Origin: a virus
Reading direction: 5' to 3' (one strand)
DNA length: 64,000 nt
Virus record (IMG/VR): IMGVR_UViG_3300035682_000032
Coordinates: 1-64,000 of that record
Made by a program: the position numbers and the translations under genes. Below, in pieces: positions 1 to 64,000 of the stretch (its first letter is position 1; each line of letters begins with the position of its first letter). Below the pieces are notes generated by a model. That model made no database searches. It saw nothing but the letters and a program-made list of their open reading frames with translations, and was not told the origin of the DNA.

Positions 1-2259
1 GAAGCTAAATCATTCTTTACCGCCAAGGGTTACACACCGTCTGCGGATGAGATCAAACAATTTGTCGGCAGTAAAGCTGAAACCGATCAGACTAAGGCTG
101 TTGCCGATTACGTCAATCCACGTCAGGTGACATTTGACGAAGCCAAGAAGTATCTGGTGGACAGTGGATACACCCCCACTGATGCGGATGTCAACCGGTT
201 CGTTGGACAGGTCAATGAAGCCGAACAAGCCACAAAGATTACAGCGTGGGTTGACCCACGTGTTGTTGATGAGGGTGAAGTCAAGGCCGCGTATGAAGCA
301 CTGGGGCTAACCAAACCTACGGCTGCTGACCTCAAGAAACTGATGGGCCAGTACGACGAGTCTGGGTTGACTGCCAAGGCCACTGACTACCTGCCAACTG
401 CACGGTACAACTCTTTGGTCGAGCAGATCAACAACATGGCTTCAGGTGCAGCAGATGAAGAAGCTCGAAAAGCCATTGAACTGGTGCGTACCGACCTTAC
501 AAAGTCAATTGCTGCCACGGGGTTAGAAGTTGCCAAAGTTGACTTGAAGATAGATACGGCAAAAGCCGATCTGGAAAAAGCCATTACTACACTGGGCACC
601 GCCACAGACAAAAACTTTGAAGCCGTAGACAAAGCCATTCAAGACTTGCGTGACGCAGGGCTCACAAAGGACGACGTTAAAGCTACGGTTGATAAGATCG
701 TAGGGAGTGCTGGAACAGACACGGCTGCGGCCACAGGCATCTACGCGCACATTGATGGCGTAAACACCAAGATTGACAACATCAATAATTTGATTGGTGC
801 ACCTGCTAAGGGAGATGTGGCTGCAACCGGCCTGTTTGCCAAGATTGCCGCAAACGAAGCCGCTGGTATGAAGCGGGATGAGGCTACCCAGAAAGCTATT
901 GCCGATGTTGCCACCGAACTTGGCACTACAAAGGAAGCCCTCCTCAAACAGCTTGATACGACCGAAGTCAACCTGACTAAGAAAATTGACACTCTAAGTG
1001 GTGATGTCAGCAATCTAAGTACAAAAATTGGCAACGTAGAAAGCAACATCTTAACTAAGATGGCTGAGTACGAGAAGGCTGGCATTGACCGCGATACGGC
1101 GTTGTCCAAAGCGATTGACGATGTTGCAACCAGCCTTGGCACCACCAAGGCTGATCTACTAACGCAGATTGGTAAGACTGAAACTTCGTTAAAAGAAGAA
1201 GTTGCGACGGTTGAGACAAACCTTGGCACCAAGATTGCAGATTCGCAAGCAGCCGTTCTTAAAGCATTAGGGCTGACTGAAACAAAGCTAAGCGAAGAAA
1301 TCTCAGGGGTCGAAAGCAAACTGACCACCAAGATTGGAGACGTTGAAACCAACGTCTTGTCGCGGATGGCCGAGTATGAGAAGGCCGGTATTGGTCGAGA
1401 CGAGGCACTGGGTAAGGCAATTGACGACGTGGCTGCTGATCTTGGCACCACACGCACTGACATCCTTACACAGATTGGTAAGACCGAGGCCAACATCAAA
1501 GCTGATCTGGCCAGCACCAAGACTGAACTGAAGACCGACATTGGCACCGCCAAGACTGAACTAAAAGGCGACATTGCCACTGCCAAACAAGAGGTGCTGG
1601 ACAGGGCCGCTGAGTACGAGAAGGCAGGTATTGCACGCGACCAAGCACTTGCAATGGCGCAGGCGGACATGGCCAAGACTCTGGGGCAAGACACCCAGAA
1701 GGCTACGCAGTCTGATCTGGATGCAATCATTAAGTCGTTGGAGACCCAAGGTGCATACGACCAGCAGTACGATTACAACGGCGACAAGGTAATTGACCAA
1801 AAGGACAAGGTTGCGATTGAGACATACCTCAGATCGCAGGAAACGGCATACAAGCCAGACACCGACGACCCGTTCAAGTACGACCCCGCCGCAGGCTCCA
1901 AGTGGGCACGCACTGGTGTGTTCAAAACCGTGGCGGATGAGGCTGAGGCTACTCGCAAAGCCCAAGCTGACGAAGCCGAGCGTACCCGCCAAGCGCAAGC
2001 GGCGGCTGCACTCAAGACCCAGCGTATGGGCAATCTCAATACCCTGACCAGCATGCTGGGGCAGGCAGAAGACACCAAAGGCCAGCAAGTCACGGTAAAA
2101 GCTGCCGATCCTGCAAAGATTGGGTACATTTATGACTGGAACAGCATTTTCGCTAATCCATCGCAGGAAAAACTGTTTGCCTCCCCATTTGCACAAGGCG
2201 GCATGGTGGACGGTTCTGAAGATGTAAACGAAGAATTGCTTAAAATTTTGAAAGGTTGA
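1..2259 (+). CDS. Giant virion (ejection) protein, C-terminal part, cut by window edge
   Basis: The frame is open from base 1, so the true start lies outside the window; the first internal ATG is at 127. The visible 752 residues begin with short helical repeats (for example YTPSADEIKQFVG and YTPTDADVNRFVG). About four longer coiled-coil repeats built around AEYEKAGI-x-RD-x-AL, DDVA and LGTT follow. A single EF-hand/dockerin-like loop (DYNGDKVIDQKD, near 1771-1806) comes next, then an alanine/glutamine-rich helix and a C-terminal FAQGGMVDGS segment. Size, repeats and position ahead of other internal virion genes suggest a structural or DNA-ejection protein; no enzyme domain is visible. The gene cut at the right edge ends in a similar repeat (YTYSDADVKAL), so the two may be one gene. 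The next gene begins 2 bases after the stop. Confidence 0.75.
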   Translation, partial: EAKSFFTAKGYTPSADEIKQFVGSKAETDQTKAVADYVNPRQVTFDEAKKYLVDSGYTPTDADVNRFVGQVNEAEQATKITAWVDPRVVDEGEVKAAYEALGLTKPTAADLKKLMGQYDESGLTAKATDYLPTARYNSLVEQINNMASGAADEEARKAIELVRTDLTKSIAATGLEVAKVDLKIDTAKADLEKAITTLGTATDKNFEAVDKAIQDLRDAGLTKDDVKATVDKIVGSAGTDTAAATGIYAHIDGVNTKIDNINNLIGAPAKGDVAATGLFAKIAANEAAGMKRDEATQKAIADVATELGTTKEALLKQLDTTEVNLTKKIDTLSGDVSNLSTKIGNVESNILTKMAEYEKAGIDRDTALSKAIDDVATSLGTTKADLLTQIGKTETSLKEEVATVETNLGTKIADSQAAVLKALGLTETKLSEEISGVESKLTTKIGDVETNVLSRMAEYEKAGIGRDEALGKAIDDVAADLGTTRTDILTQIGKTEANIKADLASTKTELKTDIGTAKTELKGDIATAKQEVLDRAAEYEKAGIARDQALAMAQADMAKTLGQDTQKATQSDLDAIIKSLETQGAYDQQYDYNGDKVIDQKDKVAIETYLRSQETAYKPDTDDPFKYDPAAGSKWARTGVFKTVADEAEATRKAQADEAERTRQAQAAAALKTQRMGNLNTLTSMLGQAEDTKGQQVTVKAADPAKIGYIYDWNSIFANPSQEKLFASPFAQGGMVDGSEDVNEELLKILKG

Positions 2260-2261
2260 TC

Positions 2262-3209
2262 ATGGGCGACGAAGAAACTGGGTACTCCGACACAACTGAA
2301 GAAGTGCAGGATTGGCAGAACTTAGATGGGTCTGGCACCAACACTGTTGGCGACTACACCACGTCCGACTACGACTGGACTGAGTTTGATACTGCCACCG
2401 AAAACTACCTCAAGGAAAACTACCCTGAGTTGGCAAAAGACGCTTCTCTGTTTGATCAGGTGGGTGCAGCATTTAAAAAGCTCGGCACTTCGGCTTTTAA
2501 CAACCTTAAAACCGCGTTCACTGACCCCAAGACTGGTGGCACAAACTGGCGCAACGTAGCCGCCGCCGCAGGTGGTTTGTACGGCCTGTACCAAAGCCAG
2601 CAAAAGCCTGAGAAGACAGGCTATCAAGGCGGCATCCCTAAGTACGAAGCGGTGCGTGAAAAGGTGGCTAACACCTATGATCCTACCCGCCGTCCGGGTA
2701 GCTCGGCGCAAGAGTATTTCACCAAAACTCGTTTTGTTGCACCAGAAGGTGCCGAAGCCGCTCGCACTACCGCCAAGGAAGAAGCCGCTGGTCTGGAAGC
2801 CCTAAACAAATCCAACCCTGCACGCCAAACCCGTCCTGTTTTGCAGGCTGGCGCAGAGAAGAAAGAAGACAAGAAAGAGGAAGTCAAACCCGCTTCGTCT
2901 GTCATCAAAGACTTACCGGTGCCGAAATACGCATCCGGTGGTATTGCGGAGATGGCGCGAGGCCGATATTTAAGTGGCGCAACAGATGGTATGGCTGATA
3001 AAATTCCAGCACGAATTGGTGGAAAACAGGAAGCTAAATTAAGTCATGGTGAGTTTGTTATTCCCGCAGATGTTGTTGGTCACCTTGGTAATGGAAATTC
3101 CGAAGCGGGTGCACAGCGCCTGTATGCAATGATGGACAAAATTCGTAAAGCTCGCACCGGTACGACCAAGCAGGGCAAGCAAATTAACCCCGATAAATTT
3201 TTAGCGTAA
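2262..3209 (+). CDS. Virion-region protein with conserved C-terminal FVIPADVV motif
   Basis: Encodes 315 aa from ATG 2262, with AAAGG about 8 bases upstream. The frame also opens with a TTG at 2256 inside the previous stop, which is less likely. The N-terminus is acidic and rich in D, E, T and Y. The middle is alanine/lysine-rich. The C-terminus carries YASGGIAEMARG, then DGMADKIPARIGG, GEFVIPADVVGHLGNG and a helical RLYAMMDKIRKARTG segment. From memory that C-terminal block recurs in virion-module proteins of unrelated aquatic phages, with no assigned function. Its place between giant virion genes suggests an internal or ejection component. Function unknown. Confidence 0.7.
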   Translation: MGDEETGYSDTTEEVQDWQNLDGSGTNTVGDYTTSDYDWTEFDTATENYLKENYPELAKDASLFDQVGAAFKKLGTSAFNNLKTAFTDPKTGGTNWRNVAAAAGGLYGLYQSQQKPEKTGYQGGIPKYEAVREKVANTYDPTRRPGSSAQEYFTKTRFVAPEGAEAARTTAKEEAAGLEALNKSNPARQTRPVLQAGAEKKEDKKEEVKPASSVIKDLPVPKYASGGIAEMARGRYLSGATDGMADKIPARIGGKQEAKLSHGEFVIPADVVGHLGNGNSEAGAQRLYAMMDKIRKARTGTTKQGKQINPDKFLA

Positions 3210-3221
3210 GCGAGGTAGAAC

Positions 3222-4133
3222 ATGTCAACAGTAAAATCTACAGGAACTACGGGCACCGGCACGGGTTCTACCGCTGATACCGGAGTCGGGCAACAAACGG
3301 GCACCGAGTCCTCGCTTTCTAACTGGGCAGGGCCGTATGTCACAGACATGCTGGGTCGCGGTCAAGCACTGGCCAACCAAGACTACCAAGCCTATGGAGG
3401 CCCGCTGACTGCGGGTACGTCCGAGCTACAGGACACAGCGTTCCAAGGCATTGCTGGCCTGACCATCCCTACTGAGCAGATGGGTGCGTTTACCCCCCAG
3501 AAATTTGGTGCGCAGCAAGCTCAGGACTACATGAATCCTTACTTGACTGCGGCGCTTGACCCGCAGATTGAGGAAGCCAAACGCCAAGCGCAAATTCAAA
3601 ACTTGGCCAACCGCGCTTCTGCAACCAAAGCTGGCGCATTCGGTGGTGGTCGGGGTGCCTTGATGGAGTCTGAGAACCAACGCAACATGTTGCAAAACCT
3701 CGCTGGCATTACCGGCAAGGGCTACTCAGACGCCTATTCGCAAGCAATGAATCAATTTAACGTCGAACAAGGCCGTGGCCAAACGGCGCAAGACGCCGCC
3801 AACACCTACGGTTTGGCTGCGCTCCAGAAACAAGGCGAAGCTGGTCAAGTTCAACGTGACATTGAGCAACAAGGCATCACTGCGGATGTCAAAGAATTTG
3901 AAACTCAACGTGAGTTTCCGTACAAGCAAGTGCAGTATCAGCAGTCTCTGCTCCAAGGTTTGCCTCTTGCTGCGCAAACTTACTCATACTCACAACCCAG
4001 TGCACTGTCGAATATTCTCAGCCAAGGTGGTGGCCTCATGGACTTGTACGACCGTATCTTTGGTACGGCTCCTGCCGCTCCTGCTGCTCCTGCCACAACT
4101 ACGCCTGCCACGACTACGCCTGCCAAGCCATAA
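3222..4133 (+). CDS. Putative internal virion protein
   Basis: 303 aa, started by ATG 3222 after GAGG. It has a low-complexity Thr/Gly N-terminus, a central YMNPYLTAALDPQIEEAKRQ segment followed by AFGGGRGALMESE, a glutamine-rich helical region, and a Pro/Ala/Thr-rich tail with APAAPA and TTTPA repeats. The NPYL...GAFGGGR arrangement is one I associate with uncharacterised virion proteins of podovirus-like phages. No catalytic residues or membrane segments are evident. It lies 9-12 bases from each neighbour, which suggests co-transcription with the ejection-protein genes. Confidence 0.65.
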   Translation: MSTVKSTGTTGTGTGSTADTGVGQQTGTESSLSNWAGPYVTDMLGRGQALANQDYQAYGGPLTAGTSELQDTAFQGIAGLTIPTEQMGAFTPQKFGAQQAQDYMNPYLTAALDPQIEEAKRQAQIQNLANRASATKAGAFGGGRGALMESENQRNMLQNLAGITGKGYSDAYSQAMNQFNVEQGRGQTAQDAANTYGLAALQKQGEAGQVQRDIEQQGITADVKEFETQREFPYKQVQYQQSLLQGLPLAAQTYSYSQPSALSNILSQGGGLMDLYDRIFGTAPAAPAAPATTTPATTTPAKP

Positions 4134-4142
4134 GGACACACC

Positions 4143-6050
4143 ATGCAGATGCCAAACGCTTCACCCCAAGGTATTGCAGGACTCATGCAACAGCGTCCGC
4201 AACAACCACAAATGCCAACTCCCGGAAAAGCCAGCCCCATGGCTGGGCTGGGAAGTGTGGACGACCGTGTTGACGCATACAAGGGTGACACCAAGCCGTT
4301 GGAAAAACGCTATGCAATGACGCAAGACTTGCTTGATCTGTTGGCACTCCAAAAGATCAAATCAGAAAAGGACGCCGCCGCTCGTGACATGCAGTTGAAG
4401 ATGGCTCAGCAAAACGCCGAAAGCGGTCAAGCCAATATGACTGTGGCACAGCAACGTGAACAAGAGGTTGCCGAGTTGACCAAGAACGAGCTTGCCCAAC
4501 AGCGCGGTGACACTGCGCAACAGCAGACCCAGCAACAGCAAGACAAGATGAAGCAGATGATGGGTGGTATTGCCGCCGCTCCCGGTGCTGCTATGGCTGC
4601 ACAACCCAAGGCTATGGCCGCTGGTGGCATCGTTGGATACGCTGATGGTGGAACGGTTGGATACGCTGGTGGGGGTGAAATCCTCGACCAAGCACGAGAG
4701 CGCCGCAAAGCCGCCCAGCAAAAAGTGTACTCCTACGGCCTGCGCCAACGGCAACAAGACCCCGAAGGTTTCCAGACTGCGCAAGCAGAATTGCAGGCCG
4801 CACAAGCTGCACTGCAAGCCGCCGAGAAAAGCTACGCCGCTGAGATGTCTGCCGCAGGGATAGATAAACCCATCTCTGCCGCATCACCTATGGGTGCCGT
4901 TGGTCGGTTTGAAAAAGCGCAAGCCCCTGCCGCTGCCCCCGTGTCCGAAGCGCAAGCAACCGCCGCTGCTGGCCCTCAAGCTGCCGTACCGCCTGCTGAC
5001 AAGTTACCGCCTGCAAATGTAGTTGCCGCTGCGCAAGGTGCACCTAAGCCCCCAATGCCTCCTGCACCCCCTAAGCCCCCTGCACCTCCCGGAATTGCGG
5101 GTTTACCCGGTGCCGCTGCGGCACCTCCACAAGTACAGCCCGGCGTTGTTGGCCCCGCGAATGACTTTGGTACAAAACTGCAAGCCGCCGCACTTAAAAA
5201 TGCGGAGATTGATCCTGTCGCCCGTCAGCTTGCAGAAGAAAAGCGTGTTGAAGGACGTACGGCGCTTACACCGGAACAGCGTGGCGTATATGAACAGGGT
5301 ATCGGCGGTCTTCAGAAATTCTATGACGAGCAGTACGACCCCGAACGCTTGCGTAGAGAAGGTATCAAACGCGCCTTGATTGGTGCAGGTGGTCGTCGCT
5401 ATGGTGAGCTTGCTGGTTCTGCTGAAGCCGGTATGAACTATGACGATAGGATGCGTGCTGCCAAGCTCAAAGAATTTGGAGACATCCAAGGTGCCAAGAC
5501 AGGATTGATTGGTATTGACCGTGCAAACGTCAAGGGTGCTATTGACGCAGGTTCAAAAACATACGAGCAGTCCAGCATGAGCCAACGTCAGGGTCTGGAG
5601 TCTGGCCGTGGTTTGTACGGTGAGGATGTCAAGTCCCGTGACACCAAGTACAGCGTTGATGTGGGTTCCCGCGATAAAGCACTTGACCGTGAGATTGAAA
5701 GACTCAAAGTCAAAGCGCAGCAGGACGCGACTGCCGCATCACGTGAGAGCTTGTCATACGATAAGGCTCGTACGGTCTACTCGGCCACGCTTGGTAAGGT
5801 TCAAGAACTTGAGCGCCGCCTTGACGAAGACTTTACAACCCGCAACGGCATGTTGCTCATGGCAGAGCAGTCAGGCAAAATGGATGCTGCGCAGAAAAAC
5901 CAATTGGAAACTGCAAGGATTCAACACCAACAAGCAAAAGCAAAAATCCGTAAGGAATTGGAGCCGGTGCTTGAATCAGCGCGTCAGAAACTTGGTGTGT
6001 CATCGACTGATGGGTTCGGCGATATGAAAAAAGTAGATTCCAAAAAATAA
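4143..6050 (+). CDS. Putative internal virion protein, Gln/Ala/Pro-rich
   Basis: 635 aa with GGACACACC before ATG 4143. The first part is glutamine-rich coiled coil. Then comes a glycine-rich stretch with two near-identical VGYADGG / VGYAGGG units (about 4620-4680), an alanine- and proline-rich linker (about 4920-5150), and a charged helical C-terminal half ending in a long coiled coil. The composition fits an elongated internal or ejected virion protein; I recognise no enzyme motif. The glycine motif is the same GG signature seen in several other virion-region proteins here. Confidence 0.65.
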   Translation: MQMPNASPQGIAGLMQQRPQQPQMPTPGKASPMAGLGSVDDRVDAYKGDTKPLEKRYAMTQDLLDLLALQKIKSEKDAAARDMQLKMAQQNAESGQANMTVAQQREQEVAELTKNELAQQRGDTAQQQTQQQQDKMKQMMGGIAAAPGAAMAAQPKAMAAGGIVGYADGGTVGYAGGGEILDQARERRKAAQQKVYSYGLRQRQQDPEGFQTAQAELQAAQAALQAAEKSYAAEMSAAGIDKPISAASPMGAVGRFEKAQAPAAAPVSEAQATAAAGPQAAVPPADKLPPANVVAAAQGAPKPPMPPAPPKPPAPPGIAGLPGAAAAPPQVQPGVVGPANDFGTKLQAAALKNAEIDPVARQLAEEKRVEGRTALTPEQRGVYEQGIGGLQKFYDEQYDPERLRREGIKRALIGAGGRRYGELAGSAEAGMNYDDRMRAAKLKEFGDIQGAKTGLIGIDRANVKGAIDAGSKTYEQSSMSQRQGLESGRGLYGEDVKSRDTKYSVDVGSRDKALDREIERLKVKAQQDATAASRESLSYDKARTVYSATLGKVQELERRLDEDFTTRNGMLLMAEQSGKMDAAQKNQLETARIQHQQAKAKIRKELEPVLESARQKLGVSSTDGFGDMKKVDSKK

Positions 6051-6059
6051 GGAGTAAGC

Positions 6060-9000
6060 ATGCCGCTGTACCAGATCACCGGCCCTGACGGTAATCTCTA
6101 TGAGATCGAAGGGCCAGAAGGTGCAACTCGTCAGCAGGTGATTGCTGCTGTCCAAAAGCGTATGTCTTCTCAAGAAGACACAAACGCTGAGGCACGCTTG
6201 CAACAGCTACGCGCTGAACGTGAGGAAATGCTCAAGCCAAAACCTACTGTTGGTGGAAGCATCAAAGAGTTTGGCAAGGGCTTGGTTCCCGGCGCAATTA
6301 ACTTGCTTGAATCAGCAGGTACTGGTATCAGCGCGTTGTTGCCCGACGATACTGAGAAGGCCGCACGCGAGAAAATCAAAGAGCTTGCTGGTATTGCCAA
6401 GAAGCCATTTGAAGCTGGCGCTGGGTATGAAGACTCAGTGATGCGCAAGTTGGGTGAGGGCTTAGGTTCTACCCTACCGTTCTTTGCCGCTGGCCCCCTT
6501 GGACTGGCTGGCCGTGTTGCCGCTGGTGGTCTGGGTGTTGCCGCTGGCGCTGGTGAAGCGCGTGAGTCTGCCGAAGCCAAAGGTGCCACAGGTGAAGAAC
6601 GCCGCTTGGCTACACAACTTGGTGCGCCGACTGGTCTGCTCGACTTGCTGGCACCACAGATCAAACCATTCAAGAGCCTTGTAGGTACTGCGTTTGCACG
6701 TGGTGGTGTAGAGGGTGCGACCGAAGCGGCGCAAAAGGTTGCTCAGAACTTGATTGCCAAGGGCGTCTACGACCCTCAGCAAGAAATCCTTGTCGGCTCA
6801 GGAGAAGAAGGTGCCTATGGCGCTGGAGTCGGTGCACTGGCCAGCTTGATCATTGACATGACCATTGGCCGCAAGGCTCGTCGCGCATCGTTGGGTCTGG
6901 ATAAAGAAGCACCCAAGGAAACAACTCCTGATGCTTTGCGGTTGACGGGGGAAGCTCCGTTTACACCTGTGGGTTTACCTGACGGCTCAGTAGCAATGAC
7001 CCGTGAGGACTTGGCCGCATACGAAGAATCCAAGTTCAAAGACAAGTACGCCCCACAAGATGCGGCACCGCGCCTGCGTGAGAAAGATGCTGTAGGAACT
7101 CAGGGTGAGTTGTACCCAAGTGAGCGCGACAGCGCACTGATTCAGCTTTCTCAAATGGAAGGGCCGCAACGCCAAGCCCCAGCAGACTTTGAGTTGGAGA
7201 TGCAAGAGGCACCCCGTGGAGTACAGCAAGAACTTGACTTGCAACCACGGATTGAACGAGATACCCAAACACGTGACATGATTGACGATCTGGAGGAAAC
7301 CCAACAGATCGAAGAACTGTACGCAAAAGATGAGCGGGAAGCCGCCAAAATTAGGGCAGAGAAAGAACGCATAAAGTTTGAGTCTGACCTTGCCGAATTG
7401 ACCGGTGCGGTAGAGCGCAAACAGGAGAAAACATCTCAGGACACACGTCTTCAGTTGCTGCTGCCAATTGTTGAGTCTGATGTCAAGAACATCCCCAAAG
7501 CATTTGTTCTGGAACTCAAGCGTGAAGGTTTCACCAACACCAACCTCACCGACCGTGAGCGCAACCTTATCAACCGTGCCTACGACATTCGTCTGGCAGA
7601 GGAACCCGTGGTTGAAGCTGAGCCAGAGGTGCAAGCCTCCGAGGAGCAAAAGAAAGAACTGCGTTCTATCGAGTCGCTCATTCCTGAAAAGAAAGCACAG
7701 CGCGAACCTCAACAGATGGGTTTCCCCGGAATGGGTAAGCCAAAGGGTGCCGCACCTCAAGCCTTCTCCGAGGAGGAGATTGCATCTCAGGAGAAACCAT
7801 TTGCTACGGTGCTAACACCGGAAGTGCTGGCCAACGCTGGCCTACCAAAGCAATCTGGTTTCTACAAGCAGTTGCTCAACATGGACATGGCCGACACAGC
7901 CCAACAGCCTGTTGTTGCAAACATCTTCGGGCGCATTCGTGAGAACCCCAACTTATCCACAGGTACCAAGGATGCGGTCGAGAACTTAGCAATGCAGGCG
8001 TTTGGTGGTCTTGCTAAGCAGGGTGACATGTTTGTACCCGCTAAGCCAATCAAGGCTGCCAAGGAGGACAAGAAAAATGCAACCGCAACAAGACCCGCAG
8101 CCGGGAAACCCGCTGAACGAGGACGTGATAAGAACGCAGGAGATGTCGCTGGAGGAACTGGAACTCGCACTGAAGATCGCAAACCGAGCGGTGCAAAGGA
8201 CGAGCGCACTGGAGCCCCTGCTGATACCAAGCGAGTTGAAACACCTAAGCCCACTGGACTGGGAGATCGTGGGAAACCTGCTGATGACACTGGAGTGCGA
8301 AAAGGCGTGGAGCCCCCTGCACTGAAGAAGACTGAAGTTAAAGATGGAAAAGTTACCAGCTTAGTGGAGCGCCGCCAAAACCAAATTGAAGACCAAGAAG
8401 ACGCTCAAGACGCCGCCGAGTTTGCTGAAGACTTAAAGGCCGTGCGCCAACGTACTCGTAACAAATACGAGCGCCGCATCAAATCTTTATGGCCGGTAAT
8501 AGAGAAAGCTAAAAAAGTACTGCGGGATACCGCATACCCTAACTCATTAGAAGCTGGATCGGTTGAGAGGAGTATTCAAGAACTTGAAGGCGTTGCCAAA
8601 CAATACGACGCGCTAATGGAAGGTGAAAACTTTAATTCCCCACTACGCAGGTTTGATGAAGTAATGGAGGGATTGTCTGCGGACACACAACGCCTGCAAG
8701 AAGCAATTGACGCACTTAACGCAAGTCCTAAACCAAAGCCCAAAACAGAAGCTAAGGGTAAACCCGAAGCAAAGGCTGAGAAGCCCAAGGCTGACGCAAG
8801 TTTTGGCGCATACGGGCAGGTGATGGAAGCGGAGAGTAAATCTGACGCGCTCGACTATCTGGCCTATGACATGTATGTGGCCATGTTTGAGAAGCATAAG
8901 TTGCTGTCTCGTGTAGACAAGCTCAACGACATCACTGCTCAGTTGCGCACCGGCATACCTGTTGATGACATTGCTTTCGGTCGTGAAGGCACAACCTCGA

Positions 9001-12000
9001 TTGTCCCGCTGAGCGGTGGCAAGTACGCCAAGGCGTTCTACGAATCTTTGTCGGCGGCTGACAAGAGGGCGCTGTCCAATAAAATGTCAGACTACTTTAA
9101 TAAGTCTGAAGCAGAGGTGCGTCGAGGCTCTACCCAGTTTAATGTCCAGCAAGAGTTGTCCCGTGCTACCAAAGAGCAAATGGACAATGACCAACTGGAA
9201 CTCTCCCGTGATGCGGTGGTGCTGGCGCTACCGTTGCACCCTGCCATCCGCAAGGCGTTGAAAGCTGGTGATCTGCGTGGAGCCCTGACCATGTTGGGCT
9301 CGCAGAACCTTGGCCGCGCATCCGAAGTCGCCAAGAAATTGGCTGGTGCAATGGGTAAAACCAAGGTTGAGTTGGAGCCCATGCTCCTCAACGCCGAGGA
9401 TGTTCCAGTCGCCGGTCTGTACGACCCTAAGACAGACACCATCAAGCTGGACGCGGAGGAAGGCGTAAACCTTCACGTGCTATTACATGAAGCGGTACAT
9501 GCTGCTACATCACATGTCATAGATAACAAGTCACACCCTGTGACTAAACAACTTACAGAGCTTTACAACAATGTCAAAGACTCGCTGGACACAGCGTACG
9601 GCGCACAGTCTCTGGATGAGTTTGTTGCCGAGGCTTTCAGCAACCCTGAGTTCCAGCAACAGTTGGCGGCAATCAATCCCAAGGGTGAAGCCATCACTGC
9701 ATGGCAACGCTTCATGCACGCCATCCGCAACTTTGTGCGGTCGATCATGGGTAAAGAAACCAAGGGTATGGGCTCCGCACTCGACGCCTCTGACTCGTTG
9801 ATCAACACTATCTTGTCGCCTGCACCTGAATCTCGTGAGGCAGGCTCGTTGTTCTCAGCATCGTTGCTGGGAAAAAGCTCCGCAGTCTTCAAGACTTTGG
9901 ACAACCGAATCCTGTCGCTACCGGCGCTGGACAACAAGATCGTTGGTGGCATTTATGAGTTGTTCCGTGAGGGTGTGCCTTCCGCTGTTCAGAAGTTGGT
10001 GCGCCGTAGCTTGCCGCTCAATGCACTGACTGAGGTTGCAAAAGAAGACATCCCCATGGCACCCAAGCTCGATGAGTTGGAGAAGCGTTGGAGCGGCTCC
10101 ATCGACAAGCGTAAGCGTGCGACCGAAGCCACCATGAAGCGCATCCAGAACTGGGTGAAGGGCAACCCCGAGAAAGAAGTCATCCTGAACGATGTCATCG
10201 CCACCAGTACGCTTGATCAGGTTGACCCCTCCAAGCCTCGCGCTGACTACAAGGGCAAGCAGTCCGAGAGCGGTCTGGATAAACAAAAGGTGTGGGATGA
10301 CTTGCAACCACAGTGGAACAAGCTCGGCCCCGAGGGTCAGAGCGTCTACAAACAGATGCGTGACACGTACGCTAAGACGTACGATGATTTGCTTAACCTG
10401 ATGTTCAACCGCATCGACAACTCGGTGACGGACAAGGAAGACGCCAAGAAGCTCAAGACTGAGATTTATCAGCGCCTTGCCACCAAGGGCAAGATTGAGC
10501 CGTACTTCCCCCTGACACGTAATGGTGACTATCGCCTGTCATACGACGGCAAGGGTCGTGATGGCAACTTGGAACACTTCGTCGAACACTTCGAGACTTC
10601 GGTTGAGCGTGAGCGTGCAATCAAAGAGTTGGAGAAAGAAAGCGGCGTCAAAAACATTCAGCGTTTCAAAGGCGGCGCTAAGCGCACCTACAAAGATGCA
10701 CCTCCAACCTCGTTCGTGAACTCTATCTTGCGAACACTTGAAGCCAACCGACCTGCTGGTGAAGCAGGCAAGATACACGACCAGATGACCGACGAGATCA
10801 TGCGTACGTTCTTGTCAACACTGCCTGAGACATCGTTCGCTCAAGCGTTCCGCAAGCGTAAGAACACGCCCGGCTTTAGCTTTGATGCACCCGCCGCTTT
10901 CTTCACACGCTCTATGGGTATGGCACACCAACTGGCTAACCTTGAGTACAGCGGCAAGATGTACCAACTGCGCGACGAGATCGACAAGCACGTCAAGGAA
11001 AAGAACAACACCGAACGCGCCCGTGGGCTGGCCGACGAGTTAAACAGCCACATCCAAACGCTGGTCAGTCCTGACATTGCGCCATGGTCTAAGGCTTTGA
11101 CATCCACCGCTTTTGCATGGACGTTGGGCTTTAACGTATCGTCTGCCGTGGTCAACATGTCGCAGGTGCCGTTGGTGCTGATGCCTTACCTTGGTGGTAA
11201 GTACGGCTACTCTGAGACTATGAAAGCCCTTGGCTCAGCCACCAAGTTGTTCTTTGGTAGCGGCCTCAAGCGCAACGCAGAAATGTCTGTGCCCACGGCT
11301 GACGGCAAGTCCAAGATTGAGATAAGTGCTGGCTTCTCGCTGGACAACTACGACTTTGACGCCAAGGATACGCCGCCTGAGATCAAGCGCCTCAAGGAGT
11401 TGTCGCAGATCGCCGAGGACTACGGTTTGCTCAGCCGCTCGATGACGCATGACATCTTGGACATGGACGAGAAGTCCACGCCTTTGAACCGTGTGAACGC
11501 ATGGTCTGGTTTCATCTTCCACCATGGCGAGCGCATGAACCGCCAAATCTCCCTGATCGCATCCTATGAGCTTGAGCTTGACCGGATGGCCAAGGATGGC
11601 GAGAAGATTGACAGTGCATCACGCACCGAAGCGGCCAAACGCGCAATCCAAACCACTGAACTGCTGAACGGGGGTGCATCGGCTGGCAGTGCGCCGTTGC
11701 TCGCAAAGAACTCAATTGGCAAGATCATGTTCATGTACAAACGGTACGGTGTTTCCATGTACTACATGATGTTCAAGACGGCCCGTGAAGCCATGAAGTC
11801 TGAGGACAAGAAAGTCCGTGACGCCGCCATGCGCCAGATCGTTGGCATCTACGCCTCCGCTGGCATGATGGCTGGGGTGCAGGGTCTGCCGATGTTTGGC
11901 ATCATGGCCGCTGTCTACAACATGTTCAAGGGTGACGATGAGGATGATGCTGAGACCGCCGCACGCAAGTATCTTGGTGAAGGTCTGTTCAACGGCGCGG

Positions 12001-12668
12001 TCAACTACCTGACTGGTACGGCTGTCGCCAACCGTATCGGCTTGTCTGACCTGCTGATCAACAGCACCGGATACCGTGAGCAAGACAACGCAGTGCTGGC
12101 ATTCTTGCAACTCATGGGTGGCCCAGTCTACGGCGTAGCCGACCGGATACAGCAGGGCGTTAAGTTGATCAACGAGGGTGAGACCGAGCGCGGCTTGGAG
12201 CGTATGCTCCCCGCAGGTATCGCCAACGGGTTCAAGGGTATTCGCTTTGCAACTGAGGGTGCCAACACCTTGCGTGGTGACCCGATCACCGGTGAGATGC
12301 ACCCTGCCAATGCGTACGCTCAGATGTTTGGTTTTGCACCTGCCGAGTACACCCGCCAGTTGGAGATCAATGCGTCCCTCAAGAACATTGAGCGCCGTGC
12401 TACCAAGGAACGTACCAAGGTGTTGCGCGACTACTACATCGCCGCACGAAGTGGTGACGCAGACGGCATGAGTGATGCACTGGACGACATGTTCAAGTTC
12501 AACAAGTTGCACCCCACGGCGGCAATCACAGCCGAGACTATCCAGAACTCAATGGCGCAACACATGAAGACATCGCAAGAGATGTACCATGGCGTCACCC
12601 TCAATAAGAAGCTCCGCCCTGAGTTGTTACAGAACGCGGCTGAGTACGACAACGGGTTGCTGGACTGA
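6060..12668 (+). CDS. Giant internal virion / ejection protein (2202 aa) with HEAVH motif
   Basis: The largest complete gene in the window, preceded by AAGGAG. The N-terminus has a DGNLYEIEGPEGATRQQV segment common at the start of phage polyvalent virion proteins, followed by glycine/alanine-rich, potentially membrane-inserting stretches (about residues 80-260). A low-complexity Pro/Lys/Asp region occupies about residues 670-780. An HEAVH motif (residues 1143-1147) in LHEAVHAAT is followed by DEFVAEAF, as in zincin-type peptidases. The C-terminal third (KIMFMYKRYGVSMYYM onward) resembles PLxRFG-type proteins of T7-like and other podoviruses. Likely role: packaged in the head, ejected, and helping DNA cross the cell envelope. 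The peptidase reading rests on a short motif. A bidirectional-looking hairpin follows immediately. Confidence 0.7.
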   Translation: MPLYQITGPDGNLYEIEGPEGATRQQVIAAVQKRMSSQEDTNAEARLQQLRAEREEMLKPKPTVGGSIKEFGKGLVPGAINLLESAGTGISALLPDDTEKAAREKIKELAGIAKKPFEAGAGYEDSVMRKLGEGLGSTLPFFAAGPLGLAGRVAAGGLGVAAGAGEARESAEAKGATGEERRLATQLGAPTGLLDLLAPQIKPFKSLVGTAFARGGVEGATEAAQKVAQNLIAKGVYDPQQEILVGSGEEGAYGAGVGALASLIIDMTIGRKARRASLGLDKEAPKETTPDALRLTGEAPFTPVGLPDGSVAMTREDLAAYEESKFKDKYAPQDAAPRLREKDAVGTQGELYPSERDSALIQLSQMEGPQRQAPADFELEMQEAPRGVQQELDLQPRIERDTQTRDMIDDLEETQQIEELYAKDEREAAKIRAEKERIKFESDLAELTGAVERKQEKTSQDTRLQLLLPIVESDVKNIPKAFVLELKREGFTNTNLTDRERNLINRAYDIRLAEEPVVEAEPEVQASEEQKKELRSIESLIPEKKAQREPQQMGFPGMGKPKGAAPQAFSEEEIASQEKPFATVLTPEVLANAGLPKQSGFYKQLLNMDMADTAQQPVVANIFGRIRENPNLSTGTKDAVENLAMQAFGGLAKQGDMFVPAKPIKAAKEDKKNATATRPAAGKPAERGRDKNAGDVAGGTGTRTEDRKPSGAKDERTGAPADTKRVETPKPTGLGDRGKPADDTGVRKGVEPPALKKTEVKDGKVTSLVERRQNQIEDQEDAQDAAEFAEDLKAVRQRTRNKYERRIKSLWPVIEKAKKVLRDTAYPNSLEAGSVERSIQELEGVAKQYDALMEGENFNSPLRRFDEVMEGLSADTQRLQEAIDALNASPKPKPKTEAKGKPEAKAEKPKADASFGAYGQVMEAESKSDALDYLAYDMYVAMFEKHKLLSRVDKLNDITAQLRTGIPVDDIAFGREGTTSIVPLSGGKYAKAFYESLSAADKRALSNKMSDYFNKSEAEVRRGSTQFNVQQELSRATKEQMDNDQLELSRDAVVLALPLHPAIRKALKAGDLRGALTMLGSQNLGRASEVAKKLAGAMGKTKVELEPMLLNAEDVPVAGLYDPKTDTIKLDAEEGVNLHVLLHEAVHAATSHVIDNKSHPVTKQLTELYNNVKDSLDTAYGAQSLDEFVAEAFSNPEFQQQLAAINPKGEAITAWQRFMHAIRNFVRSIMGKETKGMGSALDASDSLINTILSPAPESREAGSLFSASLLGKSSAVFKTLDNRILSLPALDNKIVGGIYELFREGVPSAVQKLVRRSLPLNALTEVAKEDIPMAPKLDELEKRWSGSIDKRKRATEATMKRIQNWVKGNPEKEVILNDVIATSTLDQVDPSKPRADYKGKQSESGLDKQKVWDDLQPQWNKLGPEGQSVYKQMRDTYAKTYDDLLNLMFNRIDNSVTDKEDAKKLKTEIYQRLATKGKIEPYFPLTRNGDYRLSYDGKGRDGNLEHFVEHFETSVERERAIKELEKESGVKNIQRFKGGAKRTYKDAPPTSFVNSILRTLEANRPAGEAGKIHDQMTDEIMRTFLSTLPETSFAQAFRKRKNTPGFSFDAPAAFFTRSMGMAHQLANLEYSGKMYQLRDEIDKHVKEKNNTERARGLADELNSHIQTLVSPDIAPWSKALTSTAFAWTLGFNVSSAVVNMSQVPLVLMPYLGGKYGYSETMKALGSATKLFFGSGLKRNAEMSVPTADGKSKIEISAGFSLDNYDFDAKDTPPEIKRLKELSQIAEDYGLLSRSMTHDILDMDEKSTPLNRVNAWSGFIFHHGERMNRQISLIASYELELDRMAKDGEKIDSASRTEAAKRAIQTTELLNGGASAGSAPLLAKNSIGKIMFMYKRYGVSMYYMMFKTAREAMKSEDKKVRDAAMRQIVGIYASAGMMAGVQGLPMFGIMAAVYNMFKGDDEDDAETAARKYLGEGLFNGAVNYLTGTAVANRIGLSDLLINSTGYREQDNAVLAFLQLMGGPVYGVADRIQQGVKLINEGETERGLERMLPAGIANGFKGIRFATEGANTLRGDPITGEMHPANAYAQMFGFAPAEYTRQLEINASLKNIERRATKERTKVLRDYYIAARSGDADGMSDALDDMFKFNKLHPTAAITAETIQNSMAQHMKTSQEMYHGVTLNKKLRPELLQNAAEYDNGLLD

Positions 12669-12670
12669 TA

Positions 12671-12700
12671 AAAAAACCCCCGCTTTTTACGGCGGGGGTT
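12671..12700 (-). terminator. Rho-independent terminator between convergent units
   Basis: A perfect 9-bp stem (12675-12683 with 12692-12700, AACCCCCGC / GCGGGGGTT) has an 8-base loop. Read leftward it is followed by six Ts (12676-12671), the classic form for ending the minus-strand early transcript. Read rightward the stem is followed by only two Ts, so it may also slow the late transcript but less efficiently. Confidence 0.8.
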
Positions 12701-12756
12701 AAATCTCTTTTCAAAGGAGAAACGAAGTGACAGGCAACCTGTCGGGGGCGATACTA

Positions 12757-13020
12757 TCACAACCTTCTCCAAATGCGAACCCCCCAGTAGCCACCTTCGA
12801 TTCCGGGCCGGTAGTGAACGACCCATTCCCATTGACTTGTTATCTGGTGAACCTGACGCACAAGCTCCAGCGTATTCACGCAAGGGATGAACACAGAGGC
12901 ACCCGCTGGAAACTTGTCCCAGCGGACAACGATACGCACCCCATCGGGTGCGAGGTCGTCAATCCTGACTCTGTTTCTCGAACAGCGCGGCGGTTGTCGC
13001 CAGAGCTTGCTCAGTTTCAT
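12757..13020 (-). CDS. Small protein of unknown function at the end of the early operon
   Basis: 87 aa if begun at ATG 13020, inside the 3' end of the primase-helicase gene (62-base overlap). The frame extends to another ATG at 13056. Neither start has a strong ribosome site, so the start is uncertain. From about residue 22 the sequence looks like a compact folded domain (VRIVVRWDKFPAGASVFIPC, then HQITSQWEWVVHYRPG, rich in W, V and R). No family recognised. It is the last leftward gene before the terminator at 12671-12700. Confidence 0.5.
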   Translation of the reverse strand: MKLSKLWRQPPRCSRNRVRIDDLAPDGVRIVVRWDKFPAGASVFIPCVNTLELVRQVHQITSQWEWVVHYRPGIEGGYWGVRIWRRL

Positions 13021-15814
13021 CGTCCATAAACCCTGTGCAGTCCAACACCAAAACATCGGTGGGGGGCATGTTGATGTGGGTGCCCTTGCCGAGTCGAACC
13101 TTGGCTTTGATTGCCTTGGTGCTTCCCGTTCTCAGACCGTCAACAAACCCAGCGTAGTTGATCTGTTGCTTGCCGCACCATGCCTTGAGGGGCTTGATCA
13201 GTAAGTACAGCTTCTTCACATCGTACTCATACCGCGCAACGAACTGACCACGAGGTGAACTGTCGGGCACCACAATCTTGTCAAGTGAACCAGCGGTGTT
13301 ACGCGCATCCTCAGTCGATGTGATGCGGAGCATGTTGTTGTAGTTCTCAGCCATATAGTCGGTCAGTTGGGCTTCGACATTGACGTTCATCTCGCCCACC
13401 ATGACTTTGGCTTCAGCCATCACCTTGACAATCCACTGCACAATCGGCGCAATCTGCCAAGTGATCAGGCCAGCTTTCTTGGCCAACATCAAACCTGCAA
13501 TGGTGCGTGAAGCCAAGGCAGACCAGTAGCGATTCTCAGCAGACAGGCTCGACGCCGCATCAAGTTTGCGTTGCACTGTCATGGCAAGTTCTTTGACCGC
13601 ATCCAAGTTGTTCAGGATGTATTGGATGTAGAGCACACCCGCATGCCCAAAGTTGTCCTTGATGGCGGTGCTAAAGACATCGGTCTCGGACTTGGTTGCG
13701 AACTTCACAGGCTCAACACGGTACTCAAGCACCCGTTGGGCTTCTGCTTGTGGCAGAGCTTTGAACAGTGCGATGCGTTCAAGCATTGAGGTGTTACCCG
13801 TTGTGCCGAACAGAGTCTTCCAAGGTTTGCCACGTACGCGCTCGACGTTGCCTTTCGGCCCCATGCGGTTACGTTGTAGGCCGCTTGGCAGTTGATACGC
13901 CCAGTCAGACAAGTCTTGCGGCTTGGTGTTGGTCATCTCGTCCATATAGCAGACGATGTTCTTGTACACCTCGGCACGGTTCATCTTTGAATTGAACGTG
14001 TCACGCTCTTGCATCACCAACAGATCAGGGTCACCCCAAATAGATGCACCTGCATACATGGCTGTGGTCTTACCCAAACCGGAGCCCTTGCTCCATGCGT
14101 GGAAAGCGGCGGCGTTGATCGGCTGAAACTCCATGAGGACAGAGCCCAGCGACAGCCCAAACATGAATTGGTGCAACTCCATGTTCGGTTGGTTGTAAAA
14201 CTCCATGGTCTGCTTCCACTTCTCCAACGTGCCCTTGGACTTGAAGATCGGGAACAGCCCCACGGTAGCGGCAGAGGGTGAACTCACTTCAACACGGTCT
14301 TTGAAAACTTCCATGTTGCCGACAACAAACGATTCGTGCTTGTCGTCCTTCCACCCAAATTGCCGACATGCTTCGTCGGCTTCAGAATTAAACTGTAACT
14401 CGTTTACCCATCTCATCGTGTACTCCATCAGTTCTTGTACGTTCAGGACTGCCACACCCTGTGCCGCAAGTTGCTTGCGAAACTCATCCTTCGTACCCAC
14501 AGCAGTTAAAGGCAACGTGAACTCACGTACGCCATCCTTGGGCAAGTGCAAACGCATCACCAATGACTCACCTGCTTCGGGGTCTTTGATGCGCCGTATG
14601 ACGTAGAGGTCGTTGAAATAAACCATCACGTCTTTGTCTTCACCCTCGGTGTTCTTGGAGTGCTTGAACACCCCACCACTCTTACCCCTGAAGTACGGGT
14701 GCGGGTACTTGGGGATGACGTATCGAATTGGCGTAGCCGCAGTCACGTCCAGTGGTTTCTCAATGACGATGTTGTCAGACTCGTCAGCTTCCTCAACCTC
14801 ACGCCCAAGGGAGATCGGTGATTTGATCTTGCCCCAGTGCTTGCAGTCAGGGCAGACACCCGCACGGTACTCGTCAAAACGTGTGCACAGGTATGGGCCT
14901 TTGATCAGGTCAACCTTGTGCTCGGTTCCTTCGGGTGTGTACTCAGGGTGCTTGGCAGAAATCTTGTGAATTGCTTTGCCACCATCAACACAGAACTTGG
15001 CAATCGACAGCCCCGCTCTCCACAAAGGCTCTGAGATGTTTGGTTGGTTGTTGACAACTTCTTTGAGTTGTTCGCACCCAGTGCCACTCATGGTCTTGAT
15101 CAGTATGGTCTTGAACCGACTCACGAAACTGCCCGACAGGGCTTGCATCATGGCGTCTTGCTCTTGCGGCACATACTTCTTTGGGGGCACCAAGATTGAC
15201 GAGTCATCGCCCATCAGGTCACGGAACACGTCAAACTCAATAGGTGCACCTGCCTCACCCACTAACCCCACGGGGGCAGGAGGATTGGGCTTGTGATTGT
15301 GCGTATTGGGCACCCGCAACACACGCGCCGCATCTGCTGGTACGGCAGGGTCATTGCGCATCCCGTGCTTTGTACACAGGCGTTTGAATTGCTCAGCAAC
15401 AGGCACCCACGTTTCACGTGAAACAGGGGCGGTCAACGGCCAGTACACATGGATGCCACGTCCTGAATTTACGATAGTCGGGCGCGGTAGCTTCAGTTCT
15501 TTACAGAACGTGCGTAGTGCGGCAAGAGCTTCGCTCTGTGTCGCGTAGTCTTTTGTTGGCCCACAGTCAAGGTCAAGAAAGAATGATCTAAGTTGTTTTA
15601 CGTTGGGTGCCTTACGAGACCCAGCTTGGTCAAAAGTGCCCAACGCAAAATAAGCGTCATACCCTTCAGCATCTAAATTGTGAGCAGCATGGATTGCGGC
15701 ATCAAGGTTGTCGTAGAACTTCTGCACCTTGCGTTCATCGGATAGCCGATAGGCAAATATGCAGTAATACCCTTCATCCCCCAGTACCGACTCCAGAAAT
15801 TTTTTTGTTTCCAT
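12959..15814 (-). CDS. Primase-helicase: AEP-type primase fused to DUF927-like ATPase
   Basis: 951 aa. The N-terminal third carries archaeo-eukaryotic primase motifs: the catalytic pair in FFLDLDCG (Asp81, Asp83), then NSGRGIHVYW with the SGxxxH pattern (Ser117-His122), then DAARVLRVPNTHNHK. A small cysteine cluster (GVCPDCKHWG) sits between the domains. The C-terminal half contains a P-loop (SKGSGLGKTT, about residues 575-584) and downstream MDEMTN, in the arrangement of DUF927-type helicases. The expected role is to synthesise primers and unwind DNA at the phage fork with the family A polymerase encoded upstream in the same direction. It starts at ATG 15814, about 70 bases after a terminator-like hairpin, so it may be made at a different level from the genes before it. 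Confidence 0.8.
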   Translation of the reverse strand: METKKFLESVLGDEGYYCIFAYRLSDERKVQKFYDNLDAAIHAAHNLDAEGYDAYFALGTFDQAGSRKAPNVKQLRSFFLDLDCGPTKDYATQSEALAALRTFCKELKLPRPTIVNSGRGIHVYWPLTAPVSRETWVPVAEQFKRLCTKHGMRNDPAVPADAARVLRVPNTHNHKPNPPAPVGLVGEAGAPIEFDVFRDLMGDDSSILVPPKKYVPQEQDAMMQALSGSFVSRFKTILIKTMSGTGCEQLKEVVNNQPNISEPLWRAGLSIAKFCVDGGKAIHKISAKHPEYTPEGTEHKVDLIKGPYLCTRFDEYRAGVCPDCKHWGKIKSPISLGREVEEADESDNIVIEKPLDVTAATPIRYVIPKYPHPYFRGKSGGVFKHSKNTEGEDKDVMVYFNDLYVIRRIKDPEAGESLVMRLHLPKDGVREFTLPLTAVGTKDEFRKQLAAQGVAVLNVQELMEYTMRWVNELQFNSEADEACRQFGWKDDKHESFVVGNMEVFKDRVEVSSPSAATVGLFPIFKSKGTLEKWKQTMEFYNQPNMELHQFMFGLSLGSVLMEFQPINAAAFHAWSKGSGLGKTTAMYAGASIWGDPDLLVMQERDTFNSKMNRAEVYKNIVCYMDEMTNTKPQDLSDWAYQLPSGLQRNRMGPKGNVERVRGKPWKTLFGTTGNTSMLERIALFKALPQAEAQRVLEYRVEPVKFATKSETDVFSTAIKDNFGHAGVLYIQYILNNLDAVKELAMTVQRKLDAASSLSAENRYWSALASRTIAGLMLAKKAGLITWQIAPIVQWIVKVMAEAKVMVGEMNVNVEAQLTDYMAENYNNMLRITSTEDARNTAGSLDKIVVPDSSPRGQFVARYEYDVKKLYLLIKPLKAWCGKQQINYAGFVDGLRTGSTKAIKAKVRLGKGTHINMPPTDVLVLDCTGFMDDETEQALATTAALFEKQSQD

Positions 15815-15846
15815 AGCCGCCAGTTGTTAGAGTGAATGAGATAACC

Positions 15847-15877
15847 GAAAAGAAAGGGTGGGGAGCGACCCCACCCT
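15847..15877 (-). terminator. Hairpin terminator between SSB-like gene and primase gene
   Basis: A perfect 9-bp inverted repeat (15855-15863 AGGGTGGGG with 15869-15877 CCCCACCCT) and a 5-base loop fill the gap between the two genes. Read leftward the stem is followed by TTTCTTTT, a plausible U-tract. It could partly terminate after the abundant ssDNA-binding protein message and lower primase expression. Confidence 0.7.
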
Positions 15878-15885
15878 AAAACAAA

Positions 15886-16830
15886 TCAGTCGTCCCAGTC
15901 TCCAACAATATCGCTCAACTCAGACTTCGGCTCAGCGGCAGGTGCGGCTTTCTTGGTCACCTTGATTGGCTCAGGCACTTCTTCAGCCTCAACCTTCTCA
16001 GCTTTCGGCGCAGTCTTGGCAACGATCTTCTCGTATGCAGGTGCGTCTTCTTGCTTGGTCAATTCACCCATCGGCAACGTACCCTTTGGCTCAGGAATCA
16101 CGCCGTCCATTTGCGACACGTTCAGGGTGATTGCCTTGATGGTGTCAGGATGGTTTTGCAACTTGACTGCAACCTTGAGTTCTTCTTCCTCCAGTGCACG
16201 CACGGGGCTGAACACAAGTTTAGGAGTGGCGCTGTCAATGTCAAAACGCATCTCGGTCACAATGGAAATCGCAGGAGTGTTGTACGCCTTGAGGTGACGA
16301 CCATAGGCTTGCAGTGGCATCTTCTTACCCTCTGCATCACCGAACACAGATGTTGATGGCAGTGTGATCTGATACACGGCTTCTTTGTGCAACTCGCCAT
16401 CGAGCGCCACGGCTATACGCTGTTGGAAACGGCAAGCGCGTGTGTCGCCTTGACCGGAGCCCTTGATGTGTTGCTTGCAGTCTTTGCAGAACTTGGCTTG
16501 ACGCTGATCTTCGGGCACTGCCTTGTCAGGGGTTTGCGTGTCGCTTGACCAGCACGTGGGCTTGGTCTTGGCACCCTTGACGTAGGTGCCTTCAAAGAAC
16601 ATACGCGACACAGGTGCGGCGTTGATCAGGATGACTTTCATTGAGCGTTCTTCGCTCACACGAACTTCTTTGCCACCAACATACTCGCGGAATGCACCGC
16701 CTTCAATGCTGATGCGCTTGTTGCCACTACCGCCACCCGCAAGGGTACTTGTCAGGCTGTCTTCTACTCCGCTCAAGAGGGCGAGGGCGGCGTTGTTGGG
16801 TTTTCCAAACAGGGTCATTTCGTTACTCAT
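15886..16830 (-). CDS. Probable single-stranded DNA-binding protein
   Basis: 314 aa. The last residues, DIVGDWDD after a disordered Ala/Lys/Pro/Glu stretch, form the acidic tail typical of SSB proteins, which binds partner replication proteins. The centre has cysteines (TKPTCWSSD, then FCKDCKQH and ACRFQ) that could hold a zinc ion, as in T4 gp32-like proteins. It lies between the DNA-binding/replication genes and the primase-helicase, consistent with coating ssDNA at the fork. No OB-fold motif can be assigned by eye, so the function is inferred from tail, zinc-like cysteines and context. Confidence 0.5.
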   Translation of the reverse strand: MSNEMTLFGKPNNAALALLSGVEDSLTSTLAGGGSGNKRISIEGGAFREYVGGKEVRVSEERSMKVILINAAPVSRMFFEGTYVKGAKTKPTCWSSDTQTPDKAVPEDQRQAKFCKDCKQHIKGSGQGDTRACRFQQRIAVALDGELHKEAVYQITLPSTSVFGDAEGKKMPLQAYGRHLKAYNTPAISIVTEMRFDIDSATPKLVFSPVRALEEEELKVAVKLQNHPDTIKAITLNVSQMDGVIPEPKGTLPMGELTKQEDAPAYEKIVAKTAPKAEKVEAEEVPEPIKVTKKAAPAAEPKSELSDIVGDWDD

Positions 16831-16844
16831 TTTCGTTTCTCCAG

Positions 16845-17108
16845 TTAAATATCTTCGTCAGGGTTGTTGAATGCCAATTCAAGTTGAACAGGCAGTTTGG
16901 GGTCTACGGCTTTTGGTGCTTCCGGTTCGTCCTTGGGTACGCTTGAAAGGGCTTTGACCACCGCAGGTACGTTGAAGCGGTAGGTGTTACCGATCTTCAG
17001 ATACGTGTCTTTGGGGATGTAGCCCTGTCGCACCCATGCACGAACAGTCGATACCGAAACCGTAAACTGTTTGGCCAAGTCTTCGATTGGCACAAATGGT
17101 TCACTCAT
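16845..17108 (-). CDS. Small MerR/excisionase-type helix-turn-helix protein
   Basis: 87 aa. Residues about 6-50 (VPIEDLAKQFTVSVSTVRAW, then RQGYIPKDTYLKIGNTYRF) match the winged helix-turn-helix of the MerR/excisionase superfamily, with the recognition helix at SVSTVRAWVRQG. A Pro/Glu-rich, acidic C-terminus follows. The start overlaps the stop of the upstream gene by one base. It could be a transcription regulator or a DNA-architectural protein; with no integrase in view, an excision role is unlikely. Target unknown. Confidence 0.65.
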   Translation of the reverse strand: MSEPFVPIEDLAKQFTVSVSTVRAWVRQGYIPKDTYLKIGNTYRFNVPAVVKALSSVPKDEPEAPKAVDPKLPVQLELAFNNPDEDI

Positions 17109-17530
17109 TACTTTCTCCTTACGGTTATGGTGTATTCGCTATCCACATTGAGTCCCGGTGGTAACGTGTCAGGATTGGCCTCAAGGAACTCTTTGAGGTT
17201 GGTTTGATGTATGCGCTCATGCAGTAACTGCGGCGCATTGTGCTCAACGATGAACTTGTGCATCGACTCCCAGTCGTTTGTCCAATAGTTCACCTTGACG
17301 GTGCGATAGAACAAGCCTTCGCCTGTGCGTACGCTGTCTACGTTTTGCTCTTTACAGAAACCCAAGAGGGCAGACTTTACTTTGTCCATCTGACCCTTGA
17401 GCTTCTTCTCCTCGGTCTCGTAGGCTACACGCATCTCGTCGTGCTTGGCCTTCATCTTCAGGTACACCCTGACCAGCTTCTCGGGCGGTAAGGCAGGGGT
17501 TTCTGTGGGTGTGTCGGTTGGCTCAGTCAT
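17108..17530 (-). CDS. Conserved-looking phage protein with N-terminal coiled coil
   Basis: 140 aa from ATG 17530, which overlaps the end of the upstream gene by 8 bases. The open frame extends further upstream but in a non-protein-like stretch. After a Thr/Pro-rich start comes a charged coiled coil (KAKHDEMRVAYETEEKKLKG, about residues 20-55), then a compact domain with LLGFCKEQNVDSVRTGEG, VNYWTNDWESMHKFIVEHN and a terminal EYTITVRRK. Similar proteins occur in early operons of many phages without a known function. Confidence 0.65.
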   Translation of the reverse strand: MTEPTDTPTETPALPPEKLVRVYLKMKAKHDEMRVAYETEEKKLKGQMDKVKSALLGFCKEQNVDSVRTGEGLFYRTVKVNYWTNDWESMHKFIVEHNAPQLLHERIHQTNLKEFLEANPDTLPPGLNVDSEYTITVRRK

Positions 17531-17804
17531 TGTTGATTTCCTCGTTGAGTTTTTGATGGGCGATGGCAAGTCCGTAGGCTTGCTTGGTTTGGTCGAGAAA
17601 GTTCTCGAACGGCACCCCATGCTCCACTGCCGCCAAAGCATAGACTTCAGCCAATGCGGTCAGCAGAATCGGTGTGGTGAGTTCTCGCTCGGCATGCACC
17701 TTGCGAATACCCTGCATGATGGCAGTCTTGAGGTCTGTCATCGTGCGAACCGACTTCATCAGTTCCTCAGCGCGGCGCTGTTTATAGTCAGGATTCTCTG
17801 TCAC
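17523..17804 (-). CDS. Small helical protein, unknown
   Basis: 93 aa, probably all alpha-helical (RRAEELMKSVRTMTDLKTAI, then LLTALAEVYALAAVEHGVPF). It overlaps the next gene by 8 bases, which suggests translational coupling. It starts after AACGGAGAACGAAGTG with ATG at 17804. No family recognised. Confidence 0.6.
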   Translation of the reverse strand: MTENPDYKQRRAEELMKSVRTMTDLKTAIMQGIRKVHAERELTTPILLTALAEVYALAAVEHGVPFENFLDQTKQAYGLAIAHQKLNEEINND

Positions 17805-17854
17805 TTCGTTCTCCGTTTGTTGTTGGGGTTTTTATTATAGTGGCGTTTTACCGA

Positions 17855-19396
17855 TTATTCAAGTATTTCTTTGTAAAGATCAACTATTTTTGAGTGAACG
17901 TCAATTTTATTATCTAATAAGTTGTAAACGTGTCTTTCTACACCTGACCCCACCAGTTGTACCACTGTAGATGGGTGTCGCTGACCCGAACGGTGGACTC
18001 GGGCGTTGGCTTGGGCATAGGTCTCAAGGGAGGATGTCGGCCCCCACCACACCACCGTATTGGCGGCTGTAAGGGTCACACCGTGCGCGGCGGCTTGTGG
18101 TTGGATGACAAGTACCTTGGTGCCCTCGGGCTCGGTCTGGAAGCGATTAAAGATGTCGGTGCGCTTGTGCACAGGCACATCCCCGCTGATCACCTCGGTC
18201 GTGTAGCCATCGGCATTGAGCTTGTCGGTCAGGATGCTGATCACATGCTTGAACGGCACGAACACAAGCACCTTCTGACTGGACTCGTCGATCACCTCGG
18301 TCAGCACGTTGTAGCGGTTCTTGATGTCGAACTCCAAGGTCTCGCCTGAATCGGAGTACACCGCACCACAAGATATTTGCAGGAGCTTGGACATGTTCAC
18401 GGCGGCGTTGACTGACGTGATTTCTTCCCCTGCGGCTTGCACCACCATGCGGCTCTTGAGCATGCCGTAGTAGCGTTCCTGTTGCTTGGTCAACTCGACT
18501 CGGCGCTTGGTGTAGGTCATCTCGGGCAAGTCAAGGCACTCGTCCTTGGTGTACCGGATGGCAGGTTGCAAGCACTCGAACACGGTCTGCGTTGCAGTCT
18601 CTTTGGCAAGCCAACGGAAGTTGTTGAGCTTGGTCATCACCATGTCGCGGAAAGTTGTGAAGAACTTGGGGACACCTTGTGGATTGACGAGCTTAGCAAG
18701 GCCATACGCATCGAGGGGGGACTGAGCGGCGGGGGTGCCTGTCATCATCCAAAGCCATGTCTCAGCCTTGACCAATGAGTTGAGCACCTTCCACCGCTTG
18801 GTCTGCACGTTCTTGTAGGCGTTCGCCTCGTCAATCACAATCAGGTCAAAGCCGCCCTTGGCAATGTCCTCGGCGACGATCTCCACGCCGTCATAGTTGA
18901 TGATCACAAACTCGGCGATGCCGTTGATGATGGCCTTGCGCTTCTCCTTGGCACCGTACGCTATGTCAACTGATCGGTGCATAGCGAACTTGAACAGGTC
19001 TGCTCTCCACGCTGAATCCATGATGGACAGGGGGCAGATCACAAGCACCCTGCGGATTCGTTTCTGTTTGAGCAGGTAATCTGCCGCCCAAATGACTGAC
19101 CCCGTTTTGCCCGTGCCCTGTTCGTTAAGGCAGAACGCACGGCGGTTCATTGTGAGGAATGCGGCTGTTGTCTTCTGATGGTCAAACGGCTTGTACTGGC
19201 CGGGCCAGTCGTAGCGTCCCATGATGGGTGATGGCACGTTTTTCACGCGCAGATTCTTGAGGACTTGCGCCTCATCCAACCCCCAATGCACCAACACTTG
19301 GTTGTTTGGGAGTTCCCTACTTTTAGGGATAACTGTCGTGACGCGATGCGGGTTACGCAACGTCAACAACAGGGCTTTGTTGTCAATGATTTCCAA
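17855..19396 (-). CDS. SNF2-family (superfamily 2) DNA helicase / translocase
   Basis: 513 aa with all the core motifs: Walker A EQGTGKT (residues 92-98), CPLSIMDSAW (motif Ia), DEAN box (189-192), MMTGTPA (motif III) and, in the C-terminal RecA-like domain, VLVFVPFKHV and ANARVHRSGQ (motif VI with arginine finger). It ends with a helical tail. Phage SNF2-type ATPases may remodel DNA, restart forks or help recombination; the exact role here is inferred. It lies downstream of the HNH and Cas4-like nuclease genes. A stem-loop precedes its start. The gap to the next gene (17805-17854) is short and AT-rich. Confidence 0.85.
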   Translation of the reverse strand: MEIIDNKALLLTLRNPHRVTTVIPKSRELPNNQVLVHWGLDEAQVLKNLRVKNVPSPIMGRYDWPGQYKPFDHQKTTAAFLTMNRRAFCLNEQGTGKTGSVIWAADYLLKQKRIRRVLVICPLSIMDSAWRADLFKFAMHRSVDIAYGAKEKRKAIINGIAEFVIINYDGVEIVAEDIAKGGFDLIVIDEANAYKNVQTKRWKVLNSLVKAETWLWMMTGTPAAQSPLDAYGLAKLVNPQGVPKFFTTFRDMVMTKLNNFRWLAKETATQTVFECLQPAIRYTKDECLDLPEMTYTKRRVELTKQQERYYGMLKSRMVVQAAGEEITSVNAAVNMSKLLQISCGAVYSDSGETLEFDIKNRYNVLTEVIDESSQKVLVFVPFKHVISILTDKLNADGYTTEVISGDVPVHKRTDIFNRFQTEPEGTKVLVIQPQAAAHGVTLTAANTVVWWGPTSSLETYAQANARVHRSGQRHPSTVVQLVGSGVERHVYNLLDNKIDVHSKIVDLYKEILE

Positions 19397-19422
19397 TTCG
19401 TTCTCCAGCGCAAACGGATAAC

Positions 19423-19450
19423 AGAGCGAAGTGGGTGTCCCACTCGCTCT
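19423..19450 (-). other. Stem-loop in the leader of the SNF2 gene
   Basis: An imperfect inverted repeat (19423-19429 AGAGCGA, one bulged A, 19431-19435 GTGGG; partner 19439-19450) with a 3-base loop lies 27 bases before the SNF2 start codon and after the HNH gene. No U-tract follows in either direction, so a message-stability or attenuation role is more likely than termination. A second short dyad (ACGCGC-AGT-GCGCGT, 19480-19494) adjoins the HNH stop codon. Confidence 0.45.
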
Positions 19451-19493
19451 TGTCGCCGTCGAAGTTCTAATCTAACCGAACGCGCAGTGCGCG

Positions 19494-19790
19494 TCAAGCG
19501 GGTTTCTTCCCGCCTTTTTCTTTTGTGCTATGACCGTTACGGGCACGGTTCTTGGTAGGCGAAACGATGCGCAGCCCATCTTTGTTTGAGCCACCTTTGG
19601 ATAACATCTTTACGTGGTCTATGTCCTTGCCTTCACGCTTGTCGGCCTTGCCGTTGCCGTTCGCATCAGGGGAACTGGCATCAACTTTTCGCCTTGCGCG
19701 TTGGCGCTCCATGCGGTCGGGGTGTTCGCCCCGTTCTTTCTGCTTTTGGTACTCGGCCTTGTAGGGTCGGGGGGATTTGGTGTATGGCAT
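19494..19790 (-). CDS. HNH endonuclease, small
   Basis: 98 aa, very basic. Residues from about 55 carry the HNH core: DIDHVKMLSKGGSNKDGLRI with the catalytic His in IDHV, then SPTKNRARNG with the second Asn. The N-terminus is basic and rich in Lys/Arg. The Cas4-like gene ends one base before this gene starts (19791 against 19790). Possible roles are packaging-associated cleavage, host DNA breakdown or homing; its position in the replication block far from the terminase argues against the packaging role. Confidence 0.75.
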   Translation of the reverse strand: MPYTKSPRPYKAEYQKQKERGEHPDRMERQRARRKVDASSPDANGNGKADKREGKDIDHVKMLSKGGSNKDGLRIVSPTKNRARNGHSTKEKGGKKPA

Positions 19791-20474
19791 TTAATCGTTC
19801 CTTCCGTTGTGTTGGCATGATAAAACAACACAGTGCCTCTTGCAAAGCCCTGATGTGCGGGGGTTCCATACGTTGGTCTCGTAAGCTCTTTTCATGCGTC
19901 CGTGGTCGCGTAGCCACTTCTCCCACAGCTTGGGCTCGTCTACGGCTCGGTCGTAGCTCGCCTTGGGGAACTGCTTGGCAATGACAAACAACAGCCCACC
20001 CTTGACACGCTTGACCTCGGGGAAATGCTTGAACACGGCAAGTGCCATCAACTCAAGCTGTCCGGTGTCGGCGTACTTGGCACTCTTGCCTGTCTTGTAA
20101 TCCACCACCCGTGCCGTGCCATCGTCCTCGATGATGATCAGGTCAGCGATGCCCCGCCACCACACGTTGGGGTCTTTGAAACCGCACGGCTGTAAGTCCT
20201 CGGTCAGCCCCATCTCGTACTCACACAGCTTCCGGCCAGCACGCTGTTTGAGGTTATCCAATGAACTCTTAGCGTACGAGAACTGAGGGGGCAGGGGTGT
20301 GTCGTCGCGTATGTAGAACTCAGCCGCCTCGTGAAAGGCGGTGCCGTAAATCAGGTGCTCTGCACCCTGATCTTCTTGGAAGTCTTTGACAACCTTCAAG
20401 TGGTAGAACTTCTTTGGGCACTGCTCAAAGGTCTTGATGGACGAGAACGACCATGCGGGTATTTTTACTGTCAT
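19791..20474 (-). CDS. Cas4/RecB-like PD-(D/E)XK exonuclease
   Basis: 227 aa. Visible motifs are SFSSIKTFEQCPKKFYHLKV (first cysteine), GTAFHEAAE (motif with His), WRGIADLIII (Asp) and ARVVDYKTGK (the D-x-K core), then Gln in TGQLELMALAVF. The C-terminal cysteines (GLCKRHCVVLSC) with the first cysteine could bind a 4Fe-4S cluster, as in Cas4 and AddB-type nucleases. The likely role is 5'-3' resection for recombination or genome maturation. It overlaps the upstream gene by 4 bases (ATGA). Confidence 0.8.
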   Translation of the reverse strand: MTVKIPAWSFSSIKTFEQCPKKFYHLKVVKDFQEDQGAEHLIYGTAFHEAAEFYIRDDTPLPPQFSYAKSSLDNLKQRAGRKLCEYEMGLTEDLQPCGFKDPNVWWRGIADLIIIEDDGTARVVDYKTGKSAKYADTGQLELMALAVFKHFPEVKRVKGGLLFVIAKQFPKASYDRAVDEPKLWEKWLRDHGRMKRAYETNVWNPRTSGLCKRHCVVLSCQHNGRND

Positions 20475-20704
20475 TGCATCTTTCCTCGCATTGCGGCTAC
20501 CTGCGCATTTTGTTGTTCCATTAAGTAATCCCGTTGCTTGCTTGCAAGTTCGTACATGGCGTGTAAGGTTTCAATTTGGCCTTGCAACTTTGCACGCTCG
20601 GCAGAAGCGACAAGGGCGGCAAAGCGTCTAAGTCCTCCATGTTCACCATCCATACCAACAAATCCAGCTTCTTGCGCCATGCGGGTAATTTCTTCTCTGT
20701 TCAT
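20471..20704 (-). CDS. Small coiled-coil protein, unknown
   Basis: 77 aa: a globular start (MNREEITRMAQEAGFVGMDG) followed by a long helix (LVASAERAKLQGQIETLHAM and onward), probably dimerising. Overlaps of 4 bases at both ends (ATGA) place it firmly in the operon. Function unknown. Confidence 0.6.
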   Translation of the reverse strand: MNREEITRMAQEAGFVGMDGEHGGLRRFAALVASAERAKLQGQIETLHAMYELASKQRDYLMEQQNAQVAAMRGKMQ

Positions 20705-20889
20705 TTCTTCATGTTCCTCACGAATATCGCAAACGATGCGGCGGTGTCCCCAAAGGGCATCTTGTCAAACTCTTTGGCGACTTCTTCCAGTGTGGCGTTG
20801 CGTAAGTTACGTTCGTAATCGTGCTCTCGTGCCATCGCCTTCTGCCTTGTGCTTACGTAGTCTTGGATGTCGTCATCGTCGTTGATCAT
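20701..20889 (-). CDS. Small acidic protein, unknown
   Basis: 62 aa with an acidic start (MINDDDDIQDYV) and a charged helical body ending FAIFVRNMKK. It overlaps both neighbours by 4 bases, the spacing typical of translationally coupled phage genes. No family recognised. Confidence 0.55.
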   Translation of the reverse strand: MINDDDDIQDYVSTRQKAMAREHDYERNLRNATLEEVAKEFDKMPFGDTAASFAIFVRNMKK

Positions 20890-21410
20890 GGTTGGCTACT
20901 CCAAGGTGTGAGAGGTTGCAAGGGTGTTACGGCTTGCTTGGCTACCTGTGCGTTTTCCCACATTTCTTTTTGAATGGGCTCAAGCGGCTCCTGTATTTCA
21001 CGTACCCGTTGTAAGCAAGTCAGGATGGCAAGTTTCTCTGCGTCCTCGTACAGTGCGCCGGTGGACTCGTGTAGTAGCGCATCCATCACCTCCTTGAGCA
21101 CGGAACGCTTGTCTTCCAACACCCGTTGGTTAAACGTCTTACGCGCCCACTCGATGAACACTTGAGCCGATGTGTCGGCTTGCCCGTCGAACTTCATCTC
21201 GTCGCCGTTAAAGTCAAAGCGTCCGATCTCCTTGCCGCTCGGCCCATGGAATACGATGTTATGGTTCTGTTTCTGCGCCCCGATCTGCACTGAGTTGAGC
21301 GTTTGATTTGCCGTGTTGTTCATGGTGTATGAATACGCATCGTAGGCGTGGTCAACGCCAAGGGTGGTGCTTGTACCTGCGATATTCGCTGTTCCTTTTA
21401 TCGTGCTCAT
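20886..21410 (-). CDS. Hypothetical protein downstream of DNA polymerase
   Basis: 174 aa. The N-terminal half is Thr/Asn-rich and probably beta-structured, including NIVFHGPSGKEIGRFDFNGD. The C-terminal half is helical (VFIEWARKTFNQRVLEDKRS and onward). Its start codon shares one base with the polymerase stop (TGATG), so its translation is likely coupled to the polymerase. Function unknown. Confidence 0.6.
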   Translation of the reverse strand: MSTIKGTANIAGTSTTLGVDHAYDAYSYTMNNTANQTLNSVQIGAQKQNHNIVFHGPSGKEIGRFDFNGDEMKFDGQADTSAQVFIEWARKTFNQRVLEDKRSVLKEVMDALLHESTGALYEDAEKLAILTCLQRVREIQEPLEPIQKEMWENAQVAKQAVTPLQPLTPWSSQP

Positions 21411-23236
21411 CAGCAGTCTCCATAAGATTTACCACTGCCTGACTCACAGTTCACAGGCAGACCCTTTGCCCACTCGGGCACCCATCGCATGCACTCCTCA
21501 ACATACTGCGTTGCGGGTACAACCTCAATATCTGGTACGCACACAGCAATCGCGTCATGCACAGTCAGCACAACCTTGTAACGCTTACCGATCTTGAGCA
21601 TCTGCTCAGCGATGATGCAACGTGCGATGGCTTGGCATACGTTCTCGATCACCTTGCCGCCGTAGATACGGGTGCGACCCTTGCGTGTCTTGTAGTGGAA
21701 CTCAATACCCTTGTCGGTTTGGTCAAACTTCAAGTCGTCGTAGCGCATCAGCAGACCCGAGGGCAAGCGGATGGCTGTCTCTTTGGGTGCCACTTCAAGC
21801 ACACCCCGGATACCAAGAGGTGCGGGTTCACCGCGTGACATGTTTACAAGAGCGTTCTGAGCCTGTCGCCACAGCCTGACCACGGCATCGTTGGTGCGTC
21901 GATAAATATCAATGATGCGCCGTGCTTCGTTAACGTCCACATCCACACCCATGTTCTTGAGTTGGGCTTGGAACTTCACAGCACCCATGCCATACCCCGC
22001 GCCAAGGATTGTGGTCTTACCCACGAACCGCTCGTCTTTGGTGATCTCGAACTCAGGCTTGCCGTAGATAGCCGAGGCCATCTTCTTGTACACGTCCTTG
22101 CCCTCAGCAAAAGCTGTTACCAAGTCATCTTGCCCTGCCAACCATGCCAGCACCCGTGCTTCGATCTGTGCAGAGTCAGCGTCAATGATGGTGTAGCCAT
22201 CGGGTGCAATGATTGACTTCTTGAGCTTGTTGGCGTTGTTGCCACGGCTTGGCAAGTTCTGCATGTTGATCTTGTCGTCGCCACCAAACCGTCCAGTGTG
22301 TGCGGCGTAGTAACGAATCGGCACAGGCAACTTGCCGCGCTTAGAGATGTCAATGAACCGTTGGGTGCGTGTTTCCTCAAGCGTTGACTTGGTGCCCAAG
22401 CGGGCGGCGACAAGTGTCTGCACCCTGACATCTTCATGGTCAGCAAGGGCTTTGAACTCCTCGTCACTCTTGGCGAACGCATAGGTCTGCTTACCCGTGG
22501 CAGGGCTTGTCTTCATTGGGGGCTCGACGCCGAACGAACGGAGCAGTTCAGCAAACTTCTCATTGCTCATCAGTTCCGCCTTGTCCACACCCGAGGATGT
22601 CAGCAGGTCTTCCTTCATCTGCTTGATGCCAATGAGGTGTTGTTGCAACATGTCGCCGTCCAACTCAAGCATGGGGTCGATGAACATGCGCAGGGTCTGA
22701 TCAATCACACGCAACTCTTGCTTGGGAAAATCTTTTACCAAGATGTTGAACAGTTGATACGTAAGTTCCACATCGTTGATGCAGTAGTCACCATACCGTG
22801 CGAGTTCCTCGTCGCTGAAGTTCAGTCGTCTTTTGCCGAGGGCGTTAACAACTTCTGTTCCTTTTTCCCCGAGCCCATACCGCTCAGTAAGAGCTTTAAG
22901 CGAACCCCCAACTTCCACGCCGTGAAGGGCACGGCCCATACACAGAGTGTCAAGCCAACCCCGAGGATTAATACCGAAACGCCAAGACAGGATAGCCCCG
23001 TCAAAAAGGGTGTTGTGCGCCAAGACAAACCCCCGCTCCCATTCAAAATTGCTCTGAAGCCACTCTCTGATTTGTTGATGTGTTCCACTTGCCCACTCCG
23101 TTTCTTGGTTGTTAACTTTCACTGATACGCCAATGACTTCAAAGAGGTCAGAGCGTACGTATTCTTCGGTTGTGATCTTCGACAGCGAGAAGTCGCGGTC
23201 GTAGTACGTTTCAAAGTCAATTGTTATTAAGTTCAT
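21410..23236 (-). CDS. Family A DNA polymerase with 3'-5' exonuclease, Leu-762 type
   Basis: 608 aa. The exonuclease domain has DFETYYD (Exo I, Asp8 and Glu10), HNTLFDGAIL (Exo II) and YGDYCINDVELT (Exo III). The polymerase domain has motif A DADSAQIEARV (Asp352 onward), motif B RFVGKTTILGAGYG (Lys407) and motif C VHDAIAV (His560, Asp561). In motif B the residue equivalent to E. coli Phe762 is Leu411. In motif C the usual Glu after HD is Ala562. There is no 5'-3' exonuclease domain, as is usual for phage PolA. It is presumably the phage replicative polymerase, working with the AEP primase-helicase encoded in the same operon. Confidence 0.9.
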   Translation of the reverse strand: MNLITIDFETYYDRDFSLSKITTEEYVRSDLFEVIGVSVKVNNQETEWASGTHQQIREWLQSNFEWERGFVLAHNTLFDGAILSWRFGINPRGWLDTLCMGRALHGVEVGGSLKALTERYGLGEKGTEVVNALGKRRLNFSDEELARYGDYCINDVELTYQLFNILVKDFPKQELRVIDQTLRMFIDPMLELDGDMLQQHLIGIKQMKEDLLTSSGVDKAELMSNEKFAELLRSFGVEPPMKTSPATGKQTYAFAKSDEEFKALADHEDVRVQTLVAARLGTKSTLEETRTQRFIDISKRGKLPVPIRYYAAHTGRFGGDDKINMQNLPSRGNNANKLKKSIIAPDGYTIIDADSAQIEARVLAWLAGQDDLVTAFAEGKDVYKKMASAIYGKPEFEITKDERFVGKTTILGAGYGMGAVKFQAQLKNMGVDVDVNEARRIIDIYRRTNDAVVRLWRQAQNALVNMSRGEPAPLGIRGVLEVAPKETAIRLPSGLLMRYDDLKFDQTDKGIEFHYKTRKGRTRIYGGKVIENVCQAIARCIIAEQMLKIGKRYKVVLTVHDAIAVCVPDIEVVPATQYVEECMRWVPEWAKGLPVNCESGSGKSYGDC

Positions 23237-23720
23237 CTTGCACCTGTGTTGTCGGGAAATACGAGTTCATCACTTCGCGGTAATCAAATTCTTCGGTGAA
23301 GCAATCTTCGATGCTCACAAAGTCCAAGCCTGTCCGTACCACTGCATCGTTGTAGACAAACATGTGTGACGGCACTGACAGTCGGTTGTGCACAAAGTCA
23401 TGCCCATCGAGCGTAGCTCTCCACACACCGCTTGTCTTGACCTTCTCCGAGTCGGGTGCACGTGACTGCACCAAACCCCAATACTTGAGGTGCCCAATAG
23501 AGTTCGAGCGCAACATGAACAGTGGCACGTTGTCACGTGTGTTGACCCATCCGTTCTCTGCACCCGCTGATACGCTCACGAGCCACGCCAGTGAACGCGC
23601 CATGCCGCCAGTCAGTTTGACCTTGTTGACTTTACCCCACCGATCACACACGGGGCAGTAGCCACCGTCTGATTCGATCATGTTGCGCCAGTTGTGACGC
23701 AATGTTGCTTCTTCTGTCAT
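23217..23720 (-). CDS. Hypothetical protein with zinc-knuckle-like N-terminus
   Basis: 167 aa. Near the start is GGYCPVCDRWGKVNKVKL, a CxxC knuckle. A region follows that looks like a winged-helix fold (ARSLAWLVSVSAGAENGW, FMLRSNSIGHLKYWGLVQ) and then a beta-rich part (VWRATLDGHDFVHNRLSVPS). The 20-base overlap with the polymerase gene suggests coupled translation. It may bind nucleic acid; this is inference from the knuckle and wing-like pattern. Confidence 0.6.
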   Translation of the reverse strand: MTEEATLRHNWRNMIESDGGYCPVCDRWGKVNKVKLTGGMARSLAWLVSVSAGAENGWVNTRDNVPLFMLRSNSIGHLKYWGLVQSRAPDSEKVKTSGVWRATLDGHDFVHNRLSVPSHMFVYNDAVVRTGLDFVSIEDCFTEEFDYREVMNSYFPTTQVQDELNNN

Positions 23721-23741
23721 CTTCGTTCTCCTGTTATGTTG

Positions 23742-23963
23742 TTAAGAGTTTTCTAACACTTCATTCAACTTCAGCATGTAGTGTCTGCACTTGTCAGCAT
23801 CAGGGCTGTCTTTCTTGCCCTGCCTCATGCTGTACTTAATGATGTTGCCTTTGAGAAACCCAATGAATTCCTCTCGGGTCAACACTGACGCCATCACATG
23901 CCATGGTTGTACCTCCATAGTTTTGTAATGGTCGCCACCTGCTTGTATTTCATCTGCGTTCAT
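23742..23963 (-). CDS. DUF3310-like protein
   Basis: 73 aa matching the DUF3310 pattern: GGDHYKTMEVQPWHVM, then FIGFLKGNIIKYSMRQGKK and a terminal helix with a Leu-rich heptad. DUF3310 proteins are common in phage early regions (some annotated as nucleotide kinase-like), with no established activity. The ATG overlaps the stop of the alternative small frame at 23960-24145 by 4 bases. Confidence 0.75.
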   Translation of the reverse strand: MNADEIQAGGDHYKTMEVQPWHVMASVLTREEFIGFLKGNIIKYSMRQGKKDSPDADKCRHYMLKLNEVLENS

Positions 23964-24145
23964 ATTAATGCCTCCTCGTATTCATCCAATGTTTGTATCT
24001 TGTGCTTGCGTCCCCACTTCGCCAACTCTTTCGGGCACACCGTCCCGAAAGGCCAACTTGGATACGGCAATGATGCGTTCCAGTGTGACTTTGAATCGTG
24101 CGTTGTCATCAAGTGCTCGGTCGAGTTCTTGTTGCAGTCGTTCAT
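23960..24145 (-). CDS. Alternative overlapping small frame (61 aa or shorter)
   Basis: The frame ends with CPKELAKWGRKHKIQTLDEY, a plausible amphipathic helix, and its TGA overlaps the ATG of the DUF3310 gene by 4 bases, just like other real neighbours in this operon. It lies almost wholly inside the 79-aa gene at 23982-24221 in a different frame. It may be a real overlapping gene, or the C-terminus of the 79-aa protein reached by frameshift. Internal ATG starts are available. Confidence 0.3.
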   Translation of the reverse strand: MNDCNKNSTEHLMTTHDSKSHWNASLPYPSWPFGTVCPKELAKWGRKHKIQTLDEYEEALI

Positions 24146-24221
24146 TACGTGCCCTCATCAATCTGTTTTCACTTTCTAATTCAGCGACCATAAGGTCAAG
24201 GTTTCTTTCATCATCTGTCAT
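23982..24221 (-). CDS. Small coiled-coil protein, unknown
   Basis: 79 aa. It begins with a 4-base ATGA overlap with the preceding gene, which supports this start. Residues 5-50 form a clear coiled coil (LDLMVAELESENRLMRARNE and onward). The last 25 residues (from KLAFRDGVPERVG) look less protein-like. In this same stretch another frame (23960-24145) reads more plausibly, so either two overlapping genes or a frameshift exists here. Confidence 0.5.
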   Translation of the reverse strand: MTDDERNLDLMVAELESENRLMRARNERLQQELDRALDDNARFKVTLERIIAVSKLAFRDGVPERVGEVGTQAQDTNIG

Positions 24222-24691
24222 GGCTTCCTCTCCACAATAGGGCGCATCCTGCGCTGTTTATATTCCTCGTCCACGATCTTGAATGCACGTTCCATGTCCT
24301 TGACTGTGATCGCGTCCATCTGTGCATCGTGTAACTCCATCAGGGTGTTCAGGGCTCTCATCTCCTCAGACCGCAGGATAAACCGCCCACTCTCAGCGCC
24401 GCGCTTGCCTACTGCATGCAACGCATCAAGTCCTTTGTGCACCTCTGTTGCGTAGTCACGACCAAACCCCATGCGATACAACGCCTCCACAAAGTTGGCC
24501 ATGGGTATCAGCGTATCCATGTCTTCACGTGTTGCCTTGCCTTGCGTCAGGTTGGTCATGGCCATGTGGTTCTTAATCTTCAGGTCGATTAAGAAGTTGT
24601 CGTGCTTCGCCACGGGGGTCATGCTCTCCATCACGTACGCGATTGGATTCATGATCACCCCTTTGGGTCGGTACTTGCTACGTTTACGCAT
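24218..24691 (-). CDS. Hypothetical helical protein, basic N-terminus
   Basis: 157 aa. The start MRKRSKYRPKGVIMNPIAYV is strongly basic; the rest is helical with RMGFGRDYATEVHKGLDAL and a basic C-terminus (YKQRRMRPIVERKP). I recall similar KRSKYRPKGV-starting proteins in other phage early operons, always uncharacterised. The start shares a base with the stop of the VRR-NUC gene; the end overlaps the next gene by 4. Confidence 0.65.
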   Translation of the reverse strand: MRKRSKYRPKGVIMNPIAYVMESMTPVAKHDNFLIDLKIKNHMAMTNLTQGKATREDMDTLIPMANFVEALYRMGFGRDYATEVHKGLDALHAVGKRGAESGRFILRSEEMRALNTLMELHDAQMDAITVKDMERAFKIVDEEYKQRRMRPIVERKP

Positions 24692-24981
24692 TACATCTCA
24701 CCGAGTAGGTGTCGTACGTGGTCAATGTTGTCTTCGTTGATGACCATCGCAACGCCGCCCATGGCTTTGATGCTGTCTAAGTTCTTTTGCTGTAATGGTG
24801 TAGGCTTGTTCTTGCCAGCCTTGCATTCAATACCAAAGAACTTGCCGTGGTAGCACCCAACGATGTCAGGCACCCCACTGCCGCCGTACCCGCCAGTGAC
24901 AGGGTAGAAATAATAGGCGCGGAGTTCTTTGAGAATCGCCACGACTTTCTTCTTGACTTTGACCTCGGGTGTATCAGCCAC
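24691..24981 (-). CDS. VRR-NUC domain nuclease
   Basis: 96 aa, the normal length of a stand-alone VRR-NUC domain. It contains GGYGGSGVPDIVGCYHGKFF (catalytic Asp in PD) and GIECKAGKNKPTPLQQ (the E-x-K pair and following Gln), the PD-(D/E)XK core of the family. Stand-alone phage VRR-NUC proteins are thought to act as structure-specific nucleases or Holliday junction resolvases. The role here, resolving replication/recombination intermediates, is inferred from family and context. Confidence 0.85.
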   Translation of the reverse strand: MADTPEVKVKKKVVAILKELRAYYFYPVTGGYGGSGVPDIVGCYHGKFFGIECKAGKNKPTPLQQKNLDSIKAMGGVAMVINEDNIDHVRHLLGEM

Positions 24982-25207
24982 GGCGCTTTCCTTTATCGCG
25001 TGTTGCTATTTCGTGCAACGCTTCCTCGATAAAGCCCATGTGATTGCCAGACCATGCGTCCCATGTTGCTGTGCGCTTTTGGTTGATGGTCAAGTCACCG
25101 TTGGGGCTGTGCCGTAGCAACTCCCCCATGTCTTTACAGCTTGCTGTAAATTTCTTCGGTGTCTCTTGGTCGGGGCAGATTGTGTATGTGTATGGAAGTT
25201 TAGCCAC
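24974..25207 (-). CDS. Hypothetical small protein
   Basis: 77 aa: MAKLPYTYTICPDQETPKKF at the start, a central HSPNGDLTINQKRTATWDAW segment and a basic end (TRDKGKRRG). It overlaps both neighbours by 8 bases. No family recognised. Confidence 0.55.
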   Translation of the reverse strand: MAKLPYTYTICPDQETPKKFTASCKDMGELLRHSPNGDLTINQKRTATWDAWSGNHMGFIEEALHEIATRDKGKRRG

Positions 25208-25574
25208 GGAACCACCCCTTGATACGTTGCCACAGAGTAGGCGGCTCGACCATGGTGATGGGCAAGTGTCGGTCTTCCCACTCGCTTGCTTGTGGGTACA
25301 CGTTTTGTGCGGGGTTGATCACGGGGGTCGGGGGCATTGATGCCAGTTCCCCTGCCCTGATCTTGCGCGTACGCTTCTTAGGCGGCACACCGATGCCGTT
25401 CGTAGGATTCGGCAGTTCACCAATCGAGCCAAGGCCACGTGCCTTGTTGATTTGGTATCGGATGTTATACACAGCTTGCGGTTTGCATTTGATCTTTTCG
25501 ATAATGGCTTTGTTGTTGTAGCCGCTATCAATCAGTGAGCGAATGCGCTGTGATGTGCTTGGTTTCTTTCTCAT
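25200..25574 (-). CDS. Helix-turn-helix protein with hydrophobic C-terminus
   Basis: 124 aa. Residues 8-45 (SQRIRSLIDSGYNNKAIIEK, then KCKPQAVYNIRYQINKARG) have the spacing of a homeodomain-like helix-turn-helix. The middle is Pro-rich with a basic KKRTRKIR patch. The end, TLWQRIKGWFRG, is a short amphipathic helix that could touch a membrane or partner. It may be an early regulator or DNA-binding accessory factor; target unknown. Confidence 0.6.
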   Translation of the reverse strand: MRKKPSTSQRIRSLIDSGYNNKAIIEKIKCKPQAVYNIRYQINKARGLGSIGELPNPTNGIGVPPKKRTRKIRAGELASMPPTPVINPAQNVYPQASEWEDRHLPITMVEPPTLWQRIKGWFRG

Positions 25575-25622
25575 CTTCGTTTCCTTTTAAAGTTAGGTAC
25601 GTGAAGCGCACGTACCAACGCA

Positions 25623-26099
25623 TCAAGATGTAGTCTCGGGTGCGTACACCCAATAAACATGACTTGATATTCGACGACCGACACCCGCCACTTCTTGTGT
25701 TGGCGGTATACCACTCGTAATCATTAACACAGCAAGACGTTCCTTTACCCATTCAGGTAGATCGTCCGTCCGATCATAGTGACCGTTGATGCCTGAGTCA
25801 ATACTTGAAAGACCGAAACAGATAATATCTATCCCGTCGGGAAAGACGCTCACACGGTATACGTTGTCATCGTGCATCTCTACATCTACCATGCTCATCC
25901 GCCCTGCGTTTGCGTGTTGTACGTCATACTTCATCACCGTTCGTATTGCAACGGCTTGATCTTCAGGGAGTATGTCTCCATCCAGTATCCTACGTACTGT
26001 CTTGTCAGGCGGCTCGACTGTCTGCCAACCCAAGTCTGCGCGTGGGTCAGTCCACCCCACGCTGTACCGCTCGGTTGCTTTGTAGATCAGCTTGCTCAT
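25623..26099 (-). CDS. Hypothetical protein
   Basis: 158 aa. I place the start at ATG 26099 because it overlaps the previous stop by 4 bases (ATGA); the frame itself opens four codons earlier. It is a mixed alpha/beta sequence with DKTVRRILDGDILPEDQAV and PDGIDIICFGLSS. No motif recognised. A 48-base gap with a purine-rich ribosome site follows before the next gene. Confidence 0.6.
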   Translation of the reverse strand: MSKLIYKATERYSVGWTDPRADLGWQTVEPPDKTVRRILDGDILPEDQAVAIRTVMKYDVQHANAGRMSMVDVEMHDDNVYRVSVFPDGIDIICFGLSSIDSGINGHYDRTDDLPEWVKERLAVLMITSGIPPTQEVAGVGRRISSHVYWVYAPETTS

Positions 26100-27046
26100 C
26101 GTTGCACCCAAAAGGTTGCGCTGTCAATACGCAAGCCTACGCTGTCTACGTAGTGATTATCCTCCACCATACTCAATGCGGCGAGGCACCCACCGATGTG
26201 CTCGGGCAACTCCTCCATCTTGTATGTCACCACAGGCATGTGGGTATCAAGGCGCGAACGCTTGTTGGCATCCAATACCTCGATCACGTCACACACCATC
26301 TCTTCGCGGTGTATACGGACACCCACGTAGTACGCATGCAGGGCACGACCTTTACTTGCTTGGTCTTCATGGTACTTCTCGCGCCACTTGACGATCTTCT
26401 CGCGGAACTCCTCGGACAAGAACTCGTAGCCCACGTCGAGCATGTGGAACAACTCATTGCGCAGGTGCGCTGATTCGATCACGCCACCACGCGCTTGGTA
26501 CATCTCAGTTGTTACACCTTGCACAACCGATGAGAACCGATTGCGAACTTCGTCGAACGTCATACCGGCACACTCGATGGGTGAGTACGGGCGCATGTAC
26601 TTCTTTACGTTCTTCATCGCACGTTCGATGTTCTCCGCCGTTGCCATGTGATACTGATCGCTGTCCTCACGGAACTTCTCGTTCTTGATCATCCGTGCAT
26701 ACACCATGTACTTGTTGTCACCACCACCCTTCACAGAGTAGTCACCGTACCCGACCTTCATCGTGGCGTAGGTGTGCCCGTCCATGTACGCATAGAGTTC
26801 TTGCATCTTGTTGAAGCCGTTGCCCCAACTGTGCTTGATCTTCCTACATACACCGAACTTCACATGGCGATTGACCTTGCGTACCTCAGCACAGAACTGT
26901 ACCAACTCGGGCACCACAGGGATGCCGTCCACCATGTGCATGGGCGGGTCGCCGTCATTGACTGTCACAACATTCTCAGCCAAGCGGGTCAGCAAAGCCT
27001 TGGTCTTCTTCTCTATATCATCTACTCGTGTGTGGTCGTAGCTCAT
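26096..27046 (-). CDS. Hypothetical protein, 316 aa
   Basis: Features seen: a helical N-terminus (DDIEKKTKALLTRLAENVVT), a GNGFNKMQELYAYMDGHTYA segment with many Tyr and Gly residues, a helical middle, and a beta-rich C-terminus. No catalytic signature or membrane helix. Four-base overlaps on both sides embed it in the operon that also carries the MoxR/VWA genes. Function unknown. Confidence 0.65.
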   Translation of the reverse strand: MSYDHTRVDDIEKKTKALLTRLAENVVTVNDGDPPMHMVDGIPVVPELVQFCAEVRKVNRHVKFGVCRKIKHSWGNGFNKMQELYAYMDGHTYATMKVGYGDYSVKGGGDNKYMVYARMIKNEKFREDSDQYHMATAENIERAMKNVKKYMRPYSPIECAGMTFDEVRNRFSSVVQGVTTEMYQARGGVIESAHLRNELFHMLDVGYEFLSEEFREKIVKWREKYHEDQASKGRALHAYYVGVRIHREEMVCDVIEVLDANKRSRLDTHMPVVTYKMEELPEHIGGCLAALSMVEDNHYVDSVGLRIDSATFWVQR

Positions 27047-27330
27047 GGTTGCTCCTTCGTTACTTTCATTATGTTGATATGCTTGATCTGATCGGCCATC
27101 ACAAGGATGCCGCTCTCGTCGTTGGTCAGGGTCAGTGAACCGTACTTCTTTATGTCATCGCACAGGTCATGCAGATTGCGCGGGTTGATCTTGATCATGA
27201 TCTCTTGCGTAGTGCCATCTTTCAATGTGACTTGCACGAGTGAGTACGGCGTGCTGTTATACATCTCTTGCTCAAGGATGCCCAATGCGTGTTGTGTTAT
27301 TTGTGGTGCTGTCAGTATTGATTTGGCCAT
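27043..27330 (-). CDS. Hypothetical small protein
   Basis: 95 aa, mixed helix and strand (TPYSLVQVTLKDGTTQEIMI, then INPRNLHDLCDDIKKYGSLT). Four-base overlap with the next gene and one base from the previous. No family recognised. Confidence 0.6.
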   Translation of the reverse strand: MAKSILTAPQITQHALGILEQEMYNSTPYSLVQVTLKDGTTQEIMIKINPRNLHDLCDDIKKYGSLTLTNDESGILVMADQIKHINIMKVTKEQP

Positions 27331-27331
27331 C

Positions 27332-28267
27332 TCACACCTCCTTCGTTTCGTACATGCCCAATGCTTTGTTCATCAGGCGGTTATATGCTGACCTGATCTT
27401 CATCAAGTCTTCCTTGCTCTCGATGACGCGCTTGCCACCGATGTCATCAATGACCAATGCCATGAGCGGGACACGCAGGGGATGATCTTCTTGCTCCACG
27501 ATGTATCGAACCAGTGCGCTCGGTAGCTGATTGATACCACCGTATGACGGAGCATCAAAGCCATTCTCTTTGCACCATTCGGTGATGACTTGTCTGTACT
27601 CATGGCGTCCGTTCCACGTGGTGTCGATCATGGGTGCCAACGCCGCCGCTTGCGTATAGAACGCATCAATGCTTGCCTTCCATTGTTTCTTGAGTTCTTT
27701 GTCCACAGTTGTTACCTCTACTTTGAATGCGTCACCAACACGTGTAAACGTGTCATCCTCATTGACCCGAAACTTCAGGCGTTTGCCGTCATCACGACCC
27801 GCTTCCTTGAGTTGGTAGTCCCACTTGTAATCAGTCTTGGGCAAGGGAAAGTCCTCGTACCCATTCGCTGTCTTGGCACGTACCCAATGCTTACCCTGTT
27901 GGTTGTACCCAAAGCCCATGTTGATAGGCAGGTGCCACCGCAAGAACTGAAACCGTGAGAACGGAACGGAACCCTTCACACCGTTGCGCACATAGATGTA
28001 ATCGCCATCAGCTTCACGCTTCCACATGATCGGTGCCATGTCTTGTTCGTACTGTGCATCACCCCGCCCGTTGTTATTGAACAGGGTCGAACCGTAGTAC
28101 CCGTCGAGTAACAGGTAGGTCTCGTCGTCCACCTTGCGGATGCGCTCCCACTTGCGGTTACGCTGACCGATGGGTCGGATGTTGTCTGCGGCTGTGTGAT
28201 GCTTACTCACCACAGGCTTGGTCTGTTCGTACCATGCCACCACACTGTTGAATGTATTGAATCTCAT
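27332..28267 (-). CDS. Hypothetical protein, 311 aa
   Basis: The N-terminal half is rich in aromatic and basic residues (RKWERIRKVDDETYLLLDGY, and FSRFQFLRWHLPINMGFGYN), possibly a nucleic acid-binding beta domain. The C-terminal half is helical. The start follows AAAAGGAAAACGAAG with ATG 28267. No family assigned. Confidence 0.65.
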   Translation of the reverse strand: MRFNTFNSVVAWYEQTKPVVSKHHTAADNIRPIGQRNRKWERIRKVDDETYLLLDGYYGSTLFNNNGRGDAQYEQDMAPIMWKREADGDYIYVRNGVKGSVPFSRFQFLRWHLPINMGFGYNQQGKHWVRAKTANGYEDFPLPKTDYKWDYQLKEAGRDDGKRLKFRVNEDDTFTRVGDAFKVEVTTVDKELKKQWKASIDAFYTQAAALAPMIDTTWNGRHEYRQVITEWCKENGFDAPSYGGINQLPSALVRYIVEQEDHPLRVPLMALVIDDIGGKRVIESKEDLMKIRSAYNRLMNKALGMYETKEV

Positions 28268-28291
28268 CTTCGTTTTCCTTTTATGGTTTAG

Positions 28292-28489
28292 TTAAGCGCG
28301 TCTGTTCCACAGTCGCACTGCTTCGTCACGTGTACGCCCCATGCACTCGATAGGTTTAAGCACAGGCTTGCCCCCATCTTTGCACCAGTGCAGTACCGAT
28401 ACAGAGAACACACCCGATGTTGAGTTGCGCTCACGTATTTCTACCTCGTGCCCACCACAGAATGGGCACGGTTTCATCTCATTGCTCAT
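28292..28489 (-). CDS. Lar-like restriction alleviation protein
   Basis: 65 aa with KPCPFCGGHEVEI at the start, a second cysteine/histidine cluster (LHWCKDGG, IECMG) and the family ending TRDEAVRLWNRRA. This fits the Lar/zinc-ribbon family common in phages. Rac-prophage Lar modulates type I restriction; many phage members are untested, so an anti-restriction role is only inferred. It overlaps the upstream gene by 4 bases. Confidence 0.7.
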   Translation of the reverse strand: MSNEMKPCPFCGGHEVEIRERNSTSGVFSVSVLHWCKDGGKPVLKPIECMGRTRDEAVRLWNRRA

Positions 28490-28671
28490 GACTGACTCCT
28501 CACGAATTCCTTGTGCGCATTGAGCACTTGCTCACGCACACTCTCGTTCTCGATGAACGCCACCATCATGCGTTTGCACATGCGGGTCTCGTCCTTGTAT
28601 TTGAATGCCGCCGCAGTTGCAAGTACCGCCCATGCAAGCAACACCCCTTCGATAAAAGTAATCTCAATCAT
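28486..28671 (-). CDS. Small membrane protein
   Basis: 61 aa from ATG 28671, chosen because GGAGG lies 6 bases upstream and the gene then begins 1 base after the VWA gene. A longer start at 28722 would overlap that gene by 50 bases. Residues about 3-24 (EITFIEGVLLAWAVLATAAA) form one transmembrane helix, followed by a charged cytoplasmic-type tail. It lies next to the MoxR-VWA pair, but a link is not shown. Confidence 0.6.
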   Translation of the reverse strand: MIEITFIEGVLLAWAVLATAAAFKYKDETRMCKRMMVAFIENESVREQVLNAHKEFVRSQS

Positions 28672-28672
28672 C

Positions 28673-29884
28673 TCAGTCCTCCACATGTACATACTTGCCA
28701 ACATCAGGTCGTGCGTTCGCATTACCTACGATGCACCACAACACGGGGCATGCCCACTGACCCCACGAGCCACCGAGATAGCCGTCAGTCAACACCACAA
28801 CCGCTTGCGGCTTGATACCACCTTGTGTCATGTACTCAGGCACACACTCTACGTTCGTACCACCACCGCCCTCGGGCTTGGTCGAGTCAACGATGTGTTC
28901 AACTTCCACACCTGTGTACTTCTCATCAGCGCACACCGCAGTGTCCCAATACAAGAGTCGTACGGTGTCGGGCTTGACCTGATCACAGATACCCTTGACC
29001 TCGCCCAAGAACTTAGCCAACTCGCGCCCACCGATGGAGCCCGATGTGTCGATGGCGATGACGAGTTCGCCCACCTGTTCGCTCACACCCGATGGCATGT
29101 AATAGCCCGATGACACGAACCTACGGTTGGGCCGCTTCCACGTTGAGTAGTCGTTGCCCTGACATGTTGTGGAGATGAACTCACGCAGTGCCTCGCGCCA
29201 GTCGATCTTGGTTTGCAACAAGTCATCGAACATGCGTTCCCCTCCCGAGCCGAGCTTGCCAGCCGCCAGTGCGCCTTGACGGATTGCTTCGTCGAGATCA
29301 CGCGCCAACTCTTTGGTTTGCTCAGCGGTCATCTCTTGCGCCCCCTCCCAGTCGTGTTCATCGAGACCAGTTCCCGACTCGCCATCGCCTGACTCGCCAT
29401 CGCCCGAGCCGCCACCTGTGCTGCCCCCGGAATCTTGTTGGTCATCCTTGAGTAACTTGTACACCTGTGCGCTGTCCATGCCGCGATACTTGGTATCGAG
29501 CAGACCGACCTTGGGCATGATGGCAAAGCCATCGCTGTTGTCATCAGTCAGCTTGATGTTGATCACGTAGTCGCATGCCGCATTCGCAAGCTGTGCGTTG
29601 TCCTCGTACAGATGACGCCACGTTGTGAGGTGACGATACAGTTTGTGGTAACACTCGTGCAACACGAGGAACCTAAGCTCTGCGTCAGTCAGTGTCTCGA
29701 TGAACGCACGTCCGTACATCTCATCGCGTCCGTTGGTACATGCGGTGCGCACCTTGTCGTCCACGGAGCGTGAGCCGATCATGAGTACACCCGCGAGGGC
29801 TACATACTTGGGCGAGCCCATGATGTCCACCACCGCTTTGCTGAGGCGTTGTTCCGCAGTCAATTGTTTTCCAATCATTAACAT
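28673..29884 (-). CDS. VWA-domain protein with N-terminal DUF2201-type metallopeptidase motif
   Basis: 403 aa. The N-terminal domain has LVLHECYHKLYRHL, a zinc-binding HExxH motif (His76, Glu77, His80). An acidic Gly/Ser/Asp/Glu linker follows (about residues 150-182). The C-terminal VWA-like domain has a MIDAS signature, AIDTSGSIGG (Asp279-Ser283), and TDGYLGG. This fits the DUF2201_N plus VWA-like architecture. Such proteins pair with MoxR-type AAA ATPases, which load or remodel targets. The ATPase gene is directly upstream with an 11-base gap, and the start follows a strong AAGGAG. Substrate unknown. Confidence 0.8.
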   Translation of the reverse strand: MLMIGKQLTAEQRLSKAVVDIMGSPKYVALAGVLMIGSRSVDDKVRTACTNGRDEMYGRAFIETLTDAELRFLVLHECYHKLYRHLTTWRHLYEDNAQLANAACDYVINIKLTDDNSDGFAIMPKVGLLDTKYRGMDSAQVYKLLKDDQQDSGGSTGGGSGDGESGDGESGTGLDEHDWEGAQEMTAEQTKELARDLDEAIRQGALAAGKLGSGGERMFDDLLQTKIDWREALREFISTTCQGNDYSTWKRPNRRFVSSGYYMPSGVSEQVGELVIAIDTSGSIGGRELAKFLGEVKGICDQVKPDTVRLLYWDTAVCADEKYTGVEVEHIVDSTKPEGGGGTNVECVPEYMTQGGIKPQAVVVLTDGYLGGSWGQWACPVLWCIVGNANARPDVGKYVHVED

Positions 29885-29895
29885 GTTGTCTCTCC

Positions 29896-30990
29896 TTACT
29901 TCTTGTCAGCCGCGAACATGTAGTTGTTCGCCATTGCCCACGCTGTGAACTTCTTGTTGGTCATGACCACAGACTGCTTGGCATACTTGGGGTTGCGCAC
30001 ACCGTTGGCAAACATGCCTTGGGCTTCTTTGTCGAGGCGCACCATGTAGTCCATCCACGCATCAATCCAGTCACGGTCGATGACAGACAACGAGCGATAC
30101 ACCACCATACATACAGCCGCCGCGCTGTCAGGCACCTTGGCATTCATTGGGTCTTTCTTGATTGACTCCAATGATGGCAACTGATCAGACAGTTTGACGA
30201 ACGCCATCAAGTCCATGGCACCGCGTTCGCCGATGGTGCCCATCAGTAAAGCTGTCATAGTTTGATCGTCTACACCATCGCGGCCCTTCAACCAATCCGA
30301 TGCGGCTTCGAGTGAACGAGGTGTCACGAACGCTGTGCGCTGTTGCTTGGGGTGATAGATGTACGGGTTTTGCTCAGGGTCTTTGACATCCTCGAACGAG
30401 TGGAACAACTGAGGGTTGTCCTTGCACCATCCAAGCAATGTGTGATCGACGCCGTTGTTGACACCCCACTCAATCCATTCCATGTTAGACGGCTTGCGTG
30501 ATGTGACGATGGTCATACGGTTACGTGCATGAGGCGGGAGCAGATCGCCCACACCCTCGGCACCGAGGTTGGTTGTGGCAAAGCGGAGGCTTGTCGGGTG
30601 CAGTTCGTACGAGCCGAGCTTGCCTTCGAGCAACAAGCGGAGCATCGCGTTCTTCACGGCAGGGTTTGCCTTGCCGTACTCGTCCACCATGAGGATGATC
30701 GGCTTGCTCAGGTGCAGACCCAACTCCTCGTTGGTCACGTAACGCACATACCCTTGATCGTCAATGGTTTGCAACTGAGGGATGGTGATGTCGCCCAAGT
30801 CCTTGGTCGTGCAGTCAAAGTAGCACATGGTGTGATTCGGCAGTGCCTTGCCCAATGTCTTGAGCAGGGATGACTTGCCAGTACCCATGTGACCTTGCAC
30901 GAGGATGGTGCGCTTGTTGCCACCGAGTCGGATGGCAGTCTCGATCTGATCGAGCCCGAGAGAATACATTGCAATTGCTTGATTAGCCAT
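29896..30990 (-). CDS. MoxR-family AAA+ ATPase
   Basis: 364 aa. Walker A is GHMGTGKS (residues 33-40) and Walker B is ILMVDE (99-104). Sensor 1 lies in LRFATTN, and PPHARNRM follows in the arginine-finger region. MoxR ATPases act as chaperones that activate or remodel partner complexes together with VWA proteins (RavA-ViaA, NorQ-NorD, CbbQ-CbbO are known pairs). The VWA gene follows at once and the DUF3150-like gene precedes, giving a three-gene module. The leader contains a copy of the 17-base dyad and a short CCTAAA tandem repeat. Confidence 0.85.
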   Translation of the reverse strand: MANQAIAMYSLGLDQIETAIRLGGNKRTILVQGHMGTGKSSLLKTLGKALPNHTMCYFDCTTKDLGDITIPQLQTIDDQGYVRYVTNEELGLHLSKPIILMVDEYGKANPAVKNAMLRLLLEGKLGSYELHPTSLRFATTNLGAEGVGDLLPPHARNRMTIVTSRKPSNMEWIEWGVNNGVDHTLLGWCKDNPQLFHSFEDVKDPEQNPYIYHPKQQRTAFVTPRSLEAASDWLKGRDGVDDQTMTALLMGTIGERGAMDLMAFVKLSDQLPSLESIKKDPMNAKVPDSAAAVCMVVYRSLSVIDRDWIDAWMDYMVRLDKEAQGMFANGVRNPKYAKQSVVMTNKKFTAWAMANNYMFAADKK

Positions 30991-31029
30991 GATAAATTTT
31001 CCTGTTGAGGTTTAGGTTTAGGTTAAGTT

Positions 31030-31046
31030 GTTATACGGCGTATAAC
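31030..31046 (-). promoter_or_regulatory. Dyad/hairpin GTTATACG-G-CGTATAAC, copy 1
   Basis: Perfect 8-bp arms around one base, in the leader of the MoxR gene. Read leftward it is followed by AACTTAACCTAAACC and, 40 bases on, the start codon. It could be an operator or an RNA hairpin. Confidence 0.7.
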
Positions 31047-31934
31047 TTAGAAGCCCAGCGAGGGCAGGTTGTCGATGGTCTTGCGAACCTCGTTCACCTT
31101 GCGGCGTGTCTCAGCACGCAGGTAGGGGTCTTCACGCAGGGCATCAGGTGTGATACCGCGCATCGCTTCGTCCAAGTCGCGCTGTGCCGCCATCATCACG
31201 GGGTCGCCTGTCACGTTGCATGCACCGAGTAGCTCGATGATGTCCGTCACGTTTGACACGAGTGAATCACGGAACACCTTGCGGGTCATGTCGTCAGCGT
31301 AGTCGAGGCGCTCTGACATCTTTGTCAGTGCATCGTGCGCTCTGCGCCACACATCACCCATCGCGGCTTGGAGTTGGGTCGCGTAGTAACCCTCGTACTG
31401 AGAACGCAGGGCACTCTCGGTCTCGTTGCCGATGTTGACACGCCAGTCACCCGCATCAGGCAGGGGCATGTAGTTCATCTTGAATCGAAACTTCGATGTC
31501 AGCGAGTCGGCTGTCGGGTACTCGTCAGCGTTGAACAGTGCACCGAGCTTGAGTTGGCTGTTCTGAATCTCCCATGAGTACGCATCCAAGAACGCTTGCA
31601 CGAGGCGTTGGTATTCGTTCTGTAACGCTGTCATTTCTTGGTGATACTTGAAGTATTGTGTCGTTGGTAGCAGACGCAGACCTGTGTCAGACCATGGCAT
31701 GGTGCATGCGTAGTGCACATTACGTGCATTGGCTGTGAACTTCTGCACCGCATCCAATTCGGCGCAGTCACCGAGGAGCTTCTTGTGGACGTTCGCCACA
31801 CCCTTGTCAGCGTTGTTCTGTGACGTGACATCTTGTGAGGCACGCTTGTCGAGCTTGCGCCCTGTCCATGTGCCGATGGATAGTTCAACGAGCATCGCGG
31901 CTGTTGAGATTGAGGGGACAGTTGTGTTTGTCAT
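31047..31934 (-). CDS. DUF3150-like protein of the MoxR/VWA module
   Basis: 295 aa, mainly helical. The N-terminal region (LVELSIGTWTGRKLDKRASQ) with a tryptophan-glycine-arginine core and the later helices recall DUF3150 proteins, which I know from phage and plasmid genomes beside MoxR ATPases and VWA/CobT-like proteins. The assignment rests on this pattern and on the neighbours; no catalytic residues are visible. It is the first gene of the trio, with its own near-consensus promoter and a dyad in the leader. Confidence 0.5.
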   Translation of the reverse strand: MTNTTVPSISTAAMLVELSIGTWTGRKLDKRASQDVTSQNNADKGVANVHKKLLGDCAELDAVQKFTANARNVHYACTMPWSDTGLRLLPTTQYFKYHQEMTALQNEYQRLVQAFLDAYSWEIQNSQLKLGALFNADEYPTADSLTSKFRFKMNYMPLPDAGDWRVNIGNETESALRSQYEGYYATQLQAAMGDVWRRAHDALTKMSERLDYADDMTRKVFRDSLVSNVTDIIELLGACNVTGDPVMMAAQRDLDEAMRGITPDALREDPYLRAETRRKVNEVRKTIDNLPSLGF

Positions 31935-31955
31935 TTTCAGTTTCCTGTTAAGTTT

Positions 31956-31972
31956 GTTATACGGCGTATAAC
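31956..31972 (-). promoter_or_regulatory. Dyad/hairpin GTTATACG-G-CGTATAAC, copy 2
   Basis: Identical to copy 1. It lies between the promoter at 32015-32043 and the DUF3150-like start codon (22 bases from the ATG), and read leftward is followed by AAACTTAACAGGAAA, which contains the ribosome site. Confidence 0.7.
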
Positions 31973-32014
31973 TTTGGGGTTAACCGACTGAGCGAATTCC
32001 CAGTCGATAAGTCT

Positions 32015-32043
32015 ATTGTACCACATGTGGGTATCTAAGTCAA
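32015..32043 (-). promoter_or_regulatory. Leftward sigma-70-type promoter for the MoxR/VWA module
   Basis: TTGACT (32043-32038) and TACAAT (32020-32015) have a 17-base spacer, each 5 of 6 to consensus. The upstream flank (AAAACACCACAAAACAC) matches that of the promoter at 32608-32636, so the two are copies of one module. Predicted start near 32008, giving a leader that carries the dyad. Confidence 0.7.
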
Positions 32044-32063
32044 GTGTTTTGTGGTGTTTTATA

Positions 32064-32273
32064 TCAGATTGTACCTTTCTTTGTTGGTATCTCAGACTGC
32101 CAAATGCACTCGCCAATGTGCACCTTGCCCTTGGAGTCGGTGTATGTCTCACCGCATCCGCTTGCCCACTCAAGGAACATGTATGCAAAGAACGCGACCA
32201 TGGCGGCACCGATGATGCCTTGAGCAAGCCAGATGACTAATGGCTTGATGTACTGTGTCCAAAGATGTTTCAT
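32064..32273 (-). CDS. Small membrane protein
   Basis: 69 aa. Residues about 11-33 (PLVIWLAQGIIGAAMVAFFA) form a transmembrane helix after a short basic start. The C-terminal part contains GCGETYTDSKGKVHIGECIW, with two cysteines that could form a disulfide outside the cytoplasm. It starts in a 4-base overlap with the upstream zinc-ribbon-like gene. Function unknown. Confidence 0.6.
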   Translation of the reverse strand: MKHLWTQYIKPLVIWLAQGIIGAAMVAFFAYMFLEWASGCGETYTDSKGKVHIGECIWQSEIPTKKGTI

Positions 32274-32518
32274 GATGTTGTCCTCTTGGGGTTGGTTTGT
32301 TTGATGAAGTCAAGGTTGTTCCCTGACACGTAGTAGTAGTTGCTTTTGGACAGTGGCACACTGGCGTGCTTGACCTTTTTGGCGGCAGTCTCACCACAGT
32401 CGAGGCATGTGGTGTAGCCGATGCGTGAACGAGCAGGGGCCACGCGCTGTGCGTAGCAACAGGTACAAACAAGTTGGTGAGCGTGATGCTCACGGGTTGA
32501 CTCTCGGGATTTGCTCAT
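32270..32518 (-). CDS. Small zinc-ribbon-like protein
   Basis: 82 aa with two cysteine pairs, LVCTCCYAQR and TTCLDCGETA, spaced as in a treble-clef or DksA-type zinc finger, followed by a basic KKVKHASVPL segment. It is the first gene after the strong promoter at 32608-32636, so it is likely expressed very early. It may act on host transcription, but this is inferred only from position and the zinc motif. Confidence 0.6.
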   Translation of the reverse strand: MSKSRESTREHHAHQLVCTCCYAQRVAPARSRIGYTTCLDCGETAAKKVKHASVPLSKSNYYYVSGNNLDFIKQTNPKRTTS

Positions 32519-32540
32519 GTGACATAACTCCTGATAAGTT

Positions 32541-32557
32541 GTTATACGGCGTATAAC
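32541..32557 (-). promoter_or_regulatory. Dyad/hairpin GTTATACG-G-CGTATAAC, copy 3
   Basis: Identical to copies 1 and 2. It lies 23 bases before the start codon of the zinc-ribbon-like gene and read leftward is followed by AACTTATCAGGAG with the ribosome site. Confidence 0.7.
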
Positions 32558-32607
32558 ATTGTTGGTGGTCTTGAACCCTCAAGACGCTTTATCAACCAAC
32601 AGACTAT

Positions 32608-32636
32608 AGTATACCACGATGAACTGTCTATGTCAA
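32608..32636 (-). promoter_or_regulatory. Leftward near-consensus sigma-70 promoter
   Basis: TTGACA (32636-32631, 6 of 6) and TATACT (32613-32608, 5 of 6) with a 17-base spacer. The predicted start is near 32601, upstream of the dyad and the zinc-ribbon-like gene. This is the best leftward promoter seen in the control region and would be recognised by host RNA polymerase. Confidence 0.75.
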
Positions 32637-32696
32637 GTGTTTCGTGATGTTTTGTGTGAGATTATGGGGTAATGTGTAGTGTTCTTTAGAAAGGTA

Positions 32697-33158
32697 AATG
32701 TTCTTGTATTGTAGCTGTGCAAGTCCTTGATGTTCCACACTGTTCTAAAAGTACCGTCAAAAAAGACACACCCCGCCCTTTTCAAAACACGTCGCAACTT
32801 TTTAAATTCTTGGGCAAAAAAGCTGGCTGACCAATTTATACCTTCGGACTCTTTTTCTAAAAACGAACATTACAAACAAACTATCTAATCATCTATTATC
32901 TTATTATCTAATACACAGTATATTTTCTTTTGCCTCTCGGCAGGAGTTATCAAATGCCATCTAATGCAGTTTTATAATGTTCTTACGAAAACGAACATTG
33001 CAAGAACATTGCGGAACATTAGGGGGTAAAAACGAACATTAGGCGTTACAAAAAACATGTTAGCCATTTGAGCAAAACGAACAATGTAAACCCAATGAAA
33101 ACGAACATTAGAACAATACCTAAAAACGAACAATAGAACAAAACCAAAAACGAACAGT
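32697..33158. other. Iteron-like GAACATT cluster in AT-rich non-coding DNA, candidate origin
   Basis: No gene is evident in 32637-33444. GAACATT occurs at 32865, 32993, 33003, 33014, 33034 and 33103, with GAACAAT at 33079, 33111 and 33128, GAACAGT at 33152, and inverted AATGTTC at 32697 and 32976. Within these, AAAACGAACATT-like 12-mers start at 33074, 33098, 33123 and 33147, about 24-25 bases apart. An AT-rich stretch (about 32880-32935) adjoins. Regularly spaced iterons beside AT-rich DNA are typical of replication origins; the initiator is unknown. Confidence 0.5.
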
Positions 33159-33194
33159 TGATACTCGCCGCCGCTTTAGGAACTGGTTTCGGGT

Positions 33195-33211
33195 GTTATA
33201 CGGTAGATAAC
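33195..33211. promoter_or_regulatory. Dyad copy 4, degenerate
   Basis: GTTATACGGTAGATAAC: the left arm is intact, the right arm has two changes from GTATAAC. Part of the first duplicated module. Confidence 0.5.
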
Positions 33212-33364
33212 ATGGAATATTTCGGGGTGCGAACTTGCCGGGATTGTGCGCGTAGTGTATTGCGTGGTGAGTTGTTTTGGTGTGGTCATGAGCCAGTGGC
33301 TCACGGATCGGGCGCGTGCCGCTGTATGTCGTACTCGTCGCGGCTTCAGGAACTGGCATCATTT

Positions 33365-33381
33365 GTTATACGGTGTATAAC
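33365..33381. promoter_or_regulatory. Dyad copy 5
   Basis: GTTATACGGTGTATAAC, perfect 7-bp arms around GGT. Part of the second duplicated module, 24 bases from the terminator of the 33445-33948 gene. Confidence 0.6.
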
Positions 33382-33400
33382 ATCGGGAAAATTTGGACGA

Positions 33401-33433
33401 AAAAAAAACCCCCGACCAAAAGGTCAGGGGTTT
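33401..33433 (-). terminator. Rho-independent terminator after the 33445-33948 gene
   Basis: The stem AAACCCC-C-GACC (33406-33417) pairs with GGTC-A-GGGGTTT (33422-33433), with one mismatch and a 4-base loop. Read leftward it is followed by eight Ts (33408-33401). It separates this first leftward gene from the origin-like region. Confidence 0.8.
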
Positions 33434-33444
33434 GGGTTGATCAA

Positions 33445-33948
33445 TTACTTGATCAGGGCTGAAGCAGACTTCAGGTATTTCACCATCTCAGTGGCTGAGA
33501 ATGTTACCGCCTCAGCCTTCTCTACCTTGTCAATCCATGCTGTCAGGTCACGCTTGAGGCGCGTTGCCATGTCGCTGACCTTCTTAGCGCCTCGCTCATC
33601 GTCGGTCATCATCTCCTCTTGCTCAGCCTTGCGAACATGGCCGGTGACCTTCACCAACTTAGCACCAGTCTGTTGCACAATCCAACGCTTGGTGACCTTC
33701 TCCTCATCGCTGAGGGATGTCGTTGGCTTTGCCATGATAGCTTGCTCAGTCTTTGTGAAGCTAAGCAAGATCACATTCTTTTTGAACGCATCGCGGTATT
33801 CTTTGTCACCGTCTAATGTGTCCGATGTCACGCCTTCAGCACGCAAGGCGTCAGCCGCTTTTAACCAACGCTTCTGAACAGCCGTATCAGCCTTCAGCGT
33901 GTCAACCACAGTAGTGATTGTCTCAGCGGATAATTTAAATGTAGCCAT
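33445..33948 (-). CDS. Hypothetical early protein, monocistronic
   Basis: 167 aa, charged and mainly helical (FKLSAETITTVVDTLKADTA at the start; MATRLKRDLTAWIDKVEKAE near the end). It has its own promoter (34017-34045), a good AAAAGGAAATATC ribosome site and its own terminator, so it is likely an abundant, separately regulated early protein. No family recognised. A DNA- or RNAP-binding role would fit the position next to the origin-like repeats but is only a guess. Confidence 0.7.
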   Translation of the reverse strand: MATFKLSAETITTVVDTLKADTAVQKRWLKAADALRAEGVTSDTLDGDKEYRDAFKKNVILLSFTKTEQAIMAKPTTSLSDEEKVTKRWIVQQTGAKLVKVTGHVRKAEQEEMMTDDERGAKKVSDMATRLKRDLTAWIDKVEKAEAVTFSATEMVKYLKSASALIK

Positions 33949-34016
33949 GATATTTCCTTTTAGGATTTACCGGCTGAGTGCGCTACTTGTGTCCGCATTT
34001 CCCAACCGATGACTGA

Positions 34017-34045
34017 ACTTTAACATCGCATAGCATGATTGTCAA
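34017..34045 (-). promoter_or_regulatory. Leftward promoter of the 33445-33948 gene
   Basis: TTGACA (34045-34040, 6 of 6) and TAAAGT (34022-34017, 4 of 6) with a 17-base spacer. A dyad copy lies 33 bases upstream of the -35 box. Confidence 0.65.
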
Positions 34046-34078
34046 GGAATAGGCACGATTAGATATGATTCGATAGTT

Positions 34079-34095
34079 GTTATACGCGGTATAAC
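34079..34095. promoter_or_regulatory. Dyad copy 6
   Basis: GTTATACGCGGTATAAC: 7-bp perfect arms around GCG. Unlike copies 2 and 3 it lies upstream of the nearest recognisable leftward promoter, which favours DNA binding over an RNA hairpin for this copy. Confidence 0.6.
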
Positions 34096-34458
34096 ATCGC
34101 ACCAAAACCCATTTGGCCCTATGGCTGACCCACCCGTACGCCACCCCCCGCTGTGTGGTTAGGAGTCCCTGTGTCGCTGTAGGTATGCTATTCCACTCAA
34201 ATACCCCCCACCCCCCTTAATTGGACTTGGCATACCTGTATATCCATCCAGCGCATACGGCAGACCCCCCGACCTCAAAAAGAGGTAACGCCACAAAAAA
34301 GTGAGTTAAGTCCACGTAGAGACTACCCCCTATCATGTTTATAGGATAACTACCGGTACCTCTTCGCGGGTTACATAGGAGTACCCCCTATAACATCTTT
34401 TAGGATACCTACGTGGCAAAAACGCAGAGTTAATGTAGAACACCCCCCATAGGGAAGT
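34096..34458. promoter_or_regulatory. Non-coding late control region with direct and inverted repeats
   Basis: No gene is supported. Two copies of an about 30-base element (34324-34353 and 34382-34412) share TACCCCCTAT at the left and AGGATA-x-CTAC at the right, 58 bases apart; a weaker CCCCCCATAGGG follows at 34442-34453. The first copy has the dyad CCTAT/ATAGG. AGGTATGC (34181-34188) is inverted at 34230-34237. Runs of C are frequent. These sit directly upstream of the promoter for the terminase genes and look like binding sites for a late-gene activator or packaging proteins. Confidence 0.5.
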
Positions 34459-34486
34459 TTGACAGCCTCAAAAAATCAGTTACTAT
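34459..34486 (+). promoter_or_regulatory. Rightward promoter for the late operon
   Basis: TTGACA (34459-34464, 6 of 6) and TACTAT (34481-34486, 4 of 6) with a 16-base spacer. The predicted start is near 34493, about 24 bases before the small terminase ATG. It is the only clear rightward promoter I see ahead of the late genes. Confidence 0.6.
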
Positions 34487-34516
34487 TACGTATCGGTCTA
34501 CACGGACTTGCGCACA

Positions 34517-35236
34517 ATGACAATTGAACTCACGCCAGAATTCGGGGTGGAGATCATCCCAGACATTCCATACCTCGACCTGCGAGAAAGGGCCGAGGCC
34601 GCCTGCCGTTCCATCCTTCTATTAGAAGAACATGGACTGGAGGTGCAAGAACCCAACGAGGAAGATGCACAAACTGCGGCCACGCTGACGACGGCGTACG
34701 CCAGCAGCCCACACAACACAAGTAATGCCGTGTCACATGCACGTGCATCAACGCTGACGCCTGCCTCGCTCTTGGATATTCGCTCATACCTTGACGAGTA
34801 CGGCAGGGCTGTGGTCACACATGCCATTGAGGTGCGTCACACGGTGACAAACCGGTTGCTGGAGGAGTCTCGGAACCCCGATCCACGCATCAGAATTCGT
34901 GCACTGGAGCTTTTGGGCAAACACAGCGACGTGGGCCTGTTCACCGACAGGTCAGAAGTGACAATTACCCACCAGTCTACGGACGAGTTGAAGGCGCGGC
35001 TGCGTGCCAAGCTCCAAAGATTGATCCAAAGACCCGATCTGCCCACCGATGCGGTGGAGATTGGTGGGGATGTGATCGACGTGGATGCAGAAATGGGCTT
35101 GAGCACCCCGAAAATGGTCGTCGAAGCGGAAATTCCACAAGAAATTGCAGAAAACGTGCAAAAACCGGCTTTATATGAGCCGGAAAACGAGTCAGAAGCA
35201 GTTTTTGGAACGCCCCGTGCGGATTTTGATGACTAA
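34517..35236 (+). CDS. Putative small terminase subunit
   Basis: 239 aa from ATG 34517; a TTG at 34508 in the same frame is an alternative start. The helical middle contains TNRLLEESRNPDPRIRIRAL and ELLGKHSDVGLFTDRSEVTI, a pattern common in small terminases, where the first part binds phage DNA and the later part forms the ring. The C-terminus is acidic. It overlaps the large terminase gene by 8 bases. Assignment rests on motif-like similarity and position. Confidence 0.7.
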   Translation: MTIELTPEFGVEIIPDIPYLDLRERAEAACRSILLLEEHGLEVQEPNEEDAQTAATLTTAYASSPHNTSNAVSHARASTLTPASLLDIRSYLDEYGRAVVTHAIEVRHTVTNRLLEESRNPDPRIRIRALELLGKHSDVGLFTDRSEVTITHQSTDELKARLRAKLQRLIQRPDLPTDAVEIGGDVIDVDAEMGLSTPKMVVEAEIPQEIAENVQKPALYEPENESEAVFGTPRADFDD

Positions 35237-36788
35237 CGCCACTTCTCTGAGTGCAGAGGACTTTACGGACGAAGAAATCCGGCTGATGCTGGACAATATT
35301 GACGCCTATACCTCCGAAGAACAGGCTGAGATTGAGAAGATTGCAGACATCATCGACAGCCGCAAGACGGCAAAAGCATGTTTTGACGATCTGGTGGAGT
35401 TCTGTAAGCACATGCAGCCAGACTACAAGGTGGGTAAGCACCACCGCAGGTTGGCAAACCTCCTGATGGACATTGCTGTGGGTAACAAAGACCGTGTGTG
35501 CGTGAACATGCCACCACGACACGGCAAGTCGCAGATGGTGTCTATCTATTTCCCGGCTTGGTTTCTGGGAAAATACCCGAACAAAAAGGTGCTGATGGTC
35601 TCCCACACCACAGACCTCGCCGTGGACTTTGGCCGCAAGGTCAGGAACATCATTGACTCAAGTGACTACAAACTCATCTTCCCCAACGTCGGACTTGCCG
35701 CAGACTCAAAAAGCGCAGGACGCTGGAGCACAAGCGCCGGTGGCGAATATTTCGCCTGTGGTGTCGGCTCTGCTCTGGCTGGCCGTGGTGCTGATTTGCT
35801 TCTTGTCGATGATCCTCATAACGAACAGGACATCATCAATGGAAACTTCGACGTATTCGACAAAGCCTACGAGTGGTTCACATACGGTGCCCGTACCCGT
35901 CTTATGCCGGGTGGACGAGTTGCAATTGTTCAAACCCGCTGGCACCAGAATGACCTGACAGGGCGCGTCACCGGCGACATGAGGGCCAACGAGGGCTCTG
36001 ATCAGTATGAGGTGATTGAGTTCCCAGCCATCGTAGACACGGAGCAGACAGACGGAAGCGTCGTCCAGAAACCGCTGTGGCCTGAGTTCTTCGACATGAA
36101 GGCGCTCTTGCGCACCAAGGCGTCAATGCCTACGTTCCAGTGGAACGCGCAGTACCAGCAGAACCCCACCGCAGAGGAAGCGTCCGTTGTCAAGCGTGAC
36201 TGGTGGAAGCTGTGGGAGAAGGAAGACCCACCAACATGTGAATACGTGATCATGAGTCTGGACGCGGCGGCTGAGAGCCACAACCGCGCTGACTACACAG
36301 CCCTGACAACTTGGGGTGTGTTTGTGAACGACGAGGGTGCGTACAACATCATCCTGCTCAACTCAATTAAGAAGCGTCTGGAGTTCCCTGAACTCAAGGA
36401 GCTTGCCTACGCCGAGTACAAGGACTGGGAGCCCGATGCGTTCATCGTGGAGAAGAAGTCCGCAGGCACGCAGTTGTATCAAGAGATGCGCCGTACTGGG
36501 ATTCCTGTGGGGGAGTACACCCCACACAGAGGTAGCGGAGACAAGCTGGCACGGTTAAACTCTGTAGCAGACATCGTGCGTTCTGGGCTGTGTTGGGTGC
36601 CTGACACCCGCTGGGCCGAGGAGGTCGTGGAGGAGATAGCAGGTTTTCCATTCATGAGTAACGATGACTTGGTGGACTCGACGGTCATGGCGTTGATGAG
36701 ATTCCGACAGGGAGGCTTCATCCGATTGCCTTCTGATGAGCCGGATGAGATTCGATATTTCAAATCCCGCAAGGGCGGGTACTACTAA
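35229..36788 (+). CDS. Large terminase subunit (ATPase-nuclease)
   Basis: 519 aa from ATG 35229; the frame extends upstream inside the small terminase gene but that start lacks support. The ATPase domain has Walker A MPPRHGKS (residues about 94-101), then LMVSHTTDLA and Walker B ADLLLVDDPH. The C-terminal RNase H-like nuclease shows its first acidic residue in VIMSLDAAAE, later FIVEKKSAG, and a final acidic patch in SNDDLVDSTVMAL. It packages DNA into the prohead through the portal encoded next. The family is usual for podovirus- and siphovirus-type phages. Confidence 0.9.
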   Translation: MTNATSLSAEDFTDEEIRLMLDNIDAYTSEEQAEIEKIADIIDSRKTAKACFDDLVEFCKHMQPDYKVGKHHRRLANLLMDIAVGNKDRVCVNMPPRHGKSQMVSIYFPAWFLGKYPNKKVLMVSHTTDLAVDFGRKVRNIIDSSDYKLIFPNVGLAADSKSAGRWSTSAGGEYFACGVGSALAGRGADLLLVDDPHNEQDIINGNFDVFDKAYEWFTYGARTRLMPGGRVAIVQTRWHQNDLTGRVTGDMRANEGSDQYEVIEFPAIVDTEQTDGSVVQKPLWPEFFDMKALLRTKASMPTFQWNAQYQQNPTAEEASVVKRDWWKLWEKEDPPTCEYVIMSLDAAAESHNRADYTALTTWGVFVNDEGAYNIILLNSIKKRLEFPELKELAYAEYKDWEPDAFIVEKKSAGTQLYQEMRRTGIPVGEYTPHRGSGDKLARLNSVADIVRSGLCWVPDTRWAEEVVEEIAGFPFMSNDDLVDSTVMALMRFRQGGFIRLPSDEPDEIRYFKSRKGGYY

Positions 36789-36797
36789 GGATAGATC

Positions 36798-39212
36798 ATG
36801 GCAGCAGCAGATTCAATAGGAAAAGGCTTGTACTCCGCGCCGCAAGGACTGGAGAGCTTGGGTGACAGTATCGAGGTCACGATGGACGAGGAGTCCACGG
36901 TCAACATGCTGCCTGATGGCGGTGCAGAGATCATCATGGGTGAGGCCACCGACGAGAAGGACGAGTCTGACTTTGAGTGCAACCTTGCAGAGCACATCGA
37001 CGAGGGCGTGCTGCACACTCTGTCGAGTGACTTGATCGAGTTGTTTGAGGCCGACATGGTGGCCCGCAAAGACTGGGCTGACACATTCGTCAAGGGTCTG
37101 GAAGTGCTGGGCTTCAAGTACGAGGAGCGCACCGAGCCGTGGGACGACGCCTGCGGTGTGTATTCCACAGTGCTGGCCGAAGCTGCGATTCGGTTCCAAG
37201 CCGAGACCATGAGCGAGACATTCCCTGCTGCTGGCCCTGTCAAGACAAAGATTCTTGGCAAGGTGAGCAAAGAGAAAGAAGAAGCTGCTGAGCGTGTCAA
37301 GAACGACATGAACTATCAGTTGACCGAGCGCATGGTCGAGTACCGGCCAGAGCACGAGCGCATGTTGTACAGCTTGGGCCTTGCAGGTAGCGCGTTCAAG
37401 AAGGTGTACTTCGACCCACTGCTGGGTCGTCAAGTCTCTATCTATCTTCCAGCAGAAGATGTGGTGGTGCCGTATGGTGCGTCACACATCGAGACCGCAG
37501 AGCGCGTGACCCACGTGATGCGTAAGACAAAGAACGAGATGGACAAGCTGATGGCCAGCGGGTTCTATCGTGAGATTGACCTTGGCGATCCTCAGTCATT
37601 TCCCACAGATGTGGAAAAGAAAAAGGCTGAAGAAGGCGGCTACACAATCCAGAACGACGAGCGTTACACGCTGCTGGAGATCAGTGTTGACATGCTGATT
37701 GATGGCGTGGACGACGAGGAAGATGACCTGCCTAAGCCTTACGTTGTGACCATTGACCGTGGCACAGGAGAAGTTCTTTCTGTGCGTCGCAACTGGGAAG
37801 AAGATGACCCGCTGCGCTTAAAGGATGACCACTTCGTGCACTACGTTTATGTGCCCGGTTTTGGCTTCTATGGTCTGGGTCTTATCCACATCATTGGTGG
37901 CTACGCACGCGCAGGCACTTCGATCATTCGTCAACTCGTTGATGCTGGCACATTGTCAAACCTGCCGGGTGGCCTGAAGGCTCGTGGCCTACGTGTTAAG
38001 GGTGACGACACACCGATCAACCCCGGTGAGTTCCGCGATGTAGACGTGCCAAGCGGCTCGATCAAAGACAACATCATGATGCTCCCATACAAGGAGCCAT
38101 CACAAACACTGCTTGCGTTGTTACAGCGCATTACTGAAGAAGGCCGTCGCCTTGGCGCAATCAGCGACATGAACGTGTCGGATATGAGCGCAAACGCACC
38201 CGTGGGCACCACGCTGGCATTGCTGGAGCGAACGCTCAAGCCCATGGCGGCTGTGCAAGCTCGTGTGCACTATGCGATGAAGCAAGAGTTCAAGCTCTTG
38301 AAGAAAATCATTGCAGAAGAAGCACCCGAGGAGTACAGCTACCAGCCTGAGACTGGCCTGTCCAGAGCCCGCAAGACTGACTACGCGATGGTGGATGTCA
38401 TCCCCGTCAGCGATCCCAACAGCAGCACGATGGCTCAGCGTGTGGTGCAGTACCAAGCTGTGTTCCAGATGTCGCAGTCTGCGCCTCAGATTTATGACCT
38501 ACCCTACTTGCATCGTCAGATGATTGAAGTGCTGGGCATCAAGAACGCCGACAAGATTGTGCCAACGAGCGAAGATCAGAAGCCACGTGACCCAGTGTCT
38601 GAAAACATGTCAGCGTTGGTGGGCAAGCCGATGAAGGCGTTTATCCACCAAGATCACGAAGCACACATTGCGACCCACACGTCGTTCATGCAAGACCCGA
38701 TGATTGCGCAGACGATTGGCCAGAACCCACAAGCTCAGCAGATCATGGCTTCACTGCAAGCACACATTGCCGAGCACTTGGGTTTCAGCTACCGCAAGCA
38801 GATGGAAGAACGCCTTGGTGTCACGTTGCCACCACCAGACGAGCCACTGCCAGAAGATGTCGAGGTTCAACTGTCCAAGCTCATCGCAGATGGTGGCAAG
38901 CAGTTGGCCCAGCAGCACCAGCAGCAAGCCGCGCAGACGCAAGCCCAGCAGCAAGCCGCAGACCCACTGTTCCAGTTGGAGCAGGCCAAGGTCAAGGTGC
39001 AGGAGATGGAGGTCACTCGCAAGGCCCAGAAAGACCAGACCGATGCAGAGATTGCCGCAGCAAAACTCGTCATGGAGAAAGAGCGCGTGCAGATCGAGGC
39101 AGACAAAGAAGCCAATCGTGTCGAGGCACAAAAATCTCAAGCTCAGCAGCGTCTGAAACTTGATGCACTCAAGGTGTTAGCCACACCGAAACCCCAAGGG
39201 AAGAAGGAGTAA
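36798..39212 (+). CDS. Portal protein, P22-like size
   Basis: 804 aa. The sequence shows the helical/beta wing pattern of portals (RKDWADTFVKGLEVLGFKYE, then AEAAIRFQAETMSETFPAAG). A central YVYVPGFGFYGLGLIHIIGG leads to the channel helix region, where MNVSDMSANAPVGTTLALLE is the typical portal block. A Gln/Ala-rich coiled-coil C-terminus (about residues 690-800) resembles the P22 portal barrel. It forms the dodecameric ring that is the DNA entry and connector site. It directly follows the terminase gene. Confidence 0.88.
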   Translation: MAAADSIGKGLYSAPQGLESLGDSIEVTMDEESTVNMLPDGGAEIIMGEATDEKDESDFECNLAEHIDEGVLHTLSSDLIELFEADMVARKDWADTFVKGLEVLGFKYEERTEPWDDACGVYSTVLAEAAIRFQAETMSETFPAAGPVKTKILGKVSKEKEEAAERVKNDMNYQLTERMVEYRPEHERMLYSLGLAGSAFKKVYFDPLLGRQVSIYLPAEDVVVPYGASHIETAERVTHVMRKTKNEMDKLMASGFYREIDLGDPQSFPTDVEKKKAEEGGYTIQNDERYTLLEISVDMLIDGVDDEEDDLPKPYVVTIDRGTGEVLSVRRNWEEDDPLRLKDDHFVHYVYVPGFGFYGLGLIHIIGGYARAGTSIIRQLVDAGTLSNLPGGLKARGLRVKGDDTPINPGEFRDVDVPSGSIKDNIMMLPYKEPSQTLLALLQRITEEGRRLGAISDMNVSDMSANAPVGTTLALLERTLKPMAAVQARVHYAMKQEFKLLKKIIAEEAPEEYSYQPETGLSRARKTDYAMVDVIPVSDPNSSTMAQRVVQYQAVFQMSQSAPQIYDLPYLHRQMIEVLGIKNADKIVPTSEDQKPRDPVSENMSALVGKPMKAFIHQDHEAHIATHTSFMQDPMIAQTIGQNPQAQQIMASLQAHIAEHLGFSYRKQMEERLGVTLPPPDEPLPEDVEVQLSKLIADGGKQLAQQHQQQAAQTQAQQQAADPLFQLEQAKVKVQEMEVTRKAQKDQTDAEIAAAKLVMEKERVQIEADKEANRVEAQKSQAQQRLKLDALKVLATPKPQGKKE

Positions 39213-39215
39213 TCC

Positions 39216-39416
39216 ATGGCCAAATCCGTCTTTGACGTGCTTGTAATGAAACATGAGGAAGATGTATCTTCCGCAACCCAGTTTCTGGCAAACGGTGGGG
39301 CTAAAGACCTCGCCGAATATCGGGAAGTAGTAGGCAGGATTCGGGGTCTCCAGCTTGCTATCCAAACAACCAAAGACCTTTCGCGCTCTCAAATGGAAGA
39401 AGAAGACAATGACTGA
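39216..39416 (+). CDS. Small protein between portal and co-chaperonin genes
   Basis: 66 aa, helical and charged (VLVMKHEEDVSSATQFLANG, then EYREVVGRIRGLQLAIQTTK). It begins 3 bases after the portal gene with GGAG upstream and overlaps the next gene by 8 bases. Such short helical proteins next to portal genes are common; function unknown. Confidence 0.6.
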   Translation: MAKSVFDVLVMKHEEDVSSATQFLANGGAKDLAEYREVVGRIRGLQLAIQTTKDLSRSQMEEEDND

Positions 39417-39789
39417 TCAAGTCGAAAACGCCGTAACTGACGATGAAATGGAAGCCCAGCTTCCAAAGCCTGTTGGGTATCGGTTGCTTGTGGCGCTGCC
39501 ACAGATTGAAGAAACCATCGGTGAGATGGGCATCATTAAAGCCAAGCAGACCATGCGTGAAGAACGCATCCTGTCTACGGTTGGGTTGGTGTTGGATATG
39601 GGCGAACAAGCCTATTCTGACCCCACACGCTTCCCGAATGGCCCATGGTGCAAGGTAGGCGACTATGTTGTATTTGCGTCATACACAGGCACCCGTGTCA
39701 GTGTTAATGGCGTTGAGTATCGCCTGATGAACGACGACTCCATCGAAGCAGTCGTGGCCGATCCGCGTGGTGTATCGCGTGCTGGATAA
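39409..39789 (+). CDS. GroES-like co-chaperonin (Cpn10 family)
   Basis: 126 aa from ATG 39409, overlapping the previous gene by 8. The GroES pattern is visible: PKPVGYRLLVALPQIEET, a mobile-loop region with EMGIIKAKQTMREE, STVGLVLDMG, then PWCKVGDYVVFASYTGTRV and VEYRLMNDDSIEAVV. GroES proteins form a heptameric lid on GroEL. Phage versions (T4 gp31 is the known model) replace host GroES to fold coat protein. Its place between portal and scaffold/coat genes fits that job. No GroEL gene is present, so it would work with the host chaperonin. Confidence 0.75.
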   Translation: MTDQVENAVTDDEMEAQLPKPVGYRLLVALPQIEETIGEMGIIKAKQTMREERILSTVGLVLDMGEQAYSDPTRFPNGPWCKVGDYVVFASYTGTRVSVNGVEYRLMNDDSIEAVVADPRGVSRAG

Positions 39790-39799
39790 GGAGTAATAC

Positions 39800-40834
39800 A
39801 TGCCACTTCAAAAAGTAGAGTTTGAATTTCCTGACCCCGATAAGGCGTCGGATAAAACAGACTTTGTTGAAAAAAGCGACGGCAGCTTTGCGCTGAAAGT
39901 CGAGGGACGCGCTGCGGATGAAGAAGCCAAGCGCGAAAAGGCCAAGGCGCAAGCCAAGGAAGACGATTTTGACATCGAGGTGGTAGACGACCGCCCCGAC
40001 GAAGATCAAGGGAAGAAGCGTTCTAAGGCTCCCATGGAGCTTTCCGAAGAGGAAATGGACGAGTATTCCGAGAAGGTGCGAAAGCGCCTGCAACACTTTA
40101 GCAAGGGCTATCACGACCAGCGACGTGCAGCAGAGTCTGCCGCCAAGGAACGTGAGGAAGCGTTGCGCTACGCGCAGCAGATCGCTGAGGAGAACAAGAA
40201 GCTCAAGGGCACTGTCTCCAAGAACCAAGAAGCGATGCTGGAATCAGCCAAAAAGATGGCTGCTGCGGAGCATGACGAGGCCAAAGTCCAGTACAAAAAG
40301 GCTTATGAATCTGGTGAAGCGGATGCCGTGGTCGAGGCTCAAGAAGCACTGACTGCTGCAAAAATGAAGGTTGAGCGAGTAAACAACCTAAAACTTCCCG
40401 CTTTACAAGAAGACGAGTATGATGTACAAATACAAACAACCGCCCCAGCACAGTCAGTTGATGACCGTGCCACTGCTTGGCAAGCCAAGAATAAGTGGTT
40501 CGGAGATGACGATGAGATGACCAGTTTTGCGTTGGGGTTGCACCAAAAATTGGTCAAACAGGGCGTCAACCCGCGATCTGACGATTACTACGAGAAGATC
40601 AACTCTCGTATGCGCCAAGTGTTCCCAGAGTCCTTTGAGGACGATGATGACCACGAGGAGGTGACCGAAGAGCGTCGTCGTAAGACGACAGTCGTTGCAT
40701 CTGCAACACGAAGTGTGGCCCCTAAAAAGATCACTCTCTCGCGTACGCAAGTTGCTCTGGCTAAAAGGCTCGGAGTGCCACTGGAAGAATACGCCAAACA
40801 GGTTGCTATGGAATTGAGGAAACAAAATGGCTGA
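39800..40834 (+). CDS. Putative scaffolding protein
   Basis: 344 aa, very highly charged: an acidic N-terminus, a long Ala/Glu/Lys coiled coil (about residues 85-200), an acidic segment and a basic C-terminus (APKKITLSRTQVALAKRLGV). High charge, helical content and position just before the coat genes are the marks of a phage scaffold, with the basic C-terminus likely to contact coat subunits. No sequence family is assigned. The start follows AAGGAG. Confidence 0.7.
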   Translation: MPLQKVEFEFPDPDKASDKTDFVEKSDGSFALKVEGRAADEEAKREKAKAQAKEDDFDIEVVDDRPDEDQGKKRSKAPMELSEEEMDEYSEKVRKRLQHFSKGYHDQRRAAESAAKEREEALRYAQQIAEENKKLKGTVSKNQEAMLESAKKMAAAEHDEAKVQYKKAYESGEADAVVEAQEALTAAKMKVERVNNLKLPALQEDEYDVQIQTTAPAQSVDDRATAWQAKNKWFGDDDEMTSFALGLHQKLVKQGVNPRSDDYYEKINSRMRQVFPESFEDDDDHEEVTEERRRKTTVVASATRSVAPKKITLSRTQVALAKRLGVPLEEYAKQVAMELRKQNG

Positions 40835-41279
40835 AAACAGACTTAATCGTGAACTGGAAACCCGTGAAAAAACGGCTCGCAAGAAATCGTGGACTCGTCC
40901 CGAGACCTTGCCAACTCCCTTCCCGGAGGATGGCTATGAATTCCATTGGGTTCGCATCAGCACTCGCGGCGAAGCCGACGCCATGAATGTGTCCTTGAAA
41001 CTACAAGAAGGCTGGGAGCCCGTTAAGGCTGCTGATCACCCCGAAATTTTCGTTGCAGGCGTCGAAAACGACCGCTTCAAGGACAATATCGTGATTGGTG
41101 GTTTGATGCTTTGCAAAACCCCCACTGAGTTCGTTCAAGATCGCAACAGTTGGTTCAACAACCAAGCGTCATCTCAGATGAAGTCAGTTGACAACAATCT
41201 CATGCGCGAAAACGATCCCCGTATGCCGCTCTTCAATGATCGGAAAACAACGGTGTCTCGTTTTGGTAATGGAACTTAA
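40827..41279 (+). CDS. Hypothetical head-region protein
   Basis: 150 aa, overlapping the scaffold gene by 8 bases. After a charged start it has FHWVRISTRGEADAMNVSLK, GWEPVKAADHPEIF, then IVIGGLMLCKTPTEFVQDRN and an Asn/Gln-rich end. I recall similar proteins between scaffold and coat genes of other podovirus-like phages, unnamed. It may assist head assembly; this is inferred from position. Confidence 0.6.
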   Translation: MAENRLNRELETREKTARKKSWTRPETLPTPFPEDGYEFHWVRISTRGEADAMNVSLKLQEGWEPVKAADHPEIFVAGVENDRFKDNIVIGGLMLCKTPTEFVQDRNSWFNNQASSQMKSVDNNLMRENDPRMPLFNDRKTTVSRFGNGT

Positions 41280-41296
41280 CTTTTTTGGAGTCACAA

Positions 41297-41944
41297 ATGG
41301 CTTATCCTACCGTTTCTGCCCCTTACGGGCTTAAACCAGTCAATCTAATTGGCGGTCAGGTGTATGCTGGTTCGACCCGCCTATTGAAGATTGCAAGCGG
41401 CTATGCTGCAAACATCTTCTACGGTGATGTGGTCAAGCTGGTTAGCACTGGCACTGTCGAAAAAGACACTGGCACTACAACTGGCACCCCCGTTGGTGTT
41501 TTCTTGGGCTGCACCTACACAGACCCTTCGTCTAAGCAACCTCGCTGGAGCCAATACTGGCCCACCGGCACCGTCGCTTCTGACGCACAGGCTTATGTCG
41601 TGGATGATCCCGATATTTTGTTTAAAGTTGCTGCTGTGTCGTCTGGCACAACCGTGGCTTTCTACGCGCAAACTGTGATTGGCCTCAACGTCTCCTTGGT
41701 GCAGAACTCCGGTTCTACAACCACTGGCGACTCTGCTGTGGCCATTGATGGTTCCGCTGTTGCTACGACTGTTTCCTTGCCTATCCGCATCATTGCTGGT
41801 GTGCCTGATACAGCTAACGCTTCTGGTGAATTCTGCGAATTCATTTGCAAGTGGAACATGCCGTACATTACTCTTGCTGAAGGTGCTCCCAACGTTGTTA
41901 CGTGGGCAGGTGGCCATCAGTATCTCAACCCACTCGGCGTTTAA
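41297..41944 (+). CDS. Putative capsid decoration or head-associated protein
   Basis: 215 aa from ATG 41297 with GGAG 7 bases upstream. The sequence is beta-rich and low in charge, with APYGLKPVNLIGGQVYAGST, GYAANIFYGDVVKLV and many Thr, Ser and Gly residues. That is typical of outer capsid decoration domains. It lies directly before the coat gene (14-base gap), so it is likely made at high level. No specific family is assigned. Confidence 0.6.
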   Translation: MAYPTVSAPYGLKPVNLIGGQVYAGSTRLLKIASGYAANIFYGDVVKLVSTGTVEKDTGTTTGTPVGVFLGCTYTDPSSKQPRWSQYWPTGTVASDAQAYVVDDPDILFKVAAVSSGTTVAFYAQTVIGLNVSLVQNSGSTTTGDSAVAIDGSAVATTVSLPIRIIAGVPDTANASGEFCEFICKWNMPYITLAEGAPNVVTWAGGHQYLNPLGV

Positions 41945-41958
41945 TAAGGAGCTAAATC

Positions 41959-42867
41959 ATGGCTATTTCACGCGCACAGCTACTGAAAGAACTGCTCCCC
42001 GGCCTAAACGCTTTGTTTGGTTTGGAGTACAAAAAGTACGGCGAAGAGCACAAAGAGATTTTCGAGACCGAAACCTCTGAGCGTTCTTTTGAAGAAGAAA
42101 CCAAGTTGTCTGGCTTTAGTGCCGCACCGGTGAAGAATGAAGGTTCTGCACTCCAGTACGACAACGCTCAAGAAGCATGGACTGCACGCTACGTGCACGA
42201 AACCATTGCGATGGGTTTCTCTCTGACCGAAGAAGCTATCGAAGACAACTTGTATGACTCGTTGTCCGCTCGATACACCAAGGCTTTGGCTCGCGCCATG
42301 GCCTACACCAAGCAGGTTAAAGCTGCTGCGATCCTGAACACTGCCTTTGCTGGCGGCCCCACCTACGGTGACGGTCAAGTTCTGTGCTCGACAGCCCACC
42401 CTCTGGTGTCTGGTGGTACCAACAGCAATCGTCCTACTGTCGCTGCCGACTTGAATGAGACTTCCTTGGAAGCCGCTGTCATTCAGATCGCTGGTTGGAC
42501 AGACGAGCGTGGTTTGTTGATCGCTGCTCAGCCTAAGAAACTGATCGTGCCCCCAACGTTGCAATTCGTTGCAACTCGTTTGTTGGAAACCGAACTCCGC
42601 GTCGGCACCAATGACAACGACATTAACGCACTGAAGAACAACAGTTCCATCCGCGAAGGCTACACTGTCAACCACTACTTGACAGACACCAACGCATGGT
42701 TCCTGATGACTGACGTGCCTAATGGCTTGAAGCACTTTGTCCGTAGCCCATTGCAAAATGGCATGGACGCTGACTTTGATACCGGCAACAGCCGTTACAA
42801 GGCCCGCGAGCGTTATAGTTTCGGTGTATCCGACCCTCTGGGTATCTTCGGTTCCCCCGGCGCTTAA
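41959..42867 (+). CDS. Major capsid protein, HK97 fold
   Basis: 302 aa. The sequence shows features of the HK97/Mu gpT-like coat group: a Glu-rich N-arm and E-loop region, MGFSLTEEAIEDNLYDSLSA as the spine-like helix, ALARAMAYTKQVKAAAILNT, and a C-terminal A-domain with RLLETELRVGTNDNDINALK. There is no protease gene or long N-terminal delta domain, so maturation cleavage is unlikely. The gene has a strong AAGGAG ribosome site and is followed by a strong terminator, as expected for the most abundant protein. Confidence 0.85.
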   Translation: MAISRAQLLKELLPGLNALFGLEYKKYGEEHKEIFETETSERSFEEETKLSGFSAAPVKNEGSALQYDNAQEAWTARYVHETIAMGFSLTEEAIEDNLYDSLSARYTKALARAMAYTKQVKAAAILNTAFAGGPTYGDGQVLCSTAHPLVSGGTNSNRPTVAADLNETSLEAAVIQIAGWTDERGLLIAAQPKKLIVPPTLQFVATRLLETELRVGTNDNDINALKNNSSIREGYTVNHYLTDTNAWFLMTDVPNGLKHFVRSPLQNGMDADFDTGNSRYKARERYSFGVSDPLGIFGSPGA

Positions 42868-42874
42868 ACCGCGT

Positions 42875-42906
42875 AAAGAAAAGCTCCTTCGGGGGCTTTT
42901 CTTTTT
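42875..42906 (+). terminator. Strong terminator after the coat gene (TTCG tetraloop)
   Basis: AAAGAAAAGCTCC (42875-42887) pairs with GGGGCTTTTCTTT (42892-42904), with one G-T pair. The loop TTCG is one of the most stable tetraloops, and Ts follow. It would end much of the rightward transcript after the coat gene and lower downstream expression. Confidence 0.85.
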
Positions 42907-42945
42907 TGGTATTTGGTGTATATTTGAATCACTCCGGGAATTCCG

Positions 42946-42988
42946 GTGCATCAAACTGTCCCGGCAGACGACATACCGATTGATGCAC
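42946..42988 (+). promoter_or_regulatory. Structured leader before the 43014 gene
   Basis: GTGCATCAA (42946-42954) is inverted at 42980-42988 (TTGATGCAC), a 9-bp stem with a 25-base loop. A near-dyad CCGGGAATTCCGG precedes it (42934-42946). The ribosome site TAAGGAA follows, then ATG 43014. The stem could control translation of a structural gene that lies just past a strong terminator, or be a protein-binding site. Confidence 0.45.
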
Positions 42989-43013
42989 TTCACTTGTATG
43001 TAAGGAACCTATC

Positions 43014-43487
43014 ATGGGAATCGCAACTCACCTCGGCCCGTGGCTGCTTGGCACAACACGTTACACGACTGGCACAGACGCTGCTACTACACGTAACACC
43101 GGCGCAACTATCGTCTCTCAAGACAAAGCCGTTGCCTACAACGACGCTGATGCCACTACAGCATTCTGTCTTCCTGCTGGCTCACGCCTCGTGAGTTTGC
43201 AATTCATTACCATCGACGCATTTGATGCCGCTACGACAATCACATTGTCTTTGGCTGGTACAGCCATCACTGGCGCAACAACTGTGACTGACGCAGGTCT
43301 GGTTACTTTTGCTCCTGTGGCTTCTGACGCTGTGGCAACACTCTGGTCAAACACTGGCGCAATTGATAAGTTGTTGACATACACAGTGGCACAAGGCGCT
43401 TCCACAAACGGCGCTGGCGTGTTGGTGGTGAACTACGTGGTTCGCAACTCTGACGGTACGATGTACCAATCGTCACAGCAAGTGTAA
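43014..43487 (+). CDS. Putative structural protein, beta-rich
   Basis: 157 aa, low in charge and rich in Thr, Ala, Val and Gly (DAATTITLSLAGTAITGATT, then ASTNGAGVLVVNYVVRNSDG). This looks like a beta-sandwich such as a capsid or tail decoration domain. It follows the coat terminator and a structured leader, so it may have its own control. No family recognised. Confidence 0.6.
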   Translation: MGIATHLGPWLLGTTRYTTGTDAATTRNTGATIVSQDKAVAYNDADATTAFCLPAGSRLVSLQFITIDAFDAATTITLSLAGTAITGATTVTDAGLVTFAPVASDAVATLWSNTGAIDKLLTYTVAQGASTNGAGVLVVNYVVRNSDGTMYQSSQQV

Positions 43488-43495
43488 TCAACCCA

Positions 43496-43511
43496 AGGGG
43501 CTTCGGCCCCT
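43496..43511 (+). other. Hairpin with TTCG loop
   Basis: AGGGGC-TTCG-GCCCCT, a perfect 6-bp stem just after the stop of the 43014 gene. It lacks a T-run, so it may stabilise the upstream message 3' end or cause pausing rather than full termination. The next gene's AAGGAG follows 6 bases later. Confidence 0.6.
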
Positions 43512-43530
43512 GTTCTAAAGGAGATTGATT

Positions 43531-43809
43531 ATGGGTATGCAAACTGACGTAATAGCCAAATCAATGGCTGCATCAGGTTCTGTTTTTGGTGACCGCACTC
43601 GTGTGCGCGGAGCCTTAGTTGAGCCCGGCACGGGTGCAGGTAGTGTCGCCTTTAAAGACGGCGGCTCTGGTGGCACCACCCTGTTTACCATCAACACTAT
43701 TGCCAACGGCGAACCGTTTAGCGTGGTTATTCCAGCGCAAGGCGTTTTGTTTGAAACAGACGTTTATGTTGTGTTGACGGACGCTAAAGTAACGGTGTTC
43801 TATGGCTAA
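43531..43809 (+). CDS. Small structural-type protein
   Basis: 92 aa from ATG 43531 (AAGGAG 7 bases upstream). It is beta-rich with GDRTRVRGALVEPGTGAGSV, GGTTLFTINTIANGEPF and VYVVLTDAKVTVFYG. The pattern resembles small phage structural proteins of unknown place in the particle. It overlaps the next gene by 8 bases. Confidence 0.6.
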   Translation: MGMQTDVIAKSMAASGSVFGDRTRVRGALVEPGTGAGSVAFKDGGSGGTTLFTINTIANGEPFSVVIPAQGVLFETDVYVVLTDAKVTVFYG

Positions 43810-44062
43810 GAGTCCAGCATGGCAACGGAAAGAAGGGAAGAGTCCGAGTGGAGGGCTCAACGCGAAAGGTCGCGCCTCCGCAAAGAAGCAGGGGATGAAT
43901 TTGAAACCTCCTGCACCCAACCCCAAGACCAAAGCCGACGCAGGGCGTCGCGCCTCCTTCTGCGCTCGTATGAGCGGTATGAAAGAGAAGCTGACATCCG
44001 AGAAGACTAAAAAAGACCCAGACTCGCGGATCAACAAGAGTTTAAGAGCGTGGAAATGTTAG
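43802..44062 (+). CDS. Small basic protein, DUF6321-like
   Basis: 86 aa, strongly basic: WQRKEGKSPSGGLNAKGRAS, then DAGRRASFCARMSGMKEKLT and a final SRINKSLRAWKC. From memory this combination is the DUF6321 type found in many aquatic phages and some bacteria. Its basic charge suggests nucleic acid or capsid-interior binding; no function is established. It overlaps both neighbours. Confidence 0.65.
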   Translation: MAKSPAWQRKEGKSPSGGLNAKGRASAKKQGMNLKPPAPNPKTKADAGRRASFCARMSGMKEKLTSEKTKKDPDSRINKSLRAWKC

Positions 44063-44298
44063 ATTTCAACACTGCATGGTCAGCTATCCTATCCTTGGTG
44101 ATCGGATTGTTTGGCTATATGATGAATGAAAAGTTCAGGGAACTGACTCGCATTACGATCTTGCTGAACAAAACCCGTGAGGAGGTTGCCCGTGATAACG
44201 TCACTCAAGCAGAAGTGGATCGAATTACGAACCACATTGACCAACGCTTTAATAAACTTGAAGCAAAAATTGACCAGCTTATTCAAGCGGGGAGATAA
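44056..44298 (+). CDS. Small membrane protein with coiled-coil tail
   Basis: 80 aa from ATG 44056, overlapping the previous gene by 7 bases; an in-frame GTG at 44050 is an alternative. One transmembrane helix (AWSAILSLVIGLFGYMMNEK) precedes a charged coiled coil (TQAEVDRITNHIDQRFNKLE). The layout resembles holin- or spanin-like accessory proteins, but it is far from the lysis genes. It might equally be a virion membrane-contact protein. Unresolved. Confidence 0.6.
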   Translation: MLDFNTAWSAILSLVIGLFGYMMNEKFRELTRITILLNKTREEVARDNVTQAEVDRITNHIDQRFNKLEAKIDQLIQAGR

Positions 44299-44304
44299 AT
44301 AATC

Positions 44305-44586
44305 ATGTTTAACAGTAAAGACGACAAAGCGCCCACACCCCCACCCCCACCACGCCGAGACGAAGGCACCCCAAATTTTGACGGGAGTGCCTCATCGTTG
44401 GGTAGCAGCCTTCGTGATGCCGTAAGCATTCCTCTTGGCGGTGGTACGTTGGAGCCAGCTAAAGTTGGCAAAGGGTATGGGGTCAGATGGTCTAAGAAGT
44501 TTGATAAGGGTGGCAAAGTTGGTTCTGCTTCTAAGCGTGCTGATGGAATTGCTCAACGGGGTAAAACCAAGGGCAGGTATTTGTAA
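44305..44586 (+). CDS. Small basic protein with GG motif and GKTKG motif, member 1
   Basis: 93 aa. A proline-rich start (APTPPPPPRR) leads to a glycine/serine-rich middle and a C-terminal FDKGGKVGSASKRADGIAQR followed by GKTKGRYL. The same C-terminal motif ends the next two proteins, so three consecutive genes form a family. It overlaps the next gene by one base. Function unknown; the basic, probably disordered sequence suggests a virion-interior or DNA-associated role. Confidence 0.6.
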   Translation: MFNSKDDKAPTPPPPPRRDEGTPNFDGSASSLGSSLRDAVSIPLGGGTLEPAKVGKGYGVRWSKKFDKGGKVGSASKRADGIAQRGKTKGRYL

Positions 44587-44939
44587 TGCCCTCGGTTAGC
44601 CCAGCGCAAAAGCGTTTGATGGATGCGGCGGCTCACAACCCTGCGTTTGCCAAAAAAGTCGGTGTGCCTACCAAGGTCGCCAAAGAGTTTAGTCAGGCCG
44701 ATAAAGGCCGTAAATTTGAAAGAGGTGGTGAGATGAAAGAATCAAAAGCCATGGCCAAGAAAGAAGTTGGCTTCATGAAAAAGGCTGGCGCACCCAAGTC
44801 TATGATCAAGCACGAAAAGGCTGAAATGATGGGCATGAAATCAGGCGGTGCCGTGTTCCGTAAAGCCGCTGATGGCGTTGCTAAAAAAGGCAAAACCAAA
44901 GGCACACAAATCGCAATGAAGAAAGGCGGGAAGTGCTGA
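44586..44939 (+). CDS. Small basic protein with GG and GKTKG motifs, member 2
   Basis: 117 aa. An N-terminal PSVSPAQKRLMDAAAHNPAF block precedes FERGGEMKESK, a lysine/methionine-rich helix, then SGGAVFRKAADGVAKKGKTK and a final IAMKKGGKC. The terminal motif is shared with the genes on either side. It overlaps the next gene by one base (TGATG). No known fold. Confidence 0.6.
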   Translation: MPSVSPAQKRLMDAAAHNPAFAKKVGVPTKVAKEFSQADKGRKFERGGEMKESKAMAKKEVGFMKKAGAPKSMIKHEKAEMMGMKSGGAVFRKAADGVAKKGKTKGTQIAMKKGGKC

Positions 44940-45265
44940 TGAAAAAACGTAAATTCAACGACGGCGGCATCTATACTGCCGAGATGGGGAAACCCCCACA
45001 AGACATTGACGGAGCATCTGTACGTATGAAAAAGCCAATGCCCAAGCCTCCTATGGCCATGAAGAAACCCATGCCCAAGAAGCCAATGATGCCAGTTGCT
45101 CCTAAGCCACGTGGTGCAGCACCCGATGAGTCTGTGATGCCTGCTCCCGCTTTCAAGAGTGGTGGCTCTGTAGGCTCTGCATCTAAGCGTGCTGACGGTT
45201 GTGCTGTTAAAGGCAAAACCAAAGGCACCATGATTGCTATGAAGGGTGGCGGTTACGCCTGCTAA
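44939..45265 (+). CDS. Small basic protein with GG and GKTKG motifs, member 3
   Basis: 108 aa from ATG 44939. It contains FNDGGIYTAEMG, a Met/Lys/Pro repeat stretch (KKPMPKPPMAMKKPMPKKPM), then FKSGGSVGSASKRADGCAVK and GKTKG, ending MKGGGYAC. The 14-residue block GGxVGSASKRADGx is almost identical to member 1, indicating recent duplication or strong constraint. Confidence 0.6.
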   Translation: MKKRKFNDGGIYTAEMGKPPQDIDGASVRMKKPMPKPPMAMKKPMPKKPMMPVAPKPRGAAPDESVMPAPAFKSGGSVGSASKRADGCAVKGKTKGTMIAMKGGGYAC

Positions 45266-45267
45266 TC

Positions 45268-45588
45268 ATGAGAGCAAGTCGCGGTATGGGGATCATTAAC
45301 CCAGACAAAATGCCCAAAGCCAAGGTGAAGAAACGCCGTGACAACACGGACTTCACCGAGGATGGGCAGGTGCGTCAGCGCCGCGACGACACAGACTTTC
45401 TTGAGTACGCTGAGGGCGGCAAAGTTAACGCCGCTGGAAACTACACCAAGCCCAGTTTGCGCAAGCGAATCGTGTCTCAGGTGAAAGCGGCGGCTACGCA
45501 GGGCACCGGTGCAGGCCAATGGTCAGCCCGTAAAGCCCAGCTTGTGGCCAAAAAATACAAGGCCGCTGGTGGGGGGTACAGAGATTGA
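45268..45588 (+). CDS. Small basic protein with WSARKAQ motif
   Basis: 106 aa. The first half has two copies of RRDNTDF / RRDDTDF, then YAEGGKVNAAGNYTKPSLRK and QWSARKAQLVAKKYKAAGGG. The latter block is one I associate with small basic proteins in aquatic phages and large DNA viruses. It starts 2 bases after the previous gene and overlaps the next by 4. Function unknown. Confidence 0.6.
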   Translation: MRASRGMGIINPDKMPKAKVKKRRDNTDFTEDGQVRQRRDDTDFLEYAEGGKVNAAGNYTKPSLRKRIVSQVKAAATQGTGAGQWSARKAQLVAKKYKAAGGGYRD

Positions 45589-45818
45589 AAGCTCCACAAA
45601 AATCGCTCAAAGATTGGGGTGACCAGAAGTGGCGCACCAAGTCTGGCAAGCCGTCGAGCAAGACGGGGGAGCGGTATTTGCCTGAAGCTGCCATAAAATC
45701 TTTGTCACCTGCTGAGTACGCCGCAACAACCAAAGCAAAGCGTGCCGGTAAAGCCGCAGGCAAACAGTTTGTAGCCCAGCCTAAAACGATTGCAAAGAAA
45801 ACAGCGGGGTATCGGTAA
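45585..45818 (+). CDS. Small basic protein, DUF5872-like, TTG start
   Basis: 77 aa with a TTG start overlapping the previous stop (ATTGA). Sequence pattern: SLKDWGDQKWRTKSGKPSSK, then GERYLPEAAIKSLSPAEYAA and a basic tail. This matches, from memory, the DUF5872-type small basic proteins found widely in phages and some bacteria. No experimental role known to me. The connector gene follows with no gap. Confidence 0.6.
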   Translation: MKAPQKSLKDWGDQKWRTKSGKPSSKTGERYLPEAAIKSLSPAEYAATTKAKRAGKAAGKQFVAQPKTIAKKTAGYR

Positions 45819-46775
45819 ATGAGCACTTCAGGCACCTCTATTTTTAATCTCGAATTTACTGAGATCGCAGAGGAGTCGTGGGAGCGTGCTGGCCGCGAGT
45901 TGCGCACTGGCTATGACCTGCGCACTGCTCGTCGTTCAATGAATCTGATGACTATTGAGTGGCAAAACCGTGGCATCAACATGTGGACGATTGAGCAAGG
46001 GGTGATCAACCTCGTGCAAGGCGTCAACACCTACGCGCTACCTAACGACACCATCGACTTGATGGAACATGTCATTCGCACGGGTGCGGGCAATGTGTCT
46101 ACACAATCTGATCTCTCGATCACGCGCATCAGTGTTTCCACGTACGCGACAATCCCAAACAAGTTACAGCAGGCACGCCCAATCCAAATCTGGATTCAGC
46201 GCATGTCGGGCCAAGAAAGCCTGACTGCTGGCCTGTTGTCATCCACGATCAATTCAACTGCTACCACTATCACCCTGAGTGACGTGACGGCTTTGCCAGC
46301 CGCAGGCTTCATCCGTCTGGACAGTGAGATCATCAGCTACGGGTACATCACAACCGTTGTGGGCAGCACGCAAGGAACGCTCTCCAACTGTGGCCGTGGC
46401 CAACAAAATACTTTCCCTGCTGCGCATACCGCAGGGGCTGCGGTGTATTGGCCTCAAGTGCCCGCTGTGACCGTCTGGCCGACCCCAGATCAAGGCACCG
46501 CAGCCGCACCCTACTACCAGCTTGCATACTGGCGCATGCGCCGCATCCAAGACGCTGGAGCAGGTGTTGAGACCGCAGACATGAACTTCCGGTTCCTACC
46601 CGCTGTAACGGCTGGTTTGGCCTATCACATTGCCATGAAGGTGCCCGAGTTGGAAAACCGCATCCCAATGTTGAAGGCCGCATACGACGAGCAGTTTGAC
46701 TTGGCAGCAGGAGAGGATAGAGAAAAGGCTGCGATTCGGTTTGTGCCGCGCCGCTCCTACATTGGGGGTGGCTAA
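45819..46775 (+). CDS. Head-tail connector / packaged DNA stabilisation protein, gp4-like
   Basis: 318 aa. The N-terminal helical part (AGRELRTGYDLRTARRSMNL, then MTIEWQNRGINMWTIEQGVI) and the C-terminal helix set (FRFLPAVTAGLAYHIAMKVP) resemble the P22 gp4-like head completion group. An inserted beta domain (residues about 140-205, with TTITLSDVTALPAAGFIRLD) is a mobile phage module seen in many structural proteins. It would close the portal after packaging. It shares one base with the next gene. Confidence 0.7.
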   Translation: MSTSGTSIFNLEFTEIAEESWERAGRELRTGYDLRTARRSMNLMTIEWQNRGINMWTIEQGVINLVQGVNTYALPNDTIDLMEHVIRTGAGNVSTQSDLSITRISVSTYATIPNKLQQARPIQIWIQRMSGQESLTAGLLSSTINSTATTITLSDVTALPAAGFIRLDSEIISYGYITTVVGSTQGTLSNCGRGQQNTFPAAHTAGAAVYWPQVPAVTVWPTPDQGTAAAPYYQLAYWRMRRIQDAGAGVETADMNFRFLPAVTAGLAYHIAMKVPELENRIPMLKAAYDEQFDLAAGEDREKAAIRFVPRRSYIGGG

Positions 46776-47164
46776 TGGGAAACCGTTTTGCCTCCGGCAA
46801 GATTGCAATTGCGATCTGCGACCGTTGTGGTTTTCAGTTCCGTCTGCGCGAGTTGCGCGAACTGATTATCAAGACAAAGCAGGTCAACATGTTGGTCTGC
46901 CACGATTGTTGGGAACCTGATCAACCTCAGTTGCAGTTGGGTATGTACCCTGTGGATGACCCGCAAGCATTGCGGAACCCACGCAAGGATAATACGTACT
47001 ACCAGTCGGGTACAACCGCAATTGGGTCGATTGGCGAAGGTAGTCGGAACATCCAGTGGGGATGGAACCCTGTAGGAATGTCCCGAGGTTTTGACTCTGA
47101 ACTTACACCAAATAACTTGGTGGGAGTCGGACAAATTGGTACAGTAACGGTTGTGATCACATAA
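46775..47164 (+). CDS. Zinc-ribbon-like phage structural-region protein
   Basis: 129 aa. Two cysteine pairs (ICDRCGFQF and LVCHDCWEPDQPQ), separated by a helix (LRELRELIIKTK), form a probable zinc site. DPQALRNPRKD and a beta-rich tail follow. Similar zinc-binding proteins occur among connector genes of many phages; role unknown. Confidence 0.65.
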   Translation: MGNRFASGKIAIAICDRCGFQFRLRELRELIIKTKQVNMLVCHDCWEPDQPQLQLGMYPVDDPQALRNPRKDNTYYQSGTTAIGSIGEGSRNIQWGWNPVGMSRGFDSELTPNNLVGVGQIGTVTVVIT

Positions 47165-47173
47165 GGAGTCATC

Positions 47174-47350
47174 ATGGACAAAAAGACAGTGAAGGCGATT
47201 GCCGACAAAGAAGTTTCAGCGCATGAGAAACGCATGCACAAAGGTGTGGCTAAGTTCGCCAAAGGTGGTGTAACTGGCTCGTCAATGAAGGCTTATGGCC
47301 GTAACGTAGCTCGCGCAATGAATCAGCGCGGCGCTGGTCGTGGAGGCTAA
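47174..47350 (+). CDS. Very small basic protein with GG motif
   Basis: 58 aa, preceded by AAGGAG. A Lys/His-rich helix (KKTVKAIADKEVSAHEKRMH) runs into KFAKGGVTGSSMKAYGRNVA and a glycine-rich end (GAGRGG). The spacing to both neighbours (9 bases before, 1 base after) is typical of real genes here. It shares the GG motif with larger virion-region proteins. Confidence 0.65.
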   Translation: MDKKTVKAIADKEVSAHEKRMHKGVAKFAKGGVTGSSMKAYGRNVARAMNQRGAGRGG

Positions 47351-47351
47351 C

Positions 47352-47615
47352 ATGGCCAAGTACAGTCACAAAATGATGGGTAAAGAAGTTGGCGCTGCCA
47401 GCGTCTACGCCGAGCCACACACAATGAAGGGTAAGCCTGTCAAGATGTCAAGCAACCCCGGCAGTGGGCCAGATCACAGCAATTTAAACACTGTGAACAT
47501 GTCTGTTGGAAACATCTACAAACGCGATGATGCTGGCCCCAAAACCAGCGGCATTCTTGTGCGTGGTGGCAAGGCTCAGACTAAGGGCAAAATGGCCCGT
47601 GGCCCCATGGCCTAA
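47352..47615 (+). CDS. Small basic protein, unknown
   Basis: 87 aa from ATG 47352; an upstream in-frame start at 47340 would overlap the previous gene. Sequence: MAKYSHKMMGKEVGAASVYA, a Gly/Pro/Ser/Asn-rich middle and a basic end (GGKAQTKGKMARGPMA). No fold or family recognised. Its place among connector genes suggests a minor virion component. Confidence 0.6.
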   Translation: MAKYSHKMMGKEVGAASVYAEPHTMKGKPVKMSSNPGSGPDHSNLNTVNMSVGNIYKRDDAGPKTSGILVRGGKAQTKGKMARGPMA

Positions 47616-47625
47616 GAGGTAGCTC

Positions 47626-48261
47626 ATGAACTACACCGAGTTGTGCACCAACATCCAAAACATCTGCGAGAACGAGTTTTCTACGCAGGAGTTGGCTATG
47701 TTCACCGAGCAGGCTGAGCAGAAGATTTACAACACGGTGCAGATTCCGGCTATTCGCAAGAACGTCACAGGCGCGATGACGGCTGGTAACAAGTACCTCC
47801 AGATTCCGTCTGACTTCTTGTACGTGTATTCGCTGGCCGTGATCAAGTCCGATGGCGAGTATCACTACTTGATTGACAAGGATGTGAACTTCATCCGTGA
47901 AGCGTATCCACGGGACGTAACTGCTACGCGCACGACTCCCAAGTATTACGCCATCTTCGATGCTTCTGCGTTCATTGTTGGCCCTACACCTGATCAGTCG
48001 TACAGCGCAGAGTTGCACTACGGCTATTACCCTGAGTCTATCGTCACAGCAGGCACCACATGGCTGGGCACTGAGTTTGATTCTGCTCTTTTGAACGGCG
48101 CACTGATTGAGGCTATTCGCTTCATGAAGGGTGAGCCTGACATGATTGCAGTTTACGAAAAGCTGTACGTTCAGGCACTCGGCCTCTTGAAGAATTTGGG
48201 TGACGGTAAGTTACGTACAGACACGTATCGCACTGTTCAAGTTCGCAATCCAGTAAGTTAA
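47626..48261 (+). CDS. Phage adaptor / head-tail connector protein
   Basis: 211 aa. The pattern LCTNIQNICENEFSTQELAM, FTEQAEQKIYNTVQIPAIRK, then LQIPSDFLYVYSLAVI and YGYYPESI is that of the gp6/adaptor-type connector proteins of podovirus-like phages, with helical core and a beta hairpin region. It likely binds below the portal. It starts after AGGTAG and ends near an AAGGAG for the next gene. Confidence 0.7.
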   Translation: MNYTELCTNIQNICENEFSTQELAMFTEQAEQKIYNTVQIPAIRKNVTGAMTAGNKYLQIPSDFLYVYSLAVIKSDGEYHYLIDKDVNFIREAYPRDVTATRTTPKYYAIFDASAFIVGPTPDQSYSAELHYGYYPESIVTAGTTWLGTEFDSALLNGALIEAIRFMKGEPDMIAVYEKLYVQALGLLKNLGDGKLRTDTYRTVQVRNPVS

Positions 48262-48273
48262 GGAGTTTAGAAA

Positions 48274-48708
48274 ATGGCAATCACACAAGCAATGTGCACA
48301 TCGTTCAAAGTTGGCATTCTTAGCGCCGATTTTGATTTTGATACAGGCACAACTCAAGTTTTTAAAATCGCGTTGTTTACGTCAGCGGCTACGCTGAGCG
48401 CCGCTACGACTGCGTACAGCACATCTAACGAGGTTACCGGCACCGGTTACTCTGCGGGTGGCAACATCCTAACGGTCAGTCAAGTACCCACGTCTTCGGG
48501 CACTACAGCGTTCATTGATTTTGCGGACACCACATGGTCAACGGCTACAATCACTGCGCGTGGCGCGTTGATCTACTTGGCCAACGGTACAACTAACCCT
48601 GCGGTTGCTGTGCTGGACTTTGGTGGCGACAAGACTTCAACTGCGGGCAACTTCACCATTCAGTTCCCCGCCGCAGACGCGACCAACGCGATCCTGCGCA
48701 TCGCCTAA
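48274..48708 (+). CDS. Structural protein, beta-rich
   Basis: 144 aa, Thr/Ala/Ser-rich with FDTGTTQVFKIALFTSAATL, ARGALIYLANGTTNPAVAVL and DFGGDKTSTAGNFTIQFP. I recall this family from fibre regions of many phages, unnamed. Beta-sandwich likely. It sits between adaptor and fibre genes and is probably a tail-surface protein. Confidence 0.6.
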   Translation: MAITQAMCTSFKVGILSADFDFDTGTTQVFKIALFTSAATLSAATTAYSTSNEVTGTGYSAGGNILTVSQVPTSSGTTAFIDFADTTWSTATITARGALIYLANGTTNPAVAVLDFGGDKTSTAGNFTIQFPAADATNAILRIA

Positions 48709-48718
48709 CGGTGAGTAG

Positions 48719-49621
48719 GTGGCTGATGCAAAGGTAGCCTTTGAAGGTTGGGGTGCCTCGGGCGTTGCTTGGGGCTCCCAAGGGTGGGGTGTCGGCCATT
48801 CAGATGTAACTGCTACCGGCGAGGTCGGTACAGTTGCTGTCACCGCAGACGCAAACGTCTACCCCTCGGGCCTTGAGGCTACGGGTCAGGTAGGCACAGT
48901 TGTCGTTGCTGCTGACGCAAATGTTTTTGTAACCGGGGTCTCCGCAACGGGGGCCATAGGTACGGTCGTAGTGGTGGCCGAGGCCATCGTCTATCCCACA
49001 GGGGTATCCGCCACAGGTTTTGTTGGTGCTGTTGATGTTACAGGCGATGCCATCGTATACCCCTCGGGGCTACAAGCCACAGGCCAAGTCGGTACTGTGG
49101 TGGTGCAAGCAGACGCTATTGTCCAAGTCACAGGAGTCGATGGCACAACCCAGCTTGGCACTGTACAAGTCTCCGGCACGGCCAATGTCTTCCCCACAGG
49201 GGTATCCGCCACAGGCGCAGTAGGTACTGTCACCATTGTTGGTGAGGCGGTTGTTACCCCCACAGGCGTGTCTGCCACAGGTGAACTTGGCACCGTTACC
49301 GTCACAGGCACCGCTGAGGTCTATCCAACGGGCGTAGAGGCTACCGGCGCAGTTGGCCAAGTAACCTTTGCTCTGTCGATTGTTGTGAGCGTCACAGGCG
49401 TTTCTGGCACGATGGAGCTTGGAACTGTGGTAGCTTCTGGGGGCGCAACAGCTACTCCAACTGGGGTTTCTGCCACGGGTGAAATAGGACAAGTAAATGT
49501 TTGGGGCCAGATAGATGACGGACAGTCAGCAAACTGGCAAAATATCAATGATGCTCAAACACCCACATGGGTTGTTGTGGGTGATACGCAAACTGCGGGC
49601 TGGCAACAAGTTGTCACATAA
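48719..49621 (+). CDS. Repetitive fibre-like protein with TGVSATG repeats
   Basis: 300 aa, GTG start. After an aromatic-rich start (GWGASGVAWGSQGWGVGH) come about eleven repeats of 20-24 residues of the form TGVSATGxxGTVxVxGxAxV, then a Gln/Thr/Trp-rich end. The regular beta pattern suggests a beta-solenoid or stacked beta fibre. At DNA level the repeats are close (for example ACAGGGGTATCCGCCACAGG at about 48999 and 49197), allowing slippage or recombination to change fibre length. It is likely a tail appendage next to the main fibre gene. Confidence 0.65.
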   Translation: MADAKVAFEGWGASGVAWGSQGWGVGHSDVTATGEVGTVAVTADANVYPSGLEATGQVGTVVVAADANVFVTGVSATGAIGTVVVVAEAIVYPTGVSATGFVGAVDVTGDAIVYPSGLQATGQVGTVVVQADAIVQVTGVDGTTQLGTVQVSGTANVFPTGVSATGAVGTVTIVGEAVVTPTGVSATGELGTVTVTGTAEVYPTGVEATGAVGQVTFALSIVVSVTGVSGTMELGTVVASGGATATPTGVSATGEIGQVNVWGQIDDGQSANWQNINDAQTPTWVVVGDTQTAGWQQVVT

Positions 49622-49633
49622 GAGGGTAAACAG

Positions 49634-52600
49634 ATGACCACACAATACACACCAACGCTGAAATTGGCGCTCCCCGTCACCGGCGAACTCTCTGGTACAT
49701 GGGGTGACGTTGTTAACGACAACATCACTTCGATGATTGAGCAAGCCATTGCCGGTCTTGTAACGATCAACACTTGGACTGGTAACGCCCACACGCTGAC
49801 CACAGCCAACGGTACGACTTCAGAGTCACGTTGTGCCATGCTCGTTGCAGCTACTGGTGGTGGCGCTCCAACTGCCGCTGCTGAAATCATTTGCCCTGCC
49901 GCAGCCAAGCTCTACGTGTTGCAAAACAACACGTCCTACGCTGTTACCCTGAAGACCTCTGCTGGTACAGGTGTGGCAGTCGCTGCTGGCAATACCGCAT
50001 TCTTGTTCTGTGACGGCACAAACGTCAATTCATGCGTGACAACCATCGTTGATGGCAACATCACTGGTAATCTGACTGTGGGTGGTAACGCCACAATCAA
50101 CGGCAACACCACACTGGGTAACGCGACAAGCGACACCATCACAGCCACTGCACGGTTTAACACCGACCTGTTGCCCTCGACTGACAATGCTCGTGATCTG
50201 GGCGCTGCTGCAAACGCATGGAAAGACCTGTACATCGACGGCACTGCAACGATGGCTCTGGTGGCCATCTCTGGTGGCACGATCAACGGTGTGTCGATTG
50301 GTGCAACAACTGCGGCCACGCTCATCAACGTAGACAACCTGCGTCTTGATGGCAACACCCTGTCTTCAACCGACACCAACGGCAACGTGGTGATCGCACC
50401 CAACGGTACAGGCGACGTTCAACTGGACGCTGACACAGTGCGTGTTGGTGATTCTGCTGCCGCAGCCACCCTGACATCTAATGGTGCAGGCGCTCTCACG
50501 GTGACCACCGGTGGCGCTGCTGACCTCACACTGTCTACCAACTCAGGCACAACCTCTGGTACTGTCGTGATTGCCAACGGCGTGAACGGCAACATTACTC
50601 TGACTCCTGACGGTACAGGCGATGTGATATTGTCTGCTGACCGCGTGCAGATCGGTGACTCAAACACTGACGCTACGTTGACCACCAACGGTACAGGTAG
50701 CTTGAACTTGACGACCAACAACGGTTCAAACTCAGGCACGATTCAGATTGCTCAAGGCGTCAATGGCAACATCACGCTGACTCCCAATGGCACAGGTTCT
50801 GTGTCCGTACCAAAACTTGTTTGGAGCAATGGCACTGCGACTCGCGTTCCTTACCTGACTACCGGCGGTCAGTTTATTGACGACGCTGACCTGACGTTTG
50901 ACGGTACGACTTTGAGTGTGGGTGGTTTATCAAACCCCGGCCTGAGCACGTTGGTCAAGACATTGACACTTGGCAACACCAGCTTCAGCGGCACTGCTGT
51001 GTTTGCGCCCGCAACCCCCGCTAAGTTGTATATCGGTACTGGCACGGTGACGGATACAACCTCTGCTGCAAGTGCAACAAACGCAACAGGGGCAGTCAGT
51101 TCTTTGGCTATTACGCCAATTGCTGCGACTAACGCTTCGGTTACTTACACCAACGCATCGACCTTGTACATTGCAGGCGCTCCAAGCGCTGGCACAAACG
51201 TCACGATCACCAACCCATACTCACTATATGTGGCTGCTGGTGCGGCGTACTTTGGAGGTGCTGTTACTTACGGCGCTGGCCTGACCCTTGGCGGCAATTT
51301 GCTGTTTAGTCCAGACGGCACATACGACATTGGCACAACAGGTGGTAATCGTCCTCGCAACATATACCTTCAGGGTTTGACTACTGGCCGTGTAGCTTTT
51401 GTATCAACAAGCGGCTTGTTGGTTGACTCAGCTAACCTTTTGTACGCAGGGGCTGACTTGACCGTTTATGGCCTAAATGTTGGTCGTGGTGGTGGCGCTG
51501 TGTCTACCAATACTGCTTTTGGTGTTAGTGCTTTATCAAGTAACCTTACTGGTACGGACACGACTGCTGTTGGTTATAGAGCATATCGTTATGGCACAGG
51601 CGTAAACAATGCGGCATTTGGCAGCAATGCGTTAGGCGCAGGGATTGTTACAGGCTCGGAAAATACTGCAATAGGACGAGCCTCTCTTCTTTTACATACA
51701 ACAGGAAACAACAACACTGCCGTTGGTTCTTTAACGCTGGCCGCCAACACCACAGGCGGCAACAATATTGCAGTTGGCGTAGAAGCCCTTTACCTCAACA
51801 CCACAGCATCAAGCAACGTGGCAGTAGGTTATCGTTCATTGTATGTAAATACAACTGGAGCGCAAAACGTAGCGGTTGGTCAGCAAGCCCTACGAGACAA
51901 TACCACTGCATCTGGCAATGTGGCAGTAGGTTATCAAGCGGCTATTAGCAACACGACTGGCGACATCGTTGCTTTTGGAAATAACGCCGCAAGATCATCA
52001 ACTACTGCCGCATACAACAGCGCTTTTGGCAATCAGGCGCTTTATAACAACACAGCGGGCGGGAATACTGCTCTTGGTTCAGTTGTTTTATACGCCAATA
52101 CAACTGGTGTTGAAAACGTAGGTGTGGGTGGAAGTCTTCTTACCAGCCCTGCTTTGCGTAATAACACCACAGGGTCATACAACGTAGCCGTAGGCGCTGG
52201 TTCGTTAGCCTCCAACACCACCGGAAGTTACAGCGTTGCAGTTGGTTATCAGGCGCTTCTTTCTAATACTACGGGACGAAATGTTGCCGTTGGCACGCAA
52301 GCACTCAATACAAACACAACTGGAACAGCAAATACGGGAGTGGGTGATTCATCGCTTGCATACAATACAACAGGCTCAAACAATACTGCTTTAGGGTATT
52401 TGGCTCTTGCTTTAAACACCACAGCATCAGGCAACACCGCAGTTGGTTATCAGGCGGCTTACTCAAACACCACTGGAACTAACAATAATGCATTTGGCAA
52501 CCAAGCACTAAAATCAAACACAACGGGTGAAGGTAATACAGCACTTGCTGGGTCTGCGTTATTTGCAAATACAACTGGAAACTTCAACATTGCAATTGGA

Positions 52601-53629
52601 CAGTCTTCTTTAGGCGCTAACACAACGGGCGCGGGCAATCTGTCTATTGGCTATGCGGCAATGAACGCCAGCACTACAGGTAGCCGAAATGTTGCAGTTG
52701 GTTCATTTGACGGTAGCACACTTCCTGCGCTGTACTACAACACAACCGGTGCAAGTAACATTGCAATTGGTGTTGGCGCTCTTAGAAACAATACTACGGC
52801 AAATTTGAATGTTGCAGTTGGCGACCTTGCCCTTGGCGGTAACACCACGGGTACTACTAACGTAGCTGTTGGCGGGTCGGCTCTTACAACCAGTTCCACT
52901 GCAAGTAACAACGTAGCTGTTGGGTATCAAGCAGGTCTTCTTACTACAACTGGTTACTCAAACGTATTTGTAGGTCGAACCACCGGATACAACACTACGA
53001 CGGGGTATGACAACACGTTTATTGGTCAAGGTGCTGGGTACTCTGTAACGACAGGATATTTGAACACGTTTGTCGGCTCAAATAGTGCCTTTTATTCCAG
53101 TGGTCAAAACATAACCACAGGCGCTAAAAACTCAATCCTTGGCAACTTCAACGGTAACCAAGGGGGCCTCGACATTCGCACTGCAAACAGTTACATGGTT
53201 ATGTCCGATGGCGATGGCTATATTGGTCAGTATTGGAGAAACGTAGGCCCCGGCAACGCAATTGACTCGCGTCCCGGTCTTGACAACCATGCCATTTCGC
53301 GCGTTGGCGAATCAGGCTCTATCAACACTGGCTCAAGCGCAGTGATCAACGTCAATGGTTACGGCGGCGATGGTTCTGGTGGTTTTATTTTGATTACAAC
53401 TGCCGCCGCAGATGGCTCTGCTGGCTACGATACAACCAATATGTGTGCGCAAACGCATGGCAATACATACAACACCTACGGCTCGCTTAGTGTTTATTCT
53501 TCAGTCAATAGCATCACCATTACAAACCCAATTGCTGGTGCAACTACCATCAGCAATAGTTCTGGTAAGACCATCAAATATCAAGCACGTTTCTTGAACT
53601 TGGGTTCTAAAGCCATCACACTCGCATAA
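49634..53629 (+). CDS. Tail fibre with YadA-head-like NTTGxxNVAVG repeats
   Basis: 1331 aa. The N-terminal part (LPVTGELSGTWGDVVNDNIT) is a known type of phage fibre anchor. Repeats of NGNITLTPDGTGDV type follow, then about thirty units of roughly 20-25 residues around ALxxNTTGxxNVAVG (about 51500-53150). These resemble the trimeric YadA-head repeat, expected to form a left-handed parallel beta-roll trimer. The C-terminal 170 residues are a distinct Gly/Asn-rich tip, likely receptor-binding. The next gene resembles a fibre assembly chaperone, supporting a role in host recognition. Confidence 0.8.
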   Translation: MTTQYTPTLKLALPVTGELSGTWGDVVNDNITSMIEQAIAGLVTINTWTGNAHTLTTANGTTSESRCAMLVAATGGGAPTAAAEIICPAAAKLYVLQNNTSYAVTLKTSAGTGVAVAAGNTAFLFCDGTNVNSCVTTIVDGNITGNLTVGGNATINGNTTLGNATSDTITATARFNTDLLPSTDNARDLGAAANAWKDLYIDGTATMALVAISGGTINGVSIGATTAATLINVDNLRLDGNTLSSTDTNGNVVIAPNGTGDVQLDADTVRVGDSAAAATLTSNGAGALTVTTGGAADLTLSTNSGTTSGTVVIANGVNGNITLTPDGTGDVILSADRVQIGDSNTDATLTTNGTGSLNLTTNNGSNSGTIQIAQGVNGNITLTPNGTGSVSVPKLVWSNGTATRVPYLTTGGQFIDDADLTFDGTTLSVGGLSNPGLSTLVKTLTLGNTSFSGTAVFAPATPAKLYIGTGTVTDTTSAASATNATGAVSSLAITPIAATNASVTYTNASTLYIAGAPSAGTNVTITNPYSLYVAAGAAYFGGAVTYGAGLTLGGNLLFSPDGTYDIGTTGGNRPRNIYLQGLTTGRVAFVSTSGLLVDSANLLYAGADLTVYGLNVGRGGGAVSTNTAFGVSALSSNLTGTDTTAVGYRAYRYGTGVNNAAFGSNALGAGIVTGSENTAIGRASLLLHTTGNNNTAVGSLTLAANTTGGNNIAVGVEALYLNTTASSNVAVGYRSLYVNTTGAQNVAVGQQALRDNTTASGNVAVGYQAAISNTTGDIVAFGNNAARSSTTAAYNSAFGNQALYNNTAGGNTALGSVVLYANTTGVENVGVGGSLLTSPALRNNTTGSYNVAVGAGSLASNTTGSYSVAVGYQALLSNTTGRNVAVGTQALNTNTTGTANTGVGDSSLAYNTTGSNNTALGYLALALNTTASGNTAVGYQAAYSNTTGTNNNAFGNQALKSNTTGEGNTALAGSALFANTTGNFNIAIGQSSLGANTTGAGNLSIGYAAMNASTTGSRNVAVGSFDGSTLPALYYNTTGASNIAIGVGALRNNTTANLNVAVGDLALGGNTTGTTNVAVGGSALTTSSTASNNVAVGYQAGLLTTTGYSNVFVGRTTGYNTTTGYDNTFIGQGAGYSVTTGYLNTFVGSNSAFYSSGQNITTGAKNSILGNFNGNQGGLDIRTANSYMVMSDGDGYIGQYWRNVGPGNAIDSRPGLDNHAISRVGESGSINTGSSAVINVNGYGGDGSGGFILITTAAADGSAGYDTTNMCAQTHGNTYNTYGSLSVYSSVNSITITNPIAGATTISNSSGKTIKYQARFLNLGSKAITLA

Positions 53630-53638
53630 GGAAAAACA

Positions 53639-54073
53639 ATGTCTGCAAAAATCTCAATGATGCTGTCTTTACTGCCGCAATTTCAAAACTTTTCTAAGTG
53701 TGAAGTGGATGGCACGCCGTCAAATGAGCAAGAGTTTTTGGCCTCTGTTCGCATTTACAAACGAAACCCAGAAGGAGCCTCTGTTCCAGTTGCCTCCTCT
53801 GAGTGGGGCTTTACTTATGCTGAATTTTTGGCGCAAGAGCCTGTTTTGCAAACTTATGCAATGACTGAGTTGCGTAAAAAACGTGATGCGTTGTTGGTTG
53901 AGTCTGACTCTGTGACAATGAAGTGCATGTCTCGTGGCATGCCTATCCCAGACGAGTGGAAAGCATACCAAGAAGCCTTGCGAGACCTCCCTGCCAACAG
54001 CACGCCAGATTACGACGCCACGGGCGTTTTAACTGGCATTAACTGGCCTACCGCCCCCACAACTAAACCTTAA
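53639..54073 (+). CDS. Tail fibre assembly chaperone-like protein
   Basis: 144 aa. The C-terminal half has ELRKKRDALLVESDSVTMKC, then WKAYQEALRDLPANSTPDYD and GINWPTAP. That is the RD-x-LL...YRQALRDLP...WP pattern of tail fibre assembly proteins. It follows the fibre gene by 9 bases. It would help fold or attach the fibre and may not be in the particle. Confidence 0.7.
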   Translation: MSAKISMMLSLLPQFQNFSKCEVDGTPSNEQEFLASVRIYKRNPEGASVPVASSEWGFTYAEFLAQEPVLQTYAMTELRKKRDALLVESDSVTMKCMSRGMPIPDEWKAYQEALRDLPANSTPDYDATGVLTGINWPTAPTTKP

Positions 54074-54084
54074 AAGGAAACATC

Positions 54085-54408
54085 ATGACCACTTTTACAA
54101 CCAAAATCACGGCTATGTACACACTGCAACAGCCTGATCCTAACTATGTCGTTAACGCCCTCTGGGAAGTCACTGGCGTGGACGGCGCTAACACCGCATC
54201 CATCGGTGGCAACACGCAGTTCAACTCTGCTGACCAAGTAGGCACATTCATCCCTTACGATCAGTTGACAGAAGCAACCGTCATTGGTTGGATTCCTGAG
54301 TCAGCCATTACAAGCGCACAAGCCTGTGTGCAGGGTCAAATTGACAGCATGATTACACCGCCTGTCAGCCCCCAAAACACACCGCTGCCTTGGGCACCTG
54401 CGGCATAA
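54085..54408 (+). CDS. Hypothetical protein of the fibre region
   Basis: 107 aa with KITAMYTLQQPDPNYVVNAL, WEVTGVDGANTASIGGNTQF and a Pro-rich end. I recall similar short proteins after fibre genes in phages, function unknown; a second fibre accessory is possible. AAAAGGAAACATC precedes the ATG. Confidence 0.55.
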   Translation: MTTFTTKITAMYTLQQPDPNYVVNALWEVTGVDGANTASIGGNTQFNSADQVGTFIPYDQLTEATVIGWIPESAITSAQACVQGQIDSMITPPVSPQNTPLPWAPAA

Positions 54409-54412
54409 TGTT

Positions 54413-54443
54413 ATGGGGTCTCGCCGCTGCCCCATCTCAGCGG
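54413..54443 (+). other. Mutually exclusive stem-loops before the 54464 gene
   Basis: ATGGGG (54413-54418) can pair with CCCCAT (54430-54435), while CCGCT (54424-54428) can pair with AGCGG (54439-54443). The two stems overlap, so only one can form. No T-run follows. This may be chance or a small leader switch. Confidence 0.3.
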
Positions 54444-54463
54444 TTGCATAAAACGGAGTAAAT

Positions 54464-54667
54464 ATGACTGACCAAGAACTGAACGCTACGCCTATCAAAC
54501 TGGAACTGCCCCTCGGTGCGGTGAATTTTGTTTTAGGCGCATTAGCTAAAGCCCCCTACGAGCAAGTTGCTGATCTGGTGCAAGCCATCCGCGAACAAGC
54601 TATGCCACAAGTGCCGATGCCGGACGTAAGCAATGAAGTTGCACAAGCCCCCTCAGACGCTGCCTGA
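54464..54667 (+). CDS. Small protein before the lysis genes
   Basis: 67 aa: MTDQELNATPIKLELPLGAV, then a hydrophobic helix-like NFVLGALAKAPYEQVADLVQ and an acidic/Pro end. Such short proteins are frequent near phage fibre or lysis genes. It overlaps the zinc-ribbon-like gene by 35 bases in another frame. Confidence 0.6.
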   Translation: MTDQELNATPIKLELPLGAVNFVLGALAKAPYEQVADLVQAIREQAMPQVPMPDVSNEVAQAPSDAA

Positions 54668-54845
54668 TGGCACGATAGAAGCAGCCCACGAGGTGGAGGC
54701 CGTGTGTCTCCACTGTGGTTACGACTTGGATGAGGCGGAGCTTGCCGCCGACACCTGCTCTGATTGCGGCAAACCGCTGGAGTTGAAGCAGAACGTGGCC
54801 ATCCAAGTAACAACACTGCCCCCGATGTTTGGGGGCGTAATGTGA
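54633..54845 (+). CDS. Small zinc-ribbon-like protein
   Basis: 70 aa with AVCLHCGYDLDEAELAADTC and CSDCGKPLELKQN, two CxxC pairs spaced as in a DksA/TraR-type zinc finger. It is acidic rather than basic, so protein binding is as likely as nucleic acid binding. It starts inside the previous gene, 11 bases before the 54856 gene ATG at its end. Confidence 0.6.
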   Translation: MKLHKPPQTLPDGTIEAAHEVEAVCLHCGYDLDEAELAADTCSDCGKPLELKQNVAIQVTTLPPMFGGVM

Positions 54846-54855
54846 GGAATACGTC

Positions 54856-55311
54856 ATGGTTGACGTAACCAAAGCTATTGGGGCGATTGCCGCCAGTGTT
54901 GCCGCACTGGGCGGCAGTTACACGCTTGCTGATAAATTTGGTTGGTTTGATAGGGCAATCATTGAGTGGTCGCCTGAAAACTTCAAAATCGTGGCAGAAG
55001 CTGGCCAGCCAATAAACGTCACCGTTGCGCGAATTAAAAAACGTGACGACTGCTCTGTTGAGAGCTTCACACCAAGCATCCGTGATGCAGCAGGAATGGT
55101 GCATGCAGCAACCACTACTGCCAGTAAATTCAGTGGCCCAGCAGGGCCAGAGATTGACACATTCACATATCAACTTACGATGGTGCAAAAAGAAAAGATT
55201 GCCAGCGGTAAGGCAACTTTGCTGGCGACCATCAAGTACAAATGTCCAGAAGGTGAGCGCGTTGTGCAGTACCCGCGCCACCCCAATTTAAGTTTTGACC
55301 TAAAGGGTTGA
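54856..55311 (+). CDS. Membrane-anchored protein of the lysis region
   Basis: 151 aa. The N-terminal segment (IGAIAASVAALGGSYTLADK) is a hydrophobic helix or signal anchor. The rest looks like an Ig-type beta domain (ENFKIVAEAGQPINVTVARI, then GKATLLATIKYKCPEGERVV). It lies directly before the holin gene, overlapping its upstream region, so it may be an envelope protein used in lysis or superinfection control. No spanin-type lipobox or coiled coil is seen. Confidence 0.55.
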   Translation: MVDVTKAIGAIAASVAALGGSYTLADKFGWFDRAIIEWSPENFKIVAEAGQPINVTVARIKKRDDCSVESFTPSIRDAAGMVHAATTTASKFSGPAGPEIDTFTYQLTMVQKEKIASGKATLLATIKYKCPEGERVVQYPRHPNLSFDLKG

Positions 55312-55313
55312 CC

Positions 55314-55832
55314 ATGATTCCAATTGTTGCATCCCTCCTCGGCACATTGGCCCAGAATGGTCTGGGCCTTTTGTCGTCTGCTATCCAAGCTAAAGGCAAA
55401 GAGGTTGTTGAGAACGCGCTTGGTGTAAAGATTTCCGACAACCCATCTGATGCTGAAGTCAGCAAACTGCGCCAGCTTCAGTTTGACCATGAAGAACGCT
55501 TGCTTGAACTCGGTATTGAGAAAGCTCGTATCGAGCAAGAAGAACTCCAAGCATTGCTCAAGGCGCAAGCCAACCAAGAAGATAACGTCAGCAAACGCTG
55601 GCAAGCAGACATGTCTTCTGATTCGTGGATGTCAAAGAATATTCGCCCCGGCACGCTTGTCTACATCTTGACCGCCTACTTGCTTTTTGCGGGTCTAAGC
55701 GCCGCAGGTATTGAGGTTAATGAGGCTTACGTTAACCTGCTCGGTCAATGGGGCATGTTGGTCATGACTGCCTACTTTGGTGGCCGCACCGTTGAAAAGG
55801 TCATGGAAATGCGCAGAAAGGACAAAGAATGA
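55314..55832 (+). CDS. Holin, 3TM GTA-type
   Basis: 172 aa from ATG 55314. The layout matches the 3TM holin family known from gene transfer agents and phages: an N-terminal hydrophobic stretch (IPIVASLLGTLAQNGLGLLS), a central charged coiled coil (RQLQFDHEERLLELGIEKAR), then SWMSKNIRPGTLVYILTAYL and LLGQWGMLVMTAYFGGRTVE forming two further membrane helices, ending in a charged tail. It would permeabilise the inner membrane to release the endolysin, whose gene overlaps by 4 bases. Confidence 0.8.
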   Translation: MIPIVASLLGTLAQNGLGLLSSAIQAKGKEVVENALGVKISDNPSDAEVSKLRQLQFDHEERLLELGIEKARIEQEELQALLKAQANQEDNVSKRWQADMSSDSWMSKNIRPGTLVYILTAYLLFAGLSAAGIEVNEAYVNLLGQWGMLVMTAYFGGRTVEKVMEMRRKDKE

Positions 55833-56170
55833 GCCTGAGTCAAGAACAAGCTGCATTCCTACTGGATGCCTGCGCCCTCATCAAATACGCCACTGAGCAA
55901 GGATTCATGGTCACTGGGGGCGAATTAGCCCGCACACCTGAGCAACAGGCTTTGCATGTTAAGGCAGGGCGCTCCAAAACCATGAACTCTATCCACCTCA
56001 AACGCTGTGCCATCGACTTGAACTTCTTTAAGGATGGACAGATAATCTGGGACAAGGGCATCCTTGCTCCGCTCGGTGCATACTGGGAATCCCTCCACCC
56101 AAAAAACCGTTGGGGAGGCAATTTCAAGTCCTTGGTGGACTGCCCGCATTTTGAACGGAACGTGGGGTAA
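55829..56170 (+). CDS. M15-family endolysin (L,D- or D,D-peptidase)
   Basis: 113 aa. Zinc ligands of M15 peptidases are visible: SIHLKRCAIDLNFF (His and Asp of the SxHxxxxAxD motif) and the terminal WGGNFKSLVDCPHFE (His in PHFE, with WGG). The ATPEQQ-like RTPEQQALHVKAGRS region is also typical. It lacks a signal peptide, so it depends on the holin. It cleaves peptidoglycan peptide cross-links at the end of infection. The length is normal for a single-domain phage M15 endolysin. Confidence 0.85.
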   Translation: MSLSQEQAAFLLDACALIKYATEQGFMVTGGELARTPEQQALHVKAGRSKTMNSIHLKRCAIDLNFFKDGQIIWDKGILAPLGAYWESLHPKNRWGGNFKSLVDCPHFERNVG

Positions 56171-56173
56171 ATC

Positions 56174-58279
56174 GTGCCACTAAAGAAGATACTGCTCAAG
56201 CCCGGTGTGAACCGTGAAAACACGCGATACACCAACGAAGGGGGCTGGTACGAGAGCGAGAAGATTCGCTTTCGTCAAGGCACGCCTGAAAAGATCGGCG
56301 GCTGGACACGTATCTCCTCGGCAACCTTCTTAGGGGTGTGCCGTTCATTGTGGAACTGGGTGACCCTTGGCGGCATCAATCTGATTGGCGTTGGTACCAA
56401 TCTCAAGTTCTATCTTGCAGCAGGCGGTATCTACAACGACATCACCCCCTTCCGCGATCAGGTCACGCTGACCAACCCGTTTGAAACATTTGTTGGCTCG
56501 CCAGTTGTTGAGGTGACTGATGCCAATGGTGGCTATATTGACGGCGATTTTGTGACGTTTTACAACGCAACAGCCGTGGGTGGGCTGACCATCTTTGGCC
56601 AATACGAAATTACGGTCACTGGGGCCACCACATACACCATCACGGCAAGCGCAAACGCCACGTCAAGTGTGGCGGCAGGTGGCGGCACGGTCTATGCGCT
56701 GTATCAAATCAATGTTGGCCCTGCTTATGTGGTGCCGTTGGTTGGTTGGGGTGCTGGCCCTTGGGGCGCTGGCCCTTGGGGTATTGGTGAAGCATCTACG
56801 GACGCTATTCGTTTGTGGAGTCAGCAGAACTACGGCGAAGACTTGATCTTTGGCCCCCGCGAAGGCCCAATCTACTACTGGGATGCTACGTCTGGCTACA
56901 CACCAATCACGTTCTCTGCAACCGTGGCCAACCCCACAGTGATCACTGCCGCTGCTGAATACGCTAACGGTACACCACTTCGCTTTGCACCTGACTCTGG
57001 GTCTACTATGCCGGTGGGCATTCTTCCCGGCGAGATGTATTACGTACGCAATGCCGCAGGTTCTTCGTTCAATATCTCACTGACTCCCTCGGGGGCGCTC
57101 ATCCAAGTTACTGTTGCCGCTGTGGGTGTATGCCGTATCCTGTCAAACGGATATAAGTTGGCTGACTTTGGAAGTGCCACGGACGTGCCAATCGAGCAGA
57201 ACTATTTGTTGGTGTCTGACATCAGCCGGTTTGTGTTTGCGTTTGGTTGCAACGATTACGGCTCCTCTGTGGTTGACCCGATGTTGATTCGCTGGTCTGA
57301 CCAAGAAGACCCGTTCAACTGGACACCCGCATCGACCAACCAAGCGGGTTTCTTGCGCTTGTCTCGTGGCTCTGAAATCGTCACGGCTACCCAGTCACGG
57401 CAAGAAGTTTTGGTGTGGACAGATGCCGCACTGTATTCACTCCAGTACGTGGGTGCACCGATTGTCTGGGGTGCGCAGCTTGTGGGTGAGAACATCTCCA
57501 TCGTGGGTCAAAACGCCGTGTCGTACGCCACGGGCGTGGCTTATTGGATGGGCAAAGACAAGTTTTATAAATACGATGGTCGCACGCAGACATTGAACTG
57601 CGACTTGCGCCGCTACGTCTTTGAAGACATCAACACCTCGCAGTACGCGCAGGTGTGCTCAGGCACCAACGAAGGCTTTAATGAAATCTGGTGGTTCTAT
57701 TGCTCCGCAAACTCTATCGACATTGACAAGTATGTGGTCTACAACTACTTGGAAAACGTGTGGTACTACGGCAATATGGCACGCACCGCATGGCTGGACT
57801 CTGGCCTGCGTGACTACCCACTGGCTGCAACGTATTACAACAACATCGTGAATCATGAAGACGGGTTGGACGACAACGCTACAGCCACTACATTGCCGAT
57901 TGTGGCTTCTATTATCTCGGCGCAGTTTGACTTGGATGATGGCCACAACTTCATGTTTGTATGGCGCGTCTTGCCTGACGTTACGTTTGAAGGCTCTACG
58001 GCGGCTTCGCCCAGCGCTACGATGTACCTGTTGCCATTGAAGAACTCTGGCTCTGGGTACTCGGTTAATTCAGCAACGGATGCTGACCACTCTGTGGCCA
58101 ACCAGAGTTTTGCATCCATCACACGGATTGCCACGCTGCCCATTGAAGAATTTACGGGGCAGATTTTTACTCGGGTGCGTGGTCGCCAGATGTCCATCAA
58201 GTTTGAGTCCACCGAGTTGGGCGTGAACTGGCAGTTGGGTGCACCTCGTATTGACATGCGCTCGGATGGCCGTCGATGA
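56174..58279 (+). CDS. Tail stabilisation protein, P22 gp10-like
   Basis: 701 aa, GTG start. The N-terminus (LLKPGVNRENTRYTNEGGWY, then FRQGTPEKIGGW) matches the start of the gp10/packaged DNA stabilisation family of P22-like phages. The body is beta-rich, with LRLSRGSEIVTATQSRQEVL and WTDAALYSLQYVG (propeller-like repeats). A WGAGPWGAGPWG repeat lies near residue 195. It would form the tail hub below the connector. It overlaps the next gene by 4 bases (ATGA). Confidence 0.8.
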   Translation: MPLKKILLKPGVNRENTRYTNEGGWYESEKIRFRQGTPEKIGGWTRISSATFLGVCRSLWNWVTLGGINLIGVGTNLKFYLAAGGIYNDITPFRDQVTLTNPFETFVGSPVVEVTDANGGYIDGDFVTFYNATAVGGLTIFGQYEITVTGATTYTITASANATSSVAAGGGTVYALYQINVGPAYVVPLVGWGAGPWGAGPWGIGEASTDAIRLWSQQNYGEDLIFGPREGPIYYWDATSGYTPITFSATVANPTVITAAAEYANGTPLRFAPDSGSTMPVGILPGEMYYVRNAAGSSFNISLTPSGALIQVTVAAVGVCRILSNGYKLADFGSATDVPIEQNYLLVSDISRFVFAFGCNDYGSSVVDPMLIRWSDQEDPFNWTPASTNQAGFLRLSRGSEIVTATQSRQEVLVWTDAALYSLQYVGAPIVWGAQLVGENISIVGQNAVSYATGVAYWMGKDKFYKYDGRTQTLNCDLRRYVFEDINTSQYAQVCSGTNEGFNEIWWFYCSANSIDIDKYVVYNYLENVWYYGNMARTAWLDSGLRDYPLAATYYNNIVNHEDGLDDNATATTLPIVASIISAQFDLDDGHNFMFVWRVLPDVTFEGSTAASPSATMYLLPLKNSGSGYSVNSATDADHSVANQSFASITRIATLPIEEFTGQIFTRVRGRQMSIKFESTELGVNWQLGAPRIDMRSDGRR

Positions 58280-58905
58280 TTGTCACCTCTGAGTTTGAAC
58301 TTCAACGCATCTCGCCGCCTGCACTGCCGCAAGCGCCGGAGGATTACCAGCGCCAGTATCAAGATCAGTTGAACAGCGTCTTGCGGTTGTACTTCACCCG
58401 CTTGCAAAGTATCGTGGGGCAACTGGAAACACTATCAGTTCCGTACGGAGCTTTTTCCAGCGACCAAGATCAAACTGCTGTGGTGAACACTGCTACGTTG
58501 ATGACGCTGAACACCACGGATTTTGCAAATGGCGTATCAATCAGTTCTTCCAAAATCACGGTGGCCACGGCAGGGGTATACAACTTGCAATTTAGTGCCC
58601 AGTTTCAAAATACGGATACTGCTTTCCAAGATGTGTACATCTGGCTTCGTCAAAACGGTGTAGACATTCCCGGATCAACAGGCTTTGTTTCTATTCCAAA
58701 CAGACACGCTGGTACGGATGGGCACGCAATCGTTGGATGGAACTATTTTCTAAATATGGCGGCAAATGACTACGTTGAGATTTATTGGTCTGTGCCTAAC
58801 GTTGCTGTAACCATCCAGCATCTTGCCGCTTCTGGCACGCCAACTAAACCATCGACCCAATCGGTTGTTGCTACGATGTCTTTTGTTTCTACGATTCCGC
58901 CGTAA
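58276..58905 (+). CDS. Tail protein with C1q/TNF-like jelly roll
   Basis: 209 aa. A helical N-terminus (APEDYQRQYQDQLNSVLRLY, then FTRLQSIVGQLE) likely trimerises. The C-terminal domain (VATAGVYNLQFSAQFQNTDT, WLRQNGVDIPGSTGFVS, GWNYFLNMAANDYVEIYWSV) is a typical C1q-like phage jelly roll. Possible needle tip or short spike; translationally coupled to the gp10-like gene. The following gap (58906-58989) holds a TACTAT -10-like element at 58958 but no well-spaced -35. Confidence 0.65.
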   Translation: MIVTSEFELQRISPPALPQAPEDYQRQYQDQLNSVLRLYFTRLQSIVGQLETLSVPYGAFSSDQDQTAVVNTATLMTLNTTDFANGVSISSSKITVATAGVYNLQFSAQFQNTDTAFQDVYIWLRQNGVDIPGSTGFVSIPNRHAGTDGHAIVGWNYFLNMAANDYVEIYWSVPNVAVTIQHLAASGTPTKPSTQSVVATMSFVSTIPP

Positions 58906-58989
58906 TACCGTGTAACAACGCACCGCTTGACGTTGATTCGTACCTCGCCGTGAGAGATACTATGCGTCCCTCTTTACAAAGGTGCGAAC

Positions 58990-59271
58990 ATGAACGAACT
59001 TGAACTCTTTAACCGGTTAGCGCGTCACGTCCGACCCGCTTTTACCGCCTACGTACCCATCGAAACGATGGACATCCCCTTCCCTGAAACGGGTCTGGAC
59101 AGCATGGATGGGCTGATGATGCTCATCTACTTGGAAGACATCTACGGTCTGGACGACGAGATAGCCAAGCATTTCACATTTACCACCCCCGCTGAACTGA
59201 TGGCGCAGGTGCACCAACACAAAACCCAAGAACCCGAATCGGTCGATGCCGCGATGGAGTTGGCCAAATGA
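58990..59271 (+). CDS. Acyl carrier protein
   Basis: 93 aa, slightly longer than the typical 75-80. The phosphopantetheine site is clear: ETGLDSMDGLMMLIYLEDIY with Ser38 as the attachment residue, followed by acidic helix III (GLDDEIAKHFTFTTPAELMA). Host AcpS would add the prosthetic group. It carries acyl chains for the ketoacyl synthase, whose ATG overlaps its stop by 4 bases. The expected partner genes (malonyl transferase, reductases) are absent, so the pair must draw on host enzymes. Its lies between tail genes and an ejection-type gene, outside the early block, so it is probably expressed late. Confidence 0.85.
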   Translation: MNELELFNRLARHVRPAFTAYVPIETMDIPFPETGLDSMDGLMMLIYLEDIYGLDDEIAKHFTFTTPAELMAQVHQHKTQEPESVDAAMELAK

Positions 59272-60386
59272 TTGCGCTAACCCACACCCGAACCATATCC
59301 ACCGAGGCCACAGAACTGCTTGAGGACATTTCTTTCCCTCAGCGGGTACACTGGCTACCCGACACCTACGCTCGCGTCTCCACGGGCCTGTTTTACCCCC
59401 CGCATCGGCTTGCCGAGAAGGTGCTTGACCCTGAGTTAATCAAACTCCTGCGGGATACCCCATCCAAGAAGACGGCGTTCATCTTGGCGGCAGGCAACGC
59501 TCACTTTGCTGGCATCCCCTCATCCCCTCGGGATTCCCAACTGTCATATAGGTACAAACCCTTACCTTTGACATTGACGCAGGTCTACGCCAGCCGAATT
59601 GCCCAAGCGTGCGGGGCGTCTGATCACATCGTGACCGACTCTACGGCCTGCGCATCCAGCCTCAAGGCGCTCATGGACGTGCAGACTTTGCTGAACTTCT
59701 ACGGGTTTACCCGAGTAGTTGTTCTGTCCGTGGAGGACGCCGTATCAAATCTGGTACTGGAGTTCTTTGGTGAGACCAAGGCATGTCTGACTGCCAAGCG
59801 TGAGGCTGATGAAGGCATCGTCCCGTCTGCTTTTGACTCCAAGAACGGTAGTTTTCACGTTGGCCAAGGCGCTGTCTTTGCCGTCTTTGAGTCTGATGAA
59901 GGGGTGGCTTCGTCGGGGTTTAAACCTCTGGCCAAACTCATGGGGGCGTACACCGCCAGTGAGCCATGCACCAACGCCCTTGGGCAACTTGATTCTGGCC
60001 TTGGGTTTGTCAAAGCGGCGCAAGGTGCCATTGAAGTTGCGGGTGTTTCAAGCAGTGCAGTACGCATTGTCAAAACTCACGGGACTGGGACACTATCCAA
60101 TAACGTGTCAGAACGCAATGCTTTATCGCAAATTCTCCCGGATGGCTTCGTTGCCACTTCCTATAAACCTGTCATTGGGCATACAATGGGAGCCAGTGGG
60201 CTGCTGGAAACTGCGCTCTTGGTTGACTCTTTGCGGGAAGGAACCATGCCAGCGATTAAAAACCGAACCGAAGAAGACCGCGTATTCTTATCGGAGCCCT
60301 TACCGACCCCTGAAGGATTGGTGCTTAGCCTTGCGGCGGGTATGGGGAATGTTTATTCAGCCGCAGTGCTGTCCATAGGAGCCTGA
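59268..60386 (+). CDS. Beta-ketoacyl-ACP synthase (KAS I/II-like)
   Basis: 372 aa, shorter than the about 410 of FabF/FabB. The condensing triad is intact: Cys128 in DSTACASSLKAL, His271 in VKTHGTGT and His305 in KPVIGHTMGASGLLE, with Lys300. The N-terminal first 60 residues are unlike typical KAS. The enzyme would join malonyl-ACP to an acyl chain, releasing CO2. It is coupled to the ACP gene, so the phage supplies both carrier and condensing enzyme. Possible uses are altered host lipid or lipid A synthesis, or a dedicated acylation of a phage product; none is shown by sequence. Confidence 0.85.
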   Translation: MIALTHTRTISTEATELLEDISFPQRVHWLPDTYARVSTGLFYPPHRLAEKVLDPELIKLLRDTPSKKTAFILAAGNAHFAGIPSSPRDSQLSYRYKPLPLTLTQVYASRIAQACGASDHIVTDSTACASSLKALMDVQTLLNFYGFTRVVVLSVEDAVSNLVLEFFGETKACLTAKREADEGIVPSAFDSKNGSFHVGQGAVFAVFESDEGVASSGFKPLAKLMGAYTASEPCTNALGQLDSGLGFVKAAQGAIEVAGVSSSAVRIVKTHGTGTLSNNVSERNALSQILPDGFVATSYKPVIGHTMGASGLLETALLVDSLREGTMPAIKNRTEEDRVFLSEPLPTPEGLVLSLAAGMGNVYSAAVLSIGA

Positions 60387-60388
60387 CC

Positions 60389-60844
60389 ATGCAGCTTGTA
60401 GATAGTAACAAAGAAGAATTAGACACCTCCACCATCATTGCACGTGCTGTGGGGGAAGCCAAAGACGCTGGCCAGTTACCCAAAAACGTGACCCTGCAAG
60501 CGGCCATCCTCTCCGTCATCTCCGAAGGCTCTATGCCCAACACCAAAGTTGAGCAAATTGGCAACACTGTGTTCATGTCGCATTACAGCGAAGACGGTAA
60601 AGAAGTTGCCATGCGTGCGTTTAACGCGGATACTGCGCGGAACTATTTGGAAAGCTCCATCAAGTACGTCAAAGCATTGCCGGAACAGGGAGTTGAACGC
60701 ATGACCAGCGACTTCTCAGACAAAAAGATTTTGCAGTTGTTCAACACAATCGCTCGCCGCCCCGAACTTCAAGAGTGGGGCATGCAAGTGTATAAATTGA
60801 ACACAGGTGCAATGCGTGCATACGTCGTATTAAAGGGTGCGTAA
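60389..60844 (+). CDS. Conserved phage virion-region protein
   Basis: 151 aa after AGGAG. Recognisable blocks are IGNTVFMSHYSEDGKEVAMR, AFNADTARNYLESSIKYVKA, then FSDKKILQLFNTIARRPELQ and GMQVYKLNTGAMRAYVVLKG. I associate this pattern with uncharacterised proteins located before ejection genes in podovirus-like phages. Its alpha/beta order is consistent with a small folded enzyme-like domain, but no active site is evident. It shares a base with the giant gene that follows. Confidence 0.65.
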   Translation: MQLVDSNKEELDTSTIIARAVGEAKDAGQLPKNVTLQAAILSVISEGSMPNTKVEQIGNTVFMSHYSEDGKEVAMRAFNADTARNYLESSIKYVKALPEQGVERMTSDFSDKKILQLFNTIARRPELQEWGMQVYKLNTGAMRAYVVLKGA

Positions 60845-63800
60845 TGGGTGCAGTTGCTGATTTTGTTGGGGACGTAATAGGCGCAGTTGGTGATGCCATA
60901 TCGTCAGTTGGTAAAGCCGTCTTTAAGTTGGCTGATTTTGTCGTTGACAAGATCATCGACCCAGTTCTTTCAACAGTCAGCAATGTTATCCAAGCCGCGC
61001 TTGATAACCCAATAAAAACCATTGCGCAGGTTGCTGCGATTGCCACGGGTAACGCATGGGCACTCCCACTCATTGAAGGTGCAGATGTTGCCGCAAAGGG
61101 TGGCGATTTGGGGGATGTTCTTGAAGCCACTGCCAAAGCGTACGTGGCCCAAGAGATTGGTTCCTATGTTGGCGGAAAAGCCACTACCGCAGTAGCCAAA
61201 GCTACTGACAGCGCGATTGCAGGGCAGATTTTTGGTAGTGGCGCAGCCGCTGCGTCTGTTGCAGTTGTAACCAATCAAGACCCCCTCAAAGCGTTTATCT
61301 CTGGCGGTGTGGGTGCAGCTACCGGCGCAGTGCTGGGTAAAGTTGATGAGATGACAGGGGGTAAGTTTAAAACACTGCCTCCTACCGCACAGGCGGCTAT
61401 TCAATCAGCCATCACTGCGCAGATTACAAACAACCCCAACCCGTCTGCTGCCATCATGGGCAGCATTATCTCTGCCTCCGGCATTGTGACGGACGCAATC
61501 AAGTCGTTTGATCCTGACGGTACAAAACTTGACGCCACTCAGCGCACCATCTTGACCGATGTGCTCATGGGTACAGCCACTGCCGCGTTGACTGGTGGTA
61601 AAGCGTCCAACGTCATCCAAGCCGCCATGATGAAAGCAGGCTCTAAAGCTCTGGGCGACATGGCCACGGGCGCGTTTAAAACAGCTACCAGCGAAACCGC
61701 AAAGGCTTATGGAGCCGCAGATGCAGCCGCAGGTAAAGTAGATGCAAACATCGCAGCGCAAAAAGCCGCAGCATGGGAGTACAACCACAATGCCACGCAA
61801 CTGCAAGAGCGGATTGCAGAACAAAACAGACTTAGCGACGCATACAACGCCGCAGTCAAAGCGTTTGACGCTGACCCAACCGAAGAAAACGGTAAAGCCG
61901 CAAACGCTGCAATCACCAAGTACAACGAGTACGTCACAGCGTTGAATAAAGACTACAACGAGTCGTACAAACCACGTCTTGATAAATACGGCGCAGAGTT
62001 AGACACCCTGAAGCAACAACATGCGGTGTTGACTGGTGACTACGAAAAAGCCATGCAAGCGTTTGGCACCAAGACAGATACATTGTCCGACGCGCTTGAC
62101 CCCATCTACCGTACAAGTAACCGTGCGTTTGTCGAAGCGATGGACGAAAAATTCAACGCTGACCAATACCGCAAACTTAACGGGCTTGGCGCGGATGTTG
62201 ATGTCTACGATCACTACTTGTCCAAGGGCCAGTTTGAAGGTGCACCAACAAACAACAAAGCCGCTGAGTCAGTAATTGCAACAGAGCGTACACGTCTAAT
62301 TACTCAGGCGCTGGAAAGCAAAGGCGTGACTCTGGCCACGGCTGACCCTGCCATGGTGTCCAAGATGCTGGACAACATCGACAAGAACTACGGCAACAAT
62401 GTTTCAGCACTCAAAGCTGCGTCTATTCAAGATGTGATCAACGGCAACATCACGTCGGTCAATCAGTTGGTAAGTGATCAACGAAACGGTGTTCTAAGAA
62501 TTGAAGTTGCCGGTAGTTCTTACGGTGAATGGCAAAAGCCTTCATCCGACAGATTTACATTACCTGCGGGTATGAAACTGGCTTCGTATGCAGCGTTTGA
62601 TAGTGGTCGAGCCAGTCTGGTATACGACAACAAAGGAGCCCCCGTATGGATCGAAGCCGACCCCAGCACTGCTGTGGCAACGTGGAATCCAGCGACCGGC
62701 AACTATGAACTCCCGGCTGTCACAATAATAGGCAAGAAGCCTACTGAGCAAGAAAAAATTATTGCCATGGCCGAATTGGGCGGCTCGGCTGCTGTCAACG
62801 GTGTCGTGAGTGATGCCATGATCAACGCCGCCAAAACGGTCGTTGGCTGGGCACAGCAAACAGGTAGTTCCACACTGATTAACACCACAGCCAACGTGCT
62901 GAAAGCTGGTGGTGGTTTCCTTGAATCTATCAACGGTATATCCGTGCTGATGGGTGCTGCACCGAAAACTACGGCGTTGGGCAAGTTTTCAAACGCTCTG
63001 AATGATCTTGGCAAAGCAAGTAATACTGCGGAGTACCAAGCTGCCGTCAAAAACATGAACGCTATGATTGGCGATGCCAAAGGCGTTGGCGGCACGCTCA
63101 AAGCAATCTACGGTGCATTCAAGTCTGCCCCACTGCAATTTGTTGCAGAGTACGTTGGCGTTGAAGGTATCCAAGAAATTGCACCGCTTCTTATTGGTGG
63201 TGTTGTTGCCTCGGGTGCCAAAGGTGCTGCGGCGGCGTTGAAGTATGGCCAAGCTGTTGCCGCAAAGATGGGCAGTACCGCAGGTATGACCGCAGGTATC
63301 ATGACTGATATTGTTGAGTCGGCTGGCGGCGCTGCAACGGGTGCGTACGACGAAGCGTACAAAACGGCCATCAAAGTAGGCAAGTCTCCAGCGGATGCCG
63401 ATAAGATTGCCATGGAGATTGCACAACGCCAAGCGTTTGTTGCTGCGGCTACTACTGCCGTGTCGATGGGTCTTGGTGGTGCAGCCCTTGAGAAAGCTCT
63501 CTTAGGTAGGTCTGGTACGGGACTCGGCGATGCGTTGCAAACTCTTGGTGACTTTGCCAAGACCGGCACAAAGATAGCTATCAAAGAAGGTACTTCCGAA
63601 GCTGGCGAGGAAGGTATCACGCAAGCTGCACTTGAAGGGCAACTGTACAAACTCGACAAAACTCGTGACGTTGCCAAAGAGATCACACAGGCCGCTGCGT
63701 TTGGTTTCATTGCAGGTGGCCCTATTGCTGGAGGTGCGTATGCCGCAAGCCGTACAGGGGATGTCATCTCCAACGCTGTCCAAGGCAACCCACAGATCGC

Positions 63801-64000
63801 CAACATTCTGGAGACTAACAAGGGTAACCCCGCCGCCGCTGCTACTGCACTGGCCAACTTTGGTGTCACGGATAACACCATCAAGTCTAACTTGATGAAC
63901 ACAATTGACAACGCCAATTACACCAGCAGCGACGAAGCTGCTACGGCGCTGGCCAAGCGTGATGACTACACATACTCTGATGCAGATGTCAAAGCACTGA
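60844..64000 (+). CDS. Giant virion (ejection) protein, N-terminal part, cut by window edge
   Basis: 1052 residues are visible with no stop. The N-terminus is a hydrophobic/amphipathic segment (GDVIGAVGDAISSVGKAVFK). Gly/Ala-rich stretches, some long enough to insert in membranes (about residues 115-160 and 780-830), alternate with charged coiled coil (about 300-420). A block EGTSEAGEEGITQAALEGQL near residue 920, followed by GFIAGGPIAGGAYAA, is typical of phage internal virion proteins. The last visible residues (YTYSDADVKAL) match the repeat at the left edge of the window. Probable role: a pore or conduit for DNA entry. Confidence 0.75.
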   Translation, partial: MGAVADFVGDVIGAVGDAISSVGKAVFKLADFVVDKIIDPVLSTVSNVIQAALDNPIKTIAQVAAIATGNAWALPLIEGADVAAKGGDLGDVLEATAKAYVAQEIGSYVGGKATTAVAKATDSAIAGQIFGSGAAAASVAVVTNQDPLKAFISGGVGAATGAVLGKVDEMTGGKFKTLPPTAQAAIQSAITAQITNNPNPSAAIMGSIISASGIVTDAIKSFDPDGTKLDATQRTILTDVLMGTATAALTGGKASNVIQAAMMKAGSKALGDMATGAFKTATSETAKAYGAADAAAGKVDANIAAQKAAAWEYNHNATQLQERIAEQNRLSDAYNAAVKAFDADPTEENGKAANAAITKYNEYVTALNKDYNESYKPRLDKYGAELDTLKQQHAVLTGDYEKAMQAFGTKTDTLSDALDPIYRTSNRAFVEAMDEKFNADQYRKLNGLGADVDVYDHYLSKGQFEGAPTNNKAAESVIATERTRLITQALESKGVTLATADPAMVSKMLDNIDKNYGNNVSALKAASIQDVINGNITSVNQLVSDQRNGVLRIEVAGSSYGEWQKPSSDRFTLPAGMKLASYAAFDSGRASLVYDNKGAPVWIEADPSTAVATWNPATGNYELPAVTIIGKKPTEQEKIIAMAELGGSAAVNGVVSDAMINAAKTVVGWAQQTGSSTLINTTANVLKAGGGFLESINGISVLMGAAPKTTALGKFSNALNDLGKASNTAEYQAAVKNMNAMIGDAKGVGGTLKAIYGAFKSAPLQFVAEYVGVEGIQEIAPLLIGGVVASGAKGAAAALKYGQAVAAKMGSTAGMTAGIMTDIVESAGGAATGAYDEAYKTAIKVGKSPADADKIAMEIAQRQAFVAAATTAVSMGLGGAALEKALLGRSGTGLGDALQTLGDFAKTGTKIAIKEGTSEAGEEGITQAALEGQLYKLDKTRDVAKEITQAAAFGFIAGGPIAGGAYAASRTGDVISNAVQGNPQIANILETNKGNPAAAATALANFGVTDNTIKSNLMNTIDNANYTSSDEAATALAKRDDYTYSDADVKAL

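Follow-up and report, generated by a model that had tools for sequence, protein, structure and literature searches.

Gene content of the locus

The window analysed here, a 64,000-nucleotide stretch of a virus record of 64,648 bases, carries close to its end a gene for an acyl carrier protein (ACP) and, overlapping it by ATGA, a gene for a beta-ketoacyl-ACP synthase (KS), followed by a small protein predicted to adopt a GNAT fold and by the start of a very large protein (Table 1). The reading frames of the ACP and the KS, their overlap, the position of Ser38 within GLDSMD and the catalytic residues Cys128, His271, Lys300 and His305 all lie where the initial annotation had placed them. The same annotation had ended at the pair, which left it one gene short, as the next reading frame has a predicted GNAT acyltransferase fold. 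All of the evidence presented below is computational, and the structures and folds are predictions.

Table 1. Features of the locus in the window (positions in nucleotides).
Feature	Position	Strand	Remarks
Virion protein upstream of the ACP-KS pair	56174..58279	+	phrog_3287 match, 3.2e-60
Protein between the gp10-like protein and the ACP	58276..58905	+	209 aa; weak BclA_C match
Phage ACP gene	58990..59271	+	93 aa; Ser38 codon 59101-59103; conserved C-terminal HKTxEPxSxE tail
Phage beta-ketoacyl-ACP synthase (KAS I/II type) gene	59268..60386	+	372 aa
KS catalytic codons	Cys128 59649-59651; His271 60078-60080; Lys300 60165-60167; His305 60180-60182	+
GNAT-fold protein (predicted)	60389..60844	+	151 aa; without CoA P-loop motif; T7 gene 13-equivalent position
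Start of very large protein	60844..63999	+	open at window end; place of internal/ejection proteins

Upstream of the pair, the virion protein gene is syntenic to a gene of MW202545 annotated as 'phage stabilization protein' (P22 gp10-like). The protein encoded between this gene and the ACP gene keeps its N-terminal anchor across relatives while its C-terminal domain is swapped, in the manner of a modular receptor or decoration protein. Downstream, the giant protein had no Pfam match, and its frame, when read across the record ends, meets a stop just past the join; we have left its end open.

Elsewhere in the window, positions 49634-53629 encode a 1331-aa tail-type protein with phrog tail spike and virion matches and with many NTAxGxxALxxNTTGxxN repeats, which we take to resemble the head repeats of trimeric adhesins. 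Positions 6060-12668 encode a 2202-aa protein that adjoins ejection-type genes and whose C-terminal part matches DarB-like antirestriction families, and on the minus strand (28673-31934) genes for an AAA ATPase, a DUF2201 metallopeptidase/VWA-like protein and a DUF3150 protein stand in a row.

A divergent ACP-KS pair of the condensing type

The window KS matched both PF02801 (2.5e-15, 56.9 bits) and PF00109 (2.6e-06, 27.7 bits) above the cut-off of 20.8 bits that applies to each, and a sequence search against the PDB returned FabF and KasA matches down to 5e-19. Its AlphaFold2 model (pTM 0.90) had structural matches to KasA, the actinorhodin KS and FabF with E-values of about 1e-22. Against the NCBIfam fabF profile (TIGR03150) the protein reached 94 bits (7.5e-27), far under the equivalog cut-off of 493.75, and it is consequently not classed as FabF. 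Across the 132 KS loci, the four catalytic residues do not vary, and neither do Glu282, Met359 and Asn361; the Cys-His-His arrangement with its Lys rules out a thiolase or a CHN-type (FabH) reading. The enzyme is thus of the condensing type with intact catalytic residues, as first proposed, and not a member of a non-condensing thiolase subfamily.

Taken alone, the 93-aa ACP scored 15.3 bits against the Pfam PP-binding profile (PF00550), below the threshold of 20.8; a profile of the phage ACP family matched solved ACPs (E 4e-5) over a region spanning the DS motif, and DS[LM]D was kept in every ACP that was not cut off (139/139). The two genes are confirmed as encoding an ACP and a KAS I/II-type KS.

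Both partners deviate from their cellular counterparts. The phage KSs share 18-25% identity with the aligned cellular KSs and are about 40 aa shorter, the FabF stretch with the RKEQRK helix is missing from them in the alignment, and an invariant GMGN takes the place of the GFGG gate. In FabF, the RKEQRK helix has a role in ACP docking. Helix II of the ACP carries a hydrophobic residue at the position of Glu41 of E. coli AcpP (39 of 39 sequences), which is consistent with dedicated partners. Taken together, the missing RKEQRK stretch, the GMGN gate and the hydrophobic helix II suggest that the remodelled KS and its ACP may share a private interface.

Distribution, pairing and origin

In IMG/VR, 222 related stretches were found by a single-protein scan and at least 539 by an alignment scan; the loci examined are the best 80 of each scan, and the frequencies reported here are not population estimates. 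Some loci represent the same contig fetched twice, and the contigs are metagenomic, many of them fragments. A homologous ACP gene was located directly upstream of the KS, nearly always overlapping it, in 132/132 KS loci, and among close relatives of the window dN/dS was 0.06-0.16 for the ACP and 0.05-0.10 for the KS. From this pairing, the invariant residues and the low dN/dS we conclude that both genes are conserved and under selection; chance reading frames and decay are ruled out on the same grounds. The pair is hence neither absent from related phages nor decaying, the combination that the initial annotation had named as counting against it.

The carrier phages form a widespread uncultured group, with the module present in hundreds of environmental viral contigs. 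No KS relative appeared in a first scan of one genome per species (84,980 species), which used two phage-type patterns only and had limited sensitivity. One annotated phage record with the pair is MW202545.1 (Siphoviridae sp. isolate ctpbd312, Manatee Spring), which has the same gene order at identities of 55.6% (ACP), 63.5% (KS) and 34% (GNAT), and in which the KS is annotated as a 3-oxoacyl-ACP synthase and the ACP and GNAT proteins merely as hypothetical. Additionally, KS matches at 24-30% were seen in Listeria, Enterococcus and Pseudomonas Y4 (OQ572406.1) phage records and in gut contigs, all unannotated and resembling ordinary bacterial KSs; those in the three sets of phage records are possibly host contamination, and we have left them out as evidence.

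Searches of 11 phage records, whose completeness was not rated, gave no match to AcpS, a malonyltransferase or a short-chain (SDR) reductase, which would leave holo-ACP formation, malonyl loading and reduction to the host, in line with the dependence on host enzymes that had been anticipated for the pair.

The KS tree, which comprises 114 sequences, unites its 36 phage members in a single clade (support 1.0) whose stem measures about 2 changes per site; the clade has no near cellular neighbour, and the tree leaves its exact point of attachment open. The clustering with FabF/FabB that the initial annotation had named, together with a lipid change, as support for its lipid model was consequently not found, the phage KSs being a separate, long-branched clade. 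Recent acquisition from a host was likewise rejected: the clade is separate, no near donor was found, the best cellular match reached 33% identity and covered the protein only in part, and the two-pattern genome scan, with its limited sensitivity, gave no relative. Among the top cellular and plasmid KS matches, several are themselves preceded immediately by an ACP gene, which makes it plausible that ACP and KS were captured as one unit.

The GNAT-fold neighbour

The protein encoded after the KS had no family match above cut-off. Its AlphaFold2 model, built with 40 relatives, reached a pLDDT of 94.2, and the predicted order of elements (aa-bbb-a-b-a-bb) is that of a GNAT acyltransferase. The PDB matches of the model are GNATs, including the acyl-homoserine-lactone synthase TofI, with query TM of about 0.4-0.6 and probabilities mostly of 1.00, and 'Internal virion protein A' is found among its viral structure matches, as is a DUF2824 protein. 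The gap between KS and GNAT genes is at most 60 bp in all 120 loci that have both, and the GNAT gene shows dN/dS of 0.01-0.12 among close relatives of the window. The CoA-binding motif [QR]xxGx[GA] was found in none of the 40 aligned members, which is consistent with a non-CoA donor or with a protein that is not an enzyme.

Gene 13 of T7 occupies the same place, after a tail gene and before the ejection genes 14-16. A comparison by hhalign gave no sequence-profile link between the GNAT protein and T7 gp13 (PF11090); membership in PF11090 was dropped on this result, and the relation is kept as an analogy of fold and position. The Pfam label for T7 gp13 is 'probable scaffold protein', and the phage GNAT, too, may serve in assembly and not as an enzyme. 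Cobaviruses have been noted to carry a GNAT at the corresponding genome position (PMC6775973).

Natural variants of the locus

The composition of the locus varies among relatives. One genome (G003, 77% TerL identity) has the same operon with the GNAT gene and with neither ACP nor KS, and about 60 relatives in the GNAT scan have the GNAT protein, with the same invariant residues, and no ACP or KS, from which it follows that the GNAT protein does not need the phage pair. Seven contigs (L309, L313-L318) have a locus without KS in which the ACP gene immediately precedes the GNAT gene, and searches of the entire records of L313 and L316 gave no KS either. These KS-less ACPs keep DSLD and have dN/dS of 0.06-0.18 in the pairs where it was computable; being under purifying selection, they imply a use of the ACP other than serving a phage KS. 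Close relatives of the ACP-only contigs (L310-L312) are also without the ACP.

A further arrangement is found in L040, L320 (5720-7409) and L323 (5706-7430), where the pair lies beside a small sigma-like reading frame in an early-type operon and not in the virion operon. In L320 and L323 it sits behind a helicase-like reading frame, and in the record of L320 the GNAT gene is about 18 kb away, in the virion operon. Five shorter contigs hold KSs related to that of L040. The late-operon placement described initially is thus true for this window and is not universal, at least three contigs having the pair in an early/replication operon. The reading of the pair as an obligate partner of the GNAT protein is weakened by this subclade and by the roughly 60 pair-less relatives.

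On the GNAT tree, presence of the pair needs three changes, as against 21 for shuffled labels. The pair is accordingly old, inherited and rarely gained or lost, the tree leaving the direction of change open, and adjacency handed down from a small number of ancestral events says little about coupling. Presence of the pair had no consistent relation to the length of the giant protein across loci.

Proposed mechanism and alternative explanations

The two genes very probably form an active, private ACP-KS module, given that they are strictly paired, under selection and invariant in their active sites. The steps that we infer, from holo-ACP formation through condensation and chain length to the GNAT hand-off and the acceptor, would begin with host AcpS attaching phosphopantetheine to the phage ACP and host FabD loading malonyl. 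The phage KS would then extend the acyl chain on the phage ACP, with Cys128 forming the acyl-enzyme, His271 and His305 acting in decarboxylative condensation and Lys300 in support, and host FabG, FabZ and FabI would reduce the chain. Subsequently, the GNAT-fold neighbour would, in the fashion of RTX-toxin C-proteins (for example HlyC), use the acyl-ACP to acylate an ejection protein or a protein of the virion, perhaps the giant one encoded directly after the GNAT gene, which is the candidate acceptor if a virion protein is acylated. Survival of the ACP without the KS beside the GNAT gene points to another user of acyl-ACP, for which the GNAT protein is the obvious candidate. We tentatively favour this whole chain, from the module via acyl-ACP and the GNAT protein to an acylated ejection or virion protein, at a probability of about 0.4; retention of the GNAT gene without the pair and the early-operon subclade speak against it. 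Its more specific form, a phage analogue of RTX activation in which the private ACP and KS build the acyl group and a gp13-like GNAT attaches it to an ejection protein, is somewhat less probable.

Phage acpP and fabF genes have been described as lipid auxiliary metabolic genes (PMC8224337, PMC11705849). The main rival is that the product of an active ACP-KS module enters host lipids, be it phospholipid, lipid A or another lipid of the envelope, so that the membrane is changed in infection, the GNAT being an unrelated assembly protein. The enzymatic appearance of KS and ACP agrees with this, and it is a serious rival because the GNAT is conserved without the pair and because the pair of one subclade lies in an early/replication operon, where a metabolic gene would be expected. 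We consider it possible but not the favoured account, as no other lipid gene (AcpS, malonyltransferase or SDR reductase) was found in the 11 records, the pair is usually inside the virion operon, and the ACP is kept under selection without a KS directly before the GNAT gene.

Another possibility is that the pair has no dedicated product and acts on the acyl pool of the host: the KS would drain malonyl-ACP by decarboxylation or elongation, or the ACP would bind AcpP partners, and host lipid synthesis or signalling would be slowed. A KS with Cys-His-His is able to decarboxylate malonyl-ACP. Binding of E. coli ACP to non-lipid partners such as MukBEF, for which PMC11705849 gives a reference, fits such an effect; we nevertheless regard it as unlikely, since it leaves unexplained both the invariance of Lys300 and the two His residues and the strict pairing with a divergent ACP that has a helix II surface much less acidic than usual. 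That KS and ACP are virion components, their folds reused as structural or internal virion proteins, would suit their location between tail-type and ejection-type proteins in most relatives, but is very improbable in view of the invariant catalytic residues and phosphopantetheine serine, the early-operon location in one subclade and the about 60 relatives that do without both.

If acylation via the GNAT protein is correct, an enzymatic role would be suggested for GNAT-fold proteins beside podovirus ejection genes. Two matters become testable with these three small genes: what function phage ACPs have, and whether acyltransferase activity resides in the GNAT-fold proteins that adjoin ejection genes.

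Comparison with known systems

The phage KS resembles FabB, FabF and KasA (KAS I/II; PF00109/PF02801) in fold, in the Cys-His-His triad with Lys and in the invariant Glu, and differs in its low identity, shorter length, GMGN gate and own deep clade; as in acpP-fabF, the ACP gene is directly upstream. With acyl carrier proteins (PF00550), the phage ACP shares the DS[LM]D motif and the family-profile match to solved ACPs, whereas its sub-threshold score when taken alone, its hydrophobic helix II and its conserved HKTxEPxSxE tail set it apart.

The GNAT protein is similar to T7 gp13 (PF11090) and DUF2824 proteins in size, predicted GNAT fold and position before ejection-type genes, but T7 gp13 carries a P-loop-like motif, RLSGKA, that the phage GNAT family lacks. 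Among toxin-activating acyltransferases, the RtxC enzymes depend on acyl-ACP, and ApxIC, whose structure is known, is GNAT-like and without CoA elements (PMC8339906). A GNAT-like fold without CoA-binding elements is thus common to the RtxC/HlyC enzymes and the predicted phage protein, and an acyl-ACP donor is the proposed analogy. The phage protein differs in that the RtxC/HlyC family profile gave no match to it, so that the likeness is one of 'works like' only, with a putative donor and acceptor.

In earlier work, phage ACP and fabF genes were assigned to the auxiliary metabolic genes, their roles being speculative (PMC8224337, PMC11705849, PMC5463345), and fabF has been reported in viromes (PMC10653327, PMC12783922). 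Phage-borne ACPs are known from Rhodobacteraceae prophages, in three of them together with fabF/fabG (PMC8224337), and from Alteromonas phage R22Y (PMC11705849), in whose record we found one sub-threshold ACP match. We found no description of this ACP-KS pair with its GNAT in the open-access literature. The phage-borne ACP is what the present locus shares with these acpP/fabF genes; in contrast to them, the pair described here, for which no reductase was found, extends across a lineage as a module whose KSs form a clade of their own, and in most genomes it adjoins a GNAT-fold protein at the position held by gp13 in T7.
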